Positions 1 through 64,000 of a stretch of 64,000 nucleotides of DNA are shown here, in pieces. Under the pieces are notes generated by a model. The model searched no databases, was not told the origin of the DNA, and saw nothing but the letters and a program-made list of their open reading frames with translations. Position 1 is the stretch's first letter. Each line of letters opens with the position of its first letter. The position numbers were made by a program, and so were the translations under genes. The stretch spans positions 248,001 to 312,000 of the forward strand of contig NZ_PVUF01000001.1 in NCBI RefSeq assembly GCF_003003215.1. Direction: 5' to 3'. The DNA is from Tritonibacter scottomollicae. GTDB taxonomy: Bacteria > Pseudomonadota > Alphaproteobacteria > Rhodobacterales > Rhodobacteraceae.

Positions 1-998
1 ACTCCGAAGGCGAGCGGTTCATGGAGCGCTATGCGCCCAACTACAAGGACCTCGCACCGCGCGACTATGTCTCGCGCTCGATGACCATGGAAATCCGCGA
101 AGGCCGCGGTGTGGGCGCAGACGGCGATCACATCCACCTGAACCTCAGCCACCTGCCCGCCGAGGCACTGGCAGAGCGTTTGCCGGGGATTTCCGAGTCT
201 GCAAAGATCTTTGCGGGCGTGGACGTCAATAAGGAGCCGATCCCGGTTCTGCCCACCGTGCACTACAACATGGGCGGCATTCCCACCAACTACTGGGGCG
301 AAGTGCTGAACCCGACCGAAGACAACCCGACCGGCGTTGTTCCGGGCCTGATGGCCGTGGGCGAGGCGGGCTGTGCCTCTGTGCATGGTGCCAACCGTCT
401 GGGCTCCAACTCGCTGATCGACCTGGTGGTCTTTGGCCGCGCGTCGGCTATTCGTGCGGGCAAGGTGGTGGACCCTGAGGCGCCGAACCCGGTGCTCAAC
501 CAGGCCTCCATCGACAAGGCGTTTGATCGCTTTGATGGTTTGCGCAACGCCAAGGGCGGCACGCCGACGGCGGAGCTGCGTCTGGAAATGCAGCGCACCA
601 TGCAGGCGGATGCCGCGGTGTTCCGCACCGACAAGACCTTGAAGGAAGGCGTCGAGAAAATGGGCGCGATTGCGGCCAAGCTCGACGATCTCCATGTCAC
701 CGATACCTCGCTGGTGTGGAACTCCGACCTGATGGAGACGCTGGAGCTGACCAACCTGATGCCCAATGCGCTGGCGACCATCGTCGGGGCCGAGGCCCGC
801 AAGGAAAGCCGCGGCGCGCATGCGCATGAGGATTACTCCACTCGCGATGACGAGAACTGGCGCGTGCACACCGTGGCCCGTGTCGAGGGCAACGAGACCA
901 CGCTCAGCTTCCGTCCGGTCATCACCGATCCGCTGACCAGCGAAGGCGAGGGCGGTATCAGCCTGGAGACCATCGCGCCCAAGGCCCGGACCTTCTAA
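1..998 (+). CDS. sdhA: Succinate dehydrogenase flavoprotein subunit (5' truncated)
   Basis: This is the C-terminal 331 residues of SdhA, the FAD subunit of respiratory complex II, which oxidises succinate to fumarate at the inner membrane. The frame is open from base 3. The window opens inside the family segment [12 protein letters not shown], so roughly the first 270 of about 600 residues lie upstream. REGRGVG and HLNLSHLP belong to the dicarboxylate site, and [10 protein letters not shown] is the C-terminal FAD-contacting motif. The stop is immediately followed by the start of the next gene, and sdhB lies 1.1 kb further on. Apart from the truncation by the window edge it looks intact. Confidence 0.97.
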
Positions 999-1850
999 AT
1001 GAGCTCTGCGCCTCCCCGGATCTTATGCGTCGGCACGCATCACAAGACGGGCACCGTCTGGATGCGGCGTGTCTGGCGTTTGATCGGGGAGGCGCTCGAT
1101 ATTCCTTTTGTGCCGGTGCATAACCCGGCGAAATGGGACAAAATTCCCGCAACCGGTCGGGTCATTGTGGTGAACTGGGCCAGTGCCTTTGCGCCGGACT
1201 TGTTCGAGCAGCCGGATGCACGGTTCTTGCATATCATTCGCGACCCGCGTGATGTTCTGCTGTCTGGTGCGCGCTATCATGAGAACAGCCCCGGTCGGCA
1301 GGAACGGTTTCTGCATGGCCCCCGCGACGATCTGGGCGGCAAGAGCTATCAGCAGCACCTGCAGGCCTTGCCCACGCAGGAGTCAAAGCTGGATTTCGAG
1401 ATGCAGAACATGCATCTGCAGGTCGTGAAAGAAATGCTGGCCTGGCCCTATGGGCATGCCCGCGCCATGGACCTGCGCTACGAGGATCTGATCGAGGACC
1501 ACGACTGCGCGCTGTTCATCGGCGTGCTGCGGTTCTTCGGCTTCGATCAGGCCGAGATCGAGGTGGCCCGGCAGATCTACTACGACAATTCGCTCTTTGG
1601 TGGCCTGTCCCCCGACGGCGGCACCGGGCGTACGGCAACGCATGTGTCCTCGGGCAAGGCGGAGCAATGGCCTGCGAAACTGCCGCGACACACCGCGGAG
1701 CGCTATCTGGAGCGTCACGGCGATGACCTCATCGCGCTGGGATATGAACGCGACACCTCCTGGTTGGCGCGCATTGCGCCTGCGGAGCAGACCACCAGCG
1801 ATGATGGCGACGGCCTGACAGCACCACAGCAAAGCGAGAATGTCGCATGA
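999..1850 (+). CDS. Sulfotransferase family protein
   Basis: 283 residues. KTGT at residues 16-19 fits the 5'-phosphosulfate loop of PAPS-dependent sulfotransferases, and RDPRDVLLSG at residues 81-90 fits the 3'-phosphate loop with its conserved Arg and Ser. Such enzymes move sulfate from PAPS to a hydroxyl or amine, but the acceptor cannot be read from the sequence. There is no signal peptide, so it is probably cytoplasmic. The ATG abuts the sdhA stop (TAAATG), so it is probably co-transcribed and translationally coupled with sdhA. Its position between sdhA and sdhB is unusual and has no obvious link to complex II. Family call is firm; substrate unknown. Confidence 0.85.
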   Translation: MSSAPPRILCVGTHHKTGTVWMRRVWRLIGEALDIPFVPVHNPAKWDKIPATGRVIVVNWASAFAPDLFEQPDARFLHIIRDPRDVLLSGARYHENSPGRQERFLHGPRDDLGGKSYQQHLQALPTQESKLDFEMQNMHLQVVKEMLAWPYGHARAMDLRYEDLIEDHDCALFIGVLRFFGFDQAEIEVARQIYYDNSLFGGLSPDGGTGRTATHVSSGKAEQWPAKLPRHTAERYLERHGDDLIALGYERDTSWLARIAPAEQTTSDDGDGLTAPQQSENVA

Positions 1851-2072
1851 GCGTTGCTGTTGCACTGATCTCTGCGCCGCGCCGATGTGGCCCTGCCGCG
1901 TTTCATCAGCCTGCCGGATTTCGACAGGGAGGCCTTGATGTGACCTCCCGTCCCAAACCTATGCGCAAGTCTTGCGCCAGAAATGACGCCCGGAGCATTC
2001 CGGGTCCAGCCCTCTACCCGTCCGTGCTGCCGCTGGCAGCGGCGTCGGGCAGCTAAGCAAGGAGACACGATC

Positions 2073-2852
2073 ATGGTCGAATTCGCACTTCCGAAAAACT
2101 CCAGGATCACCACGGGTAAAACGTGGCCCAAGCCCGAAGGCGCGACCAATGTCCGCAAGTTCCAGATCTATCGCTGGAACCCGGATGACGGGAAGACGCC
2201 GCAGGTCGACACCTATTTCCTGGACATGGACAAATGCGGTCCCATGGTTCTGGACGCGCTGATCAAGATCAAGAACGAGATTGATCCGACGCTCACCTTC
2301 CGCCGGTCCTGCCGCGAGGGCATTTGTGGCTCCTGTGCGATGAACATCGACGGCATCAACACGCTGGCCTGTATCTATGGCCTCGATGAGGTGAAGGGCG
2401 ATGTGAAGATCTACCCGCTGCCGCATATGTCGGTGGTGAAGGATCTGATCCCGGACCTTACGCATTTCTATGCCCAGCATGCCTCGATCATGCCGTGGCT
2501 GGAGACCAAGACCAACCGCCCCGCGAAGGAGTGGAAACAGTCGATCGAGGACCGCAAGAAGCTTGATGGTCTGTATGAATGCGTGATGTGCGCGTCCTGT
2601 TCGACCGCGTGCCCGAGCTACTGGTGGAACGGCGACCGCTACCTCGGCCCCGCAGCGCTGCTGCACGCCTACCGCTGGATCATCGACAGCCGTGACGAGG
2701 CCACGGGCGAGCGTCTCGATCAGCTGGAAGATCCGTTCAAGCTTTATCGCTGCCACACCATTATGAACTGCGCCAAGACCTGCCCGAAGGGTCTGAACCC
2801 CGCCAAGGCGATCGCGCATATCAAGGAAATGATGGTCGAGCGCACCGTTTGA
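2073..2852 (+). CDS. sdhB: Succinate dehydrogenase iron-sulfur subunit
   Basis: 259 residues, the usual SdhB length. It carries electrons from SdhA to ubiquinone in complex II. The plant-type 2Fe-2S domain has Cys80, Cys85, Cys88 and Cys100 ([10 protein letters not shown], then C100). The C-terminal half carries [12 protein letters not shown] and [14 protein letters not shown], which hold the 4Fe-4S and 3Fe-4S clusters. The open frame extends upstream to 1983, but ATG 2073 follows an AAGGAGA ribosome-binding site and matches family N-termini. It is the last gene of the sdh operon and is followed by a terminator at 2907. Confidence 0.97.
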
Positions 2853-2906
2853 TCTGAACGGTTTGATCCGAACAGTTTGGTGTGTGCCGCAAGGCCACGT
2901 GATTCG

Positions 2907-2939
2907 CCCCGTAGCCGATTGGCTGCGGGGTTTTCTTTT
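2907..2939 (+). terminator. Rho-independent terminator after sdhB
   Basis: CCCCGTAGCC, loop GATT, GGCTGCGGGG forms a 10-bp stem with one G-U pair and is followed directly by TTTTCTTTT. It lies 55 bases after the sdhB stop and ends the sdh operon. Confidence 0.9.
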
Positions 2940-3445
2940 GCGCTCTGATATGCAGAGCAACCGTCAGCGGCCCCCGTGTCTGGGGGGCGGTGTAGCCCCT
3001 CCTGTGGGGAGGGGCAGGGGGCTGTTCGGCCTGTCGGCCAAGCGGGGCCTCCTCGTCGATATCAAAAATAGGCGGCCGCCCATTGGGGCGGAGGATCGGA
3101 TGGGGGATGAACCCCATGCCCGAAAATGAGCTCGGATCGGACCCAGCCTGCACCCAATGAGGGGGTGGTCTTTGGCGGGCCGGTCTCCTGTGGTCAGTGT
3201 GTCGCGACGGCAGCAGTCTCGCACAGTGACCTGAAATCACCGTCAACCACGCGCCCGCCGGGGGCGCAACATGGGCGTGATCGGCAAGGGCAGAGTGGCG
3301 GGTCGATCAAAGGGTTGAGACCTGCGATGGGTGCTTGCAGAAAGCGCATAGCGTCGTTGCAAAACTGTAGGATGCGGCAGTGCAGCATCGGGCATAGATT
3401 ATGGCCCGAGGGAGGCGATGACACTGATATGATGAGACACATCCG
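2940..3445. other. Intergenic region, no convincing gene
   Basis: About 500 bases of GC-rich sequence. It holds a GCCCCTCC/GGAGGGGC hairpin at 2995-3015, followed by CTGTTCGGCCTGTCGGCC, which resembles stretches near 5495 and, inverted, near 36290. Open frames here (for example 3126-3449 on the plus strand) lack a ribosome-binding site and give low-complexity proteins. The promoter of the small gene at 3446 should be in the last part. Confidence 0.5.
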
Positions 3446-3619
3446 ATGACCGACCTGATTTCCATTCCGCAGATCCCCTCCGAAGCCGCCGTTGCCGCGC
3501 CTGTTGATGCGCTTGCCGTGCTGGACGAGGCCTGGGCCTACTACACCCCCGAAGCGCCCGTCGTGACCAGAGAGATCGAAGCCCAGGACGCTGTGTTCGC
3601 CTACTATGAGGCCGCCTGA
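3446..3619 (+). CDS. Small conserved-looking hypothetical protein (57 aa)
   Basis: ATG 3446 to TGA 3617-3619 encodes 57 residues: MTDLISIPQIPSEAA, then LAVLDEAWAYYTPEAP and a C-terminal VFAYYEAA. It is acidic, rich in Ala and aromatic residues, with two Tyr-Tyr pairs and no transmembrane segment. The composition, the WAYY/FAYYEAA repeat-like layout and GC-rich third positions look like real coding sequence. I recall similar small proteins in other Rhodobacterales but cannot name a function. There is no in-frame upstream start because TGA stands at 3425. A GGAGG at 3411 is too far from the ATG to be a normal ribosome-binding site, which lowers confidence. Confidence 0.55.
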   Translation: MTDLISIPQIPSEAAVAAPVDALAVLDEAWAYYTPEAPVVTREIEAQDAVFAYYEAA

Positions 3620-3677
3620 GCGCGCGCCGACGAACTGATGCGGCGTTGCGCTTGAACCGCGCGACGCCACTGGATAG

Positions 3678-3884
3678 ATGCAGGTCATGCCGGTTCTCCT
3701 GATCCTCCTGCTGCTGGGCACGCTGACCTACCTGTACTGGCAGCGAAAAACCACCACGCTGACCCGTGACTGCCGCTGGCGGCGCAACCGCAGTTCTGAT
3801 GGCTGGCACTGTGCCTATTGCGGTGCGGTAGAGGCAGGCGAGGGCGCCCCAGTCGATTGCAAACGGGACCAGCCCCGCCGCTGA
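3678..3884 (+). CDS. Small membrane-anchored protein with Cys-pair motif (68 aa)
   Basis: 68 residues from ATG 3678; ATG 3687 (MPVLL) is an equally good start. Residues about 4-20 form one hydrophobic segment (MPVLLILLLLGTLTYLYW). A basic stretch follows, then WHCAYCGAVEAGEGAPVDC, a CxxC plus a third Cys resembling half a zinc ribbon. The layout suggests an inner-membrane anchor with a cytoplasmic metal-binding tail, since positive charges follow the helix. No family name is recognised. It stands alone 58 bases after the 57-residue gene and may share its transcript. Confidence 0.65.
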   Translation: MQVMPVLLILLLLGTLTYLYWQRKTTTLTRDCRWRRNRSSDGWHCAYCGAVEAGEGAPVDCKRDQPRR

Positions 3885-4140
3885 CGCAGCCGGTTTGCAG
3901 GCGACAGGATTCGTGGGTTTTTGAATACGACCCTGTCCCTGATCTGCCATGCACAAAACAGATATCTTACTTGCAGAAATTGGTGCTTGATCGACTCGGG
4001 TTTTTGCCTGATACGCGCGCTCAAGACGCCAACGCACGCGCCTCTGTCGAAAGGGTTCAGATCCCTAGGGTTACGTAGCGACGGTAACGTCTCTGATGGA
4101 ACTGAGCGGTCATATATGGCCGGGTCTTTTGGAGATGACC

Positions 4141-5313
4141 ATGAATGTAAATGTGACCGGACCGGATGTCCGCGACGACGCGCACCCTGTCCCCCGCCAC
4201 CTCACCTACATTGCCAACACCTGTTTTGAGCGCCCGACGCTGGTCATCGACAGCGAGTCGGTGGCGCGTCAGTACATGGGGCTTGCCCGTGGTCTGGGCC
4301 GTGCCCGCATCCACTACGCGGTGAAGGCCAACCCGGCGCCTGAGATCCTGCGCCGGCTGTGCGCGCTGGGCTCGAACTTTGATGCCGCCAGCCGCGCCGA
4401 GATCGAGATGTGCCGCGCCGCCGGGGCCGCCGCCCATCGCATCACATTCGGCAATACCATCAAGAAGCCCGCCGACATTGCCTTTGCCCATGGGCTGGGC
4501 ATCACCCACTACGCTGCCGATGCGGTGGAAGAGCTGGAAAAGCTGGCCGAACATGCGCCCGGCGCCCATATCTGCATTCGCATTCTGGTCGAGAGCTCCT
4601 CTGCCGACTGGCCGCTGAGCCGCAAGTTTGGCTGCGCGCCGGAGATGGCGGTGGCGCTGATGGACCGCTGCGTGGCGTTGGGGCTGGTGCCGCATGGGCT
4701 GTCGTTCCATGTCGGCTCGCAGACTCGCCAGCCGGAGATGTGGGAGCCGATCCTCGATCAGGTGGCGGATGTCTGGCAGGGCGCGCGCGCGGCGGGGCAT
4801 GATCTGAAGCTGTTGAACATCGGTGGCGGATTTCCGGCGGGCTACCGCAGCGCGGTGATGGCGCCACAGGACTATGCCGCCGCGGTGATGACACGCGTGA
4901 ATGCGCGCTTTCCCGATGCCGCAGAGGTCATGGCAGAGCCGGGACGGGGGCTGGTGGCCGAGGCGGGTGCCATTGCCGCCGAGGTGATGCTGGTGTCGCG
5001 CAAGCACGACAGCGACCTGCACCGCTGGGTTTATCTCGATATCGGCAAGTTCTCCGGTCTGGCCGAAACCATGGACGAGGCGATCCGCTACAGGATCACC
5101 ACCGACCGGGATCACGAGACGATGGGCGCCTGCGTGCTGGCTGGCCCCTCCTGCGACAGCGTCGATGTGCTCTATGAAAAGCAGCCGGTGCAGCTGCCGC
5201 TGGGACTGAAATCCGGGGACCGCGTGGTGATCCATTCCTGCGGAGCCTATACGTCGACCTATGCCACGGTCGGCTTCAACGGGTTTCCGCCGTTGGATGT
5301 GGTGGTGATCTGA
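4141..5313 (+). CDS. PLP-dependent ornithine-type decarboxylase (fold III, group IV)
   Basis: 390 residues of the alanine-racemase-fold ornithine/lysine/diaminopimelate decarboxylase family; length and motifs fit ornithine decarboxylase, which makes putrescine. HYAVKANP carries the PLP lysine (Lys62). FHVGSQ, the glycine loop GGGFPAGY and EPGRGLV bind the cofactor phosphate. GPSCDSVDVLY near the C-terminus supplies the active-site Cys and Asp across the dimer. Three in-frame ATGs exist (4096, 4135, 4141); 4141 has GGAG six bases upstream. Lysine or dual specificity cannot be excluded. A strong hairpin follows at 5341. Confidence 0.88.
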   Translation: MNVNVTGPDVRDDAHPVPRHLTYIANTCFERPTLVIDSESVARQYMGLARGLGRARIHYAVKANPAPEILRRLCALGSNFDAASRAEIEMCRAAGAAAHRITFGNTIKKPADIAFAHGLGITHYAADAVEELEKLAEHAPGAHICIRILVESSSADWPLSRKFGCAPEMAVALMDRCVALGLVPHGLSFHVGSQTRQPEMWEPILDQVADVWQGARAAGHDLKLLNIGGGFPAGYRSAVMAPQDYAAAVMTRVNARFPDAAEVMAEPGRGLVAEAGAIAAEVMLVSRKHDSDLHRWVYLDIGKFSGLAETMDEAIRYRITTDRDHETMGACVLAGPSCDSVDVLYEKQPVQLPLGLKSGDRVVIHSCGAYTSTYATVGFNGFPPLDVVVI

Positions 5314-5340
5314 CCCAAGCAATTTGAATTGGCTTGAAAA

Positions 5341-5380
5341 AACCGCGTCGGGATCTCGTCCCGGCGCGGTTCATCTGTTT
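5341..5380 (+). terminator. Terminator after the decarboxylase gene
   Basis: AACCGCGTCGGGA, loop TCTCG, TCCCGGCGCGGTT is a 13-bp stem with one wobble pair. It is preceded by an A-run and followed by TCATCTGTTT. It lies 28 bases after the stop at 5313. Confidence 0.8.
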
Positions 5381-5494
5381 GACAGGGCAGGGTGACAGCA
5401 GGTTAATGGCCGCTGATGACCTCAGACGCTTTTTGGCTGAGGACAGCGCCCGACCGGGTGGGGCAAAGCCCCTGCCTTGGGGGCGAGCGGGGGC

Positions 5495-5516
5495 TGTCCG
5501 GTCTGTCGACCGGACA
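5495..5516. repeat. Inverted repeat in the leader of the DUF1989 gene
   Basis: TGTCCGGTC, loop TGTC, GACCGGACA is a perfect 9-bp hairpin in the GC-rich leader 62 bases before the DUF1989 start. There is no T-run, so it is not a standard terminator. Its surroundings resemble the GC-rich stretch at 2995-3050. Confidence 0.5.
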
Positions 5517-5578
5517 CTGGGATTGCGTCTGATCCCATGGCCTTTTCCAGGACCGAAACGCAGGGAGACCACCAAAGA

Positions 5579-6436
5579 ATGTCCGACGCCCATTTCCCCA
5601 TTCCTCACGATGCAGAGGCCCGCCGTGCCGTACCACCGGTGATCTGCTACCCCAACGAGACTCTGCCGACACCGGACCTGGACCTTTTTCACAGCGCGCG
5701 GGTGGGCGCGGAAAAGATCGCCGAGGTCACCGTGCCCCCGCGCGAAGCCGCCACCTTCGAGGTCGCCGCTGGGCAGTTTTTCCGCATCTCCTCTATCGAG
5801 GGGCCGCAGGTGGGGGACCTGAACCTGTGGAACCGCAGTGATATTTCCGAGCGGTTTTTCTCCGGCAAGACCCGCGCCCTGCATGGCACCCATGTCACCA
5901 CCGGCGAACGTTTGTGGTCGAACCTGCCGTCTATGCGGCCGATCGCGACGATCATTGCCGACACGCTGGAATGGTACGGGATCGACGCCTATGGCGGCTC
6001 CGTACATGACGTGATCGGCACGCGGTGCGATCCCTACACCGGCAACCTGTTGCAGAGCAGCCAGTACCATCACTGCTGCCATTCCAATCTGACACGGGCG
6101 CTGGCGGATCACCTCGGGGTGTCGCTGGCGGAGGCGGAGCCGCATGTGCATGATGTGCTCAACGTCTTCATGTGCACCGGCTTCACCCGGGACACTGGCC
6201 AGTATTTCATGAAAGCCAGCCCGGTGCGCCCCGGGGACTATCTGGAATTTTTTGCCGAAATTGACCTATTGGGCGCGATGAGTGCCTGTCCGGGGGGCGA
6301 TTGCTCGGCAGAGCATTCCAGCGATAGCGCCGCGTGTCATCCGATGCTGGTGGAGGTCTTCGCCCCAACGGCGGGCGCGCTGGACGGTTGGCAGAGCCCA
6401 CCGTTGAATGGCTATGACCGCAGTCACGGGCGCTGA
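5579..6436 (+). CDS. DUF1989 (urea carboxylase-associated family) protein
   Basis: 285 residues. DUF1989 proteins often sit beside urea carboxylase or aminomethyltransferase-like genes, but no reaction is established for this one. Family-like features are QFFRISSIEGPQVGDLNLW, the central GTRCDPYTGNLL, and HHCCHSNLTRAL, whose Cys and His residues could bind a metal. CPGGDCSAEH near the C-terminus adds two more Cys. The open frame starts at 5477, but ATG 5579 follows CAGGGAGACC and gives the expected N-terminus. It stands alone between the decarboxylase and a shared terminator; a link with polyamine or nitrogen metabolism is only suggested by position. Confidence 0.85.
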   Translation: MSDAHFPIPHDAEARRAVPPVICYPNETLPTPDLDLFHSARVGAEKIAEVTVPPREAATFEVAAGQFFRISSIEGPQVGDLNLWNRSDISERFFSGKTRALHGTHVTTGERLWSNLPSMRPIATIIADTLEWYGIDAYGGSVHDVIGTRCDPYTGNLLQSSQYHHCCHSNLTRALADHLGVSLAEAEPHVHDVLNVFMCTGFTRDTGQYFMKASPVRPGDYLEFFAEIDLLGAMSACPGGDCSAEHSSDSAACHPMLVEVFAPTAGALDGWQSPPLNGYDRSHGR

Positions 6437-6443
6437 GATGTGA

Positions 6444-6473
6444 AAAAGGGCCGCCCGGAGGGGCGGCCCTTTT
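6444..6473. terminator. Bidirectional terminator between DUF1989 gene and deoD
   Basis: AAAAGGGCCGCCC, loop GGAG, GGGCGGCCCTTTT is a perfect 13-bp stem with A and T tracts on both sides, so it works in both directions between two convergent genes. Confidence 0.92.
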
Positions 6474-6523
6474 GATTCTGTGTCCGGCAGGGGCTGGTGA
6501 GTGGAGCAGCCCCGGTCCGGCTA

Positions 6524-7228
6524 TCAGGCAAAGGCGGCGGCGAGGGCGATTTCAACCATTTCGCCAAAGCTGCGTTCGCGGTCTTCGGACGGAAGCGCCT
6601 CGCCGGTCTGCAAGTGATCAGAAACGGTCAGCACGGCAAGCGCGCGACGTTGATACCGCGCAGCCAATGTGTAGAGCTCTGCCGCTTCCATTTCGACGCC
6701 GAGGATACCATGGCGAACCATCTGTTCGTTGAGGTCAGGTCGTTCGTCATAGAACACGTCGGAGGAGTAGATCCCGCCCACATGCGGGGTGAGACCCTGT
6801 GCCTCGGCGGCCTGCACCGCATTGCGCGTCAAAGACCAATCGGCTGTCGGCGCAAAGTTCACGTCCTTGAAAATGGTGCTGGAGGGCGTGTTCACGCTGG
6901 TTGCCGACATTGCGATAATGACATCGCGCACCTTTACGTGCGGTTGCATGCCCCCACAGGATCCGATGCGGATCAGGGTTTGTGCATCAAAATCCCGGAT
7001 CAATTCGTTGGCGTAGATCGACAGGGACGGCATTCCCATGCCGCTGCCCTGTATCGAAACCCGATGTCCATTCCATGTCCCGGTAAACCCGAGCATGCCG
7101 CGGACTTCGTTGACAAGGCGCACATCGCTCAGAAACGTTTCCGCCGCCCATTTCGCGCGGTAAGGATCCCCGGGCATGAGGACGGTTTCGGCGAAATCGC
7201 CTTTCTCTGCTCCAATATGAACTGTCAC
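6524..7228 (-). CDS. deoD: Purine nucleoside phosphorylase, DeoD type
   Basis: 234 residues, close to the 239 of the E. coli hexameric enzyme. It splits purine (deoxy)nucleosides with phosphate into base and (deoxy)ribose 1-phosphate. MPGDPYRA near the N-terminus and RIGSCGG bind phosphate and ribose, GVEMEAAEL holds the ribose-binding Glu, and TVSDH contains the catalytic Asp. The start is GTG at 7228 with GAGG upstream inside the end of hns. The gap to hns is only 16 bases, so both are probably one transcript. A nucleoside-type ABC importer is encoded at 18.3-23.1 kb and could feed it. Confidence 0.93.
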
Positions 7229-7244
7229 TTATTAATACCTCGGA

Positions 7245-7565
7245 TCAGATTTCGAGGTCGGAAATGTCGACACCATTTTTGAGTGCAGCGTGGACCCAAT
7301 GCGGTTTGCGGCCACGGCCTGTCCATGTTTCGTCTGGATTTTCCGGATTACGGTATTTCGGACTTGCTTTGGATTTACGCACAGCACCCTTTGCCGGGTT
7401 GGCGAAAACTTCATCCAGAGAGAATCCGTATTCTGCGGCTGCTTGTTCCGCAGCTTTCAAGGCTTCGGTGCGTTCGCGCACTTCGGCATCTTTCAGTGCT
7501 TTTTCAACATCTTTATGCAGTTGAAGCAGCTCTTTTCGGGACATTTCGGTGAGGTCGATGGACAT
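7245..7565 (-). CDS. H-NS family nucleoid-associated protein (HvrA/Spb-like)
   Basis: 106 residues. The N-terminal 45 residues are a charged coiled coil (oligomerisation), and the C-terminus carries TWTGRGRKPHW at residues 80-90, the H-NS DNA-binding signature that enters the minor groove of AT-rich DNA. In Rhodobacterales such proteins (HvrA, Spb) repress or tune photosynthesis and horizontally acquired genes; the target here is not known. It is the first gene of a likely hns-deoD transcript. The leader from 7566 to 7694 is AT-rich with two inverted repeats. Confidence 0.9.
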   Translation of the reverse strand: MSIDLTEMSRKELLQLHKDVEKALKDAEVRERTEALKAAEQAAAEYGFSLDEVFANPAKGAVRKSKASPKYRNPENPDETWTGRGRKPHWVHAALKNGVDISDLEI

Positions 7566-7597
7566 AGTGTTACTCCGTAGAATTCAGCCACGGCAAA

Positions 7598-7656
7598 AAT
7601 TCCGGGCTGATGACCCTATTAGCCCGAAATTAGGATGCTGTTCAGCATCTATTTTT
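7598..7656. promoter_or_regulatory. Two inverted repeats between ecm and hns
   Basis: AATTCCGGGCT (7598-7608) pairs with AGCCCGAAATT (7621-7631) with one mismatch. GATGCT GTTC AGCATC follows at 7634-7649, with TATTTTTC after it. Read on the plus strand, the second hairpin plus T-run looks like a terminator; on the minus strand the region is both the ecm 3' end and the hns leader. It may end ecm transcription or regulate hns. Confidence 0.5.
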
Positions 7657-7694
7657 CATTAACTGTATTTTTTGGCGAAATTCAGCGTAGCGAA

Positions 7695-9680
7695 TTAAAC
7701 TGATGTGTCTGTTTTCGCAAGTTCAACGATATCCTGCATGATCGCGTTCAGCTCGAAGTTCTTTGGCGTGTAGACCCGCGCGACGCCCATCTGCAAAAGC
7801 ATTTCTGCGTCAACATCCGGTATAATTCCCCCTACAATAACCGGGATATTTTCCAATCCGGCGTCGCGAAGTTGCGTCAGGGTGTCTTTCACCAGCGGCA
7901 AATGACTGCCGGACAGAATCGAAAGACCGACAACATGGGCCTCTTCCTGACGCGCAGACGCGACAAGCTCCTGCGGGGTGAGGCGAATGCCGTCATATGT
8001 AATGTCCATTCCGCAATCGCGGGCGCGAAACGCAATTTGCTCTGCGCCATTGGAATGACCGTCCAGGCCGGGCTTTCCAACCACGAATTTCAATCTGCGC
8101 CCCAATTGATCGGAGACCGCGTTGACCGCTTCGCGCAACTCGTCCAAGCCTTCGGTCTTGTTCGAGATCGAGGCTGAAACGCCGGTGGGGCCGCGATAGG
8201 TGCCATAGACCTTGCGCATCTCTTCCGCCCATTCGCCGGTGGTGACGCCCGCCTTGGCGGCCTGCACGGAGGCGGGCATGATGTTATCGCCGTCTCGCGC
8301 AGCTTGGCGCAGCGCCGCGAGGGCGGCGGCCACCTCTGCCGAGTCGCGGCTTGCGCGCCAGGCGTTCAGACGTGCGATCTGGTCGGCCTCGGCAGCGGGA
8401 TCGGCGGTCATGATGCCGCCATCCTCGGTCTGCAGCGGCGAGGGCTCGCCCTCGGTCCATTTGTTGACGCCGACCACCACGGTCTCGTTGCGTTCGATCC
8501 GGTTCAGCCGTTCGGCGTTGGAGTCCACCAGCCGCGATTTCATGTATTCGATCGAGGCCACCGCGCCGCCCATGCTGTCGAGCGTCGCCAGTTCCGCACG
8601 GGCGCCCTCCTTCAGGGCTTCGACCTTGGCATCGACCACCGGGTTGCCATCAAAGAGGTCGCCGTATTCCAGGAGGTCGGTCTCATAGGCCAGGATCTGC
8701 TGCATGCGCATCGACCATTGCTGGTCCCAGGGGCGCGGCAGGCCGAGCGCCTCGTTCCAGGCCGGCAGCTGCACCGCGCGGGCGCGGGCGTTTTTCGACA
8801 GGGTTACGGCAAGCATCTCGATCAGGATGCGGTAGACGTTGTTTTCCGGCTGCTGCTCGGTGAGGCCCAGCGAGTTCACCTGCACGCCGTAGCGAAAGCG
8901 GCGGAACTTCGGATCCTCGACACCGTAGCGGGTGCGGCAGATCTCGTCCCAGAGGTCGACAAAGGCGCGCATCTTGCACATCTCGGTCACGAACCGGATG
9001 CCGGCATTGACGAAGAAGGAGATGCGGCCGACCAGCGCCGGGAAATCCTCCGCCGGGACACGGGGCTGCAGCTCGTCCAGCACCGCCTGCGCGGTGGCCA
9101 ATGCAAAGGCCAACTCCTGCTCGGGCGTCGCGCCCGCCTCCTGCAGGTGGTAGGAACAGATGTTCATCGGGTTCCACTTTGGCACGTTCTCGTAGCAGTA
9201 TTCCGCCACATCCGCGATCATCTTGAGGCTGGGGGCAGGGGGGCAGATATAGGTGCCGCGGCTGAGGTATTCCTTGATCAGGTCGTTTTGCACCGTACCC
9301 TGAAGTTTGGAGACGTCGGCGCCCTGTTCCTCGGCCACTGCAATATAAAGGCTCAGAAGCCAGGGCGCGGTGGCATTGATCGTCATCGAGGTGTTCATCT
9401 GTTCCAGCGGAATCTGATCGAACAGGCTGCGCATGTCGCCCAGATGGCCGACCGGCACGCCGACCTTGCCCACCTCGCCACGCGCCAGAACGTGGTCGCT
9501 GTCATAGCCGGTCTGGGTCGGCAGGTCGAAGGCCACCGACAGGCCGGTCTGCCCCTTGGCAAGGTTGGCGCGATAGAGCGCATTGGAGGCCGAGGCGGTG
9601 GAGTGGCCTGCGTAGGTGCGGATCAGCCAAGGCCGATCCCGGCTGGGAGCCTCTGGGCGATTGTTCTGCATCTGCGACAT
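7695..9680 (-). CDS. ecm: Ethylmalonyl-CoA mutase
   Basis: 661 residues, a coenzyme-B12 mutase that converts (2R)-ethylmalonyl-CoA to (2S)-methylsuccinyl-CoA in the ethylmalonyl-CoA pathway for acetyl-CoA assimilation. The N-terminal TIM barrel begins RTYAGHSTASASNALYRANL and continues with GLSVAFDLPTQTGYDSDH. The C-terminal cobalamin domain has GLDGHSNG, the DxHxxG motif whose His ligates cobalt, and LSILSGSH. It belongs to the MeaA-like branch of the methylmalonyl-CoA mutase superfamily; pairing with ccr across the divergent locus supports Ecm over methylmalonyl-CoA mutase. ATG 9680 (MSQMQ) has GAGG six bases upstream; ATG 9692 is an alternative. Confidence 0.95.
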   Translation of the reverse strand: MSQMQNNRPEAPSRDRPWLIRTYAGHSTASASNALYRANLAKGQTGLSVAFDLPTQTGYDSDHVLARGEVGKVGVPVGHLGDMRSLFDQIPLEQMNTSMTINATAPWLLSLYIAVAEEQGADVSKLQGTVQNDLIKEYLSRGTYICPPAPSLKMIADVAEYCYENVPKWNPMNICSYHLQEAGATPEQELAFALATAQAVLDELQPRVPAEDFPALVGRISFFVNAGIRFVTEMCKMRAFVDLWDEICRTRYGVEDPKFRRFRYGVQVNSLGLTEQQPENNVYRILIEMLAVTLSKNARARAVQLPAWNEALGLPRPWDQQWSMRMQQILAYETDLLEYGDLFDGNPVVDAKVEALKEGARAELATLDSMGGAVASIEYMKSRLVDSNAERLNRIERNETVVVGVNKWTEGEPSPLQTEDGGIMTADPAAEADQIARLNAWRASRDSAEVAAALAALRQAARDGDNIMPASVQAAKAGVTTGEWAEEMRKVYGTYRGPTGVSASISNKTEGLDELREAVNAVSDQLGRRLKFVVGKPGLDGHSNGAEQIAFRARDCGMDITYDGIRLTPQELVASARQEEAHVVGLSILSGSHLPLVKDTLTQLRDAGLENIPVIVGGIIPDVDAEMLLQMGVARVYTPKNFELNAIMQDIVELAKTDTSV

Positions 9681-9856
9681 GGCGAGCCTCATGAATCACG
9701 TTTGAGTAATTTTGTTTCGTCATGTGGATGTAAACTGGAATTATGCAACCTTGTCAATTCGCCGCGTTGCGGCAATTTCTGCGCTGCGACTTTTGCACCT
9801 GCAGAAGGCGCGCAGTTCCAGTTGTGTCGCGGCGCGTGCAGGGTAAGACTGCGGGC

Positions 9857-11287
9857 ATGACGCAGACCGTGGAACTTCCTCTTTGGGCCTTTGTGCTGAT
9901 CCTGCTGTTCGCGGCGGTCACCTTTGCCTCGCATTTCCTGTTTCCCTCGGTGCGCTGGTTCTTCCGGCGGCGGTTGGAGCGGGCGGTGGCGCAGCTCAAC
10001 CAGCGGCTGGAGCGGCCGATCGAACCGTTCAAGCTGGCGCGGCGTTACGACATGATCCAGAGGCTGATCTATGATCCGCAGGTGGCGCAGGCGGTGTCGG
10101 ACCACGCGGCGGCGCACGGCATCCCGGAGAACGTCGCGTTCGAGGACGCCCGCCGTTATGCGCGCGAGATCGTGCCGTCGTTTTCCGCCTTCACCTATTT
10201 CAGCTTTGCCATCCGGGCGGCGCGGCTGTTGTCGAATGCGATCTATCGGGTGCGGCTGGGCAGCTATGACGAGGGTCTGCTGAAGGCGATCGACCGCGAC
10301 GCCACCGTTGTGTTCGTGATGAACCACCGCTCCAACATGGACTACGTGCTGGTGACCTATCTGGTCGCCAAACGCTCGGCCCTGTCCTACGCGGTGGGGG
10401 AATGGGCGCGGGTCTGGCCGCTGAGCCTGTTGATCCGTGCGATGGGGGCCTATTTCATCCGTCGCAAATCGCAAAACGGGCTCTACCGGTCGGTGCTGGC
10501 GGCCTATGTGCGGCTGGCGACGCGGGCGGGGGTGACGCAGGCGATGTTCCCCGAAGGCGGCCTCAGCCTGACAGGCGCGCTGGCGCCACCGAAGCACGGG
10601 CTGTTGAAATATATCGTCGATGGCAGCGCCGAGGTGAGCAAGGATGTGGTCTTTGTGCCGGTGGCGCTGAACTACGACCGGGTGCTGGAGGACAAGATCC
10701 TGACCAAGGCCGCCCGCACAGGAGAGCGGCGCTTTCGGGCCCGGATCGGCGCGGTGATGCTGCGGCTCCTGCGCCATTTGTGGTTGTGGATGACCGGGCG
10801 CTACCAGCACGCCGGTCAGGCCGCGGTGAGCTTTGGCCGCCCGCTCAGCGTCAGCGAATTGCCTGCGGGCGAGGGGCAGGACCGGGCGCGGATACTCTCT
10901 GCCGAATTGATGCGCCGCATCGGCGAAGTTGTTCCCGTACTGCCGGTGCCGATGGTCAGCTACCTGTTGTTACAGCGGGGCGCGATGAGCGAGGCCGCGC
11001 TGGTGCAGGCGCTTGCGGAGACCGTGGCGCGGATGCCGCAGGCCTCCATCCATATGCCGGAGCATGCGCATGGGGCCGCGGTGCAGAGCGCGGTGATGCA
11101 AATGCGCCGCCGTGGGCTGATCCGCACCACGGGCGGCGTCATCACCCCGGAGCTGAGCCAGATCGACCTGTTGCGGTTCTACGCCAATTCCATCGCTCAT
11201 CTGGTGCCCATCGCGCTGGAACCGCCATCGGATCCCGGCGAGAGTTCTGCGAGTGCGAAGGAAAATGCTGCATCCGCTGGGTCATAA
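9857..11287 (+). CDS. PlsB-type glycerol-3-phosphate/1-acylglycerol-phosphate acyltransferase
   Basis: 476 residues. One N-terminal membrane helix (residues about 8-30) is followed by a PlsC/PlsB catalytic domain with NHRSNMD (His157...Asp162, the HX4D dyad), FPEGGLS for acyl-acceptor binding, and VPVALNYDRVLE. It should acylate glycerol 3-phosphate or its monoacyl form for phospholipid synthesis at the inner membrane. The length and the VPVALNYD block favour the PlsB side. It lies between the divergent ecm and the co-directional ccr, as I recall for other Rhodobacterales. It ends 126 bases before ccr, across an AT-rich stretch likely to hold the ccr promoter. The ATG has only a weak ribosome-binding site. 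Confidence 0.85.
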   Translation: MTQTVELPLWAFVLILLFAAVTFASHFLFPSVRWFFRRRLERAVAQLNQRLERPIEPFKLARRYDMIQRLIYDPQVAQAVSDHAAAHGIPENVAFEDARRYAREIVPSFSAFTYFSFAIRAARLLSNAIYRVRLGSYDEGLLKAIDRDATVVFVMNHRSNMDYVLVTYLVAKRSALSYAVGEWARVWPLSLLIRAMGAYFIRRKSQNGLYRSVLAAYVRLATRAGVTQAMFPEGGLSLTGALAPPKHGLLKYIVDGSAEVSKDVVFVPVALNYDRVLEDKILTKAARTGERRFRARIGAVMLRLLRHLWLWMTGRYQHAGQAAVSFGRPLSVSELPAGEGQDRARILSAELMRRIGEVVPVLPVPMVSYLLLQRGAMSEAALVQALAETVARMPQASIHMPEHAHGAAVQSAVMQMRRRGLIRTTGGVITPELSQIDLLRFYANSIAHLVPIALEPPSDPGESSASAKENAASAGS

Positions 11288-11413
11288 AATTACAAATAGT
11301 ACACAAATGGGGTTGCTATATTACTCAGTCGTTTTTACTCCTTAGGAGAGACGGCACGATTCTGCATCGCAGAATGCTTGCGCCGATATAGATCCAGACC
11401 AAGGGAGGCCGGC

Positions 11414-12694
11414 ATGGCTTTGGACACGCAGGACGGCATCATGACCTACGACGCACCGCAGAAAGACCTCTATGAAATGGGGGAAATCCCCCCGATGGGC
11501 TATGTGCCTCAGAAGATGTACGCTTGGGCGATCCGCAAGGAACGCCATGGCGAGCCGGATACGGCGATGCAGCAGGAAGTGGTGGATGTGCCTGCGCTCG
11601 ACAGCAACGACGTGCTGGTTCTGGTGATGGCGGCGGGCGTGAACTACAACGGCGTCTGGGCCGCGTTGGGTCAGCCGATCAGCCCCTTTGATGGCCACAA
11701 GGCCCCCTATCACATCGCTGGATCGGACGCCTCGGGCATCGTCTGGGCGGTGGGCGACAAGGTGAAACGCTGGAAGGTCGGCGATGAGGTGGTGATCCAC
11801 TGCAACCAGGATGATGGCGATGACGAGGAATGCAACGGCGGCGACCCGATGTATTCCACCAGCCAGCGGATTTGGGGCTACGAGACGCCCGATGGGTCGT
11901 TCAGCCAGTTCACCCGGGTGCAGAGCCAGCAGCTGATGCCGCGGCCCAAGCATCTGACCTGGGAGGAAAGCGCCTGCTACACGCTGACGCTGGCCACCGC
12001 CTACCGGATGCTGTTCGGCCATGAACCGCATGACCTGAAGCCGGGCCAGAACGTGCTGGTCTGGGGCGCCTCCGGCGGGCTGGGCTCCTACGCGATCCAG
12101 CTGATCAACACCGCCGGGGCCAATGCCATCGGGGTGATCTCGGACGAAAGCAAACGCGAGTTTGTGATGTCGCTGGGCGCCAAGGGGGTGCTGAACCGCC
12201 GTGACTTTAACTGCTGGGGGCAATTGCCCACCGTGAACACCCCGGAATACGCCGAATGGTTCACCGAGGCGCGCAAGTTCGGCAAGGCGATCTGGGAAAT
12301 CACCGGCAAGGGCAACAACGTCGACATGGTGTTCGAACACCCGGGCGAGGCAACCTTTCCGGTCTCCACCTTCGTGGTGAAGAAGGGCGGCATGGTGGTG
12401 ATCTGCGCCGGCACCTCCGGGTTCAACTGCACCTTCGACGTGCGCTATATGTGGATGCATCAGAAGCGCCTGCAGGGGTCGCATTTTGCCCATCTGAAGC
12501 AAGCCTCGGCGGCCAACAAGCTGATGATCGAGCGGCGTCTGGATCCCTGCATGTCCGAGGTCTTCACCTGGAAGGACCTGCCGGCGGCCCATATGAAAAT
12601 GCTGCGCAACGAGCACAAGCCCGGCAATATGTCGGTGTTGGTTCAGGCCCCGAAGACCGGGTTGCGCACGCTGGAAGAGGTCATCCACGGCTGA
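11414..12694 (+). CDS. ccrA: Crotonyl-CoA carboxylase/reductase
   Basis: 426 residues of the medium-chain dehydrogenase/reductase superfamily. It reduces and carboxylates crotonyl-CoA with NADPH and CO2 to (2S)-ethylmalonyl-CoA, the committing step of the ethylmalonyl-CoA pathway. The characteristic long N-terminus ends in MYAWAIRKERHG. GVNYNGVWAALGQP forms part of the active site, VLVWGASGGLGSYAIQL binds NADPH, and the C-terminal MWMHQKRLQGSHF and EVFTWKDLPAAH are CCR-specific. ATG 11414 has AAGGGAGG six bases upstream. Ecm, encoded divergently about 1.7 kb upstream, uses the product after epimerisation. A terminator follows at 12728. Confidence 0.97.
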   Translation: MALDTQDGIMTYDAPQKDLYEMGEIPPMGYVPQKMYAWAIRKERHGEPDTAMQQEVVDVPALDSNDVLVLVMAAGVNYNGVWAALGQPISPFDGHKAPYHIAGSDASGIVWAVGDKVKRWKVGDEVVIHCNQDDGDDEECNGGDPMYSTSQRIWGYETPDGSFSQFTRVQSQQLMPRPKHLTWEESACYTLTLATAYRMLFGHEPHDLKPGQNVLVWGASGGLGSYAIQLINTAGANAIGVISDESKREFVMSLGAKGVLNRRDFNCWGQLPTVNTPEYAEWFTEARKFGKAIWEITGKGNNVDMVFEHPGEATFPVSTFVVKKGGMVVICAGTSGFNCTFDVRYMWMHQKRLQGSHFAHLKQASAANKLMIERRLDPCMSEVFTWKDLPAAHMKMLRNEHKPGNMSVLVQAPKTGLRTLEEVIHG

Positions 12695-12727
12695 GACGCC
12701 ACAGGTTTAAACGCAATTGCCTGCATG

Positions 12728-12760
12728 TCACTCGACCGCCTCGCGGTCGGGTGATTTGTG
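12728..12760 (+). terminator. Terminator after ccr
   Basis: TCACTCGACCGC, loop CTC, GCGGTCGGGTGA is a 12-bp stem with one wobble pair followed by TTTGTG, 33 bases after the ccr stop. Confidence 0.8.
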
Positions 12761-13139
12761 CTATCTTAATACGATCTGATTAGGCTGGTCGGAGCGTTCT
12801 GCATTGGGGCGCGCGGGCCTTGTGAATTGAAGTTGAGGGGAGGGCGTTCATGACGTGCTTAATAAGTCGGGAGAGATCCCGGTCCCTGCCTATTTGCAGT
12901 GGCGATCAATCTGCCCCGGTCACATGAGCGAGCATTGCGTTATCGCGCTTTATGGTTTGAAATCGAGGTGTTGACCCGTCTCTTGCCTGGTTTGAGGAGT
13001 TCAAGTGTTGCCGATTTGGCTGAATTTACCCGAGGATTCAATTTGAGTGACAGACAGCCGCTATTCTTCGACACGGCCAACGCAAAGATCCCGTGACGAC
13101 GCGTCTGAGAGTATCTTTCGAGAGTGAGTGCAAGACTGA
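12761..13139. other. Leader region of luxR-like gene with possible 25-aa ORF
   Basis: About 380 bases without a recognised gene. The notable feature is TTGAGGGGAGGG at 12831-12844, a very strong ribosome-binding site, seven bases before ATG 12850, which opens a 25-codon frame ending TGA 12925-12927. This could be a leader peptide of the LuxR-family gene or chance. A 65-codon frame at 12899-13096 has no ribosome-binding site and is not called. Confidence 0.35.
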
Positions 13140-13859
13140 ATGCCAAGACGTCAAAAGTTGAATGCAATTCTCGAAATGATCGAGAGTTCTGCCAATCTCG
13201 AAGAGATTGGCGCGGTGATGACACAGCTTCGAAATCTTCTCGAGGTCGATCATGTATTTTATCGTTGGGTGGATCGGTCCGACGGTATGAGTGGCTGCTC
13301 GACATTGCCGCGCGCCTGGCAGGATCGCTATTCGGAGATGGGGTATCATCGGGTCGATCCAGTTGTCATTGGCTGTTACAAAGCCGTTCATCCCGTGGAT
13401 TGGCGGGATCTTGATTGGTCGTCGCGTTTGGCCGCGGCCTATCGTCGGGACGCTCTGGCCTTCGGTCTCGGCAATCAGGGCTTTAGCGTGCCAGTGCGCG
13501 GCCCATCGGGGCAATACGCCGTGTTCAGCATTACCAAGACCTGTGATGATGTGAGCTGGGACAAGTTCACGCGGCAGTACTGCCGGGACCTGATCCTGGT
13601 GGCGCATTATGTGAATCGGCGGGCGCTTGATTTCGAGGTCTCGTTCCGCGCGCTTCCAGAGCAGCCCCTGTCGATGCGCGAAACCGAAGCGTTGAGCTTG
13701 CTGGCGGAGGGGCATAGCCGCGCCCGCGCGGCCGAGACGCTGGAGATTTCCGAACATACCTTGCGGGTCTATATCGAAGGTGCGCGCGGCAAGCTGCAGG
13801 CGCAAAACACCACCCATGCGGTGGCCCGCGCAATCTCCATGGGGCTGATCGCGGGCTGA
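13140..13859 (+). CDS. LuxR-family transcriptional regulator with autoinducer-binding domain (LuxR solo)
   Basis: 239 residues. Residues about 15-165 form an acyl-homoserine-lactone-binding domain; the ligand-pocket positions known from TraR are present: Trp60, Tyr64, Asp73-Pro74 in YHRVDPVV, Trp88 and a downstream Gly. Residues about 178-237 are the LuxR helix-turn-helix (LSMRETEALSLLAEGHS ... ISEHTLRVYIEGARGKL). No luxI synthase gene occurs nearby, so it is a solo that may answer an AHL made elsewhere in the genome or by other bacteria. It is monocistronic. The ATG has only a weak ribosome-binding site. The usual KL...NR...AV motif is KLQAQNTTHAV. Confidence 0.9.
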   Translation: MPRRQKLNAILEMIESSANLEEIGAVMTQLRNLLEVDHVFYRWVDRSDGMSGCSTLPRAWQDRYSEMGYHRVDPVVIGCYKAVHPVDWRDLDWSSRLAAAYRRDALAFGLGNQGFSVPVRGPSGQYAVFSITKTCDDVSWDKFTRQYCRDLILVAHYVNRRALDFEVSFRALPEQPLSMRETEALSLLAEGHSRARAAETLEISEHTLRVYIEGARGKLQAQNTTHAVARAISMGLIAG

Positions 13860-13965
13860 GTGCTGCGGCAGGCCTGCCACGGTGAGTGCGGCTGAGCGAA
13901 AGAACCGGGCAGCCAATGGGTCGATGCCACTGGTGCCCTCTGATCTGCGGATGTAATGTCGCGCC

Positions 13966-15522
13966 ATGACACAGGCCACGACCCCGGCGCCCGCGCTGCA
14001 ATTCTCCGATGATCAGGCGCAAGCCTTTGATGCACTGACCGAACAACTGCGCAAGGCGGGGGTCGATCTGGGCGAAGATCTGCTGCATCCGCCGCGTGGC
14101 GAGACCGGCGTCAGCGCCGTGATCGGCAAGGCGGGGTCCGGCAAGACACTGCTTCTGGCGGAGTTCTACAAGGCGCTGGCGGCCGCGGGGGTCGAGGTGG
14201 TCTCAGGCGATTATGAGAGCCGCAAGAAGAGCGAAGACAAGCGCACGCTGGCGATTCTCGCGCCCACCAACAAGGCGGCCAGCGTGCTGCGGCTGCGCGG
14301 GGTGCCCGCAACCACCATTCACCGCATTCTCTACACGCCGGTCTATGACCCGGAATATGAACGCATCGCCGACTGGCTGGCGGGCGAGGGCGAGCAGCCC
14401 GAGATCGAAGGCTTGCCCGAAGACGCGCTGGCGCGGGCTGCGGCATTTTACGCCAAGAACAAATCCATGCCCGGTGCGCTGGCGGCGGCGGGTCTGCGTG
14501 GCTCGGACTTCATCACCGGCTGGAAGCGGCGCGAGGAGCCGCTGGATATCGGCTTTGTCGATGAAGCCTCGATGCTGGACAACCGCCAGTTCGATGATCT
14601 GAAGGAGATTTTCCCGACGCTGGTGCTGTTTGGCGACCCGGCCCAGCTGGCGCCGGTCAATCAGTCCGGCTCCATGGTGTTCGAGGACCTGCCCGAAGAC
14701 CGCCAGCTGATCCTCAACCGCATTCACCGGCAGGAGGCGGACAACCCGATCCTCGATCTGGCGCATGCGCTGGCCGACCCGCAGCTGGGGTTTGAGGATT
14801 TCGAACGCATGGTCGAGGACAAGGCCCGGCAGGACGATCGCGTGGTCTGGGGGCAGCGGGTGGAGGTCGACCTGATGGCGCGCTCGCCGGTGCTGGTCTG
14901 GCGCAACAACACCCGCATCCGGCTGATCAACGCCTTTCGCGCCGTGCATGGCGCGCCGGAGGATCAGCTCCTCGAAGGCGAACCGCTGATCTGCGACGGG
15001 TTGGAGCTGCCGTTGAAACACCGCAAGAAACGGCTGGATCTGGAGGCGCGCGGCCTCATCAAGGGCGCGCAGGTCATCTATCTCGGCCCCGGTCGCAAGC
15101 CCGGGTTTTCGCGCCTGCATGTGATGGGCGCAGAAGATCCGCAGGTCTCGGCCGCCTCGATCGTGAAGATCGAGAAACCCGATGAGGAAGAGCCGTTCAT
15201 TCCCTTTGCCGCCCGCATGGGGGCGACCTTTCTGCATGGGGCGGCGGTGACGATCCACAAGGCGCAAGGCAGCCAATGGGACACCACGCAGGTCTTTGCC
15301 CCCGACATCTATGCCGCGGCCCGCATGGGACGGGTGGAGGCGGGGCAGCCCCTGTGGAAGCGTCTGGCCTATGTGGCGATCACCCGCGCGCAGGAGCGGC
15401 TGATCTGGGTGGTGCGCAACCGATTGGCCAAACCCACCGGCGCGCTGCGCGTCGATGATTTGCGTCAGGTGGCGGCCCCCACACTGACACTGGAAACCCA
15501 GGAAGAAGAGGCCCCGGTATGA
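13966..15522 (+). CDS. RecD-like SF1 ATP-dependent DNA helicase
   Basis: 518 residues. Walker A is GKAGSGKT at residues 54-61, motif Ia LAPTNKAA, Walker B GFVDEASMLD, motif III FGDPAQLAPV, then the UvrD/RecD C-terminal VTIHKAQGSQW and YVAITRAQERLIW (motif VI). It should be a 5'-3' DNA helicase of the RecD2/Dda type acting in replication or repair. It lacks the long N-terminal region of RecD2. About 100 residues between motifs Ia and II (residues 120-190) are an acidic insert. The stop overlaps the SDR gene (ATGA), so the two are translationally coupled although functionally unrelated. Confidence 0.88.
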   Translation: MTQATTPAPALQFSDDQAQAFDALTEQLRKAGVDLGEDLLHPPRGETGVSAVIGKAGSGKTLLLAEFYKALAAAGVEVVSGDYESRKKSEDKRTLAILAPTNKAASVLRLRGVPATTIHRILYTPVYDPEYERIADWLAGEGEQPEIEGLPEDALARAAAFYAKNKSMPGALAAAGLRGSDFITGWKRREEPLDIGFVDEASMLDNRQFDDLKEIFPTLVLFGDPAQLAPVNQSGSMVFEDLPEDRQLILNRIHRQEADNPILDLAHALADPQLGFEDFERMVEDKARQDDRVVWGQRVEVDLMARSPVLVWRNNTRIRLINAFRAVHGAPEDQLLEGEPLICDGLELPLKHRKKRLDLEARGLIKGAQVIYLGPGRKPGFSRLHVMGAEDPQVSAASIVKIEKPDEEEPFIPFAARMGATFLHGAAVTIHKAQGSQWDTTQVFAPDIYAAARMGRVEAGQPLWKRLAYVAITRAQERLIWVVRNRLAKPTGALRVDDLRQVAAPTLTLETQEEEAPV

Positions 15523-16256
15523 CAAAATCCATCCTCATCACCGGCGCCAGTTCTGGTATTGGCCGCGCAGTCGCGGAGCTGTTCCTCGCGGAGGGCTGGG
15601 TGGTCGGCCTGTTGGCACGGCGTGCGGAGGTGCTGGCGGAGATCGCCGCGAGGCATCGCCGTGCCGTGGTGCTGCCTGCGGATGTCACCGAGCCCGCGCA
15701 GGTCGAAGCGGCGTTTGATCGCTTTTGCGCGGAGGCCGGGTCTCTGGATGTGCTGTTCAACAACGCCGGTATATTTACACCGCCGGGCACCATCGACGAG
15801 ATCGCGTTGGAGGATTGGTTCCGGGCGGTGAATGTGAACCTCAACGGCATGTTCCTCAGCGCCCGGGCGGCTTTTGCCCGGATGCGGGCGCAGCAGCCGC
15901 AGGGGGGCCGTATCATCAACAACGGCTCCATCGCGGCGCATGTGCCACGGCCCAACAGCGTGCCCTATGCGGCCACCAAGGCGGCGATCACCGGGCTGAC
16001 AAAATCCCTGTCGCTGGATGGGCGCGCCTTTGACATCGCCTGCGGTCAGATCGACATCGGCAATGCCCGCACCCCGATGGTCGAAGACCTGGCGCGGCGG
16101 CAGGCAGAGGCCAATCCGGACGCGGCGCCAATGGACAGTTTTGACGTGGCCGATGCGGCGCGCTCGGTGCTGCATATGGCGAACTTGCCGCTGGAGGCCA
16201 ACGTGCAGTTCATGACCGTGATGGCGACCAAGATGCCCTATATCGGGCGCGGCTGA
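15519..16256 (+). CDS. SDR family oxidoreductase
   Basis: 245 residues, a classical short-chain dehydrogenase/reductase. TGASSGIG at residues 9-16 is the NAD(P) Rossmann motif, NNAG stabilises the sheet, and the catalytic set is NGS (Ser) and YAATK (Tyr, Lys). Substrate is not predictable; an Arg pair after strand 2 (LLARRAE) hints at NADP. The ATG overlaps the helicase stop by 4 bases. It converges on the TIGR02186 gene. Confidence 0.88.
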   Translation: MTKSILITGASSGIGRAVAELFLAEGWVVGLLARRAEVLAEIAARHRRAVVLPADVTEPAQVEAAFDRFCAEAGSLDVLFNNAGIFTPPGTIDEIALEDWFRAVNVNLNGMFLSARAAFARMRAQQPQGGRIINNGSIAAHVPRPNSVPYAATKAAITGLTKSLSLDGRAFDIACGQIDIGNARTPMVEDLARRQAEANPDAAPMDSFDVADAARSVLHMANLPLEANVQFMTVMATKMPYIGRG

Positions 16257-16324
16257 ATACTGGGTACGGCTGACGGGCGCGCGTTGGCTGCAAAAACGCG
16301 TTCGCAGCCACGTTGAGGCGCGTA

Positions 16325-17092
16325 TCAGCTATTGCGCAAAAGCTGGAACCCGGCGGCGGCGCCCCAGCCGGAGATCGCGGCGATCAGCAGCGCCAGCAGG
16401 CCATAGATGGCGGGTTGTTCGCGCGAAAGGTTGAACAGGAACCGTTCCATCCCGACCTTGTTCACCTCGATCACCGTTTCATACTGCGAGACCACCTGAC
16501 CCGCGCGGGTCAGGAAGATCCGGGTCTGATACTTGCCTTCGATCAGGTCTGCGGGCATGCGCAGCGCCGTGCGGAACAGGGTCTGTTCATCCAGGGCAAC
16601 CGCGTTTTCCTGCAGCGTGTAGAACCCTTTGTTCTCGCGGATCCGCATCAGTGACTCGGTAAAGGCCTGCGACCCTTCGACCGTGGAGCCCACAGAGCGG
16701 ATCGCGCGCTGGATGGAGACCTTGTGGCGCAGATCCTCGGTATCGCTTAGCGCCTCTTTGAACGGGGCGGAGGTTGCCACGGCGTAGAAACTGGGCGCGG
16801 AATCGACGACAACGCCTTCGGTATTGATCCAGATCCCCAGCTCGCGTTCCTTGCGCCGCACCATCACGGGTTCACTTGGGCCGGATACGGTGACCACCAC
16901 CTCCAGCGGCGCCTGTGTCGGGATGGGGGTTTCGCGCTTCACCGCGCCAAAGATCAGGATCTCAGAGCCGTCGAAGGTGGCTGTGATGGCGACACGGTCC
17001 TGGCTGAGACCGAGCACGACCTCTTCGGCGCTGACATATGTCGCCAGGACGATGGACCAGAGCGATAGGAACAGCAGGCGCAGGGGGGACAT
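16325..17092 (-). CDS. TIGR02186 family membrane-anchored protein
   Basis: 255 residues. An N-terminal signal peptide (residues 1-22, ending VSA), a periplasmic beta-rich body of about 200 residues, and one C-terminal transmembrane helix (YGLLALLIAAISGWGAAAGF). Proteins of this type are known mainly in Alphaproteobacteria beside a TauE/SafE exporter, as here: the start overlaps the upstream gene's stop (ATGA). It is probably a periplasm-facing accessory of the exporter. No catalytic motif is seen. Confidence 0.85.
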   Translation of the reverse strand: MSPLRLLFLSLWSIVLATYVSAEEVVLGLSQDRVAITATFDGSEILIFGAVKRETPIPTQAPLEVVVTVSGPSEPVMVRRKERELGIWINTEGVVVDSAPSFYAVATSAPFKEALSDTEDLRHKVSIQRAIRSVGSTVEGSQAFTESLMRIRENKGFYTLQENAVALDEQTLFRTALRMPADLIEGKYQTRIFLTRAGQVVSQYETVIEVNKVGMERFLFNLSREQPAIYGLLALLIAAISGWGAAAGFQLLRNS

Positions 17093-18009
17093 CAGTTGGC
17101 CTCCCGGATCGGGTTCAACGAGTAGATCTCGCTGGGTTCCAGAAGAAGGTCCAGCGCCAGTTTGGCGCAGACCAGGATAACCAGGAGCGCCAGCAGGATG
17201 CGCAGCTGTTCTGCCTTCAGCAAGGTGCCGATGCGGGTGCCGAATTGCGCGCCGATGACGCCACCGACCAGCAGCAGCACCGCCAGTACGATGTCCACCG
17301 TCTGGTTGGTGATGGCGTGCATCATGGTTGTGGCTGCGGTCACGGTAATGATCTGGAACAGCGAGGTGCCGACCACGACCTTGGTCGGCATGCCCAGAAG
17401 GTAGATCATCGCCGGCACCATGATGAAGCCACCACCGACCCCCATGATCGCGGTCAGCATACCCACGAAGACCCCCACAGCCACCGGCGGAATGACAGAG
17501 ATATAAAGACCCGAGGTACGGAACCGCATTTTGAAGGGCAGCGAATGCACCCAGCCGCGCTGCTTGCGTTTGGGCGGAGCGCCACGCTTGGACTTACGCA
17601 GGGCGTTGACGCTTTCGATGAACATCAAACCGCCGACGATCCCAAGGAATACCACGTAGCAGAGGGTGACGAACAGATCGACCTGTCCCAATGATTTCAG
17701 GTAGTTGAAAATCGCGATCCCGGCGATTGCGCCGATCAGCCCTCCGGCCTGCAACACAGCGCCCATCTTCAGGTCCACGGTGCGGCGACGCAGATGCGCC
17801 AGAACGCCAGAGACCGAGGAGGCCACGATCTGATTGGCCCCTGTCGCCACCGCCACTGCAGGCGGGATGCCGATGAAGAACAACAGCGGCGTCAGCAGGA
17901 AACCACCGCCCACCCCGAACATGCCCGACAGCACGCCAACCATGCCGCCCAGTCCCAGAATGAGGAACGCGTTCACGGCCACTTCGGCGATGGGGAGGTA
18001 AATGTTCAT
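17092..18009 (-). CDS. TauE/SafE family sulfite/organosulfonate exporter
   Basis: 305 residues from ATG 18009 (MNIYLPIAEVAV); the frame is open to 18069. About eight membrane helices fall in two homologous halves with the family repeats GMFGVGGGFLLTPLL and AIMGVGGGFIMVPAMI, separated by a basic cytoplasmic loop (KSKRGAPPKRKQR). Family members export sulfite, sulfoacetate or related anions. It is the first gene of a two-gene unit with the TIGR02186 protein. The cargo is inferred from the family only; no sulfonate-degradation gene lies nearby. Confidence 0.88.
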   Translation of the reverse strand: MNIYLPIAEVAVNAFLILGLGGMVGVLSGMFGVGGGFLLTPLLFFIGIPPAVAVATGANQIVASSVSGVLAHLRRRTVDLKMGAVLQAGGLIGAIAGIAIFNYLKSLGQVDLFVTLCYVVFLGIVGGLMFIESVNALRKSKRGAPPKRKQRGWVHSLPFKMRFRTSGLYISVIPPVAVGVFVGMLTAIMGVGGGFIMVPAMIYLLGMPTKVVVGTSLFQIITVTAATTMMHAITNQTVDIVLAVLLLVGGVIGAQFGTRIGTLLKAEQLRILLALLVILVCAKLALDLLLEPSEIYSLNPIREAN

Positions 18010-18201
18010 GGCCCTGAATAGTCTTTTATTGGCGGGTGAAACACTAGGATGCTGCTGTGCAGCGTTCACGAGGCTGGGTTTTCATGAAGTGTAGAACAGG
18101 GAGATTTTGAAAGCGACTGCCTGTGAAAGAAAAACGCCGTCGCGCACTGATCTGAGGCGAAGGCGCTACAGAAGGGCGGGGCGGACGGGCACAGATGCGG
18201 T

Positions 18202-18236
18202 GCAAACCAAAACGCCCGACCTATTGGCCGGGCGTT
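18202..18236 (-). terminator. Terminator of the nucleoside transporter operon
   Basis: On the minus strand AACGCCCGGCC, loop AATA, GGTCGGGCGTT forms an 11-bp stem with one wobble pair followed by TTGGTTTG. It lies just downstream of the second permease gene. Confidence 0.75.
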
Positions 18237-18271
18237 CCAGGTTTTCAATCGATGTCCCTCAGGCGCAGGTG

Positions 18272-19279
18272 TCAGCGTTCCTTGACGTAGGGCTGGCCAC
18301 CGGCGCGCGGCGGGATCGCCTTGCCGACAAAACCTGCAAGGATCACCACGGTGAGGATATAGGGCAGGGCGTCCATCACCTGCACGGGGATCGACACGCC
18401 ACCGAGCTGGATGCTCTGGAACCGCAGGGCCACCGCTTGCAGCAGGCCGAACAGCAGGCAGGCGCCAAGCGCGTGCCAAGGCCGCCACTTGGCAAAGATC
18501 AGCGCCGCCAGTGCGATATAGCCACGCCCGGAGGTCATCTCTTTGACGAAACCCGCCTGCAGGCCGGTGGCGAGATAGGCGCCGGCGATACCGCAGAGCA
18601 CGCCCGCGATGCCGATTGCGGCAAAGCGCAGGCCACGCACGGAAACCCCGGCGGTGTCGACCGCGGCGGGGTTTTCGCCCACCGCCCGCAGGCGCAGGCC
18701 AAAGCGGGTGCGGAACAGGATCCACCAGGTCAGCGGCACCGCCAGAACGGCGACATAGACCAGGATGGAGTGACCGGAGATCAGCTCGGAGTAGAGTTGC
18801 TGGATCACGTTGGCTTCCTTGATCAGCTCGCTCAGGGGCCGGTCGGCGGCCTCGGCCTCGGAGGGGCCGATGGCGAAGGGCAGCTCGATCCCGTTGAAGC
18901 GCCCTTTGGTGAACAGCGATGGCGTGCGGCCGCCCTGCTGAAACCAGCTTTCGGCAATCAGCACCGTCAGACCGGAGGCGAGGAAGTTGAGCGCCACGCC
19001 GGAGATCAGCTGGTTGCCGCGGAAGGTGATCGAGGCCAGACCATGCAGGCCGGAGAGCAGCATGGAGGATCCGATCCCGGCCAAAAGGCCAAGCCAGACA
19101 TTGCCGGTGACGGCGGCGACAGCGGCGGAAAAGAACGCCGCCATCAGCATCTTGCCCTCAAGGCCGATGTCGAAGATGCCCGCACGTTCCGAGAACAGAC
19201 CGGCCAGACAGGCCAGCAGCAGCGGAGTCGCCATGCGCACGGTGCTGTCGAGCACCTGGATCAGGGTCAGGAAATCCAT
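18272..19279 (-). CDS. Nucleoside-type ABC transporter permease (second permease)
   Basis: 335 residues, about nine membrane helices, of the BPD_transp_2 (branched-chain amino acid/ribose/nucleoside) permease family. LFSERAGIFDIGLEGKMLM and GENPAAVDTAGV are typical of the NupQ/YufQ-like half paired with a BMP-type binding protein. It forms the inner-membrane channel with the next upstream permease. Its ATG overlaps that permease's stop by one base. It is the last gene of the operon. Confidence 0.9.
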   Translation of the reverse strand: MDFLTLIQVLDSTVRMATPLLLACLAGLFSERAGIFDIGLEGKMLMAAFFSAAVAAVTGNVWLGLLAGIGSSMLLSGLHGLASITFRGNQLISGVALNFLASGLTVLIAESWFQQGGRTPSLFTKGRFNGIELPFAIGPSEAEAADRPLSELIKEANVIQQLYSELISGHSILVYVAVLAVPLTWWILFRTRFGLRLRAVGENPAAVDTAGVSVRGLRFAAIGIAGVLCGIAGAYLATGLQAGFVKEMTSGRGYIALAALIFAKWRPWHALGACLLFGLLQAVALRFQSIQLGGVSIPVQVMDALPYILTVVILAGFVGKAIPPRAGGQPYVKER

Positions 19280-20373
19280 CAGGCGTTCTCCTTCCGGAAG
19301 GCGAGGAAGATCTTCTCGATCGGTATGCGCACCATATTGTCGAGCGCCCCGGTAAAGAGGATCACCAAGGCCTGAATGACCACGATCAGCTCGGACGGGA
19401 TATTGGTCCAGAGCGCCAGCTCGGCGCCGCCCTGATAGAGGAACCCGAACAGGATCGCCGCGAGGAACACCCCAAACGGGTGGTTGCGGCCCATCAAGGC
19501 CACCGCGATCCCGATGAAGCCCGCGCCCTCGGTGGCGTTCAGCACCAGACGCTCGGCCTCGCCCATGACGTTGTTGGTGGCCATCAAGCCGCAGAGTGCG
19601 CCGGAGATCAGCATGGTGATCATCACCGTGCGCACCGGCGAGATGCCCGCGTAGACCGCGCCGCGCTCGGATTTGCCGAGGGCGCGGATCTCATGGCCCA
19701 GCGGCGTGTGCCAGATCAGACCCCAGATCACCACACAGGCGGCGAGGCCGACGAACAGCGTCACATTGGCCGGGGCGGATTTGGAGAACTCTATGCCCAG
19801 CGGCGCCAGGATCTCGTGCAGCGAGGGCAGCTGTGCGGTTTCGGGGAACTTCGCCGTGGCCGGGTCCATCGCGCCCTTGGGCTTCAGCACGCTGACAAGC
19901 ATGTAGTTCAGCACCGCTGCTGCGATGAAGTTGAACATGATGGTGGTGATGACGATGTGGCTGCCGCGCTTGGCCTGCAGATAGGCCGGGATCGCCGCCC
20001 AGGCTGCCCCAAAGAGACCAGCCCCTACGGCTGCGACCAGCAATGCGATCGACCAATGCGGAAAGGGGATGTAGAGACAGACAATCGCCAGCCCGAGGCC
20101 GCCGATCATTGCCTGCCCTTCGCCGCCGATGTTGAACAGCCCGGCATGGGCCGCCACTGCCACCGCAAGGCCGGTGAACAGGAAGTTGGTGGCATAATAG
20201 AGCGTGTAGCCCCAGCCGTAGGTCGACCCCAGCGCGCCGGTGACCATCAGGTCCAGCGCCTCCATCGGGCTTTCGCCGATCAGCAGGATCACGATTGCGG
20301 AGATTATCGCGGCCAACAGCAGGCTGATCACCGGGATCAGCACCACATCGGCCCATTTAGGCATCTTTTCCAT
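19279..20373 (-). CDS. Nucleoside-type ABC transporter permease (first permease)
   Basis: 364 residues, multi-helix permease of the same family, NupP/YufP-like. FLFTGLAVAVAAHAGLFNIGGEGQ is cut here to its core AHAGLFNIGGEGQ, the conserved loop of this class. LGKSERGAVYAGISP is the cytoplasmic coupling loop that meets the ATPase. The start is immediately next to the ATPase stop. Together with the second permease it should form a heterodimeric channel for purine or pyrimidine nucleosides. Confidence 0.9.
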   Translation of the reverse strand: MEKMPKWADVVLIPVISLLLAAIISAIVILLIGESPMEALDLMVTGALGSTYGWGYTLYYATNFLFTGLAVAVAAHAGLFNIGGEGQAMIGGLGLAIVCLYIPFPHWSIALLVAAVGAGLFGAAWAAIPAYLQAKRGSHIVITTIMFNFIAAAVLNYMLVSVLKPKGAMDPATAKFPETAQLPSLHEILAPLGIEFSKSAPANVTLFVGLAACVVIWGLIWHTPLGHEIRALGKSERGAVYAGISPVRTVMITMLISGALCGLMATNNVMGEAERLVLNATEGAGFIGIAVALMGRNHPFGVFLAAILFGFLYQGGAELALWTNIPSELIVVIQALVILFTGALDNMVRIPIEKIFLAFRKENA

Positions 20374-21903
20374 TTACGCGGCCTCCCCCGCGACGCCGGC
20401 CATCAACAGGCCGAGTTCTTTTTCATCGGTTTGATCCGCGGGGCGTTCGCCCATGATCTTACCGTCAAACATCACTGCAACCCGGTCGCTGAGCGACAGG
20501 ATCTCTTCCAGCTCCACCGAAACCAGAAGGATCGCCTTGCCCTGGTCGCGCAGCGCCATGATCTGCTGGTGGATAAATTCGATGGCGCCGATATCGACGC
20601 CGCGAGTGGGCTGGCCGATCAGCAACAGGTCGGGGTTGCGCTCAATCTCTCGTGCCACCACGATTTTCTGCTGGTTGCCGCCGGAGAAGCTCTTGGCCGC
20701 CAGCCAGGGATTGGGCGGGCGCACGTCGAATTTTTCCATCTTGGCGGCGGTGTCGGCGCGCAGGGCGGCGTTGTCGAGGAACAGGCCCTTTTGGTATTCC
20801 GGTTCCCGGTGGTAGCCAAAGCCGACGTTTTCCCAGGCGTGGAAATCCATGATCAGGCCTTCACGCTGGCGGTCCTCCGGCACATGGGCGATGCCATCGT
20901 GACGCCGCGACCGCGCGTCGGAGCCGGCACCGGACAGGGGCAGCGGCTGGCCGTTGATGCGAATGGCACCGGTGCCCTCGCGCATGCCGCCGAGCACCTC
21001 CAGCAGTTCCGACTGGCCATTGCCGGCCACGCCCGCGATGCCGAGGATTTCGCCCGCGCGCACGGTGAGGTCGATGTCCTTCACGCGCTGTACCCCGGCG
21101 CTGTCCACCACGGAGAGCTTCTCGATCTCTAGGATCGGCTTGCCGGGGGTGGCGGGAACCTTGTCCACACGCAGCAGCACCTTGCGGCCCACCATCAGCT
21201 CTGCAAGCTGTTCCGGGCTGCTTTCGGCGGTCTTCACGGTGGCGGTCATCTGGCCGCGTCGCATCACCGAGACGGTGTCGGTATATTCCATGATCTCGCG
21301 CAGTTTATGCGTAATCAGGATGATGGTTTTCCCTTCCGAGCGTAGCCGGTCGAGAATGCGGAACAGCTGATCGGCCTCCGCCGGGGTCAGAACGCCGGTG
21401 GGCTCGTCGAGGATCAGGATCTCCGCCTTGCGGTAGAGCGCCTTGAGGATCTCGACCCGCTGCTGCATGCCAACGCCGATCTCGTCGATGCGTTTGTCGG
21501 GATCAACATATAGCTCGTATTCCTCCTCCAGCTCCTTCAGCTCCTTGCGAGCACGGGAGAGGGAGGGCATCAGCAGGCCGGAATCCTCGGCGCCGAGCAC
21601 GATGTTTTCCAGAACAGTGAAGTTCTCGACCAGCTTGAAATGCTGGAACACCATGCCAATGCCGGCAGAGATGGCGGCGAGGCTGTCGGGGATTTCCGTG
21701 CGGGTCCCCTTGATCCAGATCTCGCCTTTGTCGGCCTTGTAGAACCCGTAGAGAATGCTCATCAGCGTGGATTTGCCCGCGCCGTTTTCACCGATGATCC
21801 CGTGGATGGTCCCGGGTTCAACGCTGATGGAAATGTCCTTGTTCGCCTGGACTGGGCCAAAGGCCTTTGAAATGCCTTTGAGTTCGATTGCTGGTGCCGT
21901 CAT
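20374..21903 (-). CDS. Nucleoside-type ABC transporter ATP-binding protein (two-domain)
   Basis: 509 residues with two fused ABC domains. Domain 1 has Walker A GENGAGKST near residue 37, a signature replaced by IGVGMQQRVEIL, and Walker B LILDEPTGVL. Domain 2 has the degenerate Walker A GVAGNGQSE, signature FSGGNQQKIVV and LLIGQPTRGVD. This split between one good and one weak ATP site is normal for the ribose/nucleoside ATPases. It lies 199 bases downstream of the binding-protein gene, separated by a hairpin. Confidence 0.92.
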   Translation of the reverse strand: MTAPAIELKGISKAFGPVQANKDISISVEPGTIHGIIGENGAGKSTLMSILYGFYKADKGEIWIKGTRTEIPDSLAAISAGIGMVFQHFKLVENFTVLENIVLGAEDSGLLMPSLSRARKELKELEEEYELYVDPDKRIDEIGVGMQQRVEILKALYRKAEILILDEPTGVLTPAEADQLFRILDRLRSEGKTIILITHKLREIMEYTDTVSVMRRGQMTATVKTAESSPEQLAELMVGRKVLLRVDKVPATPGKPILEIEKLSVVDSAGVQRVKDIDLTVRAGEILGIAGVAGNGQSELLEVLGGMREGTGAIRINGQPLPLSGAGSDARSRRHDGIAHVPEDRQREGLIMDFHAWENVGFGYHREPEYQKGLFLDNAALRADTAAKMEKFDVRPPNPWLAAKSFSGGNQQKIVVAREIERNPDLLLIGQPTRGVDIGAIEFIHQQIMALRDQGKAILLVSVELEEILSLSDRVAVMFDGKIMGERPADQTDEKELGLLMAGVAGEAA

Positions 21904-22047
21904 CGGGGCTCCCCTGTCACCTCATCGCCGGTTCATCCGGATGCAGCCCATTCAGACTGCATGTTATGATCTCATAAGAAGAGGACCGGGACGGGAAAAA
22001 CCAAACCCGGAGGACACGCGCGGCGCGACCTCCGGGCCATATGCAAA

Positions 22048-22089
22048 CGCCCCGCTCGCCGGGCTGGACTGCCATGGGCGAACGGGGCG
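22048..22089 (-). terminator. Hairpin between binding-protein and ATPase genes
   Basis: CGCCCCG and TCGCC (22048-22060) pair with GGCGA and CGGGGCG (22077-22089) around a 16-base loop. The minus-strand continuation GTTTG gives only a weak T-run. Such partial terminators often lower expression of genes after an abundant binding protein. Confidence 0.5.
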
Positions 22090-22102
22090 CGAATCATGTC
22101 GA

Positions 22103-23098
22103 TCAGAAGTTCAGAACCGGGCAGCTGTCGTCGCTGGCGTAGTTGTGTACTTCGATGTCACCGGCGATGATCTTGGCCTTTGCGTCTTCGACGGAGGCCT
22201 GCATCTCTTCGGTGATCAGATCGGCGTTGTTGTCATCCATCGCGTAGCCGACGCCGTTGTCAGCCAGGTCGAGAGTGATCTTGTCCACTTCGAGGTCCGC
22301 ACCATCCTTGAGGATGTTGTAAACCGCGACGTCAACGCGCTTCAGCATGGAGGTCAGAACCTTGCCCGGGTGCAGGTGGTTCTGGTTGCTGTCGACGCCG
22401 ATGGACAGGATGCCTTCATCCGCGGCGGTTTGCAGAACGCCCACGCCGGTGCCGCCAGCCGCGGCATAGATCACGTCCGCGCCCTGAGAGATTTGCGCCT
22501 TGGTCAGCTCGGAGCCCTTCACCGGGTCGTTCCAGGCCGCCGGGGTGGTGCCGGTCATGTTGGAAATGACGGTCGCATCCGGGTTCACGGCTTTGACGCC
22601 TTGCGCGTAGCCGCAGGCGAATTTGCGGATCAGCGGAACATCCATGCCACCGATGAAACCAACGGTGCCGGATTCGGACGCTTCGGCTGCCAGCATGCCC
22701 ACAAGGAAGGAGCCTTCGTGCTCGGAGAAGCTGACCACATGCACGTTGGGGGCGTCGACCCAGCCGTCGATGGTGACGAATTTGGTGTCCGGATAGTCAC
22801 CGGCCACATCGGCCAGCGGAGCGCTCATGGCAAAGCCGGTGGTGATGATCGGGTTGGCACCGGATTCGGCGAAGCGACGCAGCGCCTGCTCGCGCTGGGC
22901 TTCGGACTTCATTTCGATCTCGAGGTATTTGCCGCCGGTCTCATCCGCCCAACGCTTGGCGCCATTATAGGCGGCCTCGTTGAAGGATTTGTCGAACTTG
23001 CCGCCAAGGTCGAAAATAAGCGCCGGGTTGGCCAGAGCCGCGCCCGCTGTCAGCGCGACTGCTGCTGCCGCGCCCATGAGCGATTTCATCAGGGTCAT
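22103..23098 (-). CDS. BMP family ABC transporter substrate-binding protein
   Basis: 331 residues. A signal peptide (MTLMKSLMGAAAAVALTAG, cleavage after ALA near residue 23) leads into a periplasmic type-I binding fold of the BMP/PnrA family: LIFDLGGKFDKSFNEAA carries the ring-stacking Phe and Asp residues, and VGFIGGMD and AAGGTGVGVLQ follow. PnrA-like proteins bind purine nucleosides. GGGAG lies about 8 bases before the ATG. It is the first gene of the transporter operon; deoD at 6.5 kb could phosphorolyse the imported nucleosides. Confidence 0.9.
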   Translation of the reverse strand: MTLMKSLMGAAAAVALTAGAALANPALIFDLGGKFDKSFNEAAYNGAKRWADETGGKYLEIEMKSEAQREQALRRFAESGANPIITTGFAMSAPLADVAGDYPDTKFVTIDGWVDAPNVHVVSFSEHEGSFLVGMLAAEASESGTVGFIGGMDVPLIRKFACGYAQGVKAVNPDATVISNMTGTTPAAWNDPVKGSELTKAQISQGADVIYAAAGGTGVGVLQTAADEGILSIGVDSNQNHLHPGKVLTSMLKRVDVAVYNILKDGADLEVDKITLDLADNGVGYAMDDNNADLITEEMQASVEDAKAKIIAGDIEVHNYASDDSCPVLNF

Positions 23099-23234
23099 TC
23101 AGTTACTCCCAGTTTTTCTTTTTCTGCCCCGCGTGGCGGGCGTGTCCGTTCGAAAAGGTGGAGCGATTTAGCCTCTTGCGCTCGGCCTGGGTCAACATTT
23201 TTTTGACCACCCGGTCGAAAAACAGCATCTTTCC

Positions 23235-23660
23235 TTAGGGAAACACGCGTTTCATGAGCAAAGCATCCGCCGCTGCCGCCTCTGGTCGCGGATAATAGGC
23301 CTTTCGAATCCCGACAAGGCCGAATCCGCAAGTAGAGTATAGCGCCTGAGCGGCGGTATTGTCTTGTGCGACCTCAAGAAAAGCATCCTCGACCCCACGT
23401 TCTGCTGCCTTGGCCATCCAGTCCGCCATCACCTGCCGGGCACGGCCTTGGCGCTGGTGATCCGGATGGGTGGCGATGGTCAGAAGCTCTGCCTCGCCTG
23501 CGACCTCGCGCACAACTGCAAAGGCCCGTGCATCCCCCGTGAGATAGGTGAAGCGGTCGGTCAGAAGGTCGGCGAATTCCTCGGCGGACCAAGGGCGTGA
23601 CTGGGAAAAGGCCGCCGCATGGGTCGCGGCGAGCGCGTCGGGGCTGCGGCTCTCAGTCAT
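23235..23660 (-). CDS. rimI: GNAT N-acetyltransferase, RimI-like
   Basis: 141 residues. The GNAT acetyl-CoA loop is HPDHQRQGRARQVM, with LEVAQDNTAAQALYSTCGF at the C-terminal half as in RimI, which acetylates the N-terminal alanine of ribosomal protein S18. The start ATG 23660 overlaps the end of tsaB by 8 bases. The tsaB-rimI order is widespread in bacteria and supports the name. Substrate specificity is not proved by sequence. Confidence 0.85.
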   Translation of the reverse strand: MTESRSPDALAATHAAAFSQSRPWSAEEFADLLTDRFTYLTGDARAFAVVREVAGEAELLTIATHPDHQRQGRARQVMADWMAKAAERGVEDAFLEVAQDNTAAQALYSTCGFGLVGIRKAYYPRPEAAAADALLMKRVFP

Positions 23661-24321
23661 CCAGAAGCGCGGGCGGCGTGTCCCGCGAGGGGGCGGCATC
23701 GGCCTCGCGCAGATAGAGCGGCGCCGGGGGCGGCACGTCAATCCGGCCAAGGCGGGTGGCGGCCACGCGGCTGATGGCCTCGGCCACCGGGTAGCGCGCT
23801 GTCGCGACAGTGCCGGCGCAAAGGGCCGCGATCTCGTTAGCGCGGTGGCCGAGGCAGGTCGGCTCTGTGCCTGCAGGAATATCTGATGGCAACGTGTCGA
23901 GTGTGCAGTGGCCGGGCTGTGATCCGGTTAGCGTTCCGAACACCTGCACATAAAGCCCCTCGCGTCGGGCATCGAGGCTGGAGACCACGACACCTGCGGT
24001 GCCAAAGGCCTGCGCCTCAAGGCTGGAGACGCCGATGGCAGGTACGCCCAGCCCCAGCGCCAGACCGCGCGCGGCAGAGACGGAAATGCGAATGCCGGTG
24101 AAATTGCCGGGGCCGATGCCCACGGCCACCGCGTCAAGGTCAGCCCAAGTGGCCCCGCCTTCGGCGAGTGTCTCTTCCAGCAGGGGCATCAGCCGTTCGG
24201 CCTGACCTCTGGCCATGTCCTCTTGATGCTGGATCAGGATCTCAGTCCCACGCAGCAAGGCCGCCGCGCAATGGGGGGCGGAGGTATCAAATCCCAGGAT
24301 CAGGGGCGCGTCAGAGGACAT
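23653..24321 (-). CDS. tsaB: tRNA threonylcarbamoyladenosine biosynthesis protein TsaB
   Basis: 222 residues, a YeaZ/TsaB ASKHA-fold protein. It works with TsaD and TsaE to place the t6A modification at position 37 of ANN-decoding tRNAs. LGFDTSAPHCAAAL at the N-terminus and GIGPGNFTGIRISVSAARGLA in the middle (shown cores GPGNFTGIR) are diagnostic; TsaB lacks the metal-binding His pair of TsaD. It is followed by rimI with an 8-base overlap. Confidence 0.92.
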   Translation of the reverse strand: MSSDAPLILGFDTSAPHCAAALLRGTEILIQHQEDMARGQAERLMPLLEETLAEGGATWADLDAVAVGIGPGNFTGIRISVSAARGLALGLGVPAIGVSSLEAQAFGTAGVVVSSLDARREGLYVQVFGTLTGSQPGHCTLDTLPSDIPAGTEPTCLGHRANEIAALCAGTVATARYPVAEAISRVAATRLGRIDVPPPAPLYLREADAAPSRDTPPALLDD

Positions 24322-24557
24322 TTCGGGTCAATCGCTATCGTCGGTGGCTGCGGGTAGGAAGTCTTTGGCAGAGCTTCCGGTCTGTGGCAAGCCACCGGGC
24401 AAATGCGCCGGGCGACGATCCGACAGGGGGTACAGGGGTATCGACCCGCGTGCCCGTGCGTCGTCAACGACTGCGCCAGATGCTTTGCGTGGCAGGGCGC
24501 GATACGTAAGCCGCGCCCCGCCACGCTGACGGAGGTCTGAACGGAGCGTGCGGTGCC

Positions 24558-25121
24558 TCAGACGGCGACCGGGCGCACCTCGGTCACTTCGGGGATGTAG
24601 TGGCGCAAGAGGTTCTCGATGCCCATCTTCAGCGTCAGTGTCGATGACGGGCAGCCAGCGCAGGCGCCCTGCATGTGCAGATAGACAACGCCGCGGTCAA
24701 AACCGTGGAAGGTGATGTCGCCGCCATCCTGAGCCACTGCGGGGCGCACGCGGCTGTCCAGCAGTTCCTTGATCTGATTGACGATTTCGCCGTCTTCGCC
24801 GGTGTGTTCGGCATGGCCGGAGGCCTGCTGGCCGCCTTCGTCGATCACCGGCTGGCCGGATTGGTAATGCTCCATCACCGCGCCAAGCACGGCGGGTTTG
24901 ATGTGATCCCACTCAATCGAATCGTCTTTGGTGACGGTCACGAAGTCATTGCCAAAGAAGACGCCGGTGACGCCGCTCACGGCAAAGATACGCTGCGCCA
25001 GAGGCGACTTCGCGGCGGCTTCGGCTGAGGGGAAATCAGCGGTGCCAGCGTCCAGAACAGTCTGGCCGGGCAGGAATTTCAGGGTCGCCGGGTTCGGCGT
25101 GGATTCGGTCTGGATAAACAT
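24558..25121 (-). CDS. nfuA: NifU-like Fe-S scaffold protein (Nfu)
   Basis: 187 residues. The N-terminal Nfu domain starts MFIQTESTPNPATLKFLPG. The C-terminal NifU-like domain has RPAVAQDGGDI and the cluster-binding CAGC (a CxxC). It carries and delivers 4Fe-4S clusters to client enzymes such as aconitase, complex II or lipoyl synthase. It stands alone; the 236-base gap to tsaB and the 258-base gap upstream show no further gene. Confidence 0.93.
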   Translation of the reverse strand: MFIQTESTPNPATLKFLPGQTVLDAGTADFPSAEAAAKSPLAQRIFAVSGVTGVFFGNDFVTVTKDDSIEWDHIKPAVLGAVMEHYQSGQPVIDEGGQQASGHAEHTGEDGEIVNQIKELLDSRVRPAVAQDGGDITFHGFDRGVVYLHMQGACAGCPSSTLTLKMGIENLLRHYIPEVTEVRPVAV

Positions 25122-25379
25122 CTCGGTTCTCCGTCAGGCTGGCCTGGTGCGTGTGTAGTGCATATGCGCGCCCGACCGGGGTCTGTCAAGTTTTGGAATG
25201 ATTCTAAATTAGCGACTGCGGTGCGAATTGCAAGGCATCCGCACCAGTTGGGCACGTCAGATCACGACGCAAGGGATGTAACAGGCGCAAACCTCTGGTG
25301 TTGCGCAGGTTTGCGATGTGGGGCTCTGGGTGACTGTCGCTGGTGGCAACAGGCTATGTTTGAAGCGCGCTGAAGGCCG

Positions 25380-25835
25380 TCAGGTGATGGCTTCCAGCTG
25401 TTCTTTCGACATGTCGCCGGGAACGATGGTGATCGGAAAGGGTAGGGAGCCCGCTGTCCGTGTCAGCTGGGTGACGATCGGGCCGGGCCCCTTGCGGTCG
25501 CTGGCGGCCCCAAGAACCAGAATGCCGACTTCGGGGTCCGTTTCGATTTGGGCCAGGATTTCGGGGACGACCTCGCCCTCGCGGATCACCAGCTCCGGAT
25601 CAACGCCCTGCCGGTCGCGCATCCATTTGGCGAAGACCTCGAAATGGGCATGGATGCGTTCGCGGGCTTCCTCGCGCATCACTTCACCAACGCCGATCCA
25701 ATGATTGAACTCATCCGGAGGAATGACCGAAAGAATGACCACGCCTCCCCCGGTGTTGGCGGCGCGCATAGCGGCAAAACGCATGGCGTTCAGACATTCG
25801 CGGCTGTCGTCGAGGACGACCAGGAACTTGCGCAT
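25380..25835 (-). CDS. Universal stress protein (UspA family)
   Basis: 151 residues, one Usp domain. MRKFLVVLDDSRECLNAMRF begins the fold with the Asp that contacts the nucleotide. LVLGAASDRKGPGPIVTQL near the C-terminus differs from the ATP-binding GxxGxxxxxxGS, keeping only part of the loop, so nucleotide binding is uncertain. The role is probably general stress response. Monocistronic between nfuA and the aminotransferase. Confidence 0.85.
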   Translation of the reverse strand: MRKFLVVLDDSRECLNAMRFAAMRAANTGGGVVILSVIPPDEFNHWIGVGEVMREEARERIHAHFEVFAKWMRDRQGVDPELVIREGEVVPEILAQIETDPEVGILVLGAASDRKGPGPIVTQLTRTAGSLPFPITIVPGDMSKEQLEAIT

Positions 25836-25976
25836 TAAAACCTCTGCTGTCGTGTCCGAAGCATATTGGCCGATGCAACCACCCCGCGCAATAGATCTGT
25901 GGCGGGTGCGATGTGTCGCATCCGCACAGATGATCTGGCAGGGGCGCTGCTGTAGCTATGGTCGCGCGGCTGTGGG

Positions 25977-26840
25977 TCAGTGGCCGGATTTGGCCCAGTC
26001 CCAGTACATCTCGCGCACCCGGCGGGTGATGGGGCCGTGCTGATAGGTAACATCATCAAAGGCGGTGACCGGTGTGACCTTGGACATGTTGCCGGAGGTG
26101 AAGACTTCATCCGCCGCCTCAAAATGCGCATAGGTCAGCACGCATTCATGCACGGTGATTCCATCGGCGCGCAGGTTGCTGATGTGGCGCGCACGGGTGA
26201 TGCCCGACAGAAAGGTGCCATTGGCGATCGGGGTGAAGACCTCACCGTCCTTGACCATAAAGATGTTGGCGGTGGCAGTTTCTGCCACATTGCCCATCAC
26301 GTCGCAGGTCAGCGTGTTGGTGAACCCTTTGGCGCGGGCCTCGCGCAGCATGCGGGCATTGTTGGGATAAAGGCACCCTGCCTTGGCATTGACCACCGAG
26401 GATTCCAGCACTGGACGACAAAAGCTGGTCCGCGTGAGCGTGGCGGAAGCGGCTTCGGGGGGCATCGGGATTTCTTCGAGGCAGAGCGCGAATTGCGTGG
26501 CCTCCGGGGCGGGGGCAATCAGGGTCTGGTCGCCCTCGGTGGCCCAGTACATCGGGCGGATGTAGACCGCACTGTCGGCGGAGAACCCGGACAGGCCCTC
26601 GCGGGTGATCTCGACCATCTGATCGGCGGGAACCGTGGCGGCCATCATCAGCGCTTCGGCCGAGGCATTGGCGCGAGCGCAATGTTTGTCGAGGTCGGGG
26701 CTGACGCCATCGAACCAGCGCGCGCCGTCAAACACGGAGGACCCGAGCCAGGCGGCGTGGTCTGCGGCAGACATGATCGGCACATCGCCGTCGTGCCACT
26801 GGCCGTTGAAATAGGTGCGGATCGTTTTGCCGACAGCCAT
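25977..26840 (-). CDS. ilvE: Branched-chain amino acid aminotransferase (fold-IV PLP)
   Basis: 287 residues. It interconverts branched-chain amino acids and 2-oxo acids. NAKAGCLYPNNARML holds the PLP lysine, ETATANIFMV the cofactor-binding Glu, and EVFTSGNMSKVTPV the phosphate-contacting C-terminal loop. ATG 26840 (MAVGKTIRTYFNG) has GAGG upstream; the longer frame to 27002 is not used. D-amino-acid aminotransferase or ADC lyase are relatives, but length and motifs fit the IlvE group. Confidence 0.82.
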   Translation of the reverse strand: MAVGKTIRTYFNGQWHDGDVPIMSAADHAAWLGSSVFDGARWFDGVSPDLDKHCARANASAEALMMAATVPADQMVEITREGLSGFSADSAVYIRPMYWATEGDQTLIAPAPEATQFALCLEEIPMPPEAASATLTRTSFCRPVLESSVVNAKAGCLYPNNARMLREARAKGFTNTLTCDVMGNVAETATANIFMVKDGEVFTPIANGTFLSGITRARHISNLRADGITVHECVLTYAHFEAADEVFTSGNMSKVTPVTAFDDVTYQHGPITRRVREMYWDWAKSGH

Positions 26841-26950
26841 GGGAACCTCGGATCTGGGAATGCGGATTGGATACGATCGGGACGTTATGCGGCGGGCCCG
26901 GCAAGGTCCAGAGCCAATGCCGCGTCGTGTCCGTTCCGCTCCTGCGCGTG

Positions 26951-28033
26951 TTACTCGTCGTAGCTGACCACCAGATGATCCGTCAGCGGGTAGGACTGGC
27001 ACGACAGCACAAAGCCCTTGGCGACCTCGTCATCCTCCAGCGCGTGGTTGGCGGCCATCTCGACCTCGCCTTCCAGCACCCGACAGCGGCAGGTGGAACA
27101 AACACCAGCGCGGCAGGACCAGGGCGCGTCCATGGCATTGTCCAGCGCGGCTTCCAGCACCGAGGTGTTGCGGTCGAGCGTGACGCTGCGCGTGGCCCCA
27201 TCCAGCGTGATGGCAGCAGTGACCGGCGCGCTGGCGGCAGCGTCACTGCTGGCGGCTTTTTTCGCCGCCCGGCCCGGCTGGTTGGAGGCGAAGAGTTCAA
27301 ACTTGATCTGCGCGTCCGAGAGGCCCGCGGTGCGCAGGGCCTCGGCAATGCCTAGCATCATCGGTTCCGGTCCGCATATGAAGGCGGTGTCGACGTTGTG
27401 GATCGGGATCCAGCGCTCGAACAGCTGGGCGCATTTTTCAGGTGTGACCAGGCCGGTGAACAGGTCGACCTCTTGCGCGTCGGCTTCCAGCACATGGATC
27501 ACCGACAGGCGGCCCATGTAGCGGTTCTTCAGGTCCTCGATCTCCTCGCGGAACATGATCGAGTTGATGCCCCGGTTGGCATAGACCAGCGTGAAGCGGG
27601 ACTGGGGTTCGGCCTGCAGTGTGGTTTTCAGGATCGACAGCACTGGCGTGATGCCGGAGCCAGCAGCAAAGCCGAGGTAGTGTTTTTCGGCAGCCGCGTC
27701 GAGATCGGTGAAGAACCGCCCCTGCGGTGGCATCGCCTCGACCGTGTCGCCCACCTTGAGGTCGGTATTGGCCCAGGTCGAGAAAGCGCCGCCATCGACC
27801 CGTTTGATGCCGACTTGCAAGACGCCATCTTCCTTGCCCGCACAGATCGAATAGCTGCGGCGCAGCTCGGTTCCGTCGAAATCGCGGCGAAAGGTCAGAT
27901 ACTGGCCTTGGGTGAAGTCGAACTCAGCCGCCGCGCCATTGGCGGGCTTCAGCGTGAGTACCACCGCGTCGCGGATGGTGTGCTTGATGTCGGTGACTTC
28001 GAGCGGGTGAAAGCGGGCCTGCGCGCGGGTCAT
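26951..28033 (-). CDS. paaE: Phenylacetyl-CoA epoxidase reductase subunit PaaE
   Basis: 360 residues. The N-terminal FNR-like domain has RRSYSIC for FAD and GFAAGSGITPVLSI plus FICGPEPMM for NAD(P)H. The C-terminal plant-type ferredoxin has CRAGVCSTCRC and a fourth Cys in LSCQSYP. It feeds electrons from NADPH to the PaaA diiron centre of the ring-1,2-epoxidase. It is the last paa gene here, 12 bases after paaD. The ring-opening and beta-oxidation genes (paaZ, FGHJ, K) are not in the window. Confidence 0.95.
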   Translation of the reverse strand: MTRAQARFHPLEVTDIKHTIRDAVVLTLKPANGAAAEFDFTQGQYLTFRRDFDGTELRRSYSICAGKEDGVLQVGIKRVDGGAFSTWANTDLKVGDTVEAMPPQGRFFTDLDAAAEKHYLGFAAGSGITPVLSILKTTLQAEPQSRFTLVYANRGINSIMFREEIEDLKNRYMGRLSVIHVLEADAQEVDLFTGLVTPEKCAQLFERWIPIHNVDTAFICGPEPMMLGIAEALRTAGLSDAQIKFELFASNQPGRAAKKAASSDAAASAPVTAAITLDGATRSVTLDRNTSVLEAALDNAMDAPWSCRAGVCSTCRCRVLEGEVEMAANHALEDDEVAKGFVLSCQSYPLTDHLVVSYDE

Positions 28034-28045
28034 CAGCGAGCCTCC

Positions 28046-28522
28046 TCAGATGCATTTAAAATAGTCGAAAGGTTCCAGGCACGCGGTACAGCGCCAATGG
28101 GCCTTGCAGGGGGTAGAGCCGAACTGGCTCACGCGGGTCACATCGGGGCTGCCGCAGCGCGGGCAGTGGTCGGGGCCGCCAGCGGGGGAGGGGGGTGCGA
28201 TGCCGTATTCCTCCAGCCGGGCGCGGCCTTTGTCCGACAGCCAATCGGTGGTCCAGGGCGGGGCGATCTGGGTCTTGATCTCCACGCGCTCAATCCCGTG
28301 GGCGGCCAGCGCGGTTTCCACATCTAGACGAATGATCGAGGTCGCCGGGCAGCCGGAGTAGGTGGGCGTCAGGGTGACGATGAGGCCGTTATCGCTCCAC
28401 TGCACATCGCGCACGATGCCGAGGTCGACGAGGGAGATAACCGGGATTTCCGGATCGGGCACCGCGTCGAGCCATTCCCAGATCTGCGCGAGAGAGGGCT
28501 GGTTGGATTGCGTGTCGGTCAC
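28046..28522 (-). CDS. paaD: Phenylacetate-CoA oxygenase subunit PaaD
   Basis: 158 residues from a GTG start at 28522, with GGAGG (CCGGAGGTTCATC) ideally placed; the ATG start of the longer frame would add 33 unlikely residues. The DUF59/MIP18 domain (VPDPEIPVISLVDLGIVRDV, TPTYSGCPAT) resembles Fe-S assembly factors, and the C-terminus is a zinc-ribbon-like CPRCGS ... CTAC ... FKCI. PaaD probably matures the Fe-S or diiron centres of the epoxidase. Confidence 0.93.
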   Translation of the reverse strand: MTDTQSNQPSLAQIWEWLDAVPDPEIPVISLVDLGIVRDVQWSDNGLIVTLTPTYSGCPATSIIRLDVETALAAHGIERVEIKTQIAPPWTTDWLSDKGRARLEEYGIAPPSPAGGPDHCPRCGSPDVTRVSQFGSTPCKAHWRCTACLEPFDYFKCI

Positions 28523-28673
28523 GATGAACCTCCGGTCCGGCCGATAGGCCGGGCCACGCCCATGCCGGAGGCAGACTGCCAGTCTGCCCCGCCCCCCACG
28601 GGGCGGGCGTTCCCCGCCCACCCCGCCGGGCCGGACGTGGCCCTCTGGGCAAAAGGACAGGGCAGCAAAAACA
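28523..28673. repeat. GC-rich palindromic insert between paaC and paaD
   Basis: 151 bases separate paaC and paaD. They contain CCCGCCCC, loop CCAC, GGGGCGGG (28588-28607) and a surrounding GCCGGGCC / GGCCGGAC-type arrangement like the GC-rich intergenic stretches near 5495, 36300 and 53796. It carries no reading frame of note. Confidence 0.5.
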
Positions 28674-29447
28674 TCACCACGTCGCTCCCGGATAGGCGCG
28701 CTGCATCCATTGCATGGTGGTCAGCAGGTGCCCGAGGTGTTCGGTGTGCATCTTGCCATCACGGCCACCACCACGGGCGCGGCGAGCTTCGGGGAGTGTC
28801 AGAGTTGCCTCGCCCAAAACACGGGCCAGTGTTTCATCGAACTCCGCACGCAAACTCGCCGGATCGGGGGCAATGCCCGCCTCGACCAGCGTCGTATCCA
28901 CCGCGTCGCTCAGGAACATCTCGCCCACATATGGGTAGAGGTAATCAAGCGCCGCCTGCATCCGGGCATGGCTTTCCTCGCTGCCGTCGCCCAGCGCCAC
29001 CACCGTCTCGGCAGAGCGGTCCAGATGGTAGGTCGCTTCTTTCACCGATTTGGCGGCAATTGCGGCGACACGTTCATCGGTAGACTGAGTTAGCGCCCGC
29101 AGCTGCAGAACGTGCCACGCATCAAACAGGAACTGCCGCATCAGGGTCTGGCCAAAATCGCCGTTTGGCATTTCGACCAGCAGCAGATTGCGGAAGTCCC
29201 AAGCGTCGCGCAGGAAGGCCAGATCGTCTGCGGTCTTGCCCTCGCCCTGCACCTCTGCTGCGAGGCCGAGCCACATCTGGGTCTGACCGATCATGTCGAG
29301 CGCAGTATTGGCGAGCGCGATATCCTCTTCCAGCACCGGGGCATGGCCGCACCATTCGCTGACGCGGTGGCCGAGGATCAGCGTGTTGTCCCCCATACGC
29401 AGGAGAAACTCGTAGAAGGCCTCATCCCGTGACACGTCGCGCACCAT
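28674..29447 (-). CDS. paaC: Phenylacetyl-CoA epoxidase subunit PaaC
   Basis: 257 residues, a ferritin-like four-helix protein that forms the structural partner of PaaA in the epoxidase complex. Characteristic stretches are MGDNTLILGHRVSEWCGHAP, EMPNGDFGQTLMRQF and KEATYHLDRS. The start ATG overlaps the paaB stop by one base (TAATG), showing translational coupling. The usual full diiron ligand set is not expected in this subunit. Confidence 0.95.
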   Translation of the reverse strand: MVRDVSRDEAFYEFLLRMGDNTLILGHRVSEWCGHAPVLEEDIALANTALDMIGQTQMWLGLAAEVQGEGKTADDLAFLRDAWDFRNLLLVEMPNGDFGQTLMRQFLFDAWHVLQLRALTQSTDERVAAIAAKSVKEATYHLDRSAETVVALGDGSEESHARMQAALDYLYPYVGEMFLSDAVDTTLVEAGIAPDPASLRAEFDETLARVLGEATLTLPEARRARGGGRDGKMHTEHLGHLLTTMQWMQRAYPGATW

Positions 29448-29731
29448 TACATCGCCCCCACGTCATCAGGAATGTCGTAGAAGGACGGGTGGCGGTAGAC
29501 CTTGCTTTCGGAGGGCTCGTAGAGCGGGCCTTTTTCCGAGGGCGAGGAGGCGGTAATCTGCTCTGCCTCGACCACCCAGATCGACACGCCCTCATTGCGG
29601 CGGGTGTAGACGTCGCGGGCGTTCTTGATCGCCATTTCCGCGTCGGGCGCATGCAGGCTGCCGACGTGACGGTGGCTGAGGCCATGCTGGCCGCGAATGA
29701 AGATTTCCCAAAGGGGCCATTCGGTTTTCAT
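29447..29731 (-). CDS. paaB: Phenylacetyl-CoA epoxidase subunit PaaB
   Basis: 94 residues, the small subunit that bridges PaaA-PaaC dimers. MKTEWPLWEIFIRGQHGLSH and GSLHAPDAEMAIKNARDVYT are typical. ATG 29731 follows AGGAGG by eight bases; the frame to 29857 is not used. The stop overlaps paaC. Between paaB and paaA lies a DUF3291 gene, which is not part of the classical paaABCDE order. Confidence 0.95.
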   Translation of the reverse strand: MKTEWPLWEIFIRGQHGLSHRHVGSLHAPDAEMAIKNARDVYTRRNEGVSIWVVEAEQITASSPSEKGPLYEPSESKVYRHPSFYDIPDDVGAM

Positions 29732-29774
29732 GTGGGGGGTCCTCCTGATCGGGGGCAAAATCTGCGGTCTTTTG

Positions 29775-30254
29775 CTATTCGGCGGCGACTGCGCTGCAAC
29801 GCGCGCTGCGCCAACGGGTGGCGGCGGGCAGGTGGCTCCAGCCGAACGCATGGTCACTGTCGCCGTGGGTGTTCAGATGCTGCAACCGGGCCATGGCCTC
29901 ATCGACGGTGGGGCGTCTGCCCGGCTCAACGTGCCACATGGCAAAATGCATGCTGTCCAAAACGTTGAACCATTCTTCGCGACGCTGGTAGAACTGGCGG
30001 TGCACCGTGCCCCAGACAAATGTCTCAAGCGCCTCTACCCCATCCCAGACCGAAACATTCACGATGACGCGCGGATCATTCATGACCCGTGTTTCGGTGG
30101 CATTGCCGCTCTCATCAATGTGGCGCCATTGAAAGCCTTTGCTGCGTTCGGCGATGCCGTTGACTAGATCGAGGGCGTTCATGAAGTCCGCAACGCGATC
30201 ATCGTCAGCGTCATGTTTCAGTCGGGCAATGTTGATTTCTGCCAGATGCATCAT
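29775..30254 (-). CDS. DUF3291 domain protein inside the paa operon
   Basis: 159 residues (ATG 30254; ATG 30251 also possible). Both starts overlap the paaA stop. [16 protein letters not shown] begins the domain, and [22 protein letters not shown] with [18 protein letters not shown] gives the alpha/beta-barrel look of DUF3291, a family related to ABM/EthD-type monooxygenase folds. No function is established. Overlap with paaA and a 43-base gap to paaB imply co-expression with the epoxidase. Confidence 0.85.
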
Positions 30255-31243
30255 TCAGCCGCCATCTTGCGGGCACGTTTCTTGGCGGCATGCGCCATCA
30301 TGCCCTCGCGCACCCAGGCACCATCGTCCCAGGCCTTGTTGCGGGCCGCCAGACGGTCGGTGTTGCAGGGGCCGTTGCCCTTGATGACCTCAAAGAACTC
30401 CTCCCAATCGGGTTCGGAGAAATCGTAGCCGCCCTTTTCCTCGTTCCACTTGAGGTTTTCGTCCGGCACGGTCAGGCCAAGGTATTCCGCCTGCGGTACG
30501 GTCTGGTCGACGAACTTCTGACGCAGCTCGTCATTGGTGTTCATCTTGATCTTCCACGCCATAGACTGCGCTGAATGGACCGAGTCTTTGTCGGAGGGGC
30601 CGAACATCATCAGCGCCGGATACCAGAAGCGGTTGAGCGCATCCTGTGCCATCGCCTTCTGTTGAGTATTGCCCTGCGCCATCTTCATCATGATGTCGAA
30701 GCCCTGACGCTGGTGGAAGCTCTCTTCCTTGCAGACGCGGATCATGGCGCGGGAATAGGGGCCAAAGGACGTGCGCTGCAATGGCACCTGGTTCATGATG
30801 GCGGCGCCATCGACCAGCCAGCCCACCGCGCCCATATCGGCCCATGTCAGCGTCGGGTAGTTGAAGATCGACGAATACTTCATCCGCCCGTCCAGCAGCA
30901 TCTCGGTCATCTCGTCGCGCGAGATGCCCAGCGTTTCCGCCGCGCAATAGAGGTAGAGCCCGTGGCCCGCCTCGTCCTGCACCTTGGCCAAGAGGATCGC
31001 CTTGCGTTCCAGCGTCGGTGCGCGGGTGATCCAGTTGCCCTCGGGCAGTTGGCCGACAATTTCGGAATGGGCGTGCTGGCCGATCTGGCGGATCAGCGTC
31101 TTGCGGTAGCCGTCGGGCATCCAGTCCTTCGGTTCGATCTTCTCGCCCGCGTCAATACGCTCCTGAAAGGCGCGGTCCTCAGGGCTCATCTCGTCAAGGG
31201 ATTGCACTCCCGTGCCGGTCGATTTGACCATCTGCGCGTACAT
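30251..31243 (-). CDS. paaA: Phenylacetyl-CoA epoxidase catalytic subunit PaaA
   Basis: 330 residues, the diiron oxygenase that turns phenylacetyl-CoA into its ring 1,2-epoxide. [13 protein letters not shown] and [12 protein letters not shown] contain ExxH iron-ligand pairs, with further Glu ligands upstream. GGAGGAG precedes the ATG. It is the first gene of the operon paaA-DUF3291-B-C-D-E. In Phaeobacter the Paa pathway supplies the precursor of the antibiotic tropodithietic acid; whether this strain makes it cannot be judged here. Confidence 0.97.
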
Positions 31244-31559
31244 GGCTGGCTCCTCCGGTTGTAACCCGAATAACTTGGCAAAGGCCGGACCTGGATCTGT
31301 CCGTCTGTCCTTAATCTAGGCCTCCGGGCGATTCGGCTCAAGTTAAATGTAACCGAAATAGTCACATTTGTGAAAATGTGTAACGCATGCCTGGGTGGGC
31401 ACGTCACCCGACCGCTATCACACCGTAAAAGCAGGAAATTTGCAGCGGTTTCGAGACTCGGCCGTGTCGTCTCGGCCATGATGGAAGACTGGGGGTGAGT
31501 CGCGAACGCGCCATGCCCTGTCTGCAATTCTGAGTGGAAGGGGCTGCAAGCTGGCTGAA
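31244..31559. promoter_or_regulatory. Divergent promoter region of paaA and the atuA-like gene
   Basis: 316 bases between divergent genes. Its AT-rich core (31341-31385) holds CACATTT GTGA AAATGTG (31363-31380), a perfect 7-bp inverted repeat, and a further AAATGT at 31345, giving three AAATGT/ACATTT half-sites. This is the likely operator of the paa operon; no paa regulator gene is in the window. Nothing else recognisable is present. Confidence 0.6.
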
Positions 31560-33368
31560 ATGGACAATATTCTGCGTATCGGAGGGGCTTGTGGCTACTG
31601 GGGAGACGACGCACAGGCCACGTCACAGGTGTTGGCGGCAGGTCATCTGGACGTTCTGGTCTATAATTACCTGGCTGAGCAAACGATGGCACATCTTGCC
31701 AAGGCGCGGGCGCGCGAGGCGAAGTCCGGCTATATCGCGGCGTTCATTCACGATGCTCTGACCCCGAACCTTGCGCAGATTGCCCGTCAGGGGGTGACGG
31801 TCATCGCCAACGCGGGTGGTATGAACCCGCAGGCGTGCGCGGTGGCGGCGGAGGCCGCGATAGACCGTGCCGGCCTCGCGCTCAGGGTGGCGGTGATCAC
31901 CGGCGACGACCTGACAGCGCGGGCACAACAGATCGCAGCTGAGGCACCACGTGACATTCACACCGGCGCGCAGTTCCCCTCAACGAAGACCATCGCCAGC
32001 ATCACCGCCTACCATGGCGCTCTGCCCATTGTCGCTGCGCTGGAAGAGGGCGCGGATATCATCATCACCGGCGGCTGCGCGGGCAGCAGCCTGACGTTGG
32101 CGGCAGCGATCCATCACTTCGGCTGGTCCAAGGGGGATCTGAACTACCTCGCGGGTGGCAGCCTCGCCGGGCATGTGCTGGAATGCGGCGTGCAGGCGAC
32201 CGGCGGCACCTTCACCGATTGGGAAGAGGTCGCGGACGATATCGAAAGTCTGGGCTATCCGATTGCCGAGATCGCGGGCGACGGCAGCTTTGTCGTGACC
32301 AAGCCCGAGGGGACCGGCGGGCTTGTGAGTTGCGGCACGGTGGGCGAGCAGATCCTCTACCAGATCGGCAACCCCCGGGAGTATGTGTTGCCGGATGTGA
32401 TCTGTGATTTCTCCGACGTGAGGCTGGAGCAGATCGGCCCTGACAGGGTGCAGGTGCTGGGCGCGCGTGGTCGGAGTGGACCGGGCACCTACAGGACCTG
32501 CGTGGCCTGGGCGAATGGGTTTCGCACCGGGGAGTATTTCACCTTTTACGGCGCGGATGCAGAGCGCAAGGCGGAGCGGTTTGCCGAGGCGACACTGGCC
32601 AGAGCCTCCGCCCAGCTTGCGGCGCGCGGCATGGCGCCCTTCACGCAGAGCAGTGTCGAGATCCTTGGCGCCGAGAGCCAGTTCGGCCTGTTGCGCAGCA
32701 ATGAGTTTGCGCGCGAAGTGGTCGCCAAAGTGGCGGTGCGTCACCCGGACGCCGCCGGAGTTCTGGCCTTTCACAAGGCCGCCAACGGGCTTGGGATGGC
32801 TGCGCCGCCGGGCCTCAGCGGGTTTGTCGGGGGCGGTCCGCGCCCTGCGCCGGTGCTGTCGCTGTTTTCCTGCCTGACGCCAAAATCTGATGTGCCGCTG
32901 ATGGTCCGGATCGGCACTCAGTTGGAGCGCAAGGTGTCGGTGCCTGCGACGGGGGTGGAGCAGCGCGACCAACTGCCCGCGCCGCATGCCGCGCCGAAAC
33001 CGCCCTTGAAAAAGGGGCCGGTGGTGACGGTCCCATTGTCCCGGCTGGCCTTTGCGCGCAGTGGCGACAGGGGCGACATGGTCAATATCGGGGTGATCGC
33101 CCGCCGTCCTGAACAGTTGTCTTGGATCTGGGCGGGGCTGGATAGGAGGCATCTGGAGCGGGTGTTTGGTCACGTGTTGGCGAAGGGGCAGATCACGCGC
33201 TACGTTCTGCCCGGTATGTCGGCAATGAACATCACGCTTACCGGCGTGTTGGAGGGCGGGGCCGCGTCCTCCTTGCGCAATGATCCGCAGGGCAAGGGAT
33301 TTGCGCAGCTGCTGCTTGCCGTCCCCATATTGGTAGACTGGTCGCTGCTGGGGGCCGGTGGCGCGTGA
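31560..33368 (+). CDS. AtuA/DUF1446 family acyclic terpene utilisation-type protein
   Basis: 602 residues. Residues 1 to about 440 are DUF1446, beginning LRIGGACGYWGDDAQAT and with TGGCAGSSLTLAAAI and GGLVSCGTVGEQILYQIGNP as conserved blocks. Residues about 490-600 are the small AtuA C-terminal domain (LAFARSGDRGDMVNIGVIAR). In Pseudomonas, atuA is needed for citronellol/geraniol breakdown, but the reaction is unknown, and the family is widespread outside terpene metabolism. It is transcribed divergently from paaA. Other atu genes (geranyl-CoA carboxylase) are absent nearby, so the terpene link should not be assumed. Confidence 0.82.
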   Translation: MDNILRIGGACGYWGDDAQATSQVLAAGHLDVLVYNYLAEQTMAHLAKARAREAKSGYIAAFIHDALTPNLAQIARQGVTVIANAGGMNPQACAVAAEAAIDRAGLALRVAVITGDDLTARAQQIAAEAPRDIHTGAQFPSTKTIASITAYHGALPIVAALEEGADIIITGGCAGSSLTLAAAIHHFGWSKGDLNYLAGGSLAGHVLECGVQATGGTFTDWEEVADDIESLGYPIAEIAGDGSFVVTKPEGTGGLVSCGTVGEQILYQIGNPREYVLPDVICDFSDVRLEQIGPDRVQVLGARGRSGPGTYRTCVAWANGFRTGEYFTFYGADAERKAERFAEATLARASAQLAARGMAPFTQSSVEILGAESQFGLLRSNEFAREVVAKVAVRHPDAAGVLAFHKAANGLGMAAPPGLSGFVGGGPRPAPVLSLFSCLTPKSDVPLMVRIGTQLERKVSVPATGVEQRDQLPAPHAAPKPPLKKGPVVTVPLSRLAFARSGDRGDMVNIGVIARRPEQLSWIWAGLDRRHLERVFGHVLAKGQITRYVLPGMSAMNITLTGVLEGGAASSLRNDPQGKGFAQLLLAVPILVDWSLLGAGGA

Positions 33369-33586
33369 CACGCGTTGGTTAGACCGAACGGGAGGCTAGA
33401 GACGCCGTCGTCCTGGCGCGTAACTGCCCGACCGATGCGTGTCTGTCCCGTAACTGATCGGTCCCACAATCAGGCCGTCGTGCCACGGTGTCCGCCTGCG
33501 CGGTCTTCTGGCCATCCCCTTGCGGCCTGAGTTGCCAAGCCTGTCCTTGCTGCCGTAAGCAGGCACACAGGCAACAGGAGACGGGC

Positions 33587-34237
33587 ATGGCCGGGCAGAC
33601 GGAGACGCTGATTGCAGCGATCCTCGAGGATATCGACGCCGGGCGGCTGGCGCCGGGACAGGAGATTGACGAGGCCGCGTTGGCCAGCCGCCATGGCGTG
33701 TCGCGCACGCCGATCCGCGAGGCCTATATCCAGCTCGAAGCCTTCGGCCTGATCCGCCGCCTGCCGCGCAAGGGGGCGGTGTTGTTCAAGCCGACGCTGG
33801 AGGAGTTCCTCGCCATCCAAGAGGTGCATGCGCAGCTGGAAGGGCAGGCGGCAGGGCTGGCGGCACGGCGCATTTCGCCTGAGTTGCGCGCCCGGCTGGA
33901 GGCGGCTGTGACCGCCTGCGAGGCGCATGCGGCGGCACAGGGCGACAGCGATCCCGACGGCTATTACCAGCTGAACCTTGTGTTTCACGAAACCGTGGCG
34001 CTGGGCGCGGCCAATCCGTTTCTGGTCGAAATGATCAAGACCAATGCCCGCAAGCTGATGGCCTATTATCGCGCCCGTTACCGCTATCCCGGCGCCATTG
34101 CGCAATCGGCGCAAGAGCACCGCGAGATCGCCACGCTGATCCTGTCGCATGACCGCGATCGTGCCGAGGCCGCGATGCAGGCGCATGTACTGTTTGATCA
34201 GGTCACGGTGATGGATCTGCTGGCAGCCCTGGGTTAG
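33587..34237 (+). CDS. GntR family transcriptional regulator, FCD subfamily
   Basis: 216 residues. A winged helix at residues about 8-68 (LASRHGVSRTPIREAYIQLE, then LIRRLPRKGAVL) precedes an FCD ligand domain with metal-site residues including Asp/His in NLVFHETVAL and EHREI. FCD regulators usually bind small carboxylates as effectors. ATG 33587 follows AGGAGACGGG. It converges on and overlaps by 4 bases the amidotransferase gene. A GTATAC palindrome in the P450/amidotransferase promoter is a candidate operator. Confidence 0.88.
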   Translation: MAGQTETLIAAILEDIDAGRLAPGQEIDEAALASRHGVSRTPIREAYIQLEAFGLIRRLPRKGAVLFKPTLEEFLAIQEVHAQLEGQAAGLAARRISPELRARLEAAVTACEAHAAAQGDSDPDGYYQLNLVFHETVALGAANPFLVEMIKTNARKLMAYYRARYRYPGAIAQSAQEHREIATLILSHDRDRAEAAMQAHVLFDQVTVMDLLAALG

Positions 34238-34944
34238 CCGGCGCGCGCAGCTTCGAAAAATCGTGCGATGGCTTCTGCCAGAGCCGGCTGGTCGACCTTC
34301 TGCTTCAAGCTCTCCTGTGCGCGGGCGTAGACCTCGGGACCCATGTCCTGCCGTAGCTCCTCGGTCAGCGCGCTTATAAACGCATGCGTCATTTCCGGGT
34401 GGTGTTGGGTGGTGGCGATATGGCGCCCCAGCGTAAAGCCGGTGCTGTGCCCGTCGCGGGTCATCAACGGATCGGCCCCTTTCGGCAATTCGTGCACATA
34501 TTCCACGTGAGAGCCGTAGATTGAGACCACATCCGGCAGCTCAGCTGCCCACTCCGGGCGCGCGATCAGGTGATTCTCCGTGCGCCCGTGCACCCAACCG
34601 CCGGGCAGATCGTCGACGCGTCCGCCCAGGGCGAGGGCAATCGCCTGATGGCCAAAACAGGCTCCGAACAGCGGAATCTTGCGATCATGGATCTGCCGGA
34701 TCAGCGCCAGCAGCCGGTCCACCCAGGGCGCGCCAGAGCGGGTGGAGGCGGGGCTGCCAGTGATCATCACTCCGTCATAACGGCTTATATCTTCGGGAAA
34801 AATATCGTCCTTCACCGCGAAGACATCACAGGACCAGTGGGGCCGCGCCATCTGCACCAGTGCGGTGAACTTTGCGCCATCCTTCGGGTGCCTGTGTGCA
34901 AAGGCGCTGTCGTCCGTATTGGTCATCAAAATCGCAATGCGCAT
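34234..34944 (-). CDS. Class-I glutamine amidotransferase-like protein
   Basis: 236 residues. The nucleophile elbow is GACFGHQ with Cys96, and HHPE supplies His182 and Glu184 of the catalytic triad. The fold is the GuaA-like stand-alone GATase1 type. In polyamine pathways a gamma-glutamyl hydrolase (PuuD/SpuA) removes glutamate, and this enzyme could take that role, though PuuD itself belongs to the C26 peptidase group. ATG 34944 has GGAAG eight bases upstream. It is divergent from the P450 with a 73-base shared promoter. Confidence 0.85.
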   Translation of the reverse strand: MRIAILMTNTDDSAFAHRHPKDGAKFTALVQMARPHWSCDVFAVKDDIFPEDISRYDGVMITGSPASTRSGAPWVDRLLALIRQIHDRKIPLFGACFGHQAIALALGGRVDDLPGGWVHGRTENHLIARPEWAAELPDVVSIYGSHVEYVHELPKGADPLMTRDGHSTGFTLGRHIATTQHHPEMTHAFISALTEELRQDMGPEVYARAQESLKQKVDQPALAEAIARFFEAARAG

Positions 34945-34978
34945 GTTCAGGCTTCCCATATGCATATTTACAGTGCTT

Positions 34979-34992
34979 AATAGTATACATGT
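34979..34992. promoter_or_regulatory. Possible GntR operator between amidotransferase and P450 genes
   Basis: AATAGTATACATGT is centred on the palindrome GTATAC (34983-34988) in the 73-base divergent promoter. FCD-type GntR proteins often recognise GTATAC-centred sites, and a GntR gene lies next to the unit. Evidence is one short site only. Confidence 0.35.
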
Positions 34993-35017
34993 GAAGCAAG
35001 CCAAAGGAAGCCCCGCC

Positions 35018-36277
35018 ATGACGATCTGGACCCCGACCGATGATGGATACGCGGACCTGTCGAGCCATGACGCCTTTGCCAGTGGCGCGCCGCATAACAC
35101 CTTTGCCCGGCTCCGGCGTGATGACCCGCTGCATTGGACAGACTACCCGGACGGGCAGAATTTCTGGTCGGTGACCCGTTACGATGACATCACCAAGATG
35201 AACAAGAACACGGAGGTGTTTTCCTCGGCGCGTGGCATCCGCATGGAGGACCAGACCTACGAGGAATACCTCGCGCGGCGCACCTTTCAGGAAACCGACC
35301 CGCCTGACCATTCACAGGTGCGGATGAAACTGCTGAAGGCGTTCTCCAAGACCACCATGGCGCAATATGAGGACGACATCCGCGCCCTCTGCGCCGAAAT
35401 TTTGGACGCGGCGCTGGCAAAGGGCACCTTTGACGCCACCAAGGAGATCGCCCGGCAATTGCCGATGCGGATGCTGGGGCGCGTGGTGGGGCTGCCGGAT
35501 GCGGATCTGCCGTGGCTGGTGGAAAAGGGTGATGCGTTGATCGCCAATACCGACCCGGATTTCACCTCGCATGTGCTGGACAAGATGGACACGGATGAAT
35601 TCCGCATGATGCCCTTCAACTCTCCGGCGGGGGCGGAATTATATATCTACGCCAAGGAGTTGATGGAGGCCAAGGATAAGGCGGGCGACACCTCGGGCGT
35701 GCTCAACATGATCCTGCAGCCGGCCCGCGACGGATCTGTCATTACCGAGACTGAGTTTCGCAATTTCTTCTGCCTGCTGGTGGCTGCGGGCAATGACACG
35801 ACGCGTTACTCCATCGCAGCTGGCATTCAGGCGATGTGTCATCAGCCGGAGCTTCTGGCGCAGATGCAGGCGGGTGGCGAGGTCTGGGAGACGGCGGCGG
35901 ACGAGATCATCCGTTGGGCGACGCCCGCGCTCTACTTCCGCCGCACGGCGACGCAGGATGTGGAGATGCACGGCAAGACCATCCGCGAGGGCGACAAGCT
36001 TCTGTATTGGTTCATCTCGGCCAACCGCGATGACAGCTATTTTGACGACCCGTTCCGGGTAAACCTGATGCGCAAACCCAACCGGCACCTGTCCTTTGGC
36101 CAGTTCGGCCCGCATGTCTGCCTTGGCATGTGGCTGGCGCGGCTGGAGGTCACGGTGTTGTTTCAGGAGCTTGCCAAGCGGATCAAGTCCATTGAGTCAG
36201 CCGGTGCGCATAAATTCCTGCGCTCGAATTTCGTCGGCGGCATCAAGGAATTGCCGGTTCGGGTGGAAGCCGCGTAG
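35018..36277 (+). CDS. Cytochrome P450
   Basis: 419 residues, soluble bacterial class. The I-helix oxygen-binding motif is AGNDTT (257-262), the K-helix ExxR is EIIR (296-299), and the haem ligand is Cys368 in FGQFGPHVCLG, which has one residue more than the common FGxGxHxCxG loop. It needs external redox partners, and none is encoded nearby. AAAGGAAG precedes ATG 35018. It is followed after 166 bases by a glutamine-synthetase-like gene, suggesting that it oxidises the substrate of that pathway or an intermediate of it. CYP family not assignable without a search. Confidence 0.92.
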   Translation: MTIWTPTDDGYADLSSHDAFASGAPHNTFARLRRDDPLHWTDYPDGQNFWSVTRYDDITKMNKNTEVFSSARGIRMEDQTYEEYLARRTFQETDPPDHSQVRMKLLKAFSKTTMAQYEDDIRALCAEILDAALAKGTFDATKEIARQLPMRMLGRVVGLPDADLPWLVEKGDALIANTDPDFTSHVLDKMDTDEFRMMPFNSPAGAELYIYAKELMEAKDKAGDTSGVLNMILQPARDGSVITETEFRNFFCLLVAAGNDTTRYSIAAGIQAMCHQPELLAQMQAGGEVWETAADEIIRWATPALYFRRTATQDVEMHGKTIREGDKLLYWFISANRDDSYFDDPFRVNLMRKPNRHLSFGQFGPHVCLGMWLARLEVTVLFQELAKRIKSIESAGAHKFLRSNFVGGIKELPVRVEAA

Positions 36278-36443
36278 GCTCAACAGAAGACCCGTTCGGG
36301 CGGTCGCCCGGACAGCGCCCGACCTCCCCCACGGGAGGGCGCTTCGCACCCACCCGAGGTCGGCAACTGCCCTCTGTTGGGACCCAATCTGGGCCAAGAC
36401 GCACGCCAAAGATGCGCAGGCCGCCAACAGGAAAGGAAGCCAA
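36278..36443. repeat. GC-rich palindromic stretch between P450 and GS genes
   Basis: GGGCGGTCGCCCGGACAGCG and CCTCCCCCACGGGAGG form local palindromes. Read on the minus strand, the order (CCTCC hairpin, then GCTGTCCGGGCGACCGCCC) resembles the plus-strand stretches at 2995-3050 and 5460-5516. It may be a dispersed intergenic element. There is no T-run. Confidence 0.4.
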
Positions 36444-37733
36444 ATGAAAACCCGCCTGCGTGCGCTTTTCTGCGACCATCTCAGTATCATGCGCGGAAAA
36501 TACCTGCCGCATTCCAAGATCGGAGACGATGACACCCGGTTCTGCCGCTCCGTCTTTGGCACGCACTACGACCGCGATCTGCTGGATGCGCCGGGATCAA
36601 TGGTGAAACAGGGCCTGCCGGATATGGAGCTGCGCTGGCGCGGCGAGGAGATCCGCGACAGCTGGCATGCCTCGACCAAGATCGTGCTGGGCGATCTGTA
36701 TGACGATGCGGGCGAGCTGCTCACGCTGTGTCCGCGGGGCGCGTTGAAGCGCGCGGTGGCGGGCTGGCAGGCTAGGGGGCTCACTCCCAAGGTGGGGATC
36801 GAGCTGGAAGCCTTTGCCCTGCAGCCGGACGACTATGGCCGGTTGGTGCCCTATGATGCGCCGGGTGGCGTGGTCTATGGCACCGGGCCTTTTGCGGACC
36901 CGTTGCGGTTCAACGACCGCATCTGGGCGATGGCGGACGAGATGGGCTTCTCGCTCGATATGATCACCGCCGAGTTTGACAGCCCGCAGTTCGAATATAC
37001 GCTGACCTTTGACGATGCGGTGAAGGCAGTGGATGACATCGTGTTGTTCCGTCTGATGGCGCGGGAGATTGCGCTGGAATATGGCATCGTGCTGACCTTC
37101 ATGCCCAAGCCGGTGGCGCAGGCCGGTGGCTCCGGCATGCATGTGAACCTGTCATTCACAGATGAGGCTGGCGGCAATGCGCTGTCCTCCGGGCCGCGTG
37201 GTGGGCCGGAGCACATGAATGATCTGGCGCGCGGCTGCCTTGCCGGGTTTCTGCATCACCACAAGGCCTTGGCGGGTCTGATCGCACCCACCGCCAACAG
37301 CTACATGCGCTTGCAACCCGGCAGCCTGTCGGGCTTCTGGCAGAACTGGGGCGGCGATCATCGCAACGTCACCACGCGGATCAGCTCCGAAGGCGGCGCC
37401 AAGGCGCGGCTGGAGCACCGGATGGCGGATGCCTCGTCGAACCCCTACACCACGGTGGCCGCGCTGTTGCAGGCGGCGCTTCTTGGGGTGGAGCAGGGCT
37501 ATGCGCTGGGGCCGATGGAGACTGGCGACGGGTTTGATCGCACGGATACCCGCGAAAGCACCGCAATGACGTTGAAGGGCGCGGTGGCGGACCTGGAAAA
37601 GGACGTCGCGCTGACACAGGCCGTGGGGCCTGATCTGATCGCCAACCACGTCTACATGAAACAGAAAGAGGTCCGCAAAACCCGCGATCTGGAAGGGGAT
37701 GCGCTGCGCGATTTCTACGTGCATTTCGTCTGA
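36444..37733 (+). CDS. Glutamine synthetase family protein (PuuA-like gamma-glutamylamide synthetase)
   Basis: 429 residues. The catalytic domain of glutamine synthetase is clear: GIELEAFAL (Glu120, Glu122 metal ligands), GSGMHVNLSF, and LEHRMADASSNPYTTVAAL near the C-terminus. FCDHLSIMRGKYLP begins the short beta-grasp domain directly, without the usual helical N-terminus. Members of this branch (PuuA, SpuI, GMAS) ligate glutamate to amines rather than ammonia. The PuuC-like dehydrogenase, aminotransferase and amidotransferase in the same region support an amine substrate. AAAGGAAG precedes the ATG, and a terminator follows at 37770. Confidence 0.85.
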   Translation: MKTRLRALFCDHLSIMRGKYLPHSKIGDDDTRFCRSVFGTHYDRDLLDAPGSMVKQGLPDMELRWRGEEIRDSWHASTKIVLGDLYDDAGELLTLCPRGALKRAVAGWQARGLTPKVGIELEAFALQPDDYGRLVPYDAPGGVVYGTGPFADPLRFNDRIWAMADEMGFSLDMITAEFDSPQFEYTLTFDDAVKAVDDIVLFRLMAREIALEYGIVLTFMPKPVAQAGGSGMHVNLSFTDEAGGNALSSGPRGGPEHMNDLARGCLAGFLHHHKALAGLIAPTANSYMRLQPGSLSGFWQNWGGDHRNVTTRISSEGGAKARLEHRMADASSNPYTTVAALLQAALLGVEQGYALGPMETGDGFDRTDTRESTAMTLKGAVADLEKDVALTQAVGPDLIANHVYMKQKEVRKTRDLEGDALRDFYVHFV

Positions 37734-37769
37734 CGGATTGTCTGAACTGAGACACAGATAGTGGCTCTT

Positions 37770-37803
37770 GCGCAGGCCCGCTGTGGCCTGCGCTTGCTTT
37801 TTC
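37770..37803 (+). terminator. Rho-independent terminator after the GS-like gene
   Basis: GCGCAGGCC, loop CGCTGT, GGCCTGCGC is a perfect 9-bp stem followed by TTGCTTTTTC. Confidence 0.92.
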
Positions 37804-37858
37804 TCGCGCGGCAGCGCCAGAGTGTCGGCACAATCAACTCAGGCGAAATGAGCAGAAC

Positions 37859-38605
37859 ATGTCTGATACAGAAGTGACGTCCACAGCGGTGACGTCAGAT
37901 GCAGCCCCGCTGGTGACGCAGGAGGTCGCGGCGACCTGTCTTGGCGTGAAGGTGCCGCAGTCACCCTTCTTGACCGAGACGCGGATCGAACGGATCAACG
38001 CGGCGCGCTATGAGGGCCAGGAGATTGCCGGAGCCCTGCATGTGGTGCGTGAAGACGACCGGGTGCTGGAGGTCGGCGCGGGCCTTGGCGTGGTGGGTGC
38101 GGTGATCGCGATGAATGCCAGGCCCGAGAAAGTGCTGTCCTTCGAGGCCAATCCGGAGCTGGTGCCGGTGATCACGGCCCTGCACGAGATGAACGAGCTG
38201 GGCGGTCGGGTGGAGCTGCGCAATCAGGTGCTTTTTGCCGGGGCGGACCGCCCAGAGACGATGGAATTCCATCTGCGCAACAGCTTTCTCGGCTCCTCAC
38301 TGCTGAACGAGGGGGGGCGGCCCTCGCGGGTGGTCGAGATCCCGACCGTGGATATGGCCGAGGTGGTGGCAGAGCTACAACCGACCGTGCTGGTGATGGA
38401 TATCGAGGGCGGCGAGTTGGCGCTGCTGGAGGCGATGGACCTCAGCCCGTTCCGGGCCATTGTGATCGAATTCCACCCGGAGGCCTATGAGGTTGCGGGC
38501 ATGCGACGCTGCAAGTCCATCCTGCGGGACGCCGGGTTCCTAAAGGTCGACGAGATCTCCACCCGCACCGTTTGGACCTGCACTCGCGAAGGCGCGCCGT
38601 CCTGA
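37859..38605 (+). CDS. FkbM family methyltransferase
   Basis: 248 residues. VLEVGAGLGVVGAVIAM is the SAM-binding glycine loop, VLSFEANPEL the acidic end of strand 2, and VMDIEGGELALLEAMD the FkbM signature block. FkbM-type enzymes methylate hydroxyl groups of sugars or polyketides; the acceptor here is unknown. It lies after a terminator and before convergent hairpins, so it is probably its own transcription unit. No glycan genes are near. Confidence 0.85.
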   Translation: MSDTEVTSTAVTSDAAPLVTQEVAATCLGVKVPQSPFLTETRIERINAARYEGQEIAGALHVVREDDRVLEVGAGLGVVGAVIAMNARPEKVLSFEANPELVPVITALHEMNELGGRVELRNQVLFAGADRPETMEFHLRNSFLGSSLLNEGGRPSRVVEIPTVDMAEVVAELQPTVLVMDIEGGELALLEAMDLSPFRAIVIEFHPEAYEVAGMRRCKSILRDAGFLKVDEISTRTVWTCTREGAPS

Positions 38606-38649
38606 GCCGCATACGCAACCGCGCCGCGCCAGCGGCGCCACCGAAAGAC

Positions 38650-38723
38650 GCGCGCCCGAAGCCAAAGGCTTCGGGCGCGCCATGGTATCTGGTGGCCTCC
38701 GTACCCCGATGGGGCACGGAGGC
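38650..38723. terminator. Two strong hairpins between convergent genes
   Basis: GCGCGCCCGAAGCC, loop AAA, GGCTTCGGGCGCGC (38650-38680) is a perfect 14-bp stem. GCCTCCGT.CCCC, loop GAT, GGGG.ACGGAGGC (38695-38723) is a second stem with one mismatch. Neither has a T-run. They sit between the FkbM gene (+) and the aminotransferase gene (-) and probably block read-through both ways. Confidence 0.7.
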
Positions 38724-38743
38724 AGTGGCGCCCGGCCGCCATG

Positions 38744-40111
38744 TCAGCTCACCGCCGCAAAGCCTGCATCAAGCGCCGAGAGAATCTGGCTCACATCCGC
38801 TTCGGTCAGCACCAGAGGCGGCGACAGGATGATGTTGGGGCCCGAGACCCGCACCATGGCGCCGTTCTGATAGGCAACTTCCTGAACCGTATTGATCGTC
38901 TTCTTGTCGATGGCAGCCTTGGTGGCGCGATCACTGACAAGTTCCAGCGCATTCATCAGCCCATGACCGCCGCGCACGTCGCCGATCAGGCCATAGCGTT
39001 CTTGCAGTGCCGCCAGCCCCTCATGTACCTGTGCACCGCGCGCCGCCGCATTTGTGGGCACATCGAGCCGTTTGGTCTCCGCCAGACAGGCCAGCGCCGC
39101 CGCCGCCCCAACCGGGTGGCCGGAATAGGTGTAGCCATGGCCGATGGCGGCCTTGCCGGTCTCATCCTTTTCAAACACCTCGACCAGACGTTCGGAGATC
39201 ATCAGCGCGCCAAAGGGGAAATAGCCGTTGGTAATCGCCTTTGCTGTGCACATCATGTCCGGCTGCACGCCCCAGTGTCGCGATCCGGTCCAGGAACCGC
39301 AGCGGCCAAAGGCGGTGATCACCTCGTCGGCGATCAGCAGGATGCCATGCTTGCGGCATATCTCGGCCACTCCGGGCATGAAACTTTCATGTGGCGGGAT
39401 CACGCCCCCGGCGCCCAGGATCGGCTCCATGATGAAGGCCGCAATCGTGCCGGCGCCCTGAAAGGCGATCTCGTCCTCCAGCGCGGCCAGACAGAGCTGC
39501 GCCAGCCGCTCCGGGTCGGTTTCGTTGAACGGGTTGCGATAGGTATAGGGCGCCGGGATGTGGTGGCAGCCGGCCAGCAGGGGTTCATAAGCGGTGCGGA
39601 AATTGGCGTTGCCGTTGACCGATGCACCGCCAAAATGGGTGCCGTGATAGCCCTTCTTCAGGCTCAGGTATTTCACCCGGGACGGCTCCCCGCGGACCTT
39701 GTGATATTGCCGCGCCAGCCGCAGGGCGGTTTCGACCGAATCGGATCCGCCGGAGGTGAAGAACGCGCGGCTGAGACCGTCGGGGGCGAAAAAGTCTCGC
39801 AGCTCCTCGGCCAGCTGGATGACCTGATCGTTGGTGGTGCCGCGAAAGATCGAATAATAGGGCAGCACATCCAGCTGTGCGGCGATCGCGTCCTTCACTG
39901 GCTGGCAGGAAAACCCGAGGTTCACGTTCCACAGGCCGCCCACAGCGTCGACCACCTCATGCCCGTCCACATCCTTGATGCGCACGCCAGAGGCGCCGGT
40001 CACGATGGTCGGCGGATTGGCGAGGCTGTCGCCGGGATGGGCCATCGGATGCCACAAGCTTCGGGCATTGTGTTCTTTCAGGAAATTGGCGTCGGGCTGA
40101 TGTGCGGTCAT
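38744..40111 (-). CDS. Class-III PLP aminotransferase (omega-amine/amino acid type)
   Basis: 455 residues, fold-type I. FFTSGGSDSVETALRLAR binds the cofactor phosphate, LIADEVITAFGR holds Asp262, which contacts the PLP ring nitrogen, and TAKAITNGYFPFGA holds Lys291, the Schiff-base lysine. Relatives transaminate omega-amines such as putrescine, taurine or beta-alanine with pyruvate or 2-oxoglutarate (SpuC, Tpa, OAPT). The product would be an aldehyde, matching the PuuC-like dehydrogenase at 44240. ATG 40111 follows AAGGAG; the upstream 22 residues of the longer frame are not used. It runs in the same direction as the IclR gene, 29 bases away. Confidence 0.9.
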   Translation of the reverse strand: MTAHQPDANFLKEHNARSLWHPMAHPGDSLANPPTIVTGASGVRIKDVDGHEVVDAVGGLWNVNLGFSCQPVKDAIAAQLDVLPYYSIFRGTTNDQVIQLAEELRDFFAPDGLSRAFFTSGGSDSVETALRLARQYHKVRGEPSRVKYLSLKKGYHGTHFGGASVNGNANFRTAYEPLLAGCHHIPAPYTYRNPFNETDPERLAQLCLAALEDEIAFQGAGTIAAFIMEPILGAGGVIPPHESFMPGVAEICRKHGILLIADEVITAFGRCGSWTGSRHWGVQPDMMCTAKAITNGYFPFGALMISERLVEVFEKDETGKAAIGHGYTYSGHPVGAAAALACLAETKRLDVPTNAAARGAQVHEGLAALQERYGLIGDVRGGHGLMNALELVSDRATKAAIDKKTINTVQEVAYQNGAMVRVSGPNIILSPPLVLTEADVSQILSALDAGFAAVS

Positions 40112-40140
40112 GGGGCGGACTCCTTGTCGCGGCGCGGCCC

Positions 40141-40989
40141 TCAGGCCGCGATGTCGGTGGGAAACTCGGGCGGGCAAGCGCCGCCGATACGTTCGGTAAG
40201 GGCCAGACCGGCCAGACGCAGGGCACGGGGAATGGCGGTTTTTTGATCGTCGCTCATGCGGGAGGTCGGCGCGGCCACCGCCAGCGCCCCCAGCACCACT
40301 TGGTCCGGGCCAAAAATCGGCACCGCGTGGGAATGCACCTCCGCCTCGTAGCCGCCGATGGATTGCGCCAGCCCGCTGCGCTGGACCGCTGCCAGTTCGG
40401 CGCGGATGGCGACCGGGTCGGTTTGGGTCTGGGCGGTGCGCGCCTCCAGGGGTTGCGCCAGCACGGCGTCGACAAAGCCCGGGTCGGCAAAGGCCAGCAC
40501 CGCAAGGCCGGAGGCGGTGCCGTGGAAGGTCAGCACCTCGGCGTCCTCCATCATCACCTTGGTGGCATTGCGCGGCGCATAGGCGTGGCTGAGGGATGCG
40601 AGCTGGTCCCCCTGCAACAGCGACAGGTGGGTGGTCTCGCCGGTTTCCTCGGACAATTCCCGCAGCACCCGGCGCGACGCCGACAGGATCGGCACGCTGG
40701 CCTCGCGCAGTGCTGCCAGCCGCAACACCTGCGGGCCAAGGCGGTAGGCGCGGTCGCCATCGACCTGTTCGACGAATCCCGTCGCCTGCAATTCGCTCAT
40801 CAGCCGATAGACCGTCGCCTTGTTCATGCCCGACAGGCGCGTGAGGTCGCTCAGCCCGATTACCAGCCGCCCGTGGTTGAAATGGGTCAGCAAATTCAGT
40901 GCTTTGGAGACGGTTCCCATGGGTGATCGTAATCCTGATCTGCCAGATTTCTCAGCGCCTCTGACCCCGAGTGGAGGGCGCTCCTTCAT
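40141..40989 (-). CDS. IclR family transcriptional regulator
   Basis: 282 residues from ATG 40989; ATG 40920 (MGTVSKALNLL) would give 259 residues, closer to the family size, but neither start has a good ribosome-binding site. The winged helix spans TVSKALNLLTHF to YRLMSELQATGF, and the C-terminal effector domain includes HSLSLLQGD-like THLSLLQGDQ and GYEAEVHSHAVPIF. It is divergent from the TctC gene and upstream of the aminotransferase, so it probably controls both arms of the amine cluster. Two palindromes lie in the shared promoter. Confidence 0.9.
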   Translation of the reverse strand: MKERPPLGVRGAEKSGRSGLRSPMGTVSKALNLLTHFNHGRLVIGLSDLTRLSGMNKATVYRLMSELQATGFVEQVDGDRAYRLGPQVLRLAALREASVPILSASRRVLRELSEETGETTHLSLLQGDQLASLSHAYAPRNATKVMMEDAEVLTFHGTASGLAVLAFADPGFVDAVLAQPLEARTAQTQTDPVAIRAELAAVQRSGLAQSIGGYEAEVHSHAVPIFGPDQVVLGALAVAAPTSRMSDDQKTAIPRALRLAGLALTERIGGACPPEFPTDIAA

Positions 40990-40994
40990 TTTTG

Positions 40995-41021
40995 TTGACA
41001 GATTGACCCCATGGCTGTCAA
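40995..41021. promoter_or_regulatory. Inverted repeat 1 in the IclR/TctC promoter
   Basis: TTGACAG (40995-41001) and CTGTCAA (41015-41021) are perfect 7-bp arms 13 bases apart, six bases before the IclR ATG. TTGACA also resembles a -35 hexamer. It may be an autoregulation site. Confidence 0.5.
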
Positions 41022-41037
41022 TCTAAATTCAAACCAT

Positions 41038-41056
41038 CGGTTCGAATAATGAACCG
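41038..41056. promoter_or_regulatory. Inverted repeat 2 in the IclR/TctC promoter (likely IclR operator)
   Basis: CGGTTC GAATAAT GAACCG is a perfect 6-bp palindrome with a 7-base spacer. It resembles the GTTCGATAATCGCAC-type sites known for PobR/PcaU of the IclR family. It lies about 90 bases before the TctC start. Confidence 0.6.
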
Positions 41057-41148
41057 ACAGCGGCGACTACAAGCGAAGATCAACCGAGCGGCGGACAACG
41101 TCGCCATTTGACCAACGGCAACTTGAATGGCGAACAGGGAGACAGCCA

Positions 41149-42093
41149 ATGACCGTGACATCTGTACTCAAGGGATGTGTGGCCGCAGCGGGCCTTGCAC
41201 TGACAGCGGGAGCCGCTCTGGCGGAGTATCCGGAGAAACCCGTGAACTTCATCGTGCCCTGGCCGCCCGGCGATCTTGAGGACGTGCTGACCCGGATGAT
41301 CGCCGAGGATTTCCAGGAGGAATACGGCGTCGCTGCCGCGGTGGTGAACAAGCCCGGCGGCGGTGGTGGGCCTTTCCCCGGTGCCATCGAGGTCGCCAAT
41401 GCGCCGGCTGACGGCTATACCGTGGGATCCTTCGTGATCGGGGTGCCGGTGATGGGCCACCAGATCGACATTCCGCCGCTGACGCCGGAGAAATTCGACC
41501 CGCTTGGCATTTTCCTGACCTATCCCTTCGTCATCGCGACCTCGGGCGATGCGCCCTATTCCTCGATGGAGGAGCTGGCAGCGCATGCGCAGGACAATGA
41601 CGTGGTGCTGGGCCATTTCGGCGATGTGCTGACGCCGACGCAGGTCACCAAGGCCTATGCCAAATCCGCCGGGTTCGAGTGGGGCGCGGATGCTGCCTTT
41701 GACGCGCTGGACTGCAATACGCTGGCGTCGGGCGATGCGGATGTGATCAACACCACGCTGCAACTGATCCTGCCTTGTCTGGACGATGTGAAGGTGCTGG
41801 TCTCCATCACTGACAGCCGCATCCCGCTGGTGCCTGACGCGCCGACGATTGGCGAGCTGAACCCGGACCTGGACATCGCGCTTTGGAATGGCCTGTTCGT
41901 GACCAAGGACACACCGCAGGAGGTGCGCGACAAGATCGTCGCCGTGGCGCAGAAGACCGTGATGAGCGACCGCGCGCAGGCGGTGGCGGCGGAAACTGGC
42001 GCGCTGGTCTATTGGCAGGATGCGGACACCAGCACCGCCCGCGTGGCCAATGACATCGAGACGATGGCGCGGATCAGCACCGCGCTGGAGTAA
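41149..42093 (+). CDS. Tripartite tricarboxylate transporter substrate-binding protein (TctC/Bug)
   Basis: 314 residues. The signal peptide is residues 1-25 (cleavage after GAALA). The periplasmic Bug fold starts EYPEKPVNFIVPWPPGD, and VVNKPGGGG and APADGYTVG are the conserved ligand loops. Bug proteins bind carboxylates (citrate, tartrate, aspartate, nicotinate); the ligand here is unknown. It is first in tctC-B-A and precedes the aldehyde dehydrogenase gene. The promoter faces the IclR gene. Confidence 0.9.
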   Translation: MTVTSVLKGCVAAAGLALTAGAALAEYPEKPVNFIVPWPPGDLEDVLTRMIAEDFQEEYGVAAAVVNKPGGGGGPFPGAIEVANAPADGYTVGSFVIGVPVMGHQIDIPPLTPEKFDPLGIFLTYPFVIATSGDAPYSSMEELAAHAQDNDVVLGHFGDVLTPTQVTKAYAKSAGFEWGADAAFDALDCNTLASGDADVINTTLQLILPCLDDVKVLVSITDSRIPLVPDAPTIGELNPDLDIALWNGLFVTKDTPQEVRDKIVAVAQKTVMSDRAQAVAAETGALVYWQDADTSTARVANDIETMARISTALE

Positions 42094-42197
42094 CCTCCCC
42101 GAGCCTTCCGCCGGTGCCATCCCGCATGGTCCGGCGGATTTTTCGGCCTCATCTTCTGCAGACCTCTGCCCTCACACCTTCCCAGCCAGAGACCCCA

Positions 42198-42728
42198 ATG
42201 CAAAGCGAACGTGAACGCAGATTTGCCGGCCCGCGCCGGGGACAGCTCTTGTTTGTGCTGTCGTTCCTGACCCTGTCGGTGCTGCTGTTGTCCCAGATCA
42301 CTCAGCAGACGGCTTGGGTGAACAAGACCGGCCTTTTTGCCCAGCCCCGCTTCTGGCCCGCGGTGGGTGTCGGCGGCATGGTCTTTTGCACCGCGCTGCA
42401 CCTGTGGCGGCTGCCGTTCCGCCGTATCGAGCGCGCCGACCTGCGCGAGGCGCTGCGCTGGGTGGCCGCGTTGGAATACGCGCTGTGGTTCATGGTCTAC
42501 GTAATGCTGGTGCCGCTGATCGGCTACCTTCCGATGACGCTGATCTTCGTGCCGCTGCTGGCCTGGCGGATGGGGTATCGCAGCCCGCAGATGATGGCGA
42601 TCAGCGCCGGGTTCGCGGTGTTTATCGTGCTGTTCTTCAAGGGTGTTCTGGCGGTGCGTATCCCCGGGGCGGTGCTCTATGACTATCTGCCGGATGCCTT
42701 GCGCAGCTTTGCCATCCTCTATCTCTGA
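42198..42728 (+). CDS. Tripartite tricarboxylate transporter small subunit TctB
   Basis: 176 residues with four predicted membrane helices (for example LLFVLSFLTLSVLLLS and YALWFMVYVMLVPLIGYLPM). The ATG at 42198 (MQSERERRFAG) gives the expected cytoplasmic N-terminus; the frame extends upstream to 42114. It sits between tctC and tctA with a 27-base gap to tctA. This subunit is poorly conserved, so the call rests on size, topology and position. Confidence 0.85.
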   Translation: MQSERERRFAGPRRGQLLFVLSFLTLSVLLLSQITQQTAWVNKTGLFAQPRFWPAVGVGGMVFCTALHLWRLPFRRIERADLREALRWVAALEYALWFMVYVMLVPLIGYLPMTLIFVPLLAWRMGYRSPQMMAISAGFAVFIVLFFKGVLAVRIPGAVLYDYLPDALRSFAILYL

Positions 42729-42755
42729 GACTTTTTCCAAGGAAGACGCGCGCGC

Positions 42756-44375
42756 ATGGACCTGATCCTTTCTGCCCTCGACATCCTGATGCGCTGGGAC
42801 GTGGCGCTTGCACTGCTGGCGGGGTCGGTCGGCGGCGTGCTGATCGGCGCCATCCCCGGGGTCGGCCCGGCGGTTGCCATCGCGATCCTGCTGCCCGCGA
42901 CCTTCTCGCTTGATCCCATCGTCGGGCTGACGGTGCTGTTGGGCATCTATGGCTCGTCCATGTATGGCGGTGCGATCCCGGCGATCCTGATCAACACCCC
43001 CGGCACCGCCGTCAATGCGCTGACAACATATGACGGCTACCCTATGACCGCCCGGGGCGAACCGCGCCGCGCCCTCAGTCTGGCCTATTCCGCCAGCTTC
43101 TTTGGTGGCGTGTTCTCGGTGATCTGCCTGATCCTGTTTGCGCCCGTGCTGGCGAAAATCGCGCCGCTGTTTGGCGCGCGCGAGATCTTCCTCGCCGCGC
43201 TGTTGGGCTTGCTGCTGGTGGTGGTGGCGCACCGGGGACAGGCGCTGATTGCGGGGGCGCTGGCCTGTCTCGGGATCTTTCTCAACACCATCGGCATGGA
43301 GCCGGTAAAATACACCCAGCGCTACACATTCGGCACGGATGTGCTGGGCTCCGGCATCAACCTGATTGTGGTGGTGCTGGGGTTGTTTGCGATCTCGCAG
43401 GCCTTTGTTCTGCTGACCGATGAAGACGAGAAAATCCGCCTCACCAAACTGCGCGGGGGCATGTTCCAGGGTCTGCGCGAGCTGGCGCGCCACCCGCGCG
43501 TGGCGACGGTTTCGGCGGGCTTTGGCGTTGTCATGGGCATGATCCCCGGTGTGGGCGAATTCACCGCGCAGTTCATGTCCTACACCTACGCGCAGAAATC
43601 CTCGAAACGGCCGCAGGATTTCGGCAATGGCTCCTCCGAAGGGCTGATCGCCGCCGAGACCGCCAACAACGCCGTACCCGCCGCCGCCATGGTGCCGCTT
43701 CTGGCGCTTGGCATCCCGGGCGAGGCGCTGACGGCGATGATGCTGTCGGTGTTCTACGTGCACAACGTGGTGCCCGGGCCGGGGTTGTTTCAGAACCAGA
43801 TGGATTTTGTTGTAGCCCTTTATCTGGCGCTGCTGATCCTCAACGTGCTGGTGCTGGTCTTCCTGCTTGGGGCGACAAAGTCGCTCATTCAGGTGGTGCG
43901 CATACCCAACCGTTTTCTCGGCGTGGGCATCCTGACCCTCAGTTTCGTCGGGGTCTATTCCCTGCGAAACTCTGCCACCGACTGTTTCATGGCGGCGGGG
44001 TTTGGCCTGTTTGGCTTCGTGCTGAAGCGCCTGCAGCTGCCTGCGGTGCCGATCATCCTCGGTATGGTGCTGGGCGGCATTATGGAGGTGAAGCTGCGCG
44101 CCGCCATGGCGCGGGTGAAGACGCCCTTTGATTTCATTGATCGCCCGGTGGCGTTCATCCTGTTTTCCATCATCATTATCGTGCTTGCGACGCATGTCCT
44201 GCGCATCCGCAGGGAAGCGCGCGAGCTGAAGGAGGCCGAATGGCAGACCAAGACCGCATCAACACGCTTCGGCGCACTGCTATTGCGCCGCAGAACCTCT
44301 TTCTTGAAGGAGCATGGACGGAAGGTGAGGGCGCGCCATGCGAAGCTGCTTCGCCGATTGACGGATCTGTTCTGA
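42756..44375 (+). CDS. Tripartite tricarboxylate transporter large permease TctA
   Basis: 539 residues, about twelve membrane helices. GVLIGAIPGVGPAVAIAILLP, IYGSSMYGGAIPAILINTPG and GFGVVMGMIPGVGEFTAQF include the TctA signature loops (GAIPGVGP, GGAIPAILINTPG). It forms the sodium- or proton-driven channel with TctB. Typical members end near residue 500; the last 45 residues here are read from sequence inside the next gene in another frame, giving a 136-base overlap. Either this overlap is genuine or an earlier stop was lost. Confidence 0.92.
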   Translation: MDLILSALDILMRWDVALALLAGSVGGVLIGAIPGVGPAVAIAILLPATFSLDPIVGLTVLLGIYGSSMYGGAIPAILINTPGTAVNALTTYDGYPMTARGEPRRALSLAYSASFFGGVFSVICLILFAPVLAKIAPLFGAREIFLAALLGLLLVVVAHRGQALIAGALACLGIFLNTIGMEPVKYTQRYTFGTDVLGSGINLIVVVLGLFAISQAFVLLTDEDEKIRLTKLRGGMFQGLRELARHPRVATVSAGFGVVMGMIPGVGEFTAQFMSYTYAQKSSKRPQDFGNGSSEGLIAAETANNAVPAAAMVPLLALGIPGEALTAMMLSVFYVHNVVPGPGLFQNQMDFVVALYLALLILNVLVLVFLLGATKSLIQVVRIPNRFLGVGILTLSFVGVYSLRNSATDCFMAAGFGLFGFVLKRLQLPAVPIILGMVLGGIMEVKLRAAMARVKTPFDFIDRPVAFILFSIIIIVLATHVLRIRREARELKEAEWQTKTASTRFGALLLRRRTSFLKEHGRKVRARHAKLLRRLTDLF

Positions 44376-45724
44376 CCACATTGGCCACGGCCACGGCAGC
44401 CGATGTGGATCGCGCCGTGGCCTCCGGGCGGCGGGCGTTCGAGGATGGTCGCTGGTCAGGGCTGCCTCCAGCGGCGCGCAAGAAGGTGCTGCACCGGATC
44501 GCCGACAGGATCGAGGCCGAGGCGCTGGCGCTCACCGTTCTGGGCGTGCGCGACAATGGCACCGAATTCAACATGGCACTGAAGGCCGAGGCCGGATCGG
44601 CGGCGGGAACCTTCCGCTATTACGCAGAAGCGCTGGACAAGGTGGCAGGCGAAGTGGCCCCCACTGCAGCGGATGTGCTGGGGCTGGTACAGCGCGCGCC
44701 CGTCGGTGTGGTGGGCGCGATTGTGCCATGGAACTTCCCGCTGATGATCGGCGCATGGAAACTGGCGCCCGCGCTCGCGATGGGCAATTCGGTGGTGTTG
44801 AAACCGGCCGAGACCGCGTCGCTGTCGCTGCTCCGGCTGGCCGAGATCTGTTCGGAGTGCGGCCTGCCCGATGGGGTGCTGAACGTGGTGACCGGCCCCG
44901 GTGCGGTGACCGGCGCGGCGCTGTCCGAGCATATGGATGTGGATGTGCTGGTCTTCACCGGCTCTGGTGCCACGGGGCGACGCTTGCTGGAGGCCTCGGC
45001 GCGTTCGAACCTGAAACGCTGCTATCTGGAGCTGGGGGGCAAATCGCCCAATATCGTCTTTGCCGATGCCAAGGATCTCGATCACGCGGCCAAGGTCTCG
45101 GCCATGGGGATCTTTCGCAACTCCGGCCAGGTCTGTGTGGCGGGCTCGCGCCTGCTGGTCGAGGCGTCGATCCACGATGAGTTTGTGGCGCGGATTGTCG
45201 AACATGCCGAGGCGCTGAAGGTTGGCGATCCGCTGGATCTGGGCAGTCAGATCGGGGCGGTGAATTCCGAAACCCAGCTGGCAGCGAACCTCGATCACGT
45301 GGCGCGCGCCGTGACCGAGGGCGGCGATGTGCGCTGTGGCGGCGGGCGTATCCTGGCGGAGACCGGCGGCACCTATATGGCGCCAACTGTGGTGACAGGC
45401 GTGCGCGAACAGTCGAGCCTGTTCCAACGCGAGGTTTTTGGGCCGGTTCTGTCGGTGACGGGTTTTGACGGCGAAGAGGAGGCGCTGCGGCTGGCCAATG
45501 CCACCGACTATGGGCTCGCCGCCGGGGTCTGGACCCAGGACCTGTCCCGGGCGCATCGCTGTGTTGCGGGCATTCGGGCGGGCGTGGTGCATGTGAACAC
45601 CTATGGCGGGGCCGACAATACGGTGCCCTTGGGCGGGGTTGGTCAGTCCGGCAATGGGCACGACAAATCCCTGCATGCGCTGGACAAATACGTCGATTTG
45701 AAAACCGCTTGGATACAGCTGTGA
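44240..45724 (+). CDS. Aldehyde dehydrogenase, PuuC-like (gamma-glutamyl-gamma-aminobutyraldehyde type)
   Basis: 494 residues. Glu264 in LELGGKSPN and Cys299 in FRNSGQVCVAG are the catalytic pair, and IVPWNFPLMI and FTGSGATGR bind NAD. The C-terminal KSLHALDKYVDLKTAWIQL closely resembles the end of E. coli PuuC, which oxidises gamma-glutamyl-gamma-aminobutyraldehyde. AAGGAGG lies five bases before ATG 44240, deep inside the 3' end of tctA. It probably oxidises the aldehyde made by the aminotransferase or P450 of this region. Confidence 0.9.
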   Translation: MADQDRINTLRRTAIAPQNLFLEGAWTEGEGAPCEAASPIDGSVLTTLATATAADVDRAVASGRRAFEDGRWSGLPPAARKKVLHRIADRIEAEALALTVLGVRDNGTEFNMALKAEAGSAAGTFRYYAEALDKVAGEVAPTAADVLGLVQRAPVGVVGAIVPWNFPLMIGAWKLAPALAMGNSVVLKPAETASLSLLRLAEICSECGLPDGVLNVVTGPGAVTGAALSEHMDVDVLVFTGSGATGRRLLEASARSNLKRCYLELGGKSPNIVFADAKDLDHAAKVSAMGIFRNSGQVCVAGSRLLVEASIHDEFVARIVEHAEALKVGDPLDLGSQIGAVNSETQLAANLDHVARAVTEGGDVRCGGGRILAETGGTYMAPTVVTGVREQSSLFQREVFGPVLSVTGFDGEEEALRLANATDYGLAAGVWTQDLSRAHRCVAGIRAGVVHVNTYGGADNTVPLGGVGQSGNGHDKSLHALDKYVDLKTAWIQL

Positions 45725-45760
45725 CGGGAGCGCGATCCTAGCTGCGCGAGGACCGCGCGG

Positions 45761-45818
45761 CCTCCGGCGGAGGTATTTGAAAAAAGATGAAGACGGGCGC
45801 GGGAGGCGCCCGAGGGGA
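45761..45818. repeat. Small GC palindromes between ALDH and UPF0261 genes
   Basis: CCTCCGGCGGAGG (45761-45773) is a near-perfect palindrome followed by TATTTGAAAAAAGATGAAG, a run I recall as common in Rhodobacterales intergenic DNA. GGGCGC GGGAG GCGCCC lies at 45796-45812 just before the ribosome-binding site. The first may act as a weak terminator. Confidence 0.45.
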
Positions 45819-45825
45819 GGATGAG

Positions 45826-47058
45826 ATGAGCGGTGAAAAGACGATTCTTGTGGCCGGGACCTGGGACACCAAGGATGATGAGCTGTCCTATCTGTCGGAG
45901 GTGATCCGGGGGCAGGGCGGTCAAGTGCTCAGCATGGATGTGAGTGTTTTGGGCGACCCCAAGGCGCCCACGGATGTGTCAAAACATGAAGTGGCGGAGG
46001 CGGCGGGCAGCTCCATTCAGGTCGCCATTGACAGCGGGAATGAGAACACCGCGATGCAGATCATGGGGGCGGGCGCGGCCGGGCTGGCGTTCGATCTGTG
46101 GCGCGCGGGGCGCATCCATGGTGTGATCGTGCTGGGCGGTACCATGGGCACCGATCTGGCGCTGGACCTATGTGGTGCGCTGCCGTTGGGGGTGCCGAAA
46201 TATGTGGTCTCGACGGTGGCGTTTTCACCGCTTTTGCCGCCGGAGCGCATTCCGGCCGATGTGCAGATGATCCTCTGGGCCGGGGGGCTTTATGGGCTCA
46301 ACGATATTTGCAAGGCCTCGCTCAGTCAGGCGGCGGGTGCGGTGCTGGGCGCGGCGCGCGCGGTGGAGACGCCGCGGTTCGAGCGGCCGATGGTGGGGAT
46401 GACGTCCTTTGGCAAGACGGTGCTGAACTACATGGTGACGCTGAAGCCGGCGCTGGAAGCGCGCGGCTTTGATGTGGCGGTGTTTCATGCCACCGGCATG
46501 GGCGGGCGGGCCTTCGAGAGCCTCGCGGGTGCGGGCGCCTTTGCTGCGGTGATGGATTTTGCACCGCAGGAAGTGAGCAATCATCTGTTTGGCGGTCTGT
46601 CGGCGGGCGAGGGGCGGATGACCCATGCGGGCAAGGCCAGCGTTCCGCAGATGGTGGCGCCGGGCTGCTATGATCTGGTGGATTTTGTCGGCTGGCAGGA
46701 GATGCCTGCTGCATTGCAGGGACGGGAGTGTCATGCGCACAACCGTTTGCTGACCGCCGCCATGCTGGAGGCGGGGGAGCGGCGCACGGTGGCGCGCGCG
46801 ATCTGTGAAAAGCTGGCAGGTGCGACGGGGCCGGTTGCGTTTTTCCTGCCCACCGGGGGCTGCAACGAATGGGACCGGGCTGGCGGAGAGTTGCATGATG
46901 CGGAGGGGCTTGCCGCATTCTGTGACGAGATGCGCCGCGCTGTGCCGGAGTCGGTCGAGTTGCAGGAGCTGCCCTGCCACATCAATGACAGGGACTTTTG
47001 CGAGGCGGTGCTGGCGCAGTTCGACGCCTGGTTGGCGGCTGGCATGATCTCTCGGTAA
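45826..47058 (+). CDS. UPF0261 (Tm-1-like ATP-binding) family protein
   Basis: 410 residues. ILVAGTWDTKDDELSYL, LGGTMGTDLALDL and VGMTSFGKTVLNYM are family blocks, and FLPTGGCNEWD lies near the C-terminus. Plant Tm-1, which inhibits tobamovirus replication, carries this domain; bacterial members bind ATP, and their reaction is unknown. They usually occur fused to or beside a TIM-barrel (PEP-hydrolase-like) partner, which is missing here. ATG 45826 has GGGGAGG upstream. It may belong to the same transcript as tctCBA-ALDH. Confidence 0.85.
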   Translation: MSGEKTILVAGTWDTKDDELSYLSEVIRGQGGQVLSMDVSVLGDPKAPTDVSKHEVAEAAGSSIQVAIDSGNENTAMQIMGAGAAGLAFDLWRAGRIHGVIVLGGTMGTDLALDLCGALPLGVPKYVVSTVAFSPLLPPERIPADVQMILWAGGLYGLNDICKASLSQAAGAVLGAARAVETPRFERPMVGMTSFGKTVLNYMVTLKPALEARGFDVAVFHATGMGGRAFESLAGAGAFAAVMDFAPQEVSNHLFGGLSAGEGRMTHAGKASVPQMVAPGCYDLVDFVGWQEMPAALQGRECHAHNRLLTAAMLEAGERRTVARAICEKLAGATGPVAFFLPTGGCNEWDRAGGELHDAEGLAAFCDEMRRAVPESVELQELPCHINDRDFCEAVLAQFDAWLAAGMISR

Positions 47059-47195
47059 GGGCCGGAGCGCCCGGACTGGCCATCGAGGCCACCCCGGGCG
47101 CGATGTCTTCCCATTGGGGAAGACATCAGGGGCTGGACCTTGCAGGCAGGCTGGGCAACAGTCCCGCCGTGTTTCCGCCATTGAAGGACGCCGTG

Positions 47196-47621
47196 ATGGC
47201 ATTTGATCCAGATCCGCAAGACCCCCGCCATCGTCTGATATCCGATCCCGGCTGCCAGCAGCTTGTGGGTTACGACACGCGGTTCGATGCCACCGGGGCC
47301 TGCAGGGTGACGCTGGAGGTGGGGGCACAGCATCTCAATCGCCATGGCATCCTGCATGGCGGTATGGTGGCGACGGTGATGGATGTGGTCTGCGGCAACT
47401 CTGCGGCGCAATATTTCGATCCTGAGGGGCACGCGGCAGTGGTGACGGTGGCGCTGAACCTCTCCTACATTGCGGCGACCGGGCCGGGCCCGGTGACCGC
47501 TACCGCCGAGGCGACAGGGGGCGGCAAAAGCACCGCCCATGTGACGGGAGAGCTGAAGGATGCCGAAGGGCAGTTGTTGGCAACGGCAACGGGGATCTTC
47601 CGCCGCATCCGCAAGCGCTGA
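47196..47621 (+). CDS. PaaI-type hotdog thioesterase
   Basis: 141 residues. HLNRHGILHGGMVATVMDVV contains HGG and the catalytic Asp of the hotdog-fold acyl-CoA thioesterases. ATG 47196 follows GAAGGACG. It hydrolyses acyl- or aryl-CoA esters; the substrate is unknown, and its position 16 kb from paaABCDE gives no reason to call it paaI. It lies 137 bases after the UPF0261 gene in the same direction. Confidence 0.88.
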   Translation: MAFDPDPQDPRHRLISDPGCQQLVGYDTRFDATGACRVTLEVGAQHLNRHGILHGGMVATVMDVVCGNSAAQYFDPEGHAAVVTVALNLSYIAATGPGPVTATAEATGGGKSTAHVTGELKDAEGQLLATATGIFRRIRKR

Positions 47622-47622
47622 T

Positions 47623-47646
47623 GCGCCGGGCCGTATGGCCCGGCGC
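47623..47646. terminator. Hairpin after the thioesterase gene
   Basis: GCGCCGGGCC, loop GTAT, GGCCCGGCGC is a perfect 10-bp stem that starts two bases after the stop codon. No T-run. It lies between convergent genes (thioesterase and rpe). Confidence 0.7.
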
Positions 47647-47700
47647 CCGGCCCAACGGGGCGGCAGGCATTTTTAATGCAGGCCGGACGGGCGGGAGCCT

Positions 47701-47709
47701 CCCCCCCCC
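47701..47709. repeat. Homopolymeric C9 tract
   Basis: Nine consecutive C in the convergent gap between the thioesterase gene and rpe, the longest C-run I noticed in the window. Prone to slippage, but outside any gene. Confidence 0.8.
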
Positions 47710-47770
47710 GGCGGGTCAGGCTTGATTGGCCTTTCTCAGTCTGCGGTCAGGACGCAGTTTAGGACACAGT

Positions 47771-48454
47771 TCAGGATCCGGTCGCGGCGGCGCGGATGTT
47801 GCGGATGTTGTCGCCATAGACCTGCGGCGTGTCGACGGAGCCGCCGCGGAACACCGCAGAGCCCGCCACCAGCACATCTGCGCCCGCCTCGGCCACCAGC
47901 GGTGCCGTGGTAGTGTCGACGCCCCCGTCGATCTCGATATGCACCGGGCGGTCGCCAATCATCTGACGCAGGGCGCGCACCTTGCTGGTCATATCGATGA
48001 ATTTCTGCCCGCCAAAGCCCGGGTTCACCGTCATCACGCAGATGAGGTCGGTGAGATCCAGCAGATGCGCCACTGCCTCGGCCGGGGTGCCGGGGTTAAG
48101 CGCCACGCCTGCCTTCATGCCGGCGCCGCGAATGGCTTGCAGGGTGCGGTGAATATGCGGGCCGGCCTCCACATGGGCGGTGAGCACATCTGCCCCTGCT
48201 TCGGCATAGGCATCGATATAGGGATCGACCGGCGCGATCATCAGGTGCACGTCCATCACGGTCTTCACATGCGGGCGGAACGCTTTCACCGCTGCCGGGC
48301 CAAAGGTGAGGTTGGGCACAAAATGCCCGTCCATCACATCCACATGTACCCAGTCGGCGCCCTGGGCCTCGATGGCTTGGATCTCCTGGCCGAAATTGGC
48401 GAAATCCGCCGACAGGATGGACGGGGCAATCTTGATGGAACGGTCAAAGGTCAT
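47771..48454 (-). CDS. rpe: Ribulose-phosphate 3-epimerase
   Basis: 227 residues, TIM barrel. It interconverts ribulose 5-phosphate and xylulose 5-phosphate in the pentose phosphate pathway. [31 protein letters not shown] (metal and catalytic Asp) and [12 protein letters not shown] with EIDGGV (second Asp) are diagnostic. ATG 48454 is used; the frame to 48610 is not. It is divergent from phnC across a 301-base region. Ribose phosphates are also the products of the C-P lyase pathway, a possible reason for the neighbourhood. Confidence 0.95.
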
Positions 48455-48755
48455 CGGCGGGGATCCTTGGCAGGGGGCAGGGAGGTGTGAGTCTGTAAAG
48501 ACTGCGCGCGGTATAGCGCCTAGGACCGCTGCTGCACAGGGTGAGTCTGCGCCCGCCCGAGCGGATGACCCAGAGCCCCGCGCCATCCACGCGATAGAAA
48601 TGCGGAGCAATGGGGCCAGATGCGCGGATGCGGCTGTCGCCGAGATCTTACCGCTGTGTCACGAAAATCGGGGCAAGTTACAAAAGTTTTATATCGATGA
48701 CACAAATGATTTGGTGATCATGCGTAGGCAGTCGCGGAACCAAAGGGGGCCGCAC
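48455..48755. promoter_or_regulatory. Divergent promoter region of rpe and phnC
   Basis: 301 bases. The part next to phnC is AT-rich (48661-48720, including AAAGTTTTATATCGATGA), as expected for a promoter. GTGTCA (48656-48661) and TGACAC (48698-48703) form a widely spaced inverted pair. I looked for two CTGTCAT-type repeats of a Pho box and did not find a convincing one. The PhnF 16-mer is not present here. Confidence 0.5.
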
Positions 48756-49574
48756 GTGCTGCGTATCAACAAACTGACCAAGAGATTCGGCGACAAAACG
48801 GCTGTGGACGCCGCGACGCTCGATATCGACAAACCCTGCATGCTGGGCATCATCGGACGCTCGGGTGCTGGCAAATCCACTCTGCTGCGGATGCTCAACC
48901 GTCTTGGCGATGCGACCGAAGGGTCGATCACTTTTGAAGGCCGCGACATCACCAGGCTGAAGGGCAAGGACAAGCGCGCCTGGCAGTCGGATTGCGCGAT
49001 GATCTTTCAGCAGTTCAATCTGGTGCCGCGCATGGATGTGGTGTCGAACGTGTTGCACGGAACGTTGAACCACCGCTCCACGCTGGCGACCATGTTCAAC
49101 CTCTATCCGATGTCGGACATCCACAAGGCGATCGATATTCTCGACCGTCTGGGCATCGCCGATCATGCACCGAAGCGGGCCGAGGCCCTGTCCGGCGGCC
49201 AGCAACAGCGCGTCGCCATTGCCCGCGCCCTGATGCAGGACCCCAAGATCATTCTTGCGGATGAACCCATCGCCTCGCTCGACCCGATGAACGCACAAAC
49301 CGTGATGGAAGCCCTGCGCCGCATCCACGAGGAAGACGGCCGCACCGTGGTTGCAAACCTGCACACGCTGGATACCGCGCGGCGCTACTGCGACCGGGTC
49401 GTTGGCATGCGCGACGGTCGCATCGTCTTTGATGGCCTGCCGGAGCAGCTGACCACCGGCGTTGCCCGCGAAATCTACGGCGCGGGCGCGGATTTCTCCG
49501 AGGCCGCCACCTCCACCGCAATCGAAACCCTGGAGCAGACAGAGGCGGTTCGCACCGCCGAAGCCTACGTTTGA
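48756..49574 (+). CDS. phnC: Phosphonate ABC transporter ATP-binding protein PhnC
   Basis: 272 residues from GTG 48756, with AAAGGGGG six bases upstream; ATG 48720 would add 12 residues. Walker A is GRSGAGKST, the signature [15 protein letters not shown], and Walker [13 protein letters not shown]. It drives phosphonate import with PhnD and PhnE. First gene of phnCDE1E2. The stop is 68 bases before phnD. Confidence 0.95.
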
Positions 49575-49642
49575 CCCTGACCCCTTTCATCATCCCGGGG
49601 CCAGTATGGTGTCGGGCCAACCCACAACCGGAGTATTCCACG

Positions 49643-50545
49643 ATGAAACACCTGATCCTTGCCGCACTGGCCTCCACCGCCCTGACCACACCCGTCATGG
49701 CTGACGACATCTCTGAATTCCGCATCGGCATCCTCGGCGGCGAGAACGCCCAGGACCGTCTGAACTCCAACGAATGCCTGCGCGCCAAGACCGAAGAACT
49801 GCTGGGCGTTGAAACCAAGCTGTTCGCCCCTGCCGACTACAACGGCGTGATCCAGGGTCTGCTGGGTGGCACCATCGACATGGCATGGCTGGGTGCATCC
49901 GGCTACGCAAAGACCTATCTCTCCGACCCCGAAGCGGTTGAGCCGGTTCTGGTCAAGGTCAACGTAGATGGCGGGTACGGCTACTACTCTGTTGGTTTCG
50001 CGCATAAAGACAGCGGCATCGAGGCACTGGAAGACGTCAAGGGCAAGGTCTTCGGCTTCGGTGATCCGAACTCCACCTCCGGCTACCTGATCCCCTCCAT
50101 CGAGATCCCGCAGGCCACCGGCTCCACCATGCAGTCCGGCGACTACTTCGGCGAAGTGAAATTCACCGGCGGCCACGAGCAGACCATCGTTGCGGTTGCA
50201 AACGGCGACATCGACGCAGGCGTGACCTGGGCCGACGGTCTGGGCAACTGGGAAGATGGCTACAACTCCGGCGCGCTGCGCAAGGCGGTTGATGCCGGCC
50301 TGATCGACATGAACGATCTGGTCCAGATCTGGCAGTCCAAGCCGATCCCCGAAGGCCCGGTTGTGCTGCGCAAGGCGCTGCCCGAGGACGTCAAAGTCAA
50401 GATGACCGCGCTGATGGCCTCCATGCCGGCGATGGACTACGACTGCTACTATTCCGTGGCAGCGGGTGAATCCAAAGGCTTCCAGCCGATCTCCCACGAC
50501 GCCTACGAAGTCATCATCGAAGCCCGCAAGCTGAAGTCCAACTAA
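49643..50545 (+). CDS. phnD: Phosphonate ABC transporter substrate-binding protein PhnD
   Basis: 300 residues. Signal peptide residues 1-20 (cleavage after VMA). The periplasmic domain begins DDISEFRIGILGGENAQDRL, and FGDPNSTSGYLIPS is the phosphonate/phosphate-contacting serine-rich loop of the PhnD/PtxB family. ATG 49643 follows GGAG. It is followed by a strong hairpin that may favour its expression over the permeases. Confidence 0.95.
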   Translation: MKHLILAALASTALTTPVMADDISEFRIGILGGENAQDRLNSNECLRAKTEELLGVETKLFAPADYNGVIQGLLGGTIDMAWLGASGYAKTYLSDPEAVEPVLVKVNVDGGYGYYSVGFAHKDSGIEALEDVKGKVFGFGDPNSTSGYLIPSIEIPQATGSTMQSGDYFGEVKFTGGHEQTIVAVANGDIDAGVTWADGLGNWEDGYNSGALRKAVDAGLIDMNDLVQIWQSKPIPEGPVVLRKALPEDVKVKMTALMASMPAMDYDCYYSVAAGESKGFQPISHDAYEVIIEARKLKSN

Positions 50546-50565
50546 GCGCGCGTTTCCATGTCTTC

Positions 50566-50603
50566 GCGGGGTTCGGATCACGATCCGGGCCCCGCATTTT
50601 TGG
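50566..50603 (+). terminator. Terminator-like hairpin between phnD and phnE1
   Basis: GCGGGGTTCGGATC, loop AC, GATCCGGGCCCCGC forms a 14-bp stem with two wobble pairs, followed by ATTTTTGG. Within an operon it probably acts as a partial terminator that raises PhnD relative to PhnE. Confidence 0.75.
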
Positions 50604-50671
50604 CCCCTGGTCTGCGGCTGTCCCGCAGCGGACCCGGAACAGGGCCACACCCATGACCCAGGACGAATTTA

Positions 50672-51556
50672 ATGGCTGATCTGACCGCTCACGCCCCCAG
50701 AACGGTGGATGAGATCCGGACGCAATATGCCGATCTCACCCGACGCAAGCGCCTCTATGGCGGGGTGCTTCTGGCATTGTTTATCGCGCTGATGGTGGCG
50801 GGCTTCCGCACCGCCGATGACCGCAACGCCGGCTCTTTTGCCGACGGCTACCAGCGGATCTTCGACTACCCGGCCGAGGTGCTGTCCGAAGCGGCAGAAA
50901 AGGCGGCGGAACTGCCCGGCCATATGGTTCATTTCTTCCCCGCCCTGATCGAGACCCTGAACATTGCCGGGGCTGCAACACTGTTGGGGGCCATCTTTGG
51001 CATTCTGCTGTCACTGTTGTCGACACGCGGCATGGCACCCTGGCCGGCGCTGATCCCGCTGTTTCGCCGGATCATGGACATTTGCCGCGCCATTCCAGAA
51101 ATCGTGATTGCGCTGGTGCTGATCTTTCTGCTGGGCGGTGGTCCGGTTCCTGCAATGATCGCCATCGCCGTTCACACCGCCGGCGCATTGGGAAAACTGT
51201 TTTCCGAGGTGAACGAGAACGCCTCCCTGAAACCCGTCGAGGGGCTCAGTTCTACCGGGGCCTCTTGGGCCCAACGCATGTGGCTCGGGGTGATCCCTCA
51301 GGTGGGTCCGAACTACGTGTCCTATGCGCTTTTGCGATTTGAAATCAACATTCGCGCCTCTGCGATCCTGGGCTTCGTGGGCGCCGGAGGCATCGGCTAC
51401 GAGCTGAAGAACTCCATGTCCTGGGGGCAGGGCAAATACGACGAGGCAGCAGCGATTTTTGTTCTGCTCTTCGCAACCATTGTTGTTGTCGACCAGATCT
51501 CCGGTTCGGTGCGCGATCGCCTGACCCACGGCAACCGGAAAGGGGCCACCGCATGA
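50672..51556 (+). CDS. phnE1: Phosphonate ABC transporter permease PhnE (first)
   Basis: 294 residues, about six membrane helices. The EAA-type coupling loop is EGLSSTGASWAQRMWLGVIPQ, with FRRIMDICRAIPEIVIALVL in the membrane core. It ends with an ATGA overlap with the second permease, so the two are translated together, probably as a heterodimer. Confidence 0.93.
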   Translation: MADLTAHAPRTVDEIRTQYADLTRRKRLYGGVLLALFIALMVAGFRTADDRNAGSFADGYQRIFDYPAEVLSEAAEKAAELPGHMVHFFPALIETLNIAGAATLLGAIFGILLSLLSTRGMAPWPALIPLFRRIMDICRAIPEIVIALVLIFLLGGGPVPAMIAIAVHTAGALGKLFSEVNENASLKPVEGLSSTGASWAQRMWLGVIPQVGPNYVSYALLRFEINIRASAILGFVGAGGIGYELKNSMSWGQGKYDEAAAIFVLLFATIVVVDQISGSVRDRLTHGNRKGATA

Positions 51557-52884
51557 CCACCATGGACCTCAACACCGGCCCGCTGAAGGGGCAGATGGAT
51601 AAGCTGTTCCTGAAGAAGAAGCTGATGAACTTCGGCCTGCCTGCGGTCGTGCTGGCCTATTTGACCTATGTTTTCTTTTCCTTCGATGTGCTGGGCCTGT
51701 GGGAACGTGCATCAATGGAGAACGCCCGCACCTTGGTATCCGACACCTACAGTTACAAAACCCATGTCACCCGCGACAATCGCACGGGCGACGTGACCTA
51801 TGCGGTTGAGGGCGAGCGCAAGGGCGAATACCCGGAGGGCATGAGCCCGGACTGGGTGACCCCGGCGGCTGCGGCGGGCGATACTACGGTGATCGACCTG
51901 ACCGGCGGCCATGTGGTGCGCTTTGGTCCCGAGACCATCGAATACGATATTCCCGGCTACGGTCTGGTCTCCGCCACCCCCTCGCGCAGTCAGGGCGTGC
52001 AGGCAGTGCTACCCGAGGGCGAGGTGCCCGACTGGATCAACCTCTCCAAGAACCGGCTGGCGATCACCACCGATGCGGGGCGTCTGTCGGTAACCCGGAA
52101 TCGCTCTGAAGTGTTTCGCTATTTCCTGGGGTGGGAATTGTTTTTCTTCACCCTCGACAGCCCCTATCACGGAGTCGGCATCGGGGAGTTGGCCAGTCGC
52201 GCGGTTTCTGGGGAGGCGGGTGCAATCTGGAACGACTTCTGGACCAACAAGATGTGGCGGCACAGCGATGTGGCCTGGGCCATCGGCGAGACCATCCTGA
52301 TGGCGTTCCTTGGGACGTTTGGCGCCGGTCTGGTGGCACTGCCGCTGGCATTCCTCGGTACGCGAAACTTCATGCCGATCCGGGTCATACGATTTGCGAC
52401 GCGGCGGGTGTTTGATTTCGTGCGCGGCGTGGATTCGCTGATCTGGACCGTGGTGCTGGCGCGCGCATTTGGCCCCGGCCCGATGACCGGCGCGCTGGCG
52501 ATCCTGATCACCGATACTGGCACCTTCGGCAAGATCTTCTCCGAGGCGCTGGAAAACGTCGATGAGAAACAGATCGAGGGTGTCGCCTCCACCGGTGCCA
52601 AGCCAATCCAGCGCTACCGTTTCGGAGTGATCCCGCAGATCACGCCAGTGCTTCTGTCGCAGCTGTTGTATTTCCTCGAATCCAACACGCGCTCGGCCAC
52701 CATCATCGGTGCAATTACCGGCGGTGGCATCGGTCTGCTGCTGACCCAGGCGATCATCACCCAGAAGGACTGGGAAGAGGTGAGCTATTACATCGTGCTG
52801 ATCATCCTGATGGTGATGATGATGGACTGGTTCTCCGGCTGGCTGCGCAAGCGGTTGATCAGCGGCAGTGAGGGCGGGCACTGA
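51553..52884 (+). CDS. phnE2: Phosphonate ABC transporter permease PhnE (second, with periplasmic insert)
   Basis: 443 residues, against about 270-300 for typical PhnE. The permease core is C-terminal, with the coupling loop EGVASTGAKPIQRYRFGVIPQ. The extra part is a soluble segment of about 140 residues (residues roughly 48-190) between the first and second membrane helices, so it should face the periplasm. It has no recognised domain. Overlaps phnE1 by 4 bases. A terminator follows at 52931. Confidence 0.92.
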   Translation: MTTMDLNTGPLKGQMDKLFLKKKLMNFGLPAVVLAYLTYVFFSFDVLGLWERASMENARTLVSDTYSYKTHVTRDNRTGDVTYAVEGERKGEYPEGMSPDWVTPAAAAGDTTVIDLTGGHVVRFGPETIEYDIPGYGLVSATPSRSQGVQAVLPEGEVPDWINLSKNRLAITTDAGRLSVTRNRSEVFRYFLGWELFFFTLDSPYHGVGIGELASRAVSGEAGAIWNDFWTNKMWRHSDVAWAIGETILMAFLGTFGAGLVALPLAFLGTRNFMPIRVIRFATRRVFDFVRGVDSLIWTVVLARAFGPGPMTGALAILITDTGTFGKIFSEALENVDEKQIEGVASTGAKPIQRYRFGVIPQITPVLLSQLLYFLESNTRSATIIGAITGGGIGLLLTQAIITQKDWEEVSYYIVLIILMVMMMDWFSGWLRKRLISGSEGGH

Positions 52885-52930
52885 TATGTCGGCCTGAGCT
52901 TAGGGCAGGGCTGACCCCTGTCGGATCAAG

Positions 52931-52958
52931 GCCCTCGCCCTTCCGGGTGGGGGCTTTT
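52931..52958 (+). terminator. Terminator after phnE2
   Basis: GCCCTCGCCC, loop TTCC, GGGTGGGGGC is a 10-bp stem with two wobble pairs followed by TTTTA. Confidence 0.82.
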
Positions 52959-53011
52959 ACGCCGTCCACAGGTGCGAAACCCATGGCCTGACGGGCGGCG
53001 GTAAATTATAC

Positions 53012-53027
53012 TTTGTCTAGTTGTATA
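53012..53027. promoter_or_regulatory. Likely PhnF operator, copy 1
   Basis: TTTGTCTAGTTGTATA, 69 bases before the hexapeptide-transferase ATG. The identical 16 bases occur at 54681-54696 in front of phnG. Two exact copies, both in promoters of phosphonate genes flanking phnF, point to one regulator. Confidence 0.8.
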
Positions 53028-53095
53028 TTGAATCTCGACAAGTTCCGCACGGGCCAGTCAGAGCCGGACCCTTGCGGACGGAAAGCAGGCAAGAC

Positions 53096-53710
53096 ATGGC
53101 AAAACTCTCTCCGACAGAGCCGGTGATCCACCCCGGTTGCGACGTGGCGCACAGCAGCTTCGGGGCCTATACGGAGATCGGCGCAGGCACCCGCGTGGCC
53201 AACAGTCATTTCGGCGACTACAGCTATTGCGACCGCAGCTGTGACATCGCCAATGCGGAGATCGGAAAATTCGCCAATATCGCCAGCTTCACCCGTATCG
53301 GCGCCACTGATCACCCGATGGAGAAGGCCTCTCTGCATCATTTCCTCTATCGCTCGGCCAGCTATTGGGAGGACGCGGAGGATGATGCGGAGTGGTTTGC
53401 GCACCGCAAGAGCCGCCGCTCAAGCATTGGGCACGACACATGGATCGGCCATGGCGCGATGATCAAGCCGGAGGTGACCATCGGTAACGGGGCCGTGGTG
53501 GCCTCGGGGTCCGTGGTGACCAAGGATGTGGCACCCTACACCATCGTGGGCGGCAACACAGCGCGGTTGATCCGGCGGCGCTACCCGGAACCGGTCGCGG
53601 AGCGGATGATGGCGCTGGCCTGGTGGGAGTGGGATCATGCGACCCTGCGAGCGACGCTGCCGGACTTTCGGGCGTTGCAGGCAGAGGCCTTTCTGGAGAA
53701 GTATGAATAA
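53096..53710 (+). CDS. Phosphonate-associated hexapeptide-repeat acyltransferase
   Basis: 204 residues. A left-handed beta-helix is built from hexapeptide turns (SSFGAYTEIGAGTRVANSHF, ANAEIGKFANIAS, then IGNGAVVASGSVVTKDVAP). It matches the DapH/GlmU-like TIGR03308 phosphonate metabolism group by motif and location. Such enzymes acetylate amines or hydroxyls; an acetyltransferase role on aminoalkylphosphonates or intermediates is inferred. ATG 53096 is used rather than the frame start 53021. It has its own PhnF-type promoter. Confidence 0.87.
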   Translation: MAKLSPTEPVIHPGCDVAHSSFGAYTEIGAGTRVANSHFGDYSYCDRSCDIANAEIGKFANIASFTRIGATDHPMEKASLHHFLYRSASYWEDAEDDAEWFAHRKSRRSSIGHDTWIGHGAMIKPEVTIGNGAVVASGSVVTKDVAPYTIVGGNTARLIRRRYPEPVAERMMALAWWEWDHATLRATLPDFRALQAEAFLEKYE

Positions 53711-53795
53711 CGGACAGCGCAACGCGGGGACGGGGGCGCTCCCGCCTCCGCAGGTGCCTTGCCGGCGGCAAGCCCCCTTGGCGGAGTTGGGCCCG

Positions 53796-53860
53796 GCCGC
53801 GCGTCCCCATTTGGGGGACGCGCGGCGCTGCCACGCCCAACGGGCGTGGATCGTGGCAGC
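53796..53860. terminator. Strong hairpins between convergent hexapeptide gene and phnF
   Basis: GCCGCGCGTCCCC, loop ATTTG, GGGGACGCGCGGC (53796-53826) is a perfect 13-bp stem. CCACGCCC AAC GGGCGTGG (53831-53849) follows, and GCTGCCACG (53827-53835) can alternatively pair with CGTGGCAGC (53852-53860). No T-runs. Confidence 0.7.
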
Positions 53861-53901
53861 GATCCGGCGCCGGGCGGGAGCAGCCCCGTCGTGCGGTCGC
53901 G

Positions 53902-54624
53902 TCAGTCGTCGCCCACCGTCAGCGTCACCCGGTCACCGGCAAACCAGGTGCGCCCGAATTCGATCGGCACACCCTGCAAATCGTCTGAGATCCCCGTGGT
54001 GCGCAGGATCGGCGCACCTTCCGATGTGCGCAGGTGCAGGGCTTGCGTTGCGGTGGCAAGCTTTGCGGTGATCCGGGTTTCGCGACGGGTATAGTCCTCG
54101 ACGCCGCAGGCCTTCAGCGCGGCGGTAATAGACTCATGCGCCTCCAGCGCCTCCATGATGCCGGGCAAGCGGTCTGCCGGAAACACCGTCCGCGCCAATG
54201 CGACCGGATGGTCATCCGCGTAAGACAACCCCTCATAAACCACCACCGGCGCCCCGGGCTCCAGGTCCAGGGCATCGGCTTCGCGCCCATCGGCGGCCAG
54301 CACCTCCAGCCGCAGCACTTTCTTGCTTGGCGCGCGGCCCGCGCGGCGGATGTTCTGGTGAAAACGGATGCGCTTGCCAACCGGGTAGTCAGTGGGTTTC
54401 GCCGCCACAAACACGCCCGCACCCCGGCGCGCATGAACTAGACCCTGCTGCGCCATATCCGCCAGCGCCCGGCGCACCGTGTGGCGGTTGACGCCAAAAC
54501 GCTCGGCCAGCTGTGCCTCTGCGGGCAGCTTGGTGCCGGTGTCGTAGCGCCCCTGGGCGATGTCATCGGTCAGGGTGATGGTGATCGACTTCCAGACCGG
54601 AGTGCGAGAGGGGGATTTTGCCAT
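53902..54624 (-). CDS. phnF: GntR-family phosphonate utilisation regulator PhnF
   Basis: 240 residues, HutC/PhnF subfamily. The winged helix includes GTKLPAEAQLAERFGVNRHTVRRAL (core FGVNRHTVRRAL) and ARRGAGVFVA. The C-terminal UTRA domain has VYEGLSYADDHPVALARTVF and GIPIEFGRTWF-like VPIEFGRTWF. It is divergent from phnG, and the shared 110 bases hold the 16-bp repeat, so it should repress the phnG operon, the hexapeptide gene and itself. The effector is unknown. Confidence 0.93.
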   Translation of the reverse strand: MAKSPSRTPVWKSITITLTDDIAQGRYDTGTKLPAEAQLAERFGVNRHTVRRALADMAQQGLVHARRGAGVFVAAKPTDYPVGKRIRFHQNIRRAGRAPSKKVLRLEVLAADGREADALDLEPGAPVVVYEGLSYADDHPVALARTVFPADRLPGIMEALEAHESITAALKACGVEDYTRRETRITAKLATATQALHLRTSEGAPILRTTGISDDLQGVPIEFGRTWFAGDRVTLTVGDD

Positions 54625-54680
54625 GTCATCAAACCTTCACGATCAGGTGGCTTGCGCCGCAGAGGGCGACTCATGTAGTA

Positions 54681-54709
54681 TTTGTCTAGTTGTATAGGAC
54701 ATGTAGACA
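54681..54709. promoter_or_regulatory. Likely PhnF operator, copy 2
   Basis: TTTGTCTAGTTGTATA (54681-54696), identical to 53012-53027. Here it is part of an inverted repeat TGTCTA (54683-54688) ... TAGACA (54704-54709). It lies between divergent phnF and phnG. Confidence 0.82.
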
Positions 54710-54734
54710 ATCCTGCCAAGGGGCGACCAGAGAC

Positions 54735-55187
54735 ATGACACAAGAAATAGCGCCAGAGGCACGCAAAGGCTGGATGAGCCTTTTGGCCTCGGCAGCGGAG
54801 GGCCGCCTTGTCGCGCTCTTCGACACATTGGAGGCGCAGCCTGACCACGACTGGCTGCGCGCGCCGGAAACCGGCGGCGTGATGGTGCGGGGGCGGACCG
54901 GCGGCACCGGCGCGCCTTTCAACCTCGGGGAAATGACGGTGACTCGCTGCACGCTCAAGATTGCCGACGGCACCGTCGGGCATGGTTATGTGCAGGGCCG
55001 CAGCAAGCGGCAGGCGGAACTGGCCGCCAAGCTGGACGCGATGATGCAGACCGAAGCCGCGGCAGAGGTCGAGGACAAGATCCTGACGCCACTGCGCCAG
55101 GAGAAAGCTGCCGCCCGCGACGCCCGCGCCGCGAAGGCTGCCGCGACCAAGGTTGATTTCTTCACCATGGTGCGAGGAGAGGACTGA
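54735..55187 (+). CDS. phnG: C-P lyase complex subunit PhnG
   Basis: 150 residues. ARKGWMSLLASAAEGRLV begins the PhnG fold, and GMVRGRTGGTGAPFNLGEM-like VMVRGRTGGTGAPFNLGEM and VGHGYVQGRSKRQAELAA are conserved. With PhnI it helps couple ATP to methylphosphonate, giving the ribose-phosphonate triphosphate. The stop overlaps phnH (TGATG). First gene of the C-P lyase operon. Confidence 0.95.
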   Translation: MTQEIAPEARKGWMSLLASAAEGRLVALFDTLEAQPDHDWLRAPETGGVMVRGRTGGTGAPFNLGEMTVTRCTLKIADGTVGHGYVQGRSKRQAELAAKLDAMMQTEAAAEVEDKILTPLRQEKAAARDARAAKAAATKVDFFTMVRGED

Positions 55188-55762
55188 TGACCCAACTCGA
55201 TATCTATTCCGGCGGTTTTGCCGATCCCGCAGTGGCCGCGGCGCATGGCTTTCGGGCCGCGATGGACGTAATGGCGCGTCCGGGCGAGATCCGCACCCTG
55301 ACCGGGGGCGAAGCGCCCGAGGGCCTCGGCATCGCGGCCGCCAGCCTGCTGCTGACCCTGTGTGATCCGGAAACCGGCATTTATCTGGCGACGGATGTGG
55401 ACAGCGCGGGCTTGCGCGGCTGGCTGACCTTTCACACCGGCGCGCCGATTGTCCCCGCAGCGGAGGCGGATTTTGCCGTTGGTGGCTGGGCCGCACTGAT
55501 GCCGATCGATCAATACCGCATCGGCACCTCGGAATACCCGGACCGCTCCGCCACGCTGGTGGTTGAGGGGGGCGATTTGGCCGCCCCGAATGCGCGTCTC
55601 ACCGGGCCTGGCATCAAGGACAGCGCCCAGATGTACCTGCCCGACGTGGCCCTGATGCAGCGTAATTCCATGCTCTACCCGCTTGGGGTGGATTTCTTTT
55701 TCACATCCGGATCGCAAGTGGCTGCCCTGCCACGGTCGAGCCAGATCCAGTCGGAGGGCTAA
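55187..55762 (+). CDS. phnH: C-P lyase complex subunit PhnH
   Basis: 191 residues. GGFADPAVAAAHGFRAAMDV and MARPGEIRTL at the N-terminus and NSMLYPLGVDFFF near the C-terminus are typical. It is a structural member of the PhnGHIJ core complex. Translationally coupled to phnG; phnI follows after four bases. Confidence 0.95.
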   Translation: MTQLDIYSGGFADPAVAAAHGFRAAMDVMARPGEIRTLTGGEAPEGLGIAAASLLLTLCDPETGIYLATDVDSAGLRGWLTFHTGAPIVPAAEADFAVGGWAALMPIDQYRIGTSEYPDRSATLVVEGGDLAAPNARLTGPGIKDSAQMYLPDVALMQRNSMLYPLGVDFFFTSGSQVAALPRSSQIQSEG

Positions 55763-55766
55763 GCGC

Positions 55767-56870
55767 ATGTATGTAGCCGTAAAAGGTGGCGAACGCGCCA
55801 TCGACAATGCCCATGCCTGGCTGGCGGAGGAGCGCCGTGGCGACACTTCCGTCGCCGAGCTGTCACTGGCCCAGATCCGCGAGCAGCTGAAGCTGGCGGT
55901 GAACCGCGTGATGGCCGAAGGCTCGCTCTATGATCCCGACCTTGCGGCGCTGGCGATCAAGCAGTCGCGTGGCGATCTGATCGAGGCGATCTTTCTCATG
56001 CGTGCTTATCGTACCACGCTGCCGCGCTTTGGCACCTCACAGCCCGTGGAGACCGCCGACATGGCCTGCGACCGTCGCGTCTCGGCCACCTTCAAGGACG
56101 TGCCCGGCGGGCAGGTGCTTGGCCCGACATTCGACTACACCCACCGGCTGCTGGATTTCAAACTGGCCGCCGAAGGAGAGCTGCCCGAGGCCCCCAGTGG
56201 CACACCACGCCGCGAGCCAACCCCGCATGTGACCAGCTTCCTGCGTGGCGAGGACATCATCGAGGATCAGCCCGCCAGCGATGCCACGCCTAAGGACATC
56301 ACGCGCGAGCCGATGTCCTTCCCTGCGGATCGCACCACCCGGTTGCAGACTCTGACCCGGGGCGACGAGGGGTTCATCCTCGGCATGGCCTATTCCACCC
56401 AGCGCGGCTATGCGCGCAACCACGCCTTTGTGGGTGAGCTGCGCATCGGCTCGGTCGCGGTGGAGATGGACATCCCCGAGCTGGGCTTTGCCATCGAGAT
56501 CGGCGAGGTGGAGCTGACGGAATGCGAGACGGTGAACCAGTTCAAGGGCTCCAAGACCGAGCCGCCGCAGTTCACCCGCGGCTATGGTCTGGTGTTTGGC
56601 CAGACCGAGCGCAAGGCGATTGCCATGGCGCTGGTGGACCGGGCGCTGCGCTGGCGCGAGCTGGGTGAGGACGACGTCGGCGCCGCCGCGCAGGACGAGG
56701 AATTTGTCCTCAGCCATTGCGACAACATCCAGGCGACCGGCTTTCTCGAACATATCAAGCTGCCGCATTACGTGGATTTCCAGTCCGAACTGGAACTGGT
56801 GCGCAAGCTGCGCCGTGAGGCCGAGGCCGCGCGCGTGGCGGCCCAGCAAGCGCGGGAGGCGGCGGAATGA
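55767..56870 (+). CDS. phnI: C-P lyase complex subunit PhnI
   Basis: 367 residues. MYVAVKGGERAIDNAHAWL, then VNRVMAEGSLYDPDLAALAI and RGYGLVFGQTERKAIAMAL are family blocks. PhnI is the nucleosidase/transferase subunit that places the phosphonate on C1 of ribose from ATP. GGAGG precedes ATG 55767. The C-terminal EAEAARVAAQQAREAAE is a charged helix. The next plus-strand gene, phnJ, starts only after 276 bases, an unusual gap filled by a reverse small gene. Confidence 0.96.
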   Translation: MYVAVKGGERAIDNAHAWLAEERRGDTSVAELSLAQIREQLKLAVNRVMAEGSLYDPDLAALAIKQSRGDLIEAIFLMRAYRTTLPRFGTSQPVETADMACDRRVSATFKDVPGGQVLGPTFDYTHRLLDFKLAAEGELPEAPSGTPRREPTPHVTSFLRGEDIIEDQPASDATPKDITREPMSFPADRTTRLQTLTRGDEGFILGMAYSTQRGYARNHAFVGELRIGSVAVEMDIPELGFAIEIGEVELTECETVNQFKGSKTEPPQFTRGYGLVFGQTERKAIAMALVDRALRWRELGEDDVGAAAQDEEFVLSHCDNIQATGFLEHIKLPHYVDFQSELELVRKLRREAEAARVAAQQAREAAE

Positions 56871-56872
56871 GC

Positions 56873-57094
56873 TTAATCTTCCCCGTCTCTATGGATTGCA
56901 CCACCTCCGTAATGTCCCGTGCCGACCGCTACATCGATTGGATCTATCGAATTATGCGCTTTCGTTTGATCGCCTTTGGCTGGGGCGCTGTCAAAATCTC
57001 CTCGGCGAAATCTAATCGCCAACCGAACGAGACAATAGATCAACAGGAAAAAACCTCCTCCAAATGCGAAAGCCAATTTTTGTTCAAAACTCAT
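56873..57094 (-). CDS. Small membrane protein encoded antisense between phnI and phnJ (73 aa)
   Basis: 73 residues: MSFEQKLAFAFGGGFFLLIY starts one membrane helix (residues about 7-27), followed by a basic stretch (RLAIRFRRG) and a polar tail ending DPIDVAVGTGHYGGGAIHRD plus GED. The helix, the positive-inside pattern and the Gly/His tail look like a real protein, unlike the overlapping plus-strand frame (56867-57145). GAGGG lies about 10-14 bases before the ATG. The sequence is more AT-rich than its neighbours and uses rare-looking AGA and ATA codons, suggesting later insertion. Function unknown. Confidence 0.65.
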   Translation of the reverse strand: MSFEQKLAFAFGGGFFLLIYCLVRLAIRFRRGDFDSAPAKGDQTKAHNSIDPIDVAVGTGHYGGGAIHRDGED

Positions 57095-57146
57095 TTGGGA
57101 TCGCCCTCAAATGCAGGTCACAGAAATCCGGTAAGGGGTCGTTAAC

Positions 57147-58028
57147 ATGTCTGACTACAACTTTGCATACCTTGACGAGCAGACCAAGCGGATGATCCGT
57201 CGCGCGATCCTCAAAGGTCTCGCTATCCCCGGTTATCAGGTGCCCTTTGCCAGTCGCGAAATGCCCATGCCCTATGGCTGGGGCACCGGCGGCGTGCAGG
57301 TCTCTGCGGCGGCGCTGACGCCGGATGATACCCTCAAGGTGATCGACCAGGGCGCGGATGACACCACCAACGCGGTCTCCATACGCAAGTTCTTTGAGCG
57401 CACCGCCGGTGTTGCCACCACCGAGGAAACCGAAAAAGCCTCGATCATCCAGACCCGTCACCGGATTCCGGAGGCCACCCTGCGCGAGGATCAGATCATC
57501 GTCTATCAGGTGCCGATCCCGGAGCCACTGCGCTTTCTGGAGCCGCGCGAGACCGAGACCCGCAAGATGCATGCGCTTGAAGAATACGGCCTCATGCATG
57601 TGAAGCTCTATGAGGACATCAGCCAACATGGCTCCATCGCCACCTCCTATGCCTATCCGGTGAAGGTGGAAGGGCGCTATGTCATGGATCCGTCTCCCAT
57701 TCCGAAATTCGACAACCCCAAGATGGAAATGGCCGCGATCCAGCTCTTTGGTGCGGGGCGGGAGCAGCGGATCTACGCGGTTCCCCCCTACACCAAAGTG
57801 GTCTCCCTCGATTTCGAGGACTATCCGTTTGAAGCCACCAAGGCCGACCATGCCTGCGATCTCTGCGCCGCCGAGGACAGCTATCTCGACGAGGTCATCA
57901 TGGATGATGCAGGGGGGCGGATGTTTGTCTGTTCCGACACTGATTATTGCCGCGCGCGGCGCGAGGCGGGCCATGTGGGCCGTCTCGGCTCCGACGCACC
58001 CCTCACCACCGGACCGGAGGCCGCGTGA
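57147..58028 (+). CDS. phnJ: C-P lyase, radical SAM subunit PhnJ
   Basis: 293 residues. It breaks the carbon-phosphorus bond of the ribosyl phosphonate with a 4Fe-4S radical SAM centre. Cys237, Cys240, Cys262 and Cys268 correspond to the four conserved Cys of E. coli PhnJ, with the last as the thiyl residue. Gly29 in IPGYQVPF corresponds to the glycyl-radical residue. AAGGGG precedes the ATG. The stop overlaps phnK (TGATG). Confidence 0.97.
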   Translation: MSDYNFAYLDEQTKRMIRRAILKGLAIPGYQVPFASREMPMPYGWGTGGVQVSAAALTPDDTLKVIDQGADDTTNAVSIRKFFERTAGVATTEETEKASIIQTRHRIPEATLREDQIIVYQVPIPEPLRFLEPRETETRKMHALEEYGLMHVKLYEDISQHGSIATSYAYPVKVEGRYVMDPSPIPKFDNPKMEMAAIQLFGAGREQRIYAVPPYTKVVSLDFEDYPFEATKADHACDLCAAEDSYLDEVIMDDAGGRMFVCSDTDYCRARREAGHVGRLGSDAPLTTGPEAA

Positions 58029-58798
58029 TGCAATCTCTTTTGCAAGTCAACAACATCCAGAAGATGTACGGCCACCGGATCGGCTGCACCGATGTCTCAT
58101 TTGATCTCTATCCGGGCGAAGTCATGGGTATCGTGGGCGAATCCGGCTCCGGCAAATCCACGCTGCTGAACTGCCTTGCCGGGCATCTGGAGCCGGACGC
58201 GGGCGAGGTGATCTTTGACACCCGTGATCGCGGCCCGGTCGATACCGTCACCATGTCGGAGCCCGAGCGCCGCATGCTCAGCCGCACCGATTGGGCCTTT
58301 GTGCATCAGCACGCCCGCGACGGGTTGCGCATGTCGGTCTCGGCGGGTGGCAACATTGGTGAGCGTCTGATGGCCGTGGGTGACCGCCACTATGGTCAGA
58401 TCCGCGACCGTGCCGTCGACTGGCTCGACCGGGTGGAGATCGAGGAGAGCCGGGTGGACGACCGCCCCACGGCGTTCTCCGGCGGCATGCAGCAGCGTCT
58501 GCAGATCGCCCGCAACCTGGTGACCGGCCCGCGTCTGGTGTTCATGGACGAACCCACCGGTGGGCTTGATGTCTCCGTACAGGCGCGACTGTTGGACCTG
58601 CTGCGCGGATTGGTGCGCGAAATGGGGCTGTCGGCGATCATCGTTACCCATGACCTCGCCGTGGTACGCCTGTTGGCGGATCGCCTGATGGTGATGAAAT
58701 CCGGCCATGTGGTGGAAACCGGCCTCACGGATCAGGTGCTTGATGATCCGCAACACGCCTATACTCAGCTTCTGGTCTCGTCCGTGCTGCAGGTGTGA
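58028..58798 (+). CDS. phnK: C-P lyase ABC-type ATPase PhnK
   Basis: 256 residues. Walker A GESGSGKST, signature FSGGMQQRLQIARNL, Walker B LVFMDEPTGGLD. PhnK docks on the PhnGHIJ core and is not a transport ATPase despite its dipeptide-importer look. ATG 58028 overlaps the phnJ stop. phnL follows after 74 bases. Confidence 0.95.
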   Translation: MQSLLQVNNIQKMYGHRIGCTDVSFDLYPGEVMGIVGESGSGKSTLLNCLAGHLEPDAGEVIFDTRDRGPVDTVTMSEPERRMLSRTDWAFVHQHARDGLRMSVSAGGNIGERLMAVGDRHYGQIRDRAVDWLDRVEIEESRVDDRPTAFSGGMQQRLQIARNLVTGPRLVFMDEPTGGLDVSVQARLLDLLRGLVREMGLSAIIVTHDLAVVRLLADRLMVMKSGHVVETGLTDQVLDDPQHAYTQLLVSSVLQV

Positions 58799-58872
58799 GC
58801 AATGTTCCCTGCCTGCGCGATGATACAAGTTGCACGCGACAGCATTCTCTTCTTCCGTTGGAAAGGCTGGCT

Positions 58873-59577
58873 ATGACCGCTTCTCACACTCCCATGATCG
58901 ACATTCAAAATGTCTGCAAAAGCTTCACCCTGCACAATCAGGGCAGCGCCACCATTCCGGTGATGGAGGGCGCGACGCTCTCTGTCAGCCCCGGCGAATG
59001 CGTTGGGCTGGTCGGCGCCTCGGGCGCGGGCAAATCGACCCTCATGCGGCTCATTTACGGCAATTACCTCGCGGCCTCCGGTCATATCCTGATCGGCGGG
59101 CTGGACGTGGCGCAGGCCGAGCCGCGTGAAATCCTGGAACTGCGCCGCAAGACGCTGGGCTACGTCAGTCAGTTCCTGCGGGTGGTGCCACGGGTCTCCA
59201 CGCTGGATGTGGTGGCAGAGCCGCTGCTGTCCGTCGGCACCCCGGTGGAAAAGGCGCGCGACCGTGCCGCATCGCTGCTGGCGCAGCTCAATATCCCCGA
59301 GCGTCTGTGGAGCCTCAGCCCCACCACCTTCTCCGGCGGCGAGCAGCAGCGGGTGAACATCGCGCGCGGGTTTGCCTATGACTATCCGGCGATGCTCTTG
59401 GACGAGCCCACCGCCAGCCTCGATGCGCAGAACCGCGCCACTGTGCTGGGCCTGATCGAGACCGCCAAGGCACGCGGTGCGGCGATCATTGGCATCTTCC
59501 ACGACGAGTCCGCGCGCGAACAGGTCTGTGATCGGTTCATTGATGTGTCGGCCTTCTCTCCCAAGGTCGCCGCATGA
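58873..59577 (+). CDS. phnL: C-P lyase ABC-type ATPase PhnL
   Basis: 234 residues. Walker A GASGAGKST, signature FSGGEQQRVNIARGF, Walker B AMLLDEPTASLD. It associates with PhnK on the C-P lyase core. ATG 58873 has GGAAAGG upstream; the frame runs back to 58795, overlapping phnK, but those residues are not PhnL-like. The stop overlaps phnN (ATGA). Confidence 0.95.
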   Translation: MTASHTPMIDIQNVCKSFTLHNQGSATIPVMEGATLSVSPGECVGLVGASGAGKSTLMRLIYGNYLAASGHILIGGLDVAQAEPREILELRRKTLGYVSQFLRVVPRVSTLDVVAEPLLSVGTPVEKARDRAASLLAQLNIPERLWSLSPTTFSGGEQQRVNIARGFAYDYPAMLLDEPTASLDAQNRATVLGLIETAKARGAAIIGIFHDESAREQVCDRFIDVSAFSPKVAA

Positions 59578-60146
59578 GCGTGTCTGCCGACATGAGCCCC
59601 GCCAAAGGACCGGTGATCGCGGTTGTCGGCCCTTCGGGTGTCGGCAAGGACAGCGTGATGAGCGGCCTTGCGGTCGCCGATCCACGCCTGCGCAGCATGC
59701 GCCGCGTCATCACCCGCGCGCCCGACGCGGGTGGTGAAGACTATCAACCGGTGTCCGAGACCGAATTCGAAGCGCTGGTGCAGGCGGATGTCTTTGCCTT
59801 GCACTGGCGCGCGCATGGGCTGCGGTACGGCATCCCGCGCGACATCGAGAAACTGCGCATCGGCGCGTCCGGCGTACTGGTGAACCTGTCGCGTGCGGTG
59901 CTTCTGCAGGCGCAGGAGGTGTTTGACGACTTTCGCGTGATCTCCGTCACCGCCGACCCGGAGGTGCTGGCGCAGCGCTTGGCCGGTCGCGGGCGCGAGG
60001 ATGCCGAGGAGGTGCAGCGCCGTCTGGCCCGTGCCAGCCTCGCTCTGCCGGACGGGCTGCGACAGGTCTATGAGGTGGACAACAGTGGCGCGCTTTGTGC
60101 CGCCATTGTCCAGGCTCAGGCGATCATTCAGGCCGAGAGGGCATAG
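59574..60146 (+). CDS. phnN: Ribose 1,5-bisphosphate phosphokinase PhnN
   Basis: 190 residues, guanylate-kinase-like fold. The P-loop is VVGPSGVGKDS. It phosphorylates ribose 1,5-bisphosphate to PRPP, returning the C-P lyase product to nucleotide synthesis. The start overlaps phnL, and the last 19 bases overlap the end of the convergent DUF1045 gene. Confidence 0.94.
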   Translation: MSVSADMSPAKGPVIAVVGPSGVGKDSVMSGLAVADPRLRSMRRVITRAPDAGGEDYQPVSETEFEALVQADVFALHWRAHGLRYGIPRDIEKLRIGASGVLVNLSRAVLLQAQEVFDDFRVISVTADPEVLAQRLAGRGREDAEEVQRRLARASLALPDGLRQVYEVDNSGALCAAIVQAQAIIQAERA

Positions 60147-60811
60147 CGTTGGATCAGGTGAAAGCGCCCATCCTCTGCCTCGCCCATCAGTGCCAAGTCG
60201 TTGATCACGAAGGGCTGAGGCAAAAGCGGCGCCAGCTCGGATGCGAGGTAATCCTCGACCTCGGGAAGATCGCCCTTGGGCAATTTGCCGGTGAGGGTGA
60301 TGTGAAAGCGGAACTGGTCCAGCACGTAGGGGTAGCCCCATTCGACAAGGTTTGTGTCCTGCTCGGCACTGAGGCCCGCCGTGCGGCGTTTCGCGACCTC
60401 GCCCTCCGGTGCCGGCGCGCGAAAGGCATCCAGTTCGGTCACGCAGGCCGCTGCCAGCGCGTTCAGGGCGGTGACGTCCCCAACCGGGCGCAGCGCCAAA
60501 AACCGGCCCAGCCGGTCGATCTGCAATCCGTCCAGCGTGACGGGCGCACGGGTGGCGGCCAGCGCGGCGCAGGCCGCGCGCAACTGCGCCTCATTGGTAC
60601 CATCCGCCAGACGCATCGGCGGCTTCATGGTCGCATGCAGCCCGTATTTGCGCGGCGTCGCGGTGATTGCCGCCACATCCAATGCACCGGCCTCAGGGGG
60701 GGCGGCCTCACGGCCCGCTTCCATATCCCAACCGAGCCAGCCGGTTGCCCATTTGCTCCAACCCGCATCGGCGGGCGGAGCGAAGTAAATCGCGTATCGC
60801 GTAAATGTCAC
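60128..60811 (-). CDS. DUF1045 phosphonate-operon 2H phosphoesterase-like protein
   Basis: 227 residues. Two HxT motifs, His59-Ala-Thr61 in GLHATMKPP and His170-Ile-Thr172 in FRFHITLTG, define the 2H phosphoesterase fold (TIGR03223 group, found in phosphonate operons). It probably opens a cyclic ribose phosphate made by C-P lyase, a step otherwise done by PhnP, which is absent here. It is in reverse orientation between phnN and phnM and converges on phnN with a 19-base overlap. Confidence 0.87.
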   Translation of the reverse strand: MTFTRYAIYFAPPADAGWSKWATGWLGWDMEAGREAAPPEAGALDVAAITATPRKYGLHATMKPPMRLADGTNEAQLRAACAALAATRAPVTLDGLQIDRLGRFLALRPVGDVTALNALAAACVTELDAFRAPAPEGEVAKRRTAGLSAEQDTNLVEWGYPYVLDQFRFHITLTGKLPKGDLPEVEDYLASELAPLLPQPFVINDLALMGEAEDGRFHLIQRYALSA

Positions 60812-60863
60812 ATTGGCCTCCTAAGACGTGGGCCTTCTCTAGCTCGAAAGACGTGAAATTCAG

Positions 60864-62006
60864 ATGACACAAGAGTTGATCCTTGCCAATGCCACGCTGA
60901 TCCTTGCCGGTGAAACCCGCAGGGGCAGTGTCAAAATCACCGACGGACTGATCGCCGAGATCGCCGATGGCAGCGCCGTGCCCACCGGGGCGATGGACCT
61001 GGAGGGGGATTACCTCAGCCCCGGCCTGATCGAGCTGCACACAGACAATCTGGAGCGCCATATCGAGCCGCGCCCCGGTGTCGACTGGTCCCATGCTGCT
61101 GCATTGGTGGCGCATGATGCGGAGCTGGCCTCCACGGGTATCACCACCGTATTTGATGCCATGCGCGTCGGGTCCATCCCGAGCGGCAAGGGGGCTTACG
61201 TGAAATATGCCCGCCAGTTGGCGACCGAGATGCTGGAGCTGCGCGCCAAGGACATGCTTAAGATCAGTCACTTCCTGCATTTGCGCGCCGAGGTCTGCTC
61301 GGAAACCCTGGCCGAGGAGCTGTCGGAATTCACCGCCGAGGATCGTGTTGGCCTGGTCAGCCTGATGGATCACACGCCAGGCCAGCGCCAGTTCCGCGAC
61401 ATCGGCAAGCTGGAGCAATATGTGAAGTCCAAGCGCGGCATGTCGGATGAGGAGTTCATCACCCATGTGGCCAACCTGAAGGACCTGCGCGCCCGTTTCG
61501 GCGATGCGCATGAGGCCGCCACCGTGGCCGAGGCCGCGCGCTTTGGTGCGGTTCTGGCCAGCCATGACGATACCACCGCCGAGCAGGTTGCCACCTCTGC
61601 CGGTCACGGCATTCGTCTGGCCGAGTTTCCCACCACGGTCGAGGCAGCGCGGGCCTGCCATGCCCACGGCATTTCGGTGATGATGGGCGCGCCGAACCTG
61701 ATGCGGGGCGGGTCGCACTCCGGCAACGTCGCGGCGAAGGAGCTGGCGGAGCTGGAGCTGCTGGACATCGTGTCATCAGACTACATCCCGGCAGCGCAGC
61801 TGCAGGCAGCGGTGAAGCTGGGCGAAATCTGGGGGGATCTGGCCCGTGGCATGGCGACGGTGACCTCGGCTCCGGCGGCCGCGGTCGGGTTGACGGATCG
61901 CGGTGTGCTGGAGGTCGGCAAGCGCGCCGATCTGATCCGCTTTGCCATTGGCGACGGCACCCCGATGCCGCGCGCGGTACTGTCTCGCGGTCAACGCATC
62001 GCCTGA
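60864..62006 (+). CDS. phnM: Alpha-D-ribose 1-methylphosphonate 5-triphosphate diphosphatase PhnM
   Basis: 380 residues, amidohydrolase fold. IELHTDNLERH and ASHDDTT hold metal ligands, and MMGAPNLMRGGSHSGNVAA is characteristic. It removes diphosphate from the ribosyl-phosphonate triphosphate before PhnJ acts. It is divergent from the DUF1045 gene with a 52-base gap, so it may need its own promoter. Confidence 0.95.
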   Translation: MTQELILANATLILAGETRRGSVKITDGLIAEIADGSAVPTGAMDLEGDYLSPGLIELHTDNLERHIEPRPGVDWSHAAALVAHDAELASTGITTVFDAMRVGSIPSGKGAYVKYARQLATEMLELRAKDMLKISHFLHLRAEVCSETLAEELSEFTAEDRVGLVSLMDHTPGQRQFRDIGKLEQYVKSKRGMSDEEFITHVANLKDLRARFGDAHEAATVAEAARFGAVLASHDDTTAEQVATSAGHGIRLAEFPTTVEAARACHAHGISVMMGAPNLMRGGSHSGNVAAKELAELELLDIVSSDYIPAAQLQAAVKLGEIWGDLARGMATVTSAPAAAVGLTDRGVLEVGKRADLIRFAIGDGTPMPRAVLSRGQRIA

Positions 62007-62194
62007 TCCTGCGGGATCGGCGGGCTGCAAAGCGGAGCGCGTCCCCCCAAAGGGGCCGCGCGCAGTTTTCGTAGTTTGGAAAGCCGCCAGGCGACGCTTT
62101 GGTCGCGTATGAAGGGCCGTGTTGCGGTGACGCTAGATATCAGCGTGCGCAGGCTTGGCTACGCCCACAAAAAGTATCAGACATGCTGCCGCAT

Positions 62195-62212
62195 TGTTTC
62201 GCGTGCGAAACA
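62195..62212. promoter_or_regulatory. Perfect palindrome, unknown regulator site
   Basis: TGTTTCGC GT GCGAAACA has 8-bp arms and a 2-base spacer, the shape of a dimeric repressor site. No gene starts close downstream on either strand. Confidence 0.45.
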
Positions 62213-62314
62213 TTGGGGCAGTCAGATTGACCTGTCTTGGGTGTTGCGTCTCGGCGCAGAGGGAGCACTCCCGCCCCTTTATGGTTGAGGCAGAGCCTCC
62301 CCCAAAAGCGTTGG

Positions 62315-62355
62315 GCCGAGCGGGGGCCGCGCCTGCGGCGCGGCCCCCGCTCGGC
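62315..62355. repeat. Perfect 19-bp stem hairpin
   Basis: GCCGAGCGGGGGCCGCGCC, loop TGC, GGCGCGGCCCCCGCTCGGC. There is no mismatch and no T-run. It is the longest perfect inverted repeat I found in the window and lies between convergent phnM and the methyltransferase gene. Confidence 0.85.
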
Positions 62356-62374
62356 CGCGATTTGCAAAGCAAAG

Positions 62375-62406
62375 CGCAAAACCTGAGAGCCGCGTCAGCG
62401 GCTCTC
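62375..62406 (-). terminator. Terminator of the reverse-strand methyltransferase group
   Basis: GAGAGCCGC, loop TGAC on the minus strand, GCGGCTCTC is a perfect 9-bp stem. On the minus strand it is followed by AGGTTTTGCGCTTTG. Confidence 0.75.
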
Positions 62407-62476
62407 CTTTGAGGTTGAAAGTGGGTGAGTTCGAAAATAGGCGAGTGCGAAGGTGGGCTTCGAAGGGCCGGTGCGT

Positions 62477-62956
62477 TTAGCCGGCGCAATAGAACATGTA
62501 GCGGCCTTCGGGAATGTCCGCCGGTCCGTCGACCTCGGTGAAGCCCACCAGCGGCTGGCCGGAGATGATCAGCCCGCCCGGCGCCATGACCTGAGAAAGC
62601 GCTGGCGACAGTTTCGCCGCCTCCGCCACGTCCTTCTCCTTGACGCCAAAGCCCAGATCGTAATGCGCCAGCGCCAGACGGTGTCCGCCCTCGGCCAGTC
62701 GGGCCAGCATCGGCTCCGCTTCGCCTTGCAGGAAATTCTCCTCCGGCGGCACGCAGGACGGATGGCATTGCAGCACCCGGTCGATGACCCAGATGCGCCG
62801 TTCGGACAGAACCTCGCGCAGGTGGTCATAGGTGCGCCCGTTGCCTAGTCCGAGGTCGAGCACATCACCGGCAACGTCGGAAATCGCCTCCGCAGCCCAA
62901 TTGAGCCCGTCGCGTTGGGCGGTGAGGCGGCGCAGCATGCTGTCCAGTCGGCTCAT
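62477..62956 (-). CDS. Class I SAM-dependent methyltransferase-like protein
   Basis: 159 residues, small. VLDLGLGNGRTYDHLRE is the SAM-binding loop and IWVIDRVLQCHP the acidic end of strand 2. The C-terminal half lacks a clear substrate domain. The start lies one base from the stop of the deacetylase-like gene, so the two are coupled. Substrate unknown. Confidence 0.8.
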   Translation of the reverse strand: MSRLDSMLRRLTAQRDGLNWAAEAISDVAGDVLDLGLGNGRTYDHLREVLSERRIWVIDRVLQCHPSCVPPEENFLQGEAEPMLARLAEGGHRLALAHYDLGFGVKEKDVAEAAKLSPALSQVMAPGGLIISGQPLVGFTEVDGPADIPEGRYMFYCAG

Positions 62957-62957
62957 C

Positions 62958-63716
62958 TCAGCTGATCCTTTCGTTGAAGCGCCAGGGATGCGCGGGACCG
63001 GCCAGCAGGCGGGTCAGGAGGGTTTCGCAGAACTCCCACACCTGATCGTCATGCACAAGGTGATGTGTCAGCAGGCCCAGCGGCTCTGCGCGATCCTGCG
63101 CACCGGCGCGCCGGGCCTCAAGGTTTGCCACCAGCCGCGCGAGGATCTCATCTTCGGCGGCCAGACCCCGGCTGCCCTTCCAGTCGATCGGGTCCACATG
63201 AGTGTTGATCTGCATCAGCCCCGGCGCAGCCTGCACCCGCTTGCGCGGCCCATAGGTGGAGAGCGCGGCAAAGCCGAGGCCCGCCAGCCAGGGCAGCATC
63301 GCGGGCGAGATCCGGTTCCAGGGCGGCACGAACATCGGCTGCAGGGAGGCTCCGAACAGCTGTTTCAGTCGCTCCATGCCGTCTTCGGCATCCGCAAGCG
63401 CCTGATCCACTGGCCGGGTGCTCGGAAATTCGCATTTCTTCTTATCGGCACCGGCGTGGTTTTGATGGGCCCAGCCATGCACCACCGGCACCAGATGGCT
63501 CGATTGCTGCACGGATGTCGCAAGATCCGCCACCGCGCCTTCGGGGATCACCGCAAGATGCACTGGCAGATCAAGCTGCGTGGCCAGGGCCTCCAGCCGG
63601 ACCAGCGCGTCGCTGGGGGCAATCGCATCGTCATCCCGCCACCAGAGCGGCAGGCGCAAATCCTGCGCGGTCCAGTGTTCCAGCTCCGCGTCCAGCGCGT
63701 TCCAGCCGTGTGTCAT
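62958..63716 (-). CDS. Polysaccharide deacetylase-like protein
   Basis: 252 residues from ATG 63716, with GGGGGAG six bases upstream. LWWRDDDAIAPSDAL has the Asp pair, VVHGWAHQNH the metal-binding His pattern, and FVPPWNRISPAMLPWL the third motif of NodB-type carbohydrate esterases. No signal peptide, unlike most secreted deacetylases. It probably modifies a cytoplasmic glycan precursor with the neighbouring glycosyltransferase; the gap to that gene is 20 bases. Confidence 0.8.
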   Translation of the reverse strand: MTHGWNALDAELEHWTAQDLRLPLWWRDDDAIAPSDALVRLEALATQLDLPVHLAVIPEGAVADLATSVQQSSHLVPVVHGWAHQNHAGADKKKCEFPSTRPVDQALADAEDGMERLKQLFGASLQPMFVPPWNRISPAMLPWLAGLGFAALSTYGPRKRVQAAPGLMQINTHVDPIDWKGSRGLAAEDEILARLVANLEARRAGAQDRAEPLGLLTHHLVHDDQVWEFCETLLTRLLAGPAHPWRFNERIS

Positions 63717-63736
63717 CCGATCTCCCCCGTTTGCGC

Positions 63737-64000
63737 TCAAGCGCGCTGCCTCCCCAGCAGCGATGCCGCAATCTCCACGCTGCGGCGCGCCCCGTCAAAT
63801 TCAAACCCGTCAAGGCTGCGTTGCGTGTCCTGCATGACTTGGTGCAGGGCGGCGCAGAGGCGATCCGGGGTGAGGGTGGAGGTGGGTTCGACCGCAAAGC
63901 CGGGCAGGGGAGCGAGGCTTCGGGCGCGCAGGGATTGCTCCACCTCCTTGCCCGCATCAAAGGGCACCAGCACCGCAGGGGTGCCCGATTGCAGCAGGTC
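63737..64000 (-). CDS. Glycosyltransferase (C-terminal part; 5' end outside window)
   Basis: 87 residues before the stop; the frame is open at the window edge. It begins DLLQSGTPAVLVPFDAGKEV, like the C-terminal nucleotide-sugar-binding half of MurG/GT28-type glycosyltransferases (a loop of the form SGxPxVLVPF). The rest is variable. First known gene of the reverse-strand group with the deacetylase-like and methyltransferase-like proteins. Confidence 0.65.
   Translation of the reverse strand, partial: DLLQSGTPAVLVPFDAGKEVEQSLRARSLAPLPGFAVEPTSTLTPDRLCAALHQVMQDTQRSLDGFEFDGARRSVEIAASLLGRQRA

Follow-up and report, generated by a model that had tools for sequence, protein, structure and literature searches.

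The Puu and Spu pathways combine gamma-glutamylation by a glutamine synthetase (GS)-like enzyme with a PuuC-like aldehyde dehydrogenase (ALDH), a class-III aminotransferase, and an amidotransferase-type hydrolase, features that the gene cluster described here would share. The oxygenase of aniline-type pathways is a Rieske dioxygenase, and the hpa meta-cleavage pathway is usually entered from 4-hydroxyphenylacetate via HpaBC. The isopropylamine (Ipu) pathway, hosted by Pseudomonas KIE171 and by plasmids of Arthrobacter aurescens TC1, employs IpuC, a cytochrome P450, a ferredoxin, a ferredoxin reductase, and a class-I glutamine amidotransferase-like enzyme (GATase), as outlined in the passages of PMC6776027 devoted to it; the label IpuC is also found on another protein (in an excerpt of PMC4103551). 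The aromatic amine ligases NpaA1, AtdA1, and TdnQ (GoaS) are GS-like but lack the catalytic Asp and the flap Glu, and oxidation and ring cleavage follow their reaction (PMC11335346, in the part concerned with these enzymes).

A cluster sharing traits with all of these lies in the window (the whole stretch of 64,000 nucleotides of DNA that was analyzed). An earlier note had read it as a gamma-glutamylated-amine route including a P450 step. All genes it had named between 33587 and 45724 were present, in place, in uninterrupted frames, and above the Pfam gathering scores; they are given here with two that it had omitted, the FkbM-type methyltransferase between the GS and aminotransferase genes, and the Tm-1-like/UPF0261 protein downstream of the ALDH.

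33587..34237, + strand: GntR/FCD-family regulator, first core gene (PF00392 58 bits, PF07729 94 bits; tblastn match in 70/80 related loci)
34234..34944, - strand: GATase, probable gamma-glutamyl amide hydrolase (PF00117 64.5 bits)
35018..36277, + strand: cytochrome P450 with CYP125/CYP124-like fold, proposed to oxidize a gamma-glutamyl amide (PF00067)
36444..37733, + strand: GS-like ligase, probable glutamyl organic amide synthetase (PF00120 243 bits)
37859..38605, + strand: FkbM-family methyltransferase, peripheral neighbor (TIGR01444 51.5 bits, cut-off 37.7)
38744..40111, - strand: class-III omega-aminotransferase (NF005683 744 bits, cut-off 575; best PDB match omega transaminase 5lh9)
40141..40989, - strand: IclR-family regulator (PF01614, PF09339)
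41149..42093, + strand: TctC substrate-binding protein (PF03401; best PDB match BugD)
42198..42728, + strand: TctB small membrane subunit (PF07331)
42756..44375, + strand: TctA large permease subunit (PF01970 428 bits; tblastn match in 58/80 loci)
44240..45724, + strand: ALDH, PuuC/KauB-like (PF00171 529 bits; second-best PDB match KauB)
45787..47058, + strand: Tm-1-like/UPF0261 protein (PF06792, PF23189; NF002676 645 bits, cut-off 556; tblastn match in 49/80 loci)

The divergent GATase gene is followed by those for the P450 and the GS-like ligase (GATase<, P450>, GS>; gaps of 73 and 166 bp), so that ligase, P450, and amidotransferase-type hydrolase are encoded together. Among 80 related loci, tblastn detected GATase and P450 in 77 each; genes are missing from three loci (L071, L072, and L075) where the available sequence ends, and of a P450 in L037 no more than short pieces were matched. 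The aminotransferase was matched at more than 70% identity in 56 of the 80, six further matches at 27-29% being left uncounted. The Tm-1-like/UPF0261 protein is kept together with the Tct/ALDH block in related loci and may have a part in the route. The FkbM-family protein, with a tblastn match in just 18 of the 80, was set aside as a pathway member. No ferredoxin was matched in the window, and inspection by eye of its open reading frames revealed no ferredoxin reductase in the cluster; a ferredoxin is present in 49 of the 80 relatives, always within 400 bp after GS.

A GS-like ligase, a P450 acting on the gamma-glutamyl amide, an amidotransferase-type hydrolase, and aldehyde dehydrogenases would be common to this cluster and Ipu, a likeness drawn from the enzyme set as described in the Ipu passages of PMC6776027. 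The view of the earlier note that the combination was undescribed is thus wrong in kind. The Ipu pathway encodes its ferredoxin and reductase, whereas here a tripartite tricarboxylate transporter (TTT)-type importer and an aminotransferase are linked, and relatives tie the cluster to an aromatic amino acid decarboxylase and homoprotocatechuate cleavage.

With 161.7 bits against the GGputSyn (PuuA) model (cut-off 650) and 518 bits against the PuuC model (cut-off 850), ligase and ALDH merit the labels "PuuA-like" and "PuuC-like" only in the sense of "like". The amidotransferase reached 25.1 bits against PF07722 (PuuD-type C26 hydrolase; cut-off 20.5) and 15 bits against the PuuD-type model NF008471 (cut-off 266). 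A putrescine/polyamine route was rejected because of the Puu model scores, which agrees with the earlier opinion that putrescine was unlikely. The cluster differs from Puu and Spu in these equivalog scores far below cut-off and in the presence of a P450.

Alignment with the GlnA of the same genome revealed that the GS-like ligase lacks both the aspartate of the DGSS motif, which is missing, and the flap glutamate (GFEAP is replaced by GSLSG), while the ExE, HxN, and RxExR motifs are kept. Absence of the catalytic Asp (Asp50) and the flap Glu, with metal and glutamate sites retained, is what distinguishes GoaS organic-amine ligases (PMC11335346, same part), and by its sequence the GS-like ligase, having lost these ammonia-GS residues, probably belongs with them. 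Compared with NpaA1, AtdA1, and TdnQ, the oxygenase here is a P450, and the amino group is probably borne by a side chain instead of the ring. Fold comparison placed the predicted ligase model no more finely than in the GS family, its top 50 matches including methylamide and naphthylamine ligases; model confidence is intermediate for both ligase and P450 (mean pLDDT 78 and 76 across the two).

In the P450, the haem Cys368, the AGNDTT I-helix, and ExxR are all present. Its nearest solved relative is CYP125MRCA, and the fold search returned relatives of CYP125, CYP163B3, and CYP124, which gives no clue as to the substrate. A charged stretch (69-94) is nearly invariant, also between the lineages from Rhodobacteraceae and those from other families. 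The best PDB match of the amidotransferase is gamma-glutamyl peptidase 1; at least 97% of 88 aligned sequences share the Cys96, His182, and Glu184 of the window's enzyme.

The conserved co-occurrence of P450 and GS, which the earlier note had made the touchstone of its reading, was borne out by the gene neighborhoods of 248 Rhodobacteraceae genomes (one per genus): 43 of the 45 GS-positive genera carry the P450, in 42 of them within 300 bp of GS, and a GS lies no more than 1 kb from 48 of the 50 P450 genes. The thresholds used (1e-120 for GS, 1e-100 for P450) hide more distant copies; in five of the seven P450-positive genera below the GS threshold (G033, G045, G072, G123, and G146), a more distant GS indeed lies beside the P450. 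One of the remaining two (G145) has no GS beside the P450 and a GS-like match ∼24 kb off, adjoining TctC; in the other (G166), the P450 lies at the edge of its contig. Judged by gene neighborhood, the pairing of P450 and GS-like ligase is conserved, and a gamma-glutamylated-amine route with a P450 step is supported. TctC was found in 43 of the 50 P450-positive but only 31 of the 198 other genera, in support of the linked importer that had also been proposed.

The earlier note had overlooked ties to the ring cleavage of homoprotocatechuate and to a decarboxylase of the DOPA/tyrosine type. On another contig (C9) of the same genome, hpaR/F/E/D/G/H/I were found, with a decarboxylase gene, closest to DOPA decarboxylase, between D and G; this HpaD scored 416.8 bits against TIGR02295 (cut-off 321.4), and HpaF, E, G, H, and I surround it (tblastn). 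As counted with a VOC-type model, hpaD occurs in 43/50 P450-positive genera, thus being missing in 7, against 39/198 P450-negative ones. With this model, G087 (GS-positive, P450 not found) was scored negative; it has no VOC-type hpaD and a LigB-type HpaD (448 bits, cut-off 316). A DOPA/tyrosine-decarboxylase-like gene was present in 45/49 P450-positive genomes (39/42 with hpaD, 6/7 without), and, among P450-negative ones, in 31/38 with hpaD and 15/60 without, the latter 60 being low-numbered genomes (G001-G093) devoid of hpaD, P450, and GS and not a random draw (G008, G019, G021, and G022, 82, 91, 79, and 85% complete, were skipped). Counts for HpaB and the decarboxylase cover 80 of the 82 hpaD-positive genomes, G033 and G119 (74% and 78% complete) being left out.

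Linkage within 20 kb was observed for P450 and hpaD in 8/43, for P450 and decarboxylase in 9/45, and for decarboxylase and hpaD in 29/70 genomes, against ∼0.4, ∼0.45, and ∼0.7 expected from random placement in a 4-Mb genome, but genera share ancestry, so that this estimate, like the Fisher tests of co-occurrence, overstates independence. Of the nine genomes with P450 and decarboxylase linked, five (G009, G041, G052, G070, and G096) show near-equal spacing and may go back to a single event. Altogether, 14 genera have the P450 within 20 kb of hpaD, the decarboxylase, or both, and one locus (L153) unites GS, P450, GATase, TctABC, IclR, aminotransferase, HpaR/F/E/D, and the decarboxylase within 20 kb. 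These genomic links point to an aromatic amine as the substrate.

We give roughly even weight to the reading that these genes form the upper section of a catabolic route leading from aromatic amines into homoprotocatechuate, irrespective of the reaction catalyzed by the P450. In the order of steps that we infer, an aromatic L-amino acid or its amine would be imported, probably via TctCBA, and the amino acid would be decarboxylated by the DOPA/tyrosine-decarboxylase-like enzyme encoded inside the hpa operon. Spending ATP, the GS-like ligase would link glutamate, via its gamma-carboxyl, to the amine, for which tyramine is the likeliest candidate, the P450 would oxidize the gamma-glutamyl amide, and the amidotransferase-like enzyme would take the glutamate off. 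Aminotransferase and ALDH would convert the amine to 3,4-dihydroxyphenylacetate (homoprotocatechuate), to be cleaved and degraded by HpaDEFGHI, the probable lower pathway. For the P450, ring hydroxylation to gamma-glutamyl-dopamine is the likeliest option, though short of an even chance; hydroxylation at C-alpha, yielding glutamine and an aldehyde, and hydroxylation of the side chain, giving an amino alcohol as the Ipu P450 does, are each rather unlikely. N-dealkylation by the P450 is possible.

HpaB is the usual 4-hydroxyphenylacetate hydroxylase. Of the 80 hpaD-positive genomes, just 12 carry it, and the source genome is not one of them, a departure from the usual hpa entry; if tyrosine or tyramine is the source, another hydroxylation would be needed. 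As a replacement for HpaB the P450 did not stand out, HpaB being equally rare with it (6/42) and without (6/38 hpaD-positive genomes). A PRK08132-type flavin monooxygenase, encoded in 73 of the 80, source genome included, is too common to be singled out as a complement of the P450. Considering both frequencies, the P450 need not be a ring hydroxylase.

Further relatives bear on these choices. In L120-L122, which come from another family, one same-strand run encodes an HpaE-like ALDH, a LigB-type dioxygenase, an HpaG-like FAH, ADC, the decarboxylase (in L120, 673 bits against DOPA decarboxylase 7xin), P450, GS, ferredoxin, and ferredoxin reductase. Neither GATase nor TctC was matched in L119-L122, nor an ortholog of the aminotransferase of the window; the steps that follow the P450 must therefore be different in these loci. 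The HpaE-, HpaD-, and HpaG-like proteins of L119 and L120 score below the curated cut-offs (dioxygenases 137 and 131 versus 316 bits). Plasmid relatives (L086 and L088) have ring-cleavage-type genes, with no decarboxylase matched. Sagittula stellata and three Novosphingobium plasmids carry GS-GATase-P450 cassettes (36-39% P450 identity), and Mesorhizobium a P450-GS pair, all with other neighbors.

Such cassettes, like the identity of the enzyme set with that of Ipu (PMC6776027, as described there), would suit the breakdown of a short amine, aliphatic or alicyclic, in which GS glutamylates, the P450 hydroxylates the alkyl chain, the GATase frees an amino alcohol, and aminotransferase and ALDH finish, the hpa link merely reflecting shared residence in aromatic-degrading genomes. 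We hold this to be fairly unlikely, given that L120-L122 have the DOPA-decarboxylase-like gene and P450-GS in a single run, that genes are linked in 14 genera, and that the charged P450 stretch is nearly invariant between lineages. The P450 and Tct blocks could also be unrelated neighbors, a GntR-GATase-P450-GS cassette beside an IclR/Tct/aminotransferase/ALDH/Tm-1 block for a carboxylate: they are apart in several genomes (more than 500 kb in G009 and G187, on separate contigs in others), and TctC occurs in 29 genera that carry neither P450 nor GS. The enrichment of TctC among P450-positive genera, and the fact that both blocks adjoin in several different gene orders, make this the least probable alternative.

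Two others would keep the aromatic substrate and change the chemistry. If the ring is already dihydroxylated (DOPA/dopamine), hydroxylation of the carbon beside the amide nitrogen would release glutamine and 3,4-dihydroxyphenylacetaldehyde, which ALDH would convert to homoprotocatechuate, the amidotransferase acting as glutaminase or proofreader. The similarity of the decarboxylase to DOPA decarboxylase, the rarity of HpaB, and the lack in L119-L122 of GATase and the window-type aminotransferase, neither of which would be required, fit this variant; yet the aminotransferase would be left without a step despite being kept with the cluster, and neither the L119 nor the L120 dioxygenase is a close relative of HpaD, so that we regard it as quite unlikely. 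In the other, benzylic hydroxylation of the side chain and hydrolysis would give an octopamine-type amino alcohol, from which a kinase and a class-III pyridoxal phosphate (PLP) enzyme, a class for which phospho-lyase chemistry is known, would form the aldehyde. In the Tct/ALDH block of relatives, a kinase of APH type does recur, as does a class-III enzyme resembling PRK06148, and adjoining the run of L120 is a PRK06148 protein of full length (1354 bits, cut-off 1128), which shifted the odds somewhat toward side-chain hydroxylation and away from ring and C-alpha hydroxylation; the Ipu P450 likewise yields an amino alcohol (PMC6776027, pathway outline). However, the pair was not seen in the cluster of the window, and among L119-L122 it occurs in L120 only; the variant as a whole is improbable.

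Returning to the aromatic route with the P450 reaction left open, none of the matches listed from the open-licence PMC literature names this gene set or a bacterial catabolic route via gamma-glutamyl-tyramine. The principle of glutamate tagging followed by P450 oxidation is known for isopropylamine; its use on an aromatic, tyramine- or dopamine-like amine appears new. If true, the strategy of a glutamate handle and a P450 would also cover naturally occurring aromatic amines, and this in marine bacteria that are common, genomes mostly without HpaB would have an entry into homoprotocatechuate, and testable functions could be assigned to genes whose annotation so far says no more than "glutamine synthetase family protein" or "cytochrome P450"; P450s tuned to gamma-glutamyl amides could serve as biocatalysts. 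A bolder and rather unlikely extension is that about one in five Rhodobacteraceae genera, and members of other alphaproteobacterial families, degrade tyrosine-derived amines with a glutamate handle, a dedicated P450 clade, whose B-C loop recognizes the glutamyl arm, hydroxylating the ring of gamma-glutamyl-tyramine in place of HpaBC, and the L119-L122 family opening the ring with the glutamyl arm attached. Against the aromatic route speaks Tritonibacter horizontis O3.65, a close relative carrying the cluster: only two of seven homoprotocatechuate genes are reported for it (in a portion of PMC5064897), and within 19.5 kb around its decarboxylase gene, HpaR is the sole match to the hpa set.

All genes that the earlier note had placed at 33587-45724 were found there, with uninterrupted reading frames. 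The order and strands (+, forward; −, reverse) of the genes in the cluster are:

+, GntR regulator
34234..34944, −, class-I amidotransferase-like protein (GATase)
35018..36277, +, cytochrome P450
36444..37733, +, glutamine synthetase (GS)-like ligase
+, FkbM-type methyltransferase
−, class-III aminotransferase
−, IclR regulator
+, TctC
+, TctB
+, TctA
+, aldehyde dehydrogenase (ALDH)
45787..47058, +, Tm-1-like (UPF0261) protein

The ligase has the GS fold. An alignment with GlnA of the same genome showed that it lacks the DGSS aspartate and that GFEAP is replaced by GSLSG, with loss of the flap glutamate; the metal and glutamate motifs are retained. By these residue criteria, it does not qualify as an ammonia GS. 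Work on the naphthylamine ligase NpaA1 describes the absence of both residues as characteristic of organic amine ligases (PMC11335346). Assignment as PuuA was ruled out by the model score (162 bits; cut-off 650). The GS shares 97% identity with its counterpart in Epibacterium sp. Ofav1-8 and 96% with that in T. mobilis. The GATase, the closest solved relative of which is a gamma-glutamyl peptidase, retains Cys96, His182, and Glu184, and the P450 retains the haem cysteine (Cys368), the AGNDTT stretch, and ExxR.

The Ipu isopropylamine pathway (PMC6776027) proceeds by ligation with a GS, oxidation of the resulting amide by a P450, and hydrolysis by an amidotransferase; the window cluster encodes candidates for all three steps. 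The interpretation in the earlier note is supported in part: the glutamylated-amine route with a P450 agrees with the present findings, but the supposed lack of precedent does not; a link to aromatic compounds had not been raised. GS-GATase-P450 cassettes with less similar P450s were also found in Sagittula stellata and on three Novosphingobium plasmids, and P450-GS pairs with less similar P450s in Mesorhizobium, Streptomyces, and Embleya. Among 17 plasmid records with a P450 match at E ≤ 1e-60, GS lay close by in 12; in the other five, four from Rhodococcus and one from Nonomuraea, GS was not matched within 7 kb. Given the Ipu precedent and the cassettes elsewhere, this kind of system is already known and modular. 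Loci L164, L167, L168, and L169, with P450s 36-39% identical to that of the window, are further putative glutamyl-amine P450 modules. The S. stellata cassette adjoins genes for a TRAP importer and a ring-hydroxylating dioxygenase, and the Novosphingobium cassettes adjoin an aminotransferase.

GATase and P450 were each detected in 77 of 80 related loci compared by tblastn; genes are missing from L071, L072, and L075 because the available sequence ends, and L037 contains the P450 as short pieces only. Among 248 Rhodobacteraceae genomes (one per genus), 45 had the GS, 50 the P450, and 43 both, the pair being separated by less than 300 bp in 42 and by 993 bp in one. The set threshold left seven P450-positive genera without a GS; in five of them (L132-L136), a more distant GS adjoins the P450. 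Hence, a GS lies no more than 1 kb from 48 of the 50 P450 genes. TctC was present in 43 of the 50, at times far off or on another contig. P450 residues 69-94 are almost invariant down to 50% overall identity with the window (L086, L119, and L133 included), and this near-invariance is absent from a 39% Streptomyces copy. The stretch is presumably the B-C loop (substrate recognition site 1), a region usually variable with substrate. We infer that the P450s sharing it act on the same substrate class; the conserved charges Arg75, Glu77, and Arg87 would suit a glutamyl arm.

As to this class, HpaD (homoprotocatechuate 2,3-dioxygenase) occurred in 43 of 50 P450-positive versus 39 of 198 P450-negative genera. 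A gene most similar to DOPA and tyrosine decarboxylases was present in 39/42 genomes with P450 and hpaD, 31/38 with hpaD only, 6/7 with P450 only, and 15/60 with neither. In the window genome, this gene and hpaD share a run on contig C9, with F, E, D, decarboxylase, G, H, and I on the strand opposite to HpaR. Fourteen genera have the P450 within 20 kb of hpaD (8 of 43 genomes), of the decarboxylase (9 of 45), or of both, in several gene orders (e.g., L104, L108, L134, L136, and L153; in other families, L123 and L125). Of single proteins scanned from linked loci, HpaD, HpaH, and HpaR scored over curated cut-offs, and HpaI, HpaF, and HpaG under theirs.

Compact relatives, L120-L122 from another alphaproteobacterial family, carry in one same-strand run an HpaE-like ALDH, a LigB-type dioxygenase, an HpaG-like FAH, ADC, the decarboxylase, P450, GS, ferredoxin, and ferredoxin reductase. 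The decarboxylase is the one member of this set that L119 lacks, and it is likewise missing from related sets on a Novosphingobium and a Streptomyces plasmid. The gene order of L120-L122 almost spells out a putative path from aromatic amino acid via amine, glutamyl amide, and P450 to ring cleavage. Because in L119 and L120 the HpaE-, HpaD-, and HpaG-like proteins scored under curated cut-offs, ring cleavage in these loci may act on a compound other than homoprotocatechuate itself. Next to the run, L119 and L120 encode a MarR regulator and an amino acid permease, and L120 also a PRK06148-type kinase/class-III protein. L119-L122 had no match for GATase, TctC, or an ortholog of the window's aminotransferase.

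In the route proposed for the window genome, the decarboxylase would convert an aromatic amino acid into the amine, GS would form the gamma-glutamyl amide, the P450 would oxidise it, GATase would release the amine, and aminotransferase and ALDH would yield, via the aldehyde, homoprotocatechuate for the hpa pathway. Ring hydroxylation by the P450 in place of HpaB would account for the 68 of 80 hpaD-positive genomes, the window's among them, that lack HpaB; however, HpaB is equally rare without (6/38) and with the P450 (6/42), and a PRK08132-type flavin monooxygenase occurs in 73 of the 80. The P450 may instead hydroxylate C-alpha, with release of glutamine, or the side chain, giving an amino alcohol. 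Beside ALDH and Tm-1-like genes, an apparent amino-alcohol kinase/phospho-lyase pair recurs, made up of an APH-type kinase and a PRK06148-like class-III PLP enzyme (L130:17977-19257, L141:13570-15784, L153:7411-8364, and L120:12360-15461, the last with a full-length PRK06148 protein).

Tritonibacter horizontis O3.65 (genome of L003) has kept the P450-GS cluster, and the 19.5 kb around its decarboxylase (L176) match only HpaR of the hpa set, which suggests that the decarboxylase serves the P450 route on its own. Its genome paper reports two of seven homoprotocatechuate genes (PMC5064897). Two loci from hpaD-negative genomes, L178 and L181, have the decarboxylase together with HpaI and the flavin monooxygenase. 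Adjoining them is maleylacetoacetate isomerase in L178 and fumarylacetoacetase in L181, each scoring above its cut-off and each an enzyme of homogentisate breakdown; in L181, the cluster's GntR and GATase come next. Judged from these contexts, the aromatic-amine part of the proposed route is better supported than its exact exit.

Regarding electron supply, 49 of the 80 relatives encode a [2Fe-2S] ferredoxin, always less than 400 bp downstream of GS. None was found in the window, and a 60-residue ferredoxin query gave one match in its genome (41% identical, contig C3). In the Tritonibacter group (window 37733-37859, L001-L006), an FkbM-type methyltransferase gene takes the place of the ferredoxin gene after GS; L020 has both.

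The Tm-1-like protein accompanies the Tct/ALDH block across lineages (49/80 loci; also L124, L132, and L153). Immediately upstream of the cluster, an AtuA-family protein (PF07287 and AtuA_ferredoxin domain; 31560-33368) had tblastn matches in just 10 of the 80 loci compared. The left flank holds phenylacetyl-CoA (paa) genes (26951-31243), with paaA a neighbour in a minority of related loci (20/80), and the right flank phosphonate uptake genes (48300-62006) with a PhnM-type diphosphatase (60864-62006).
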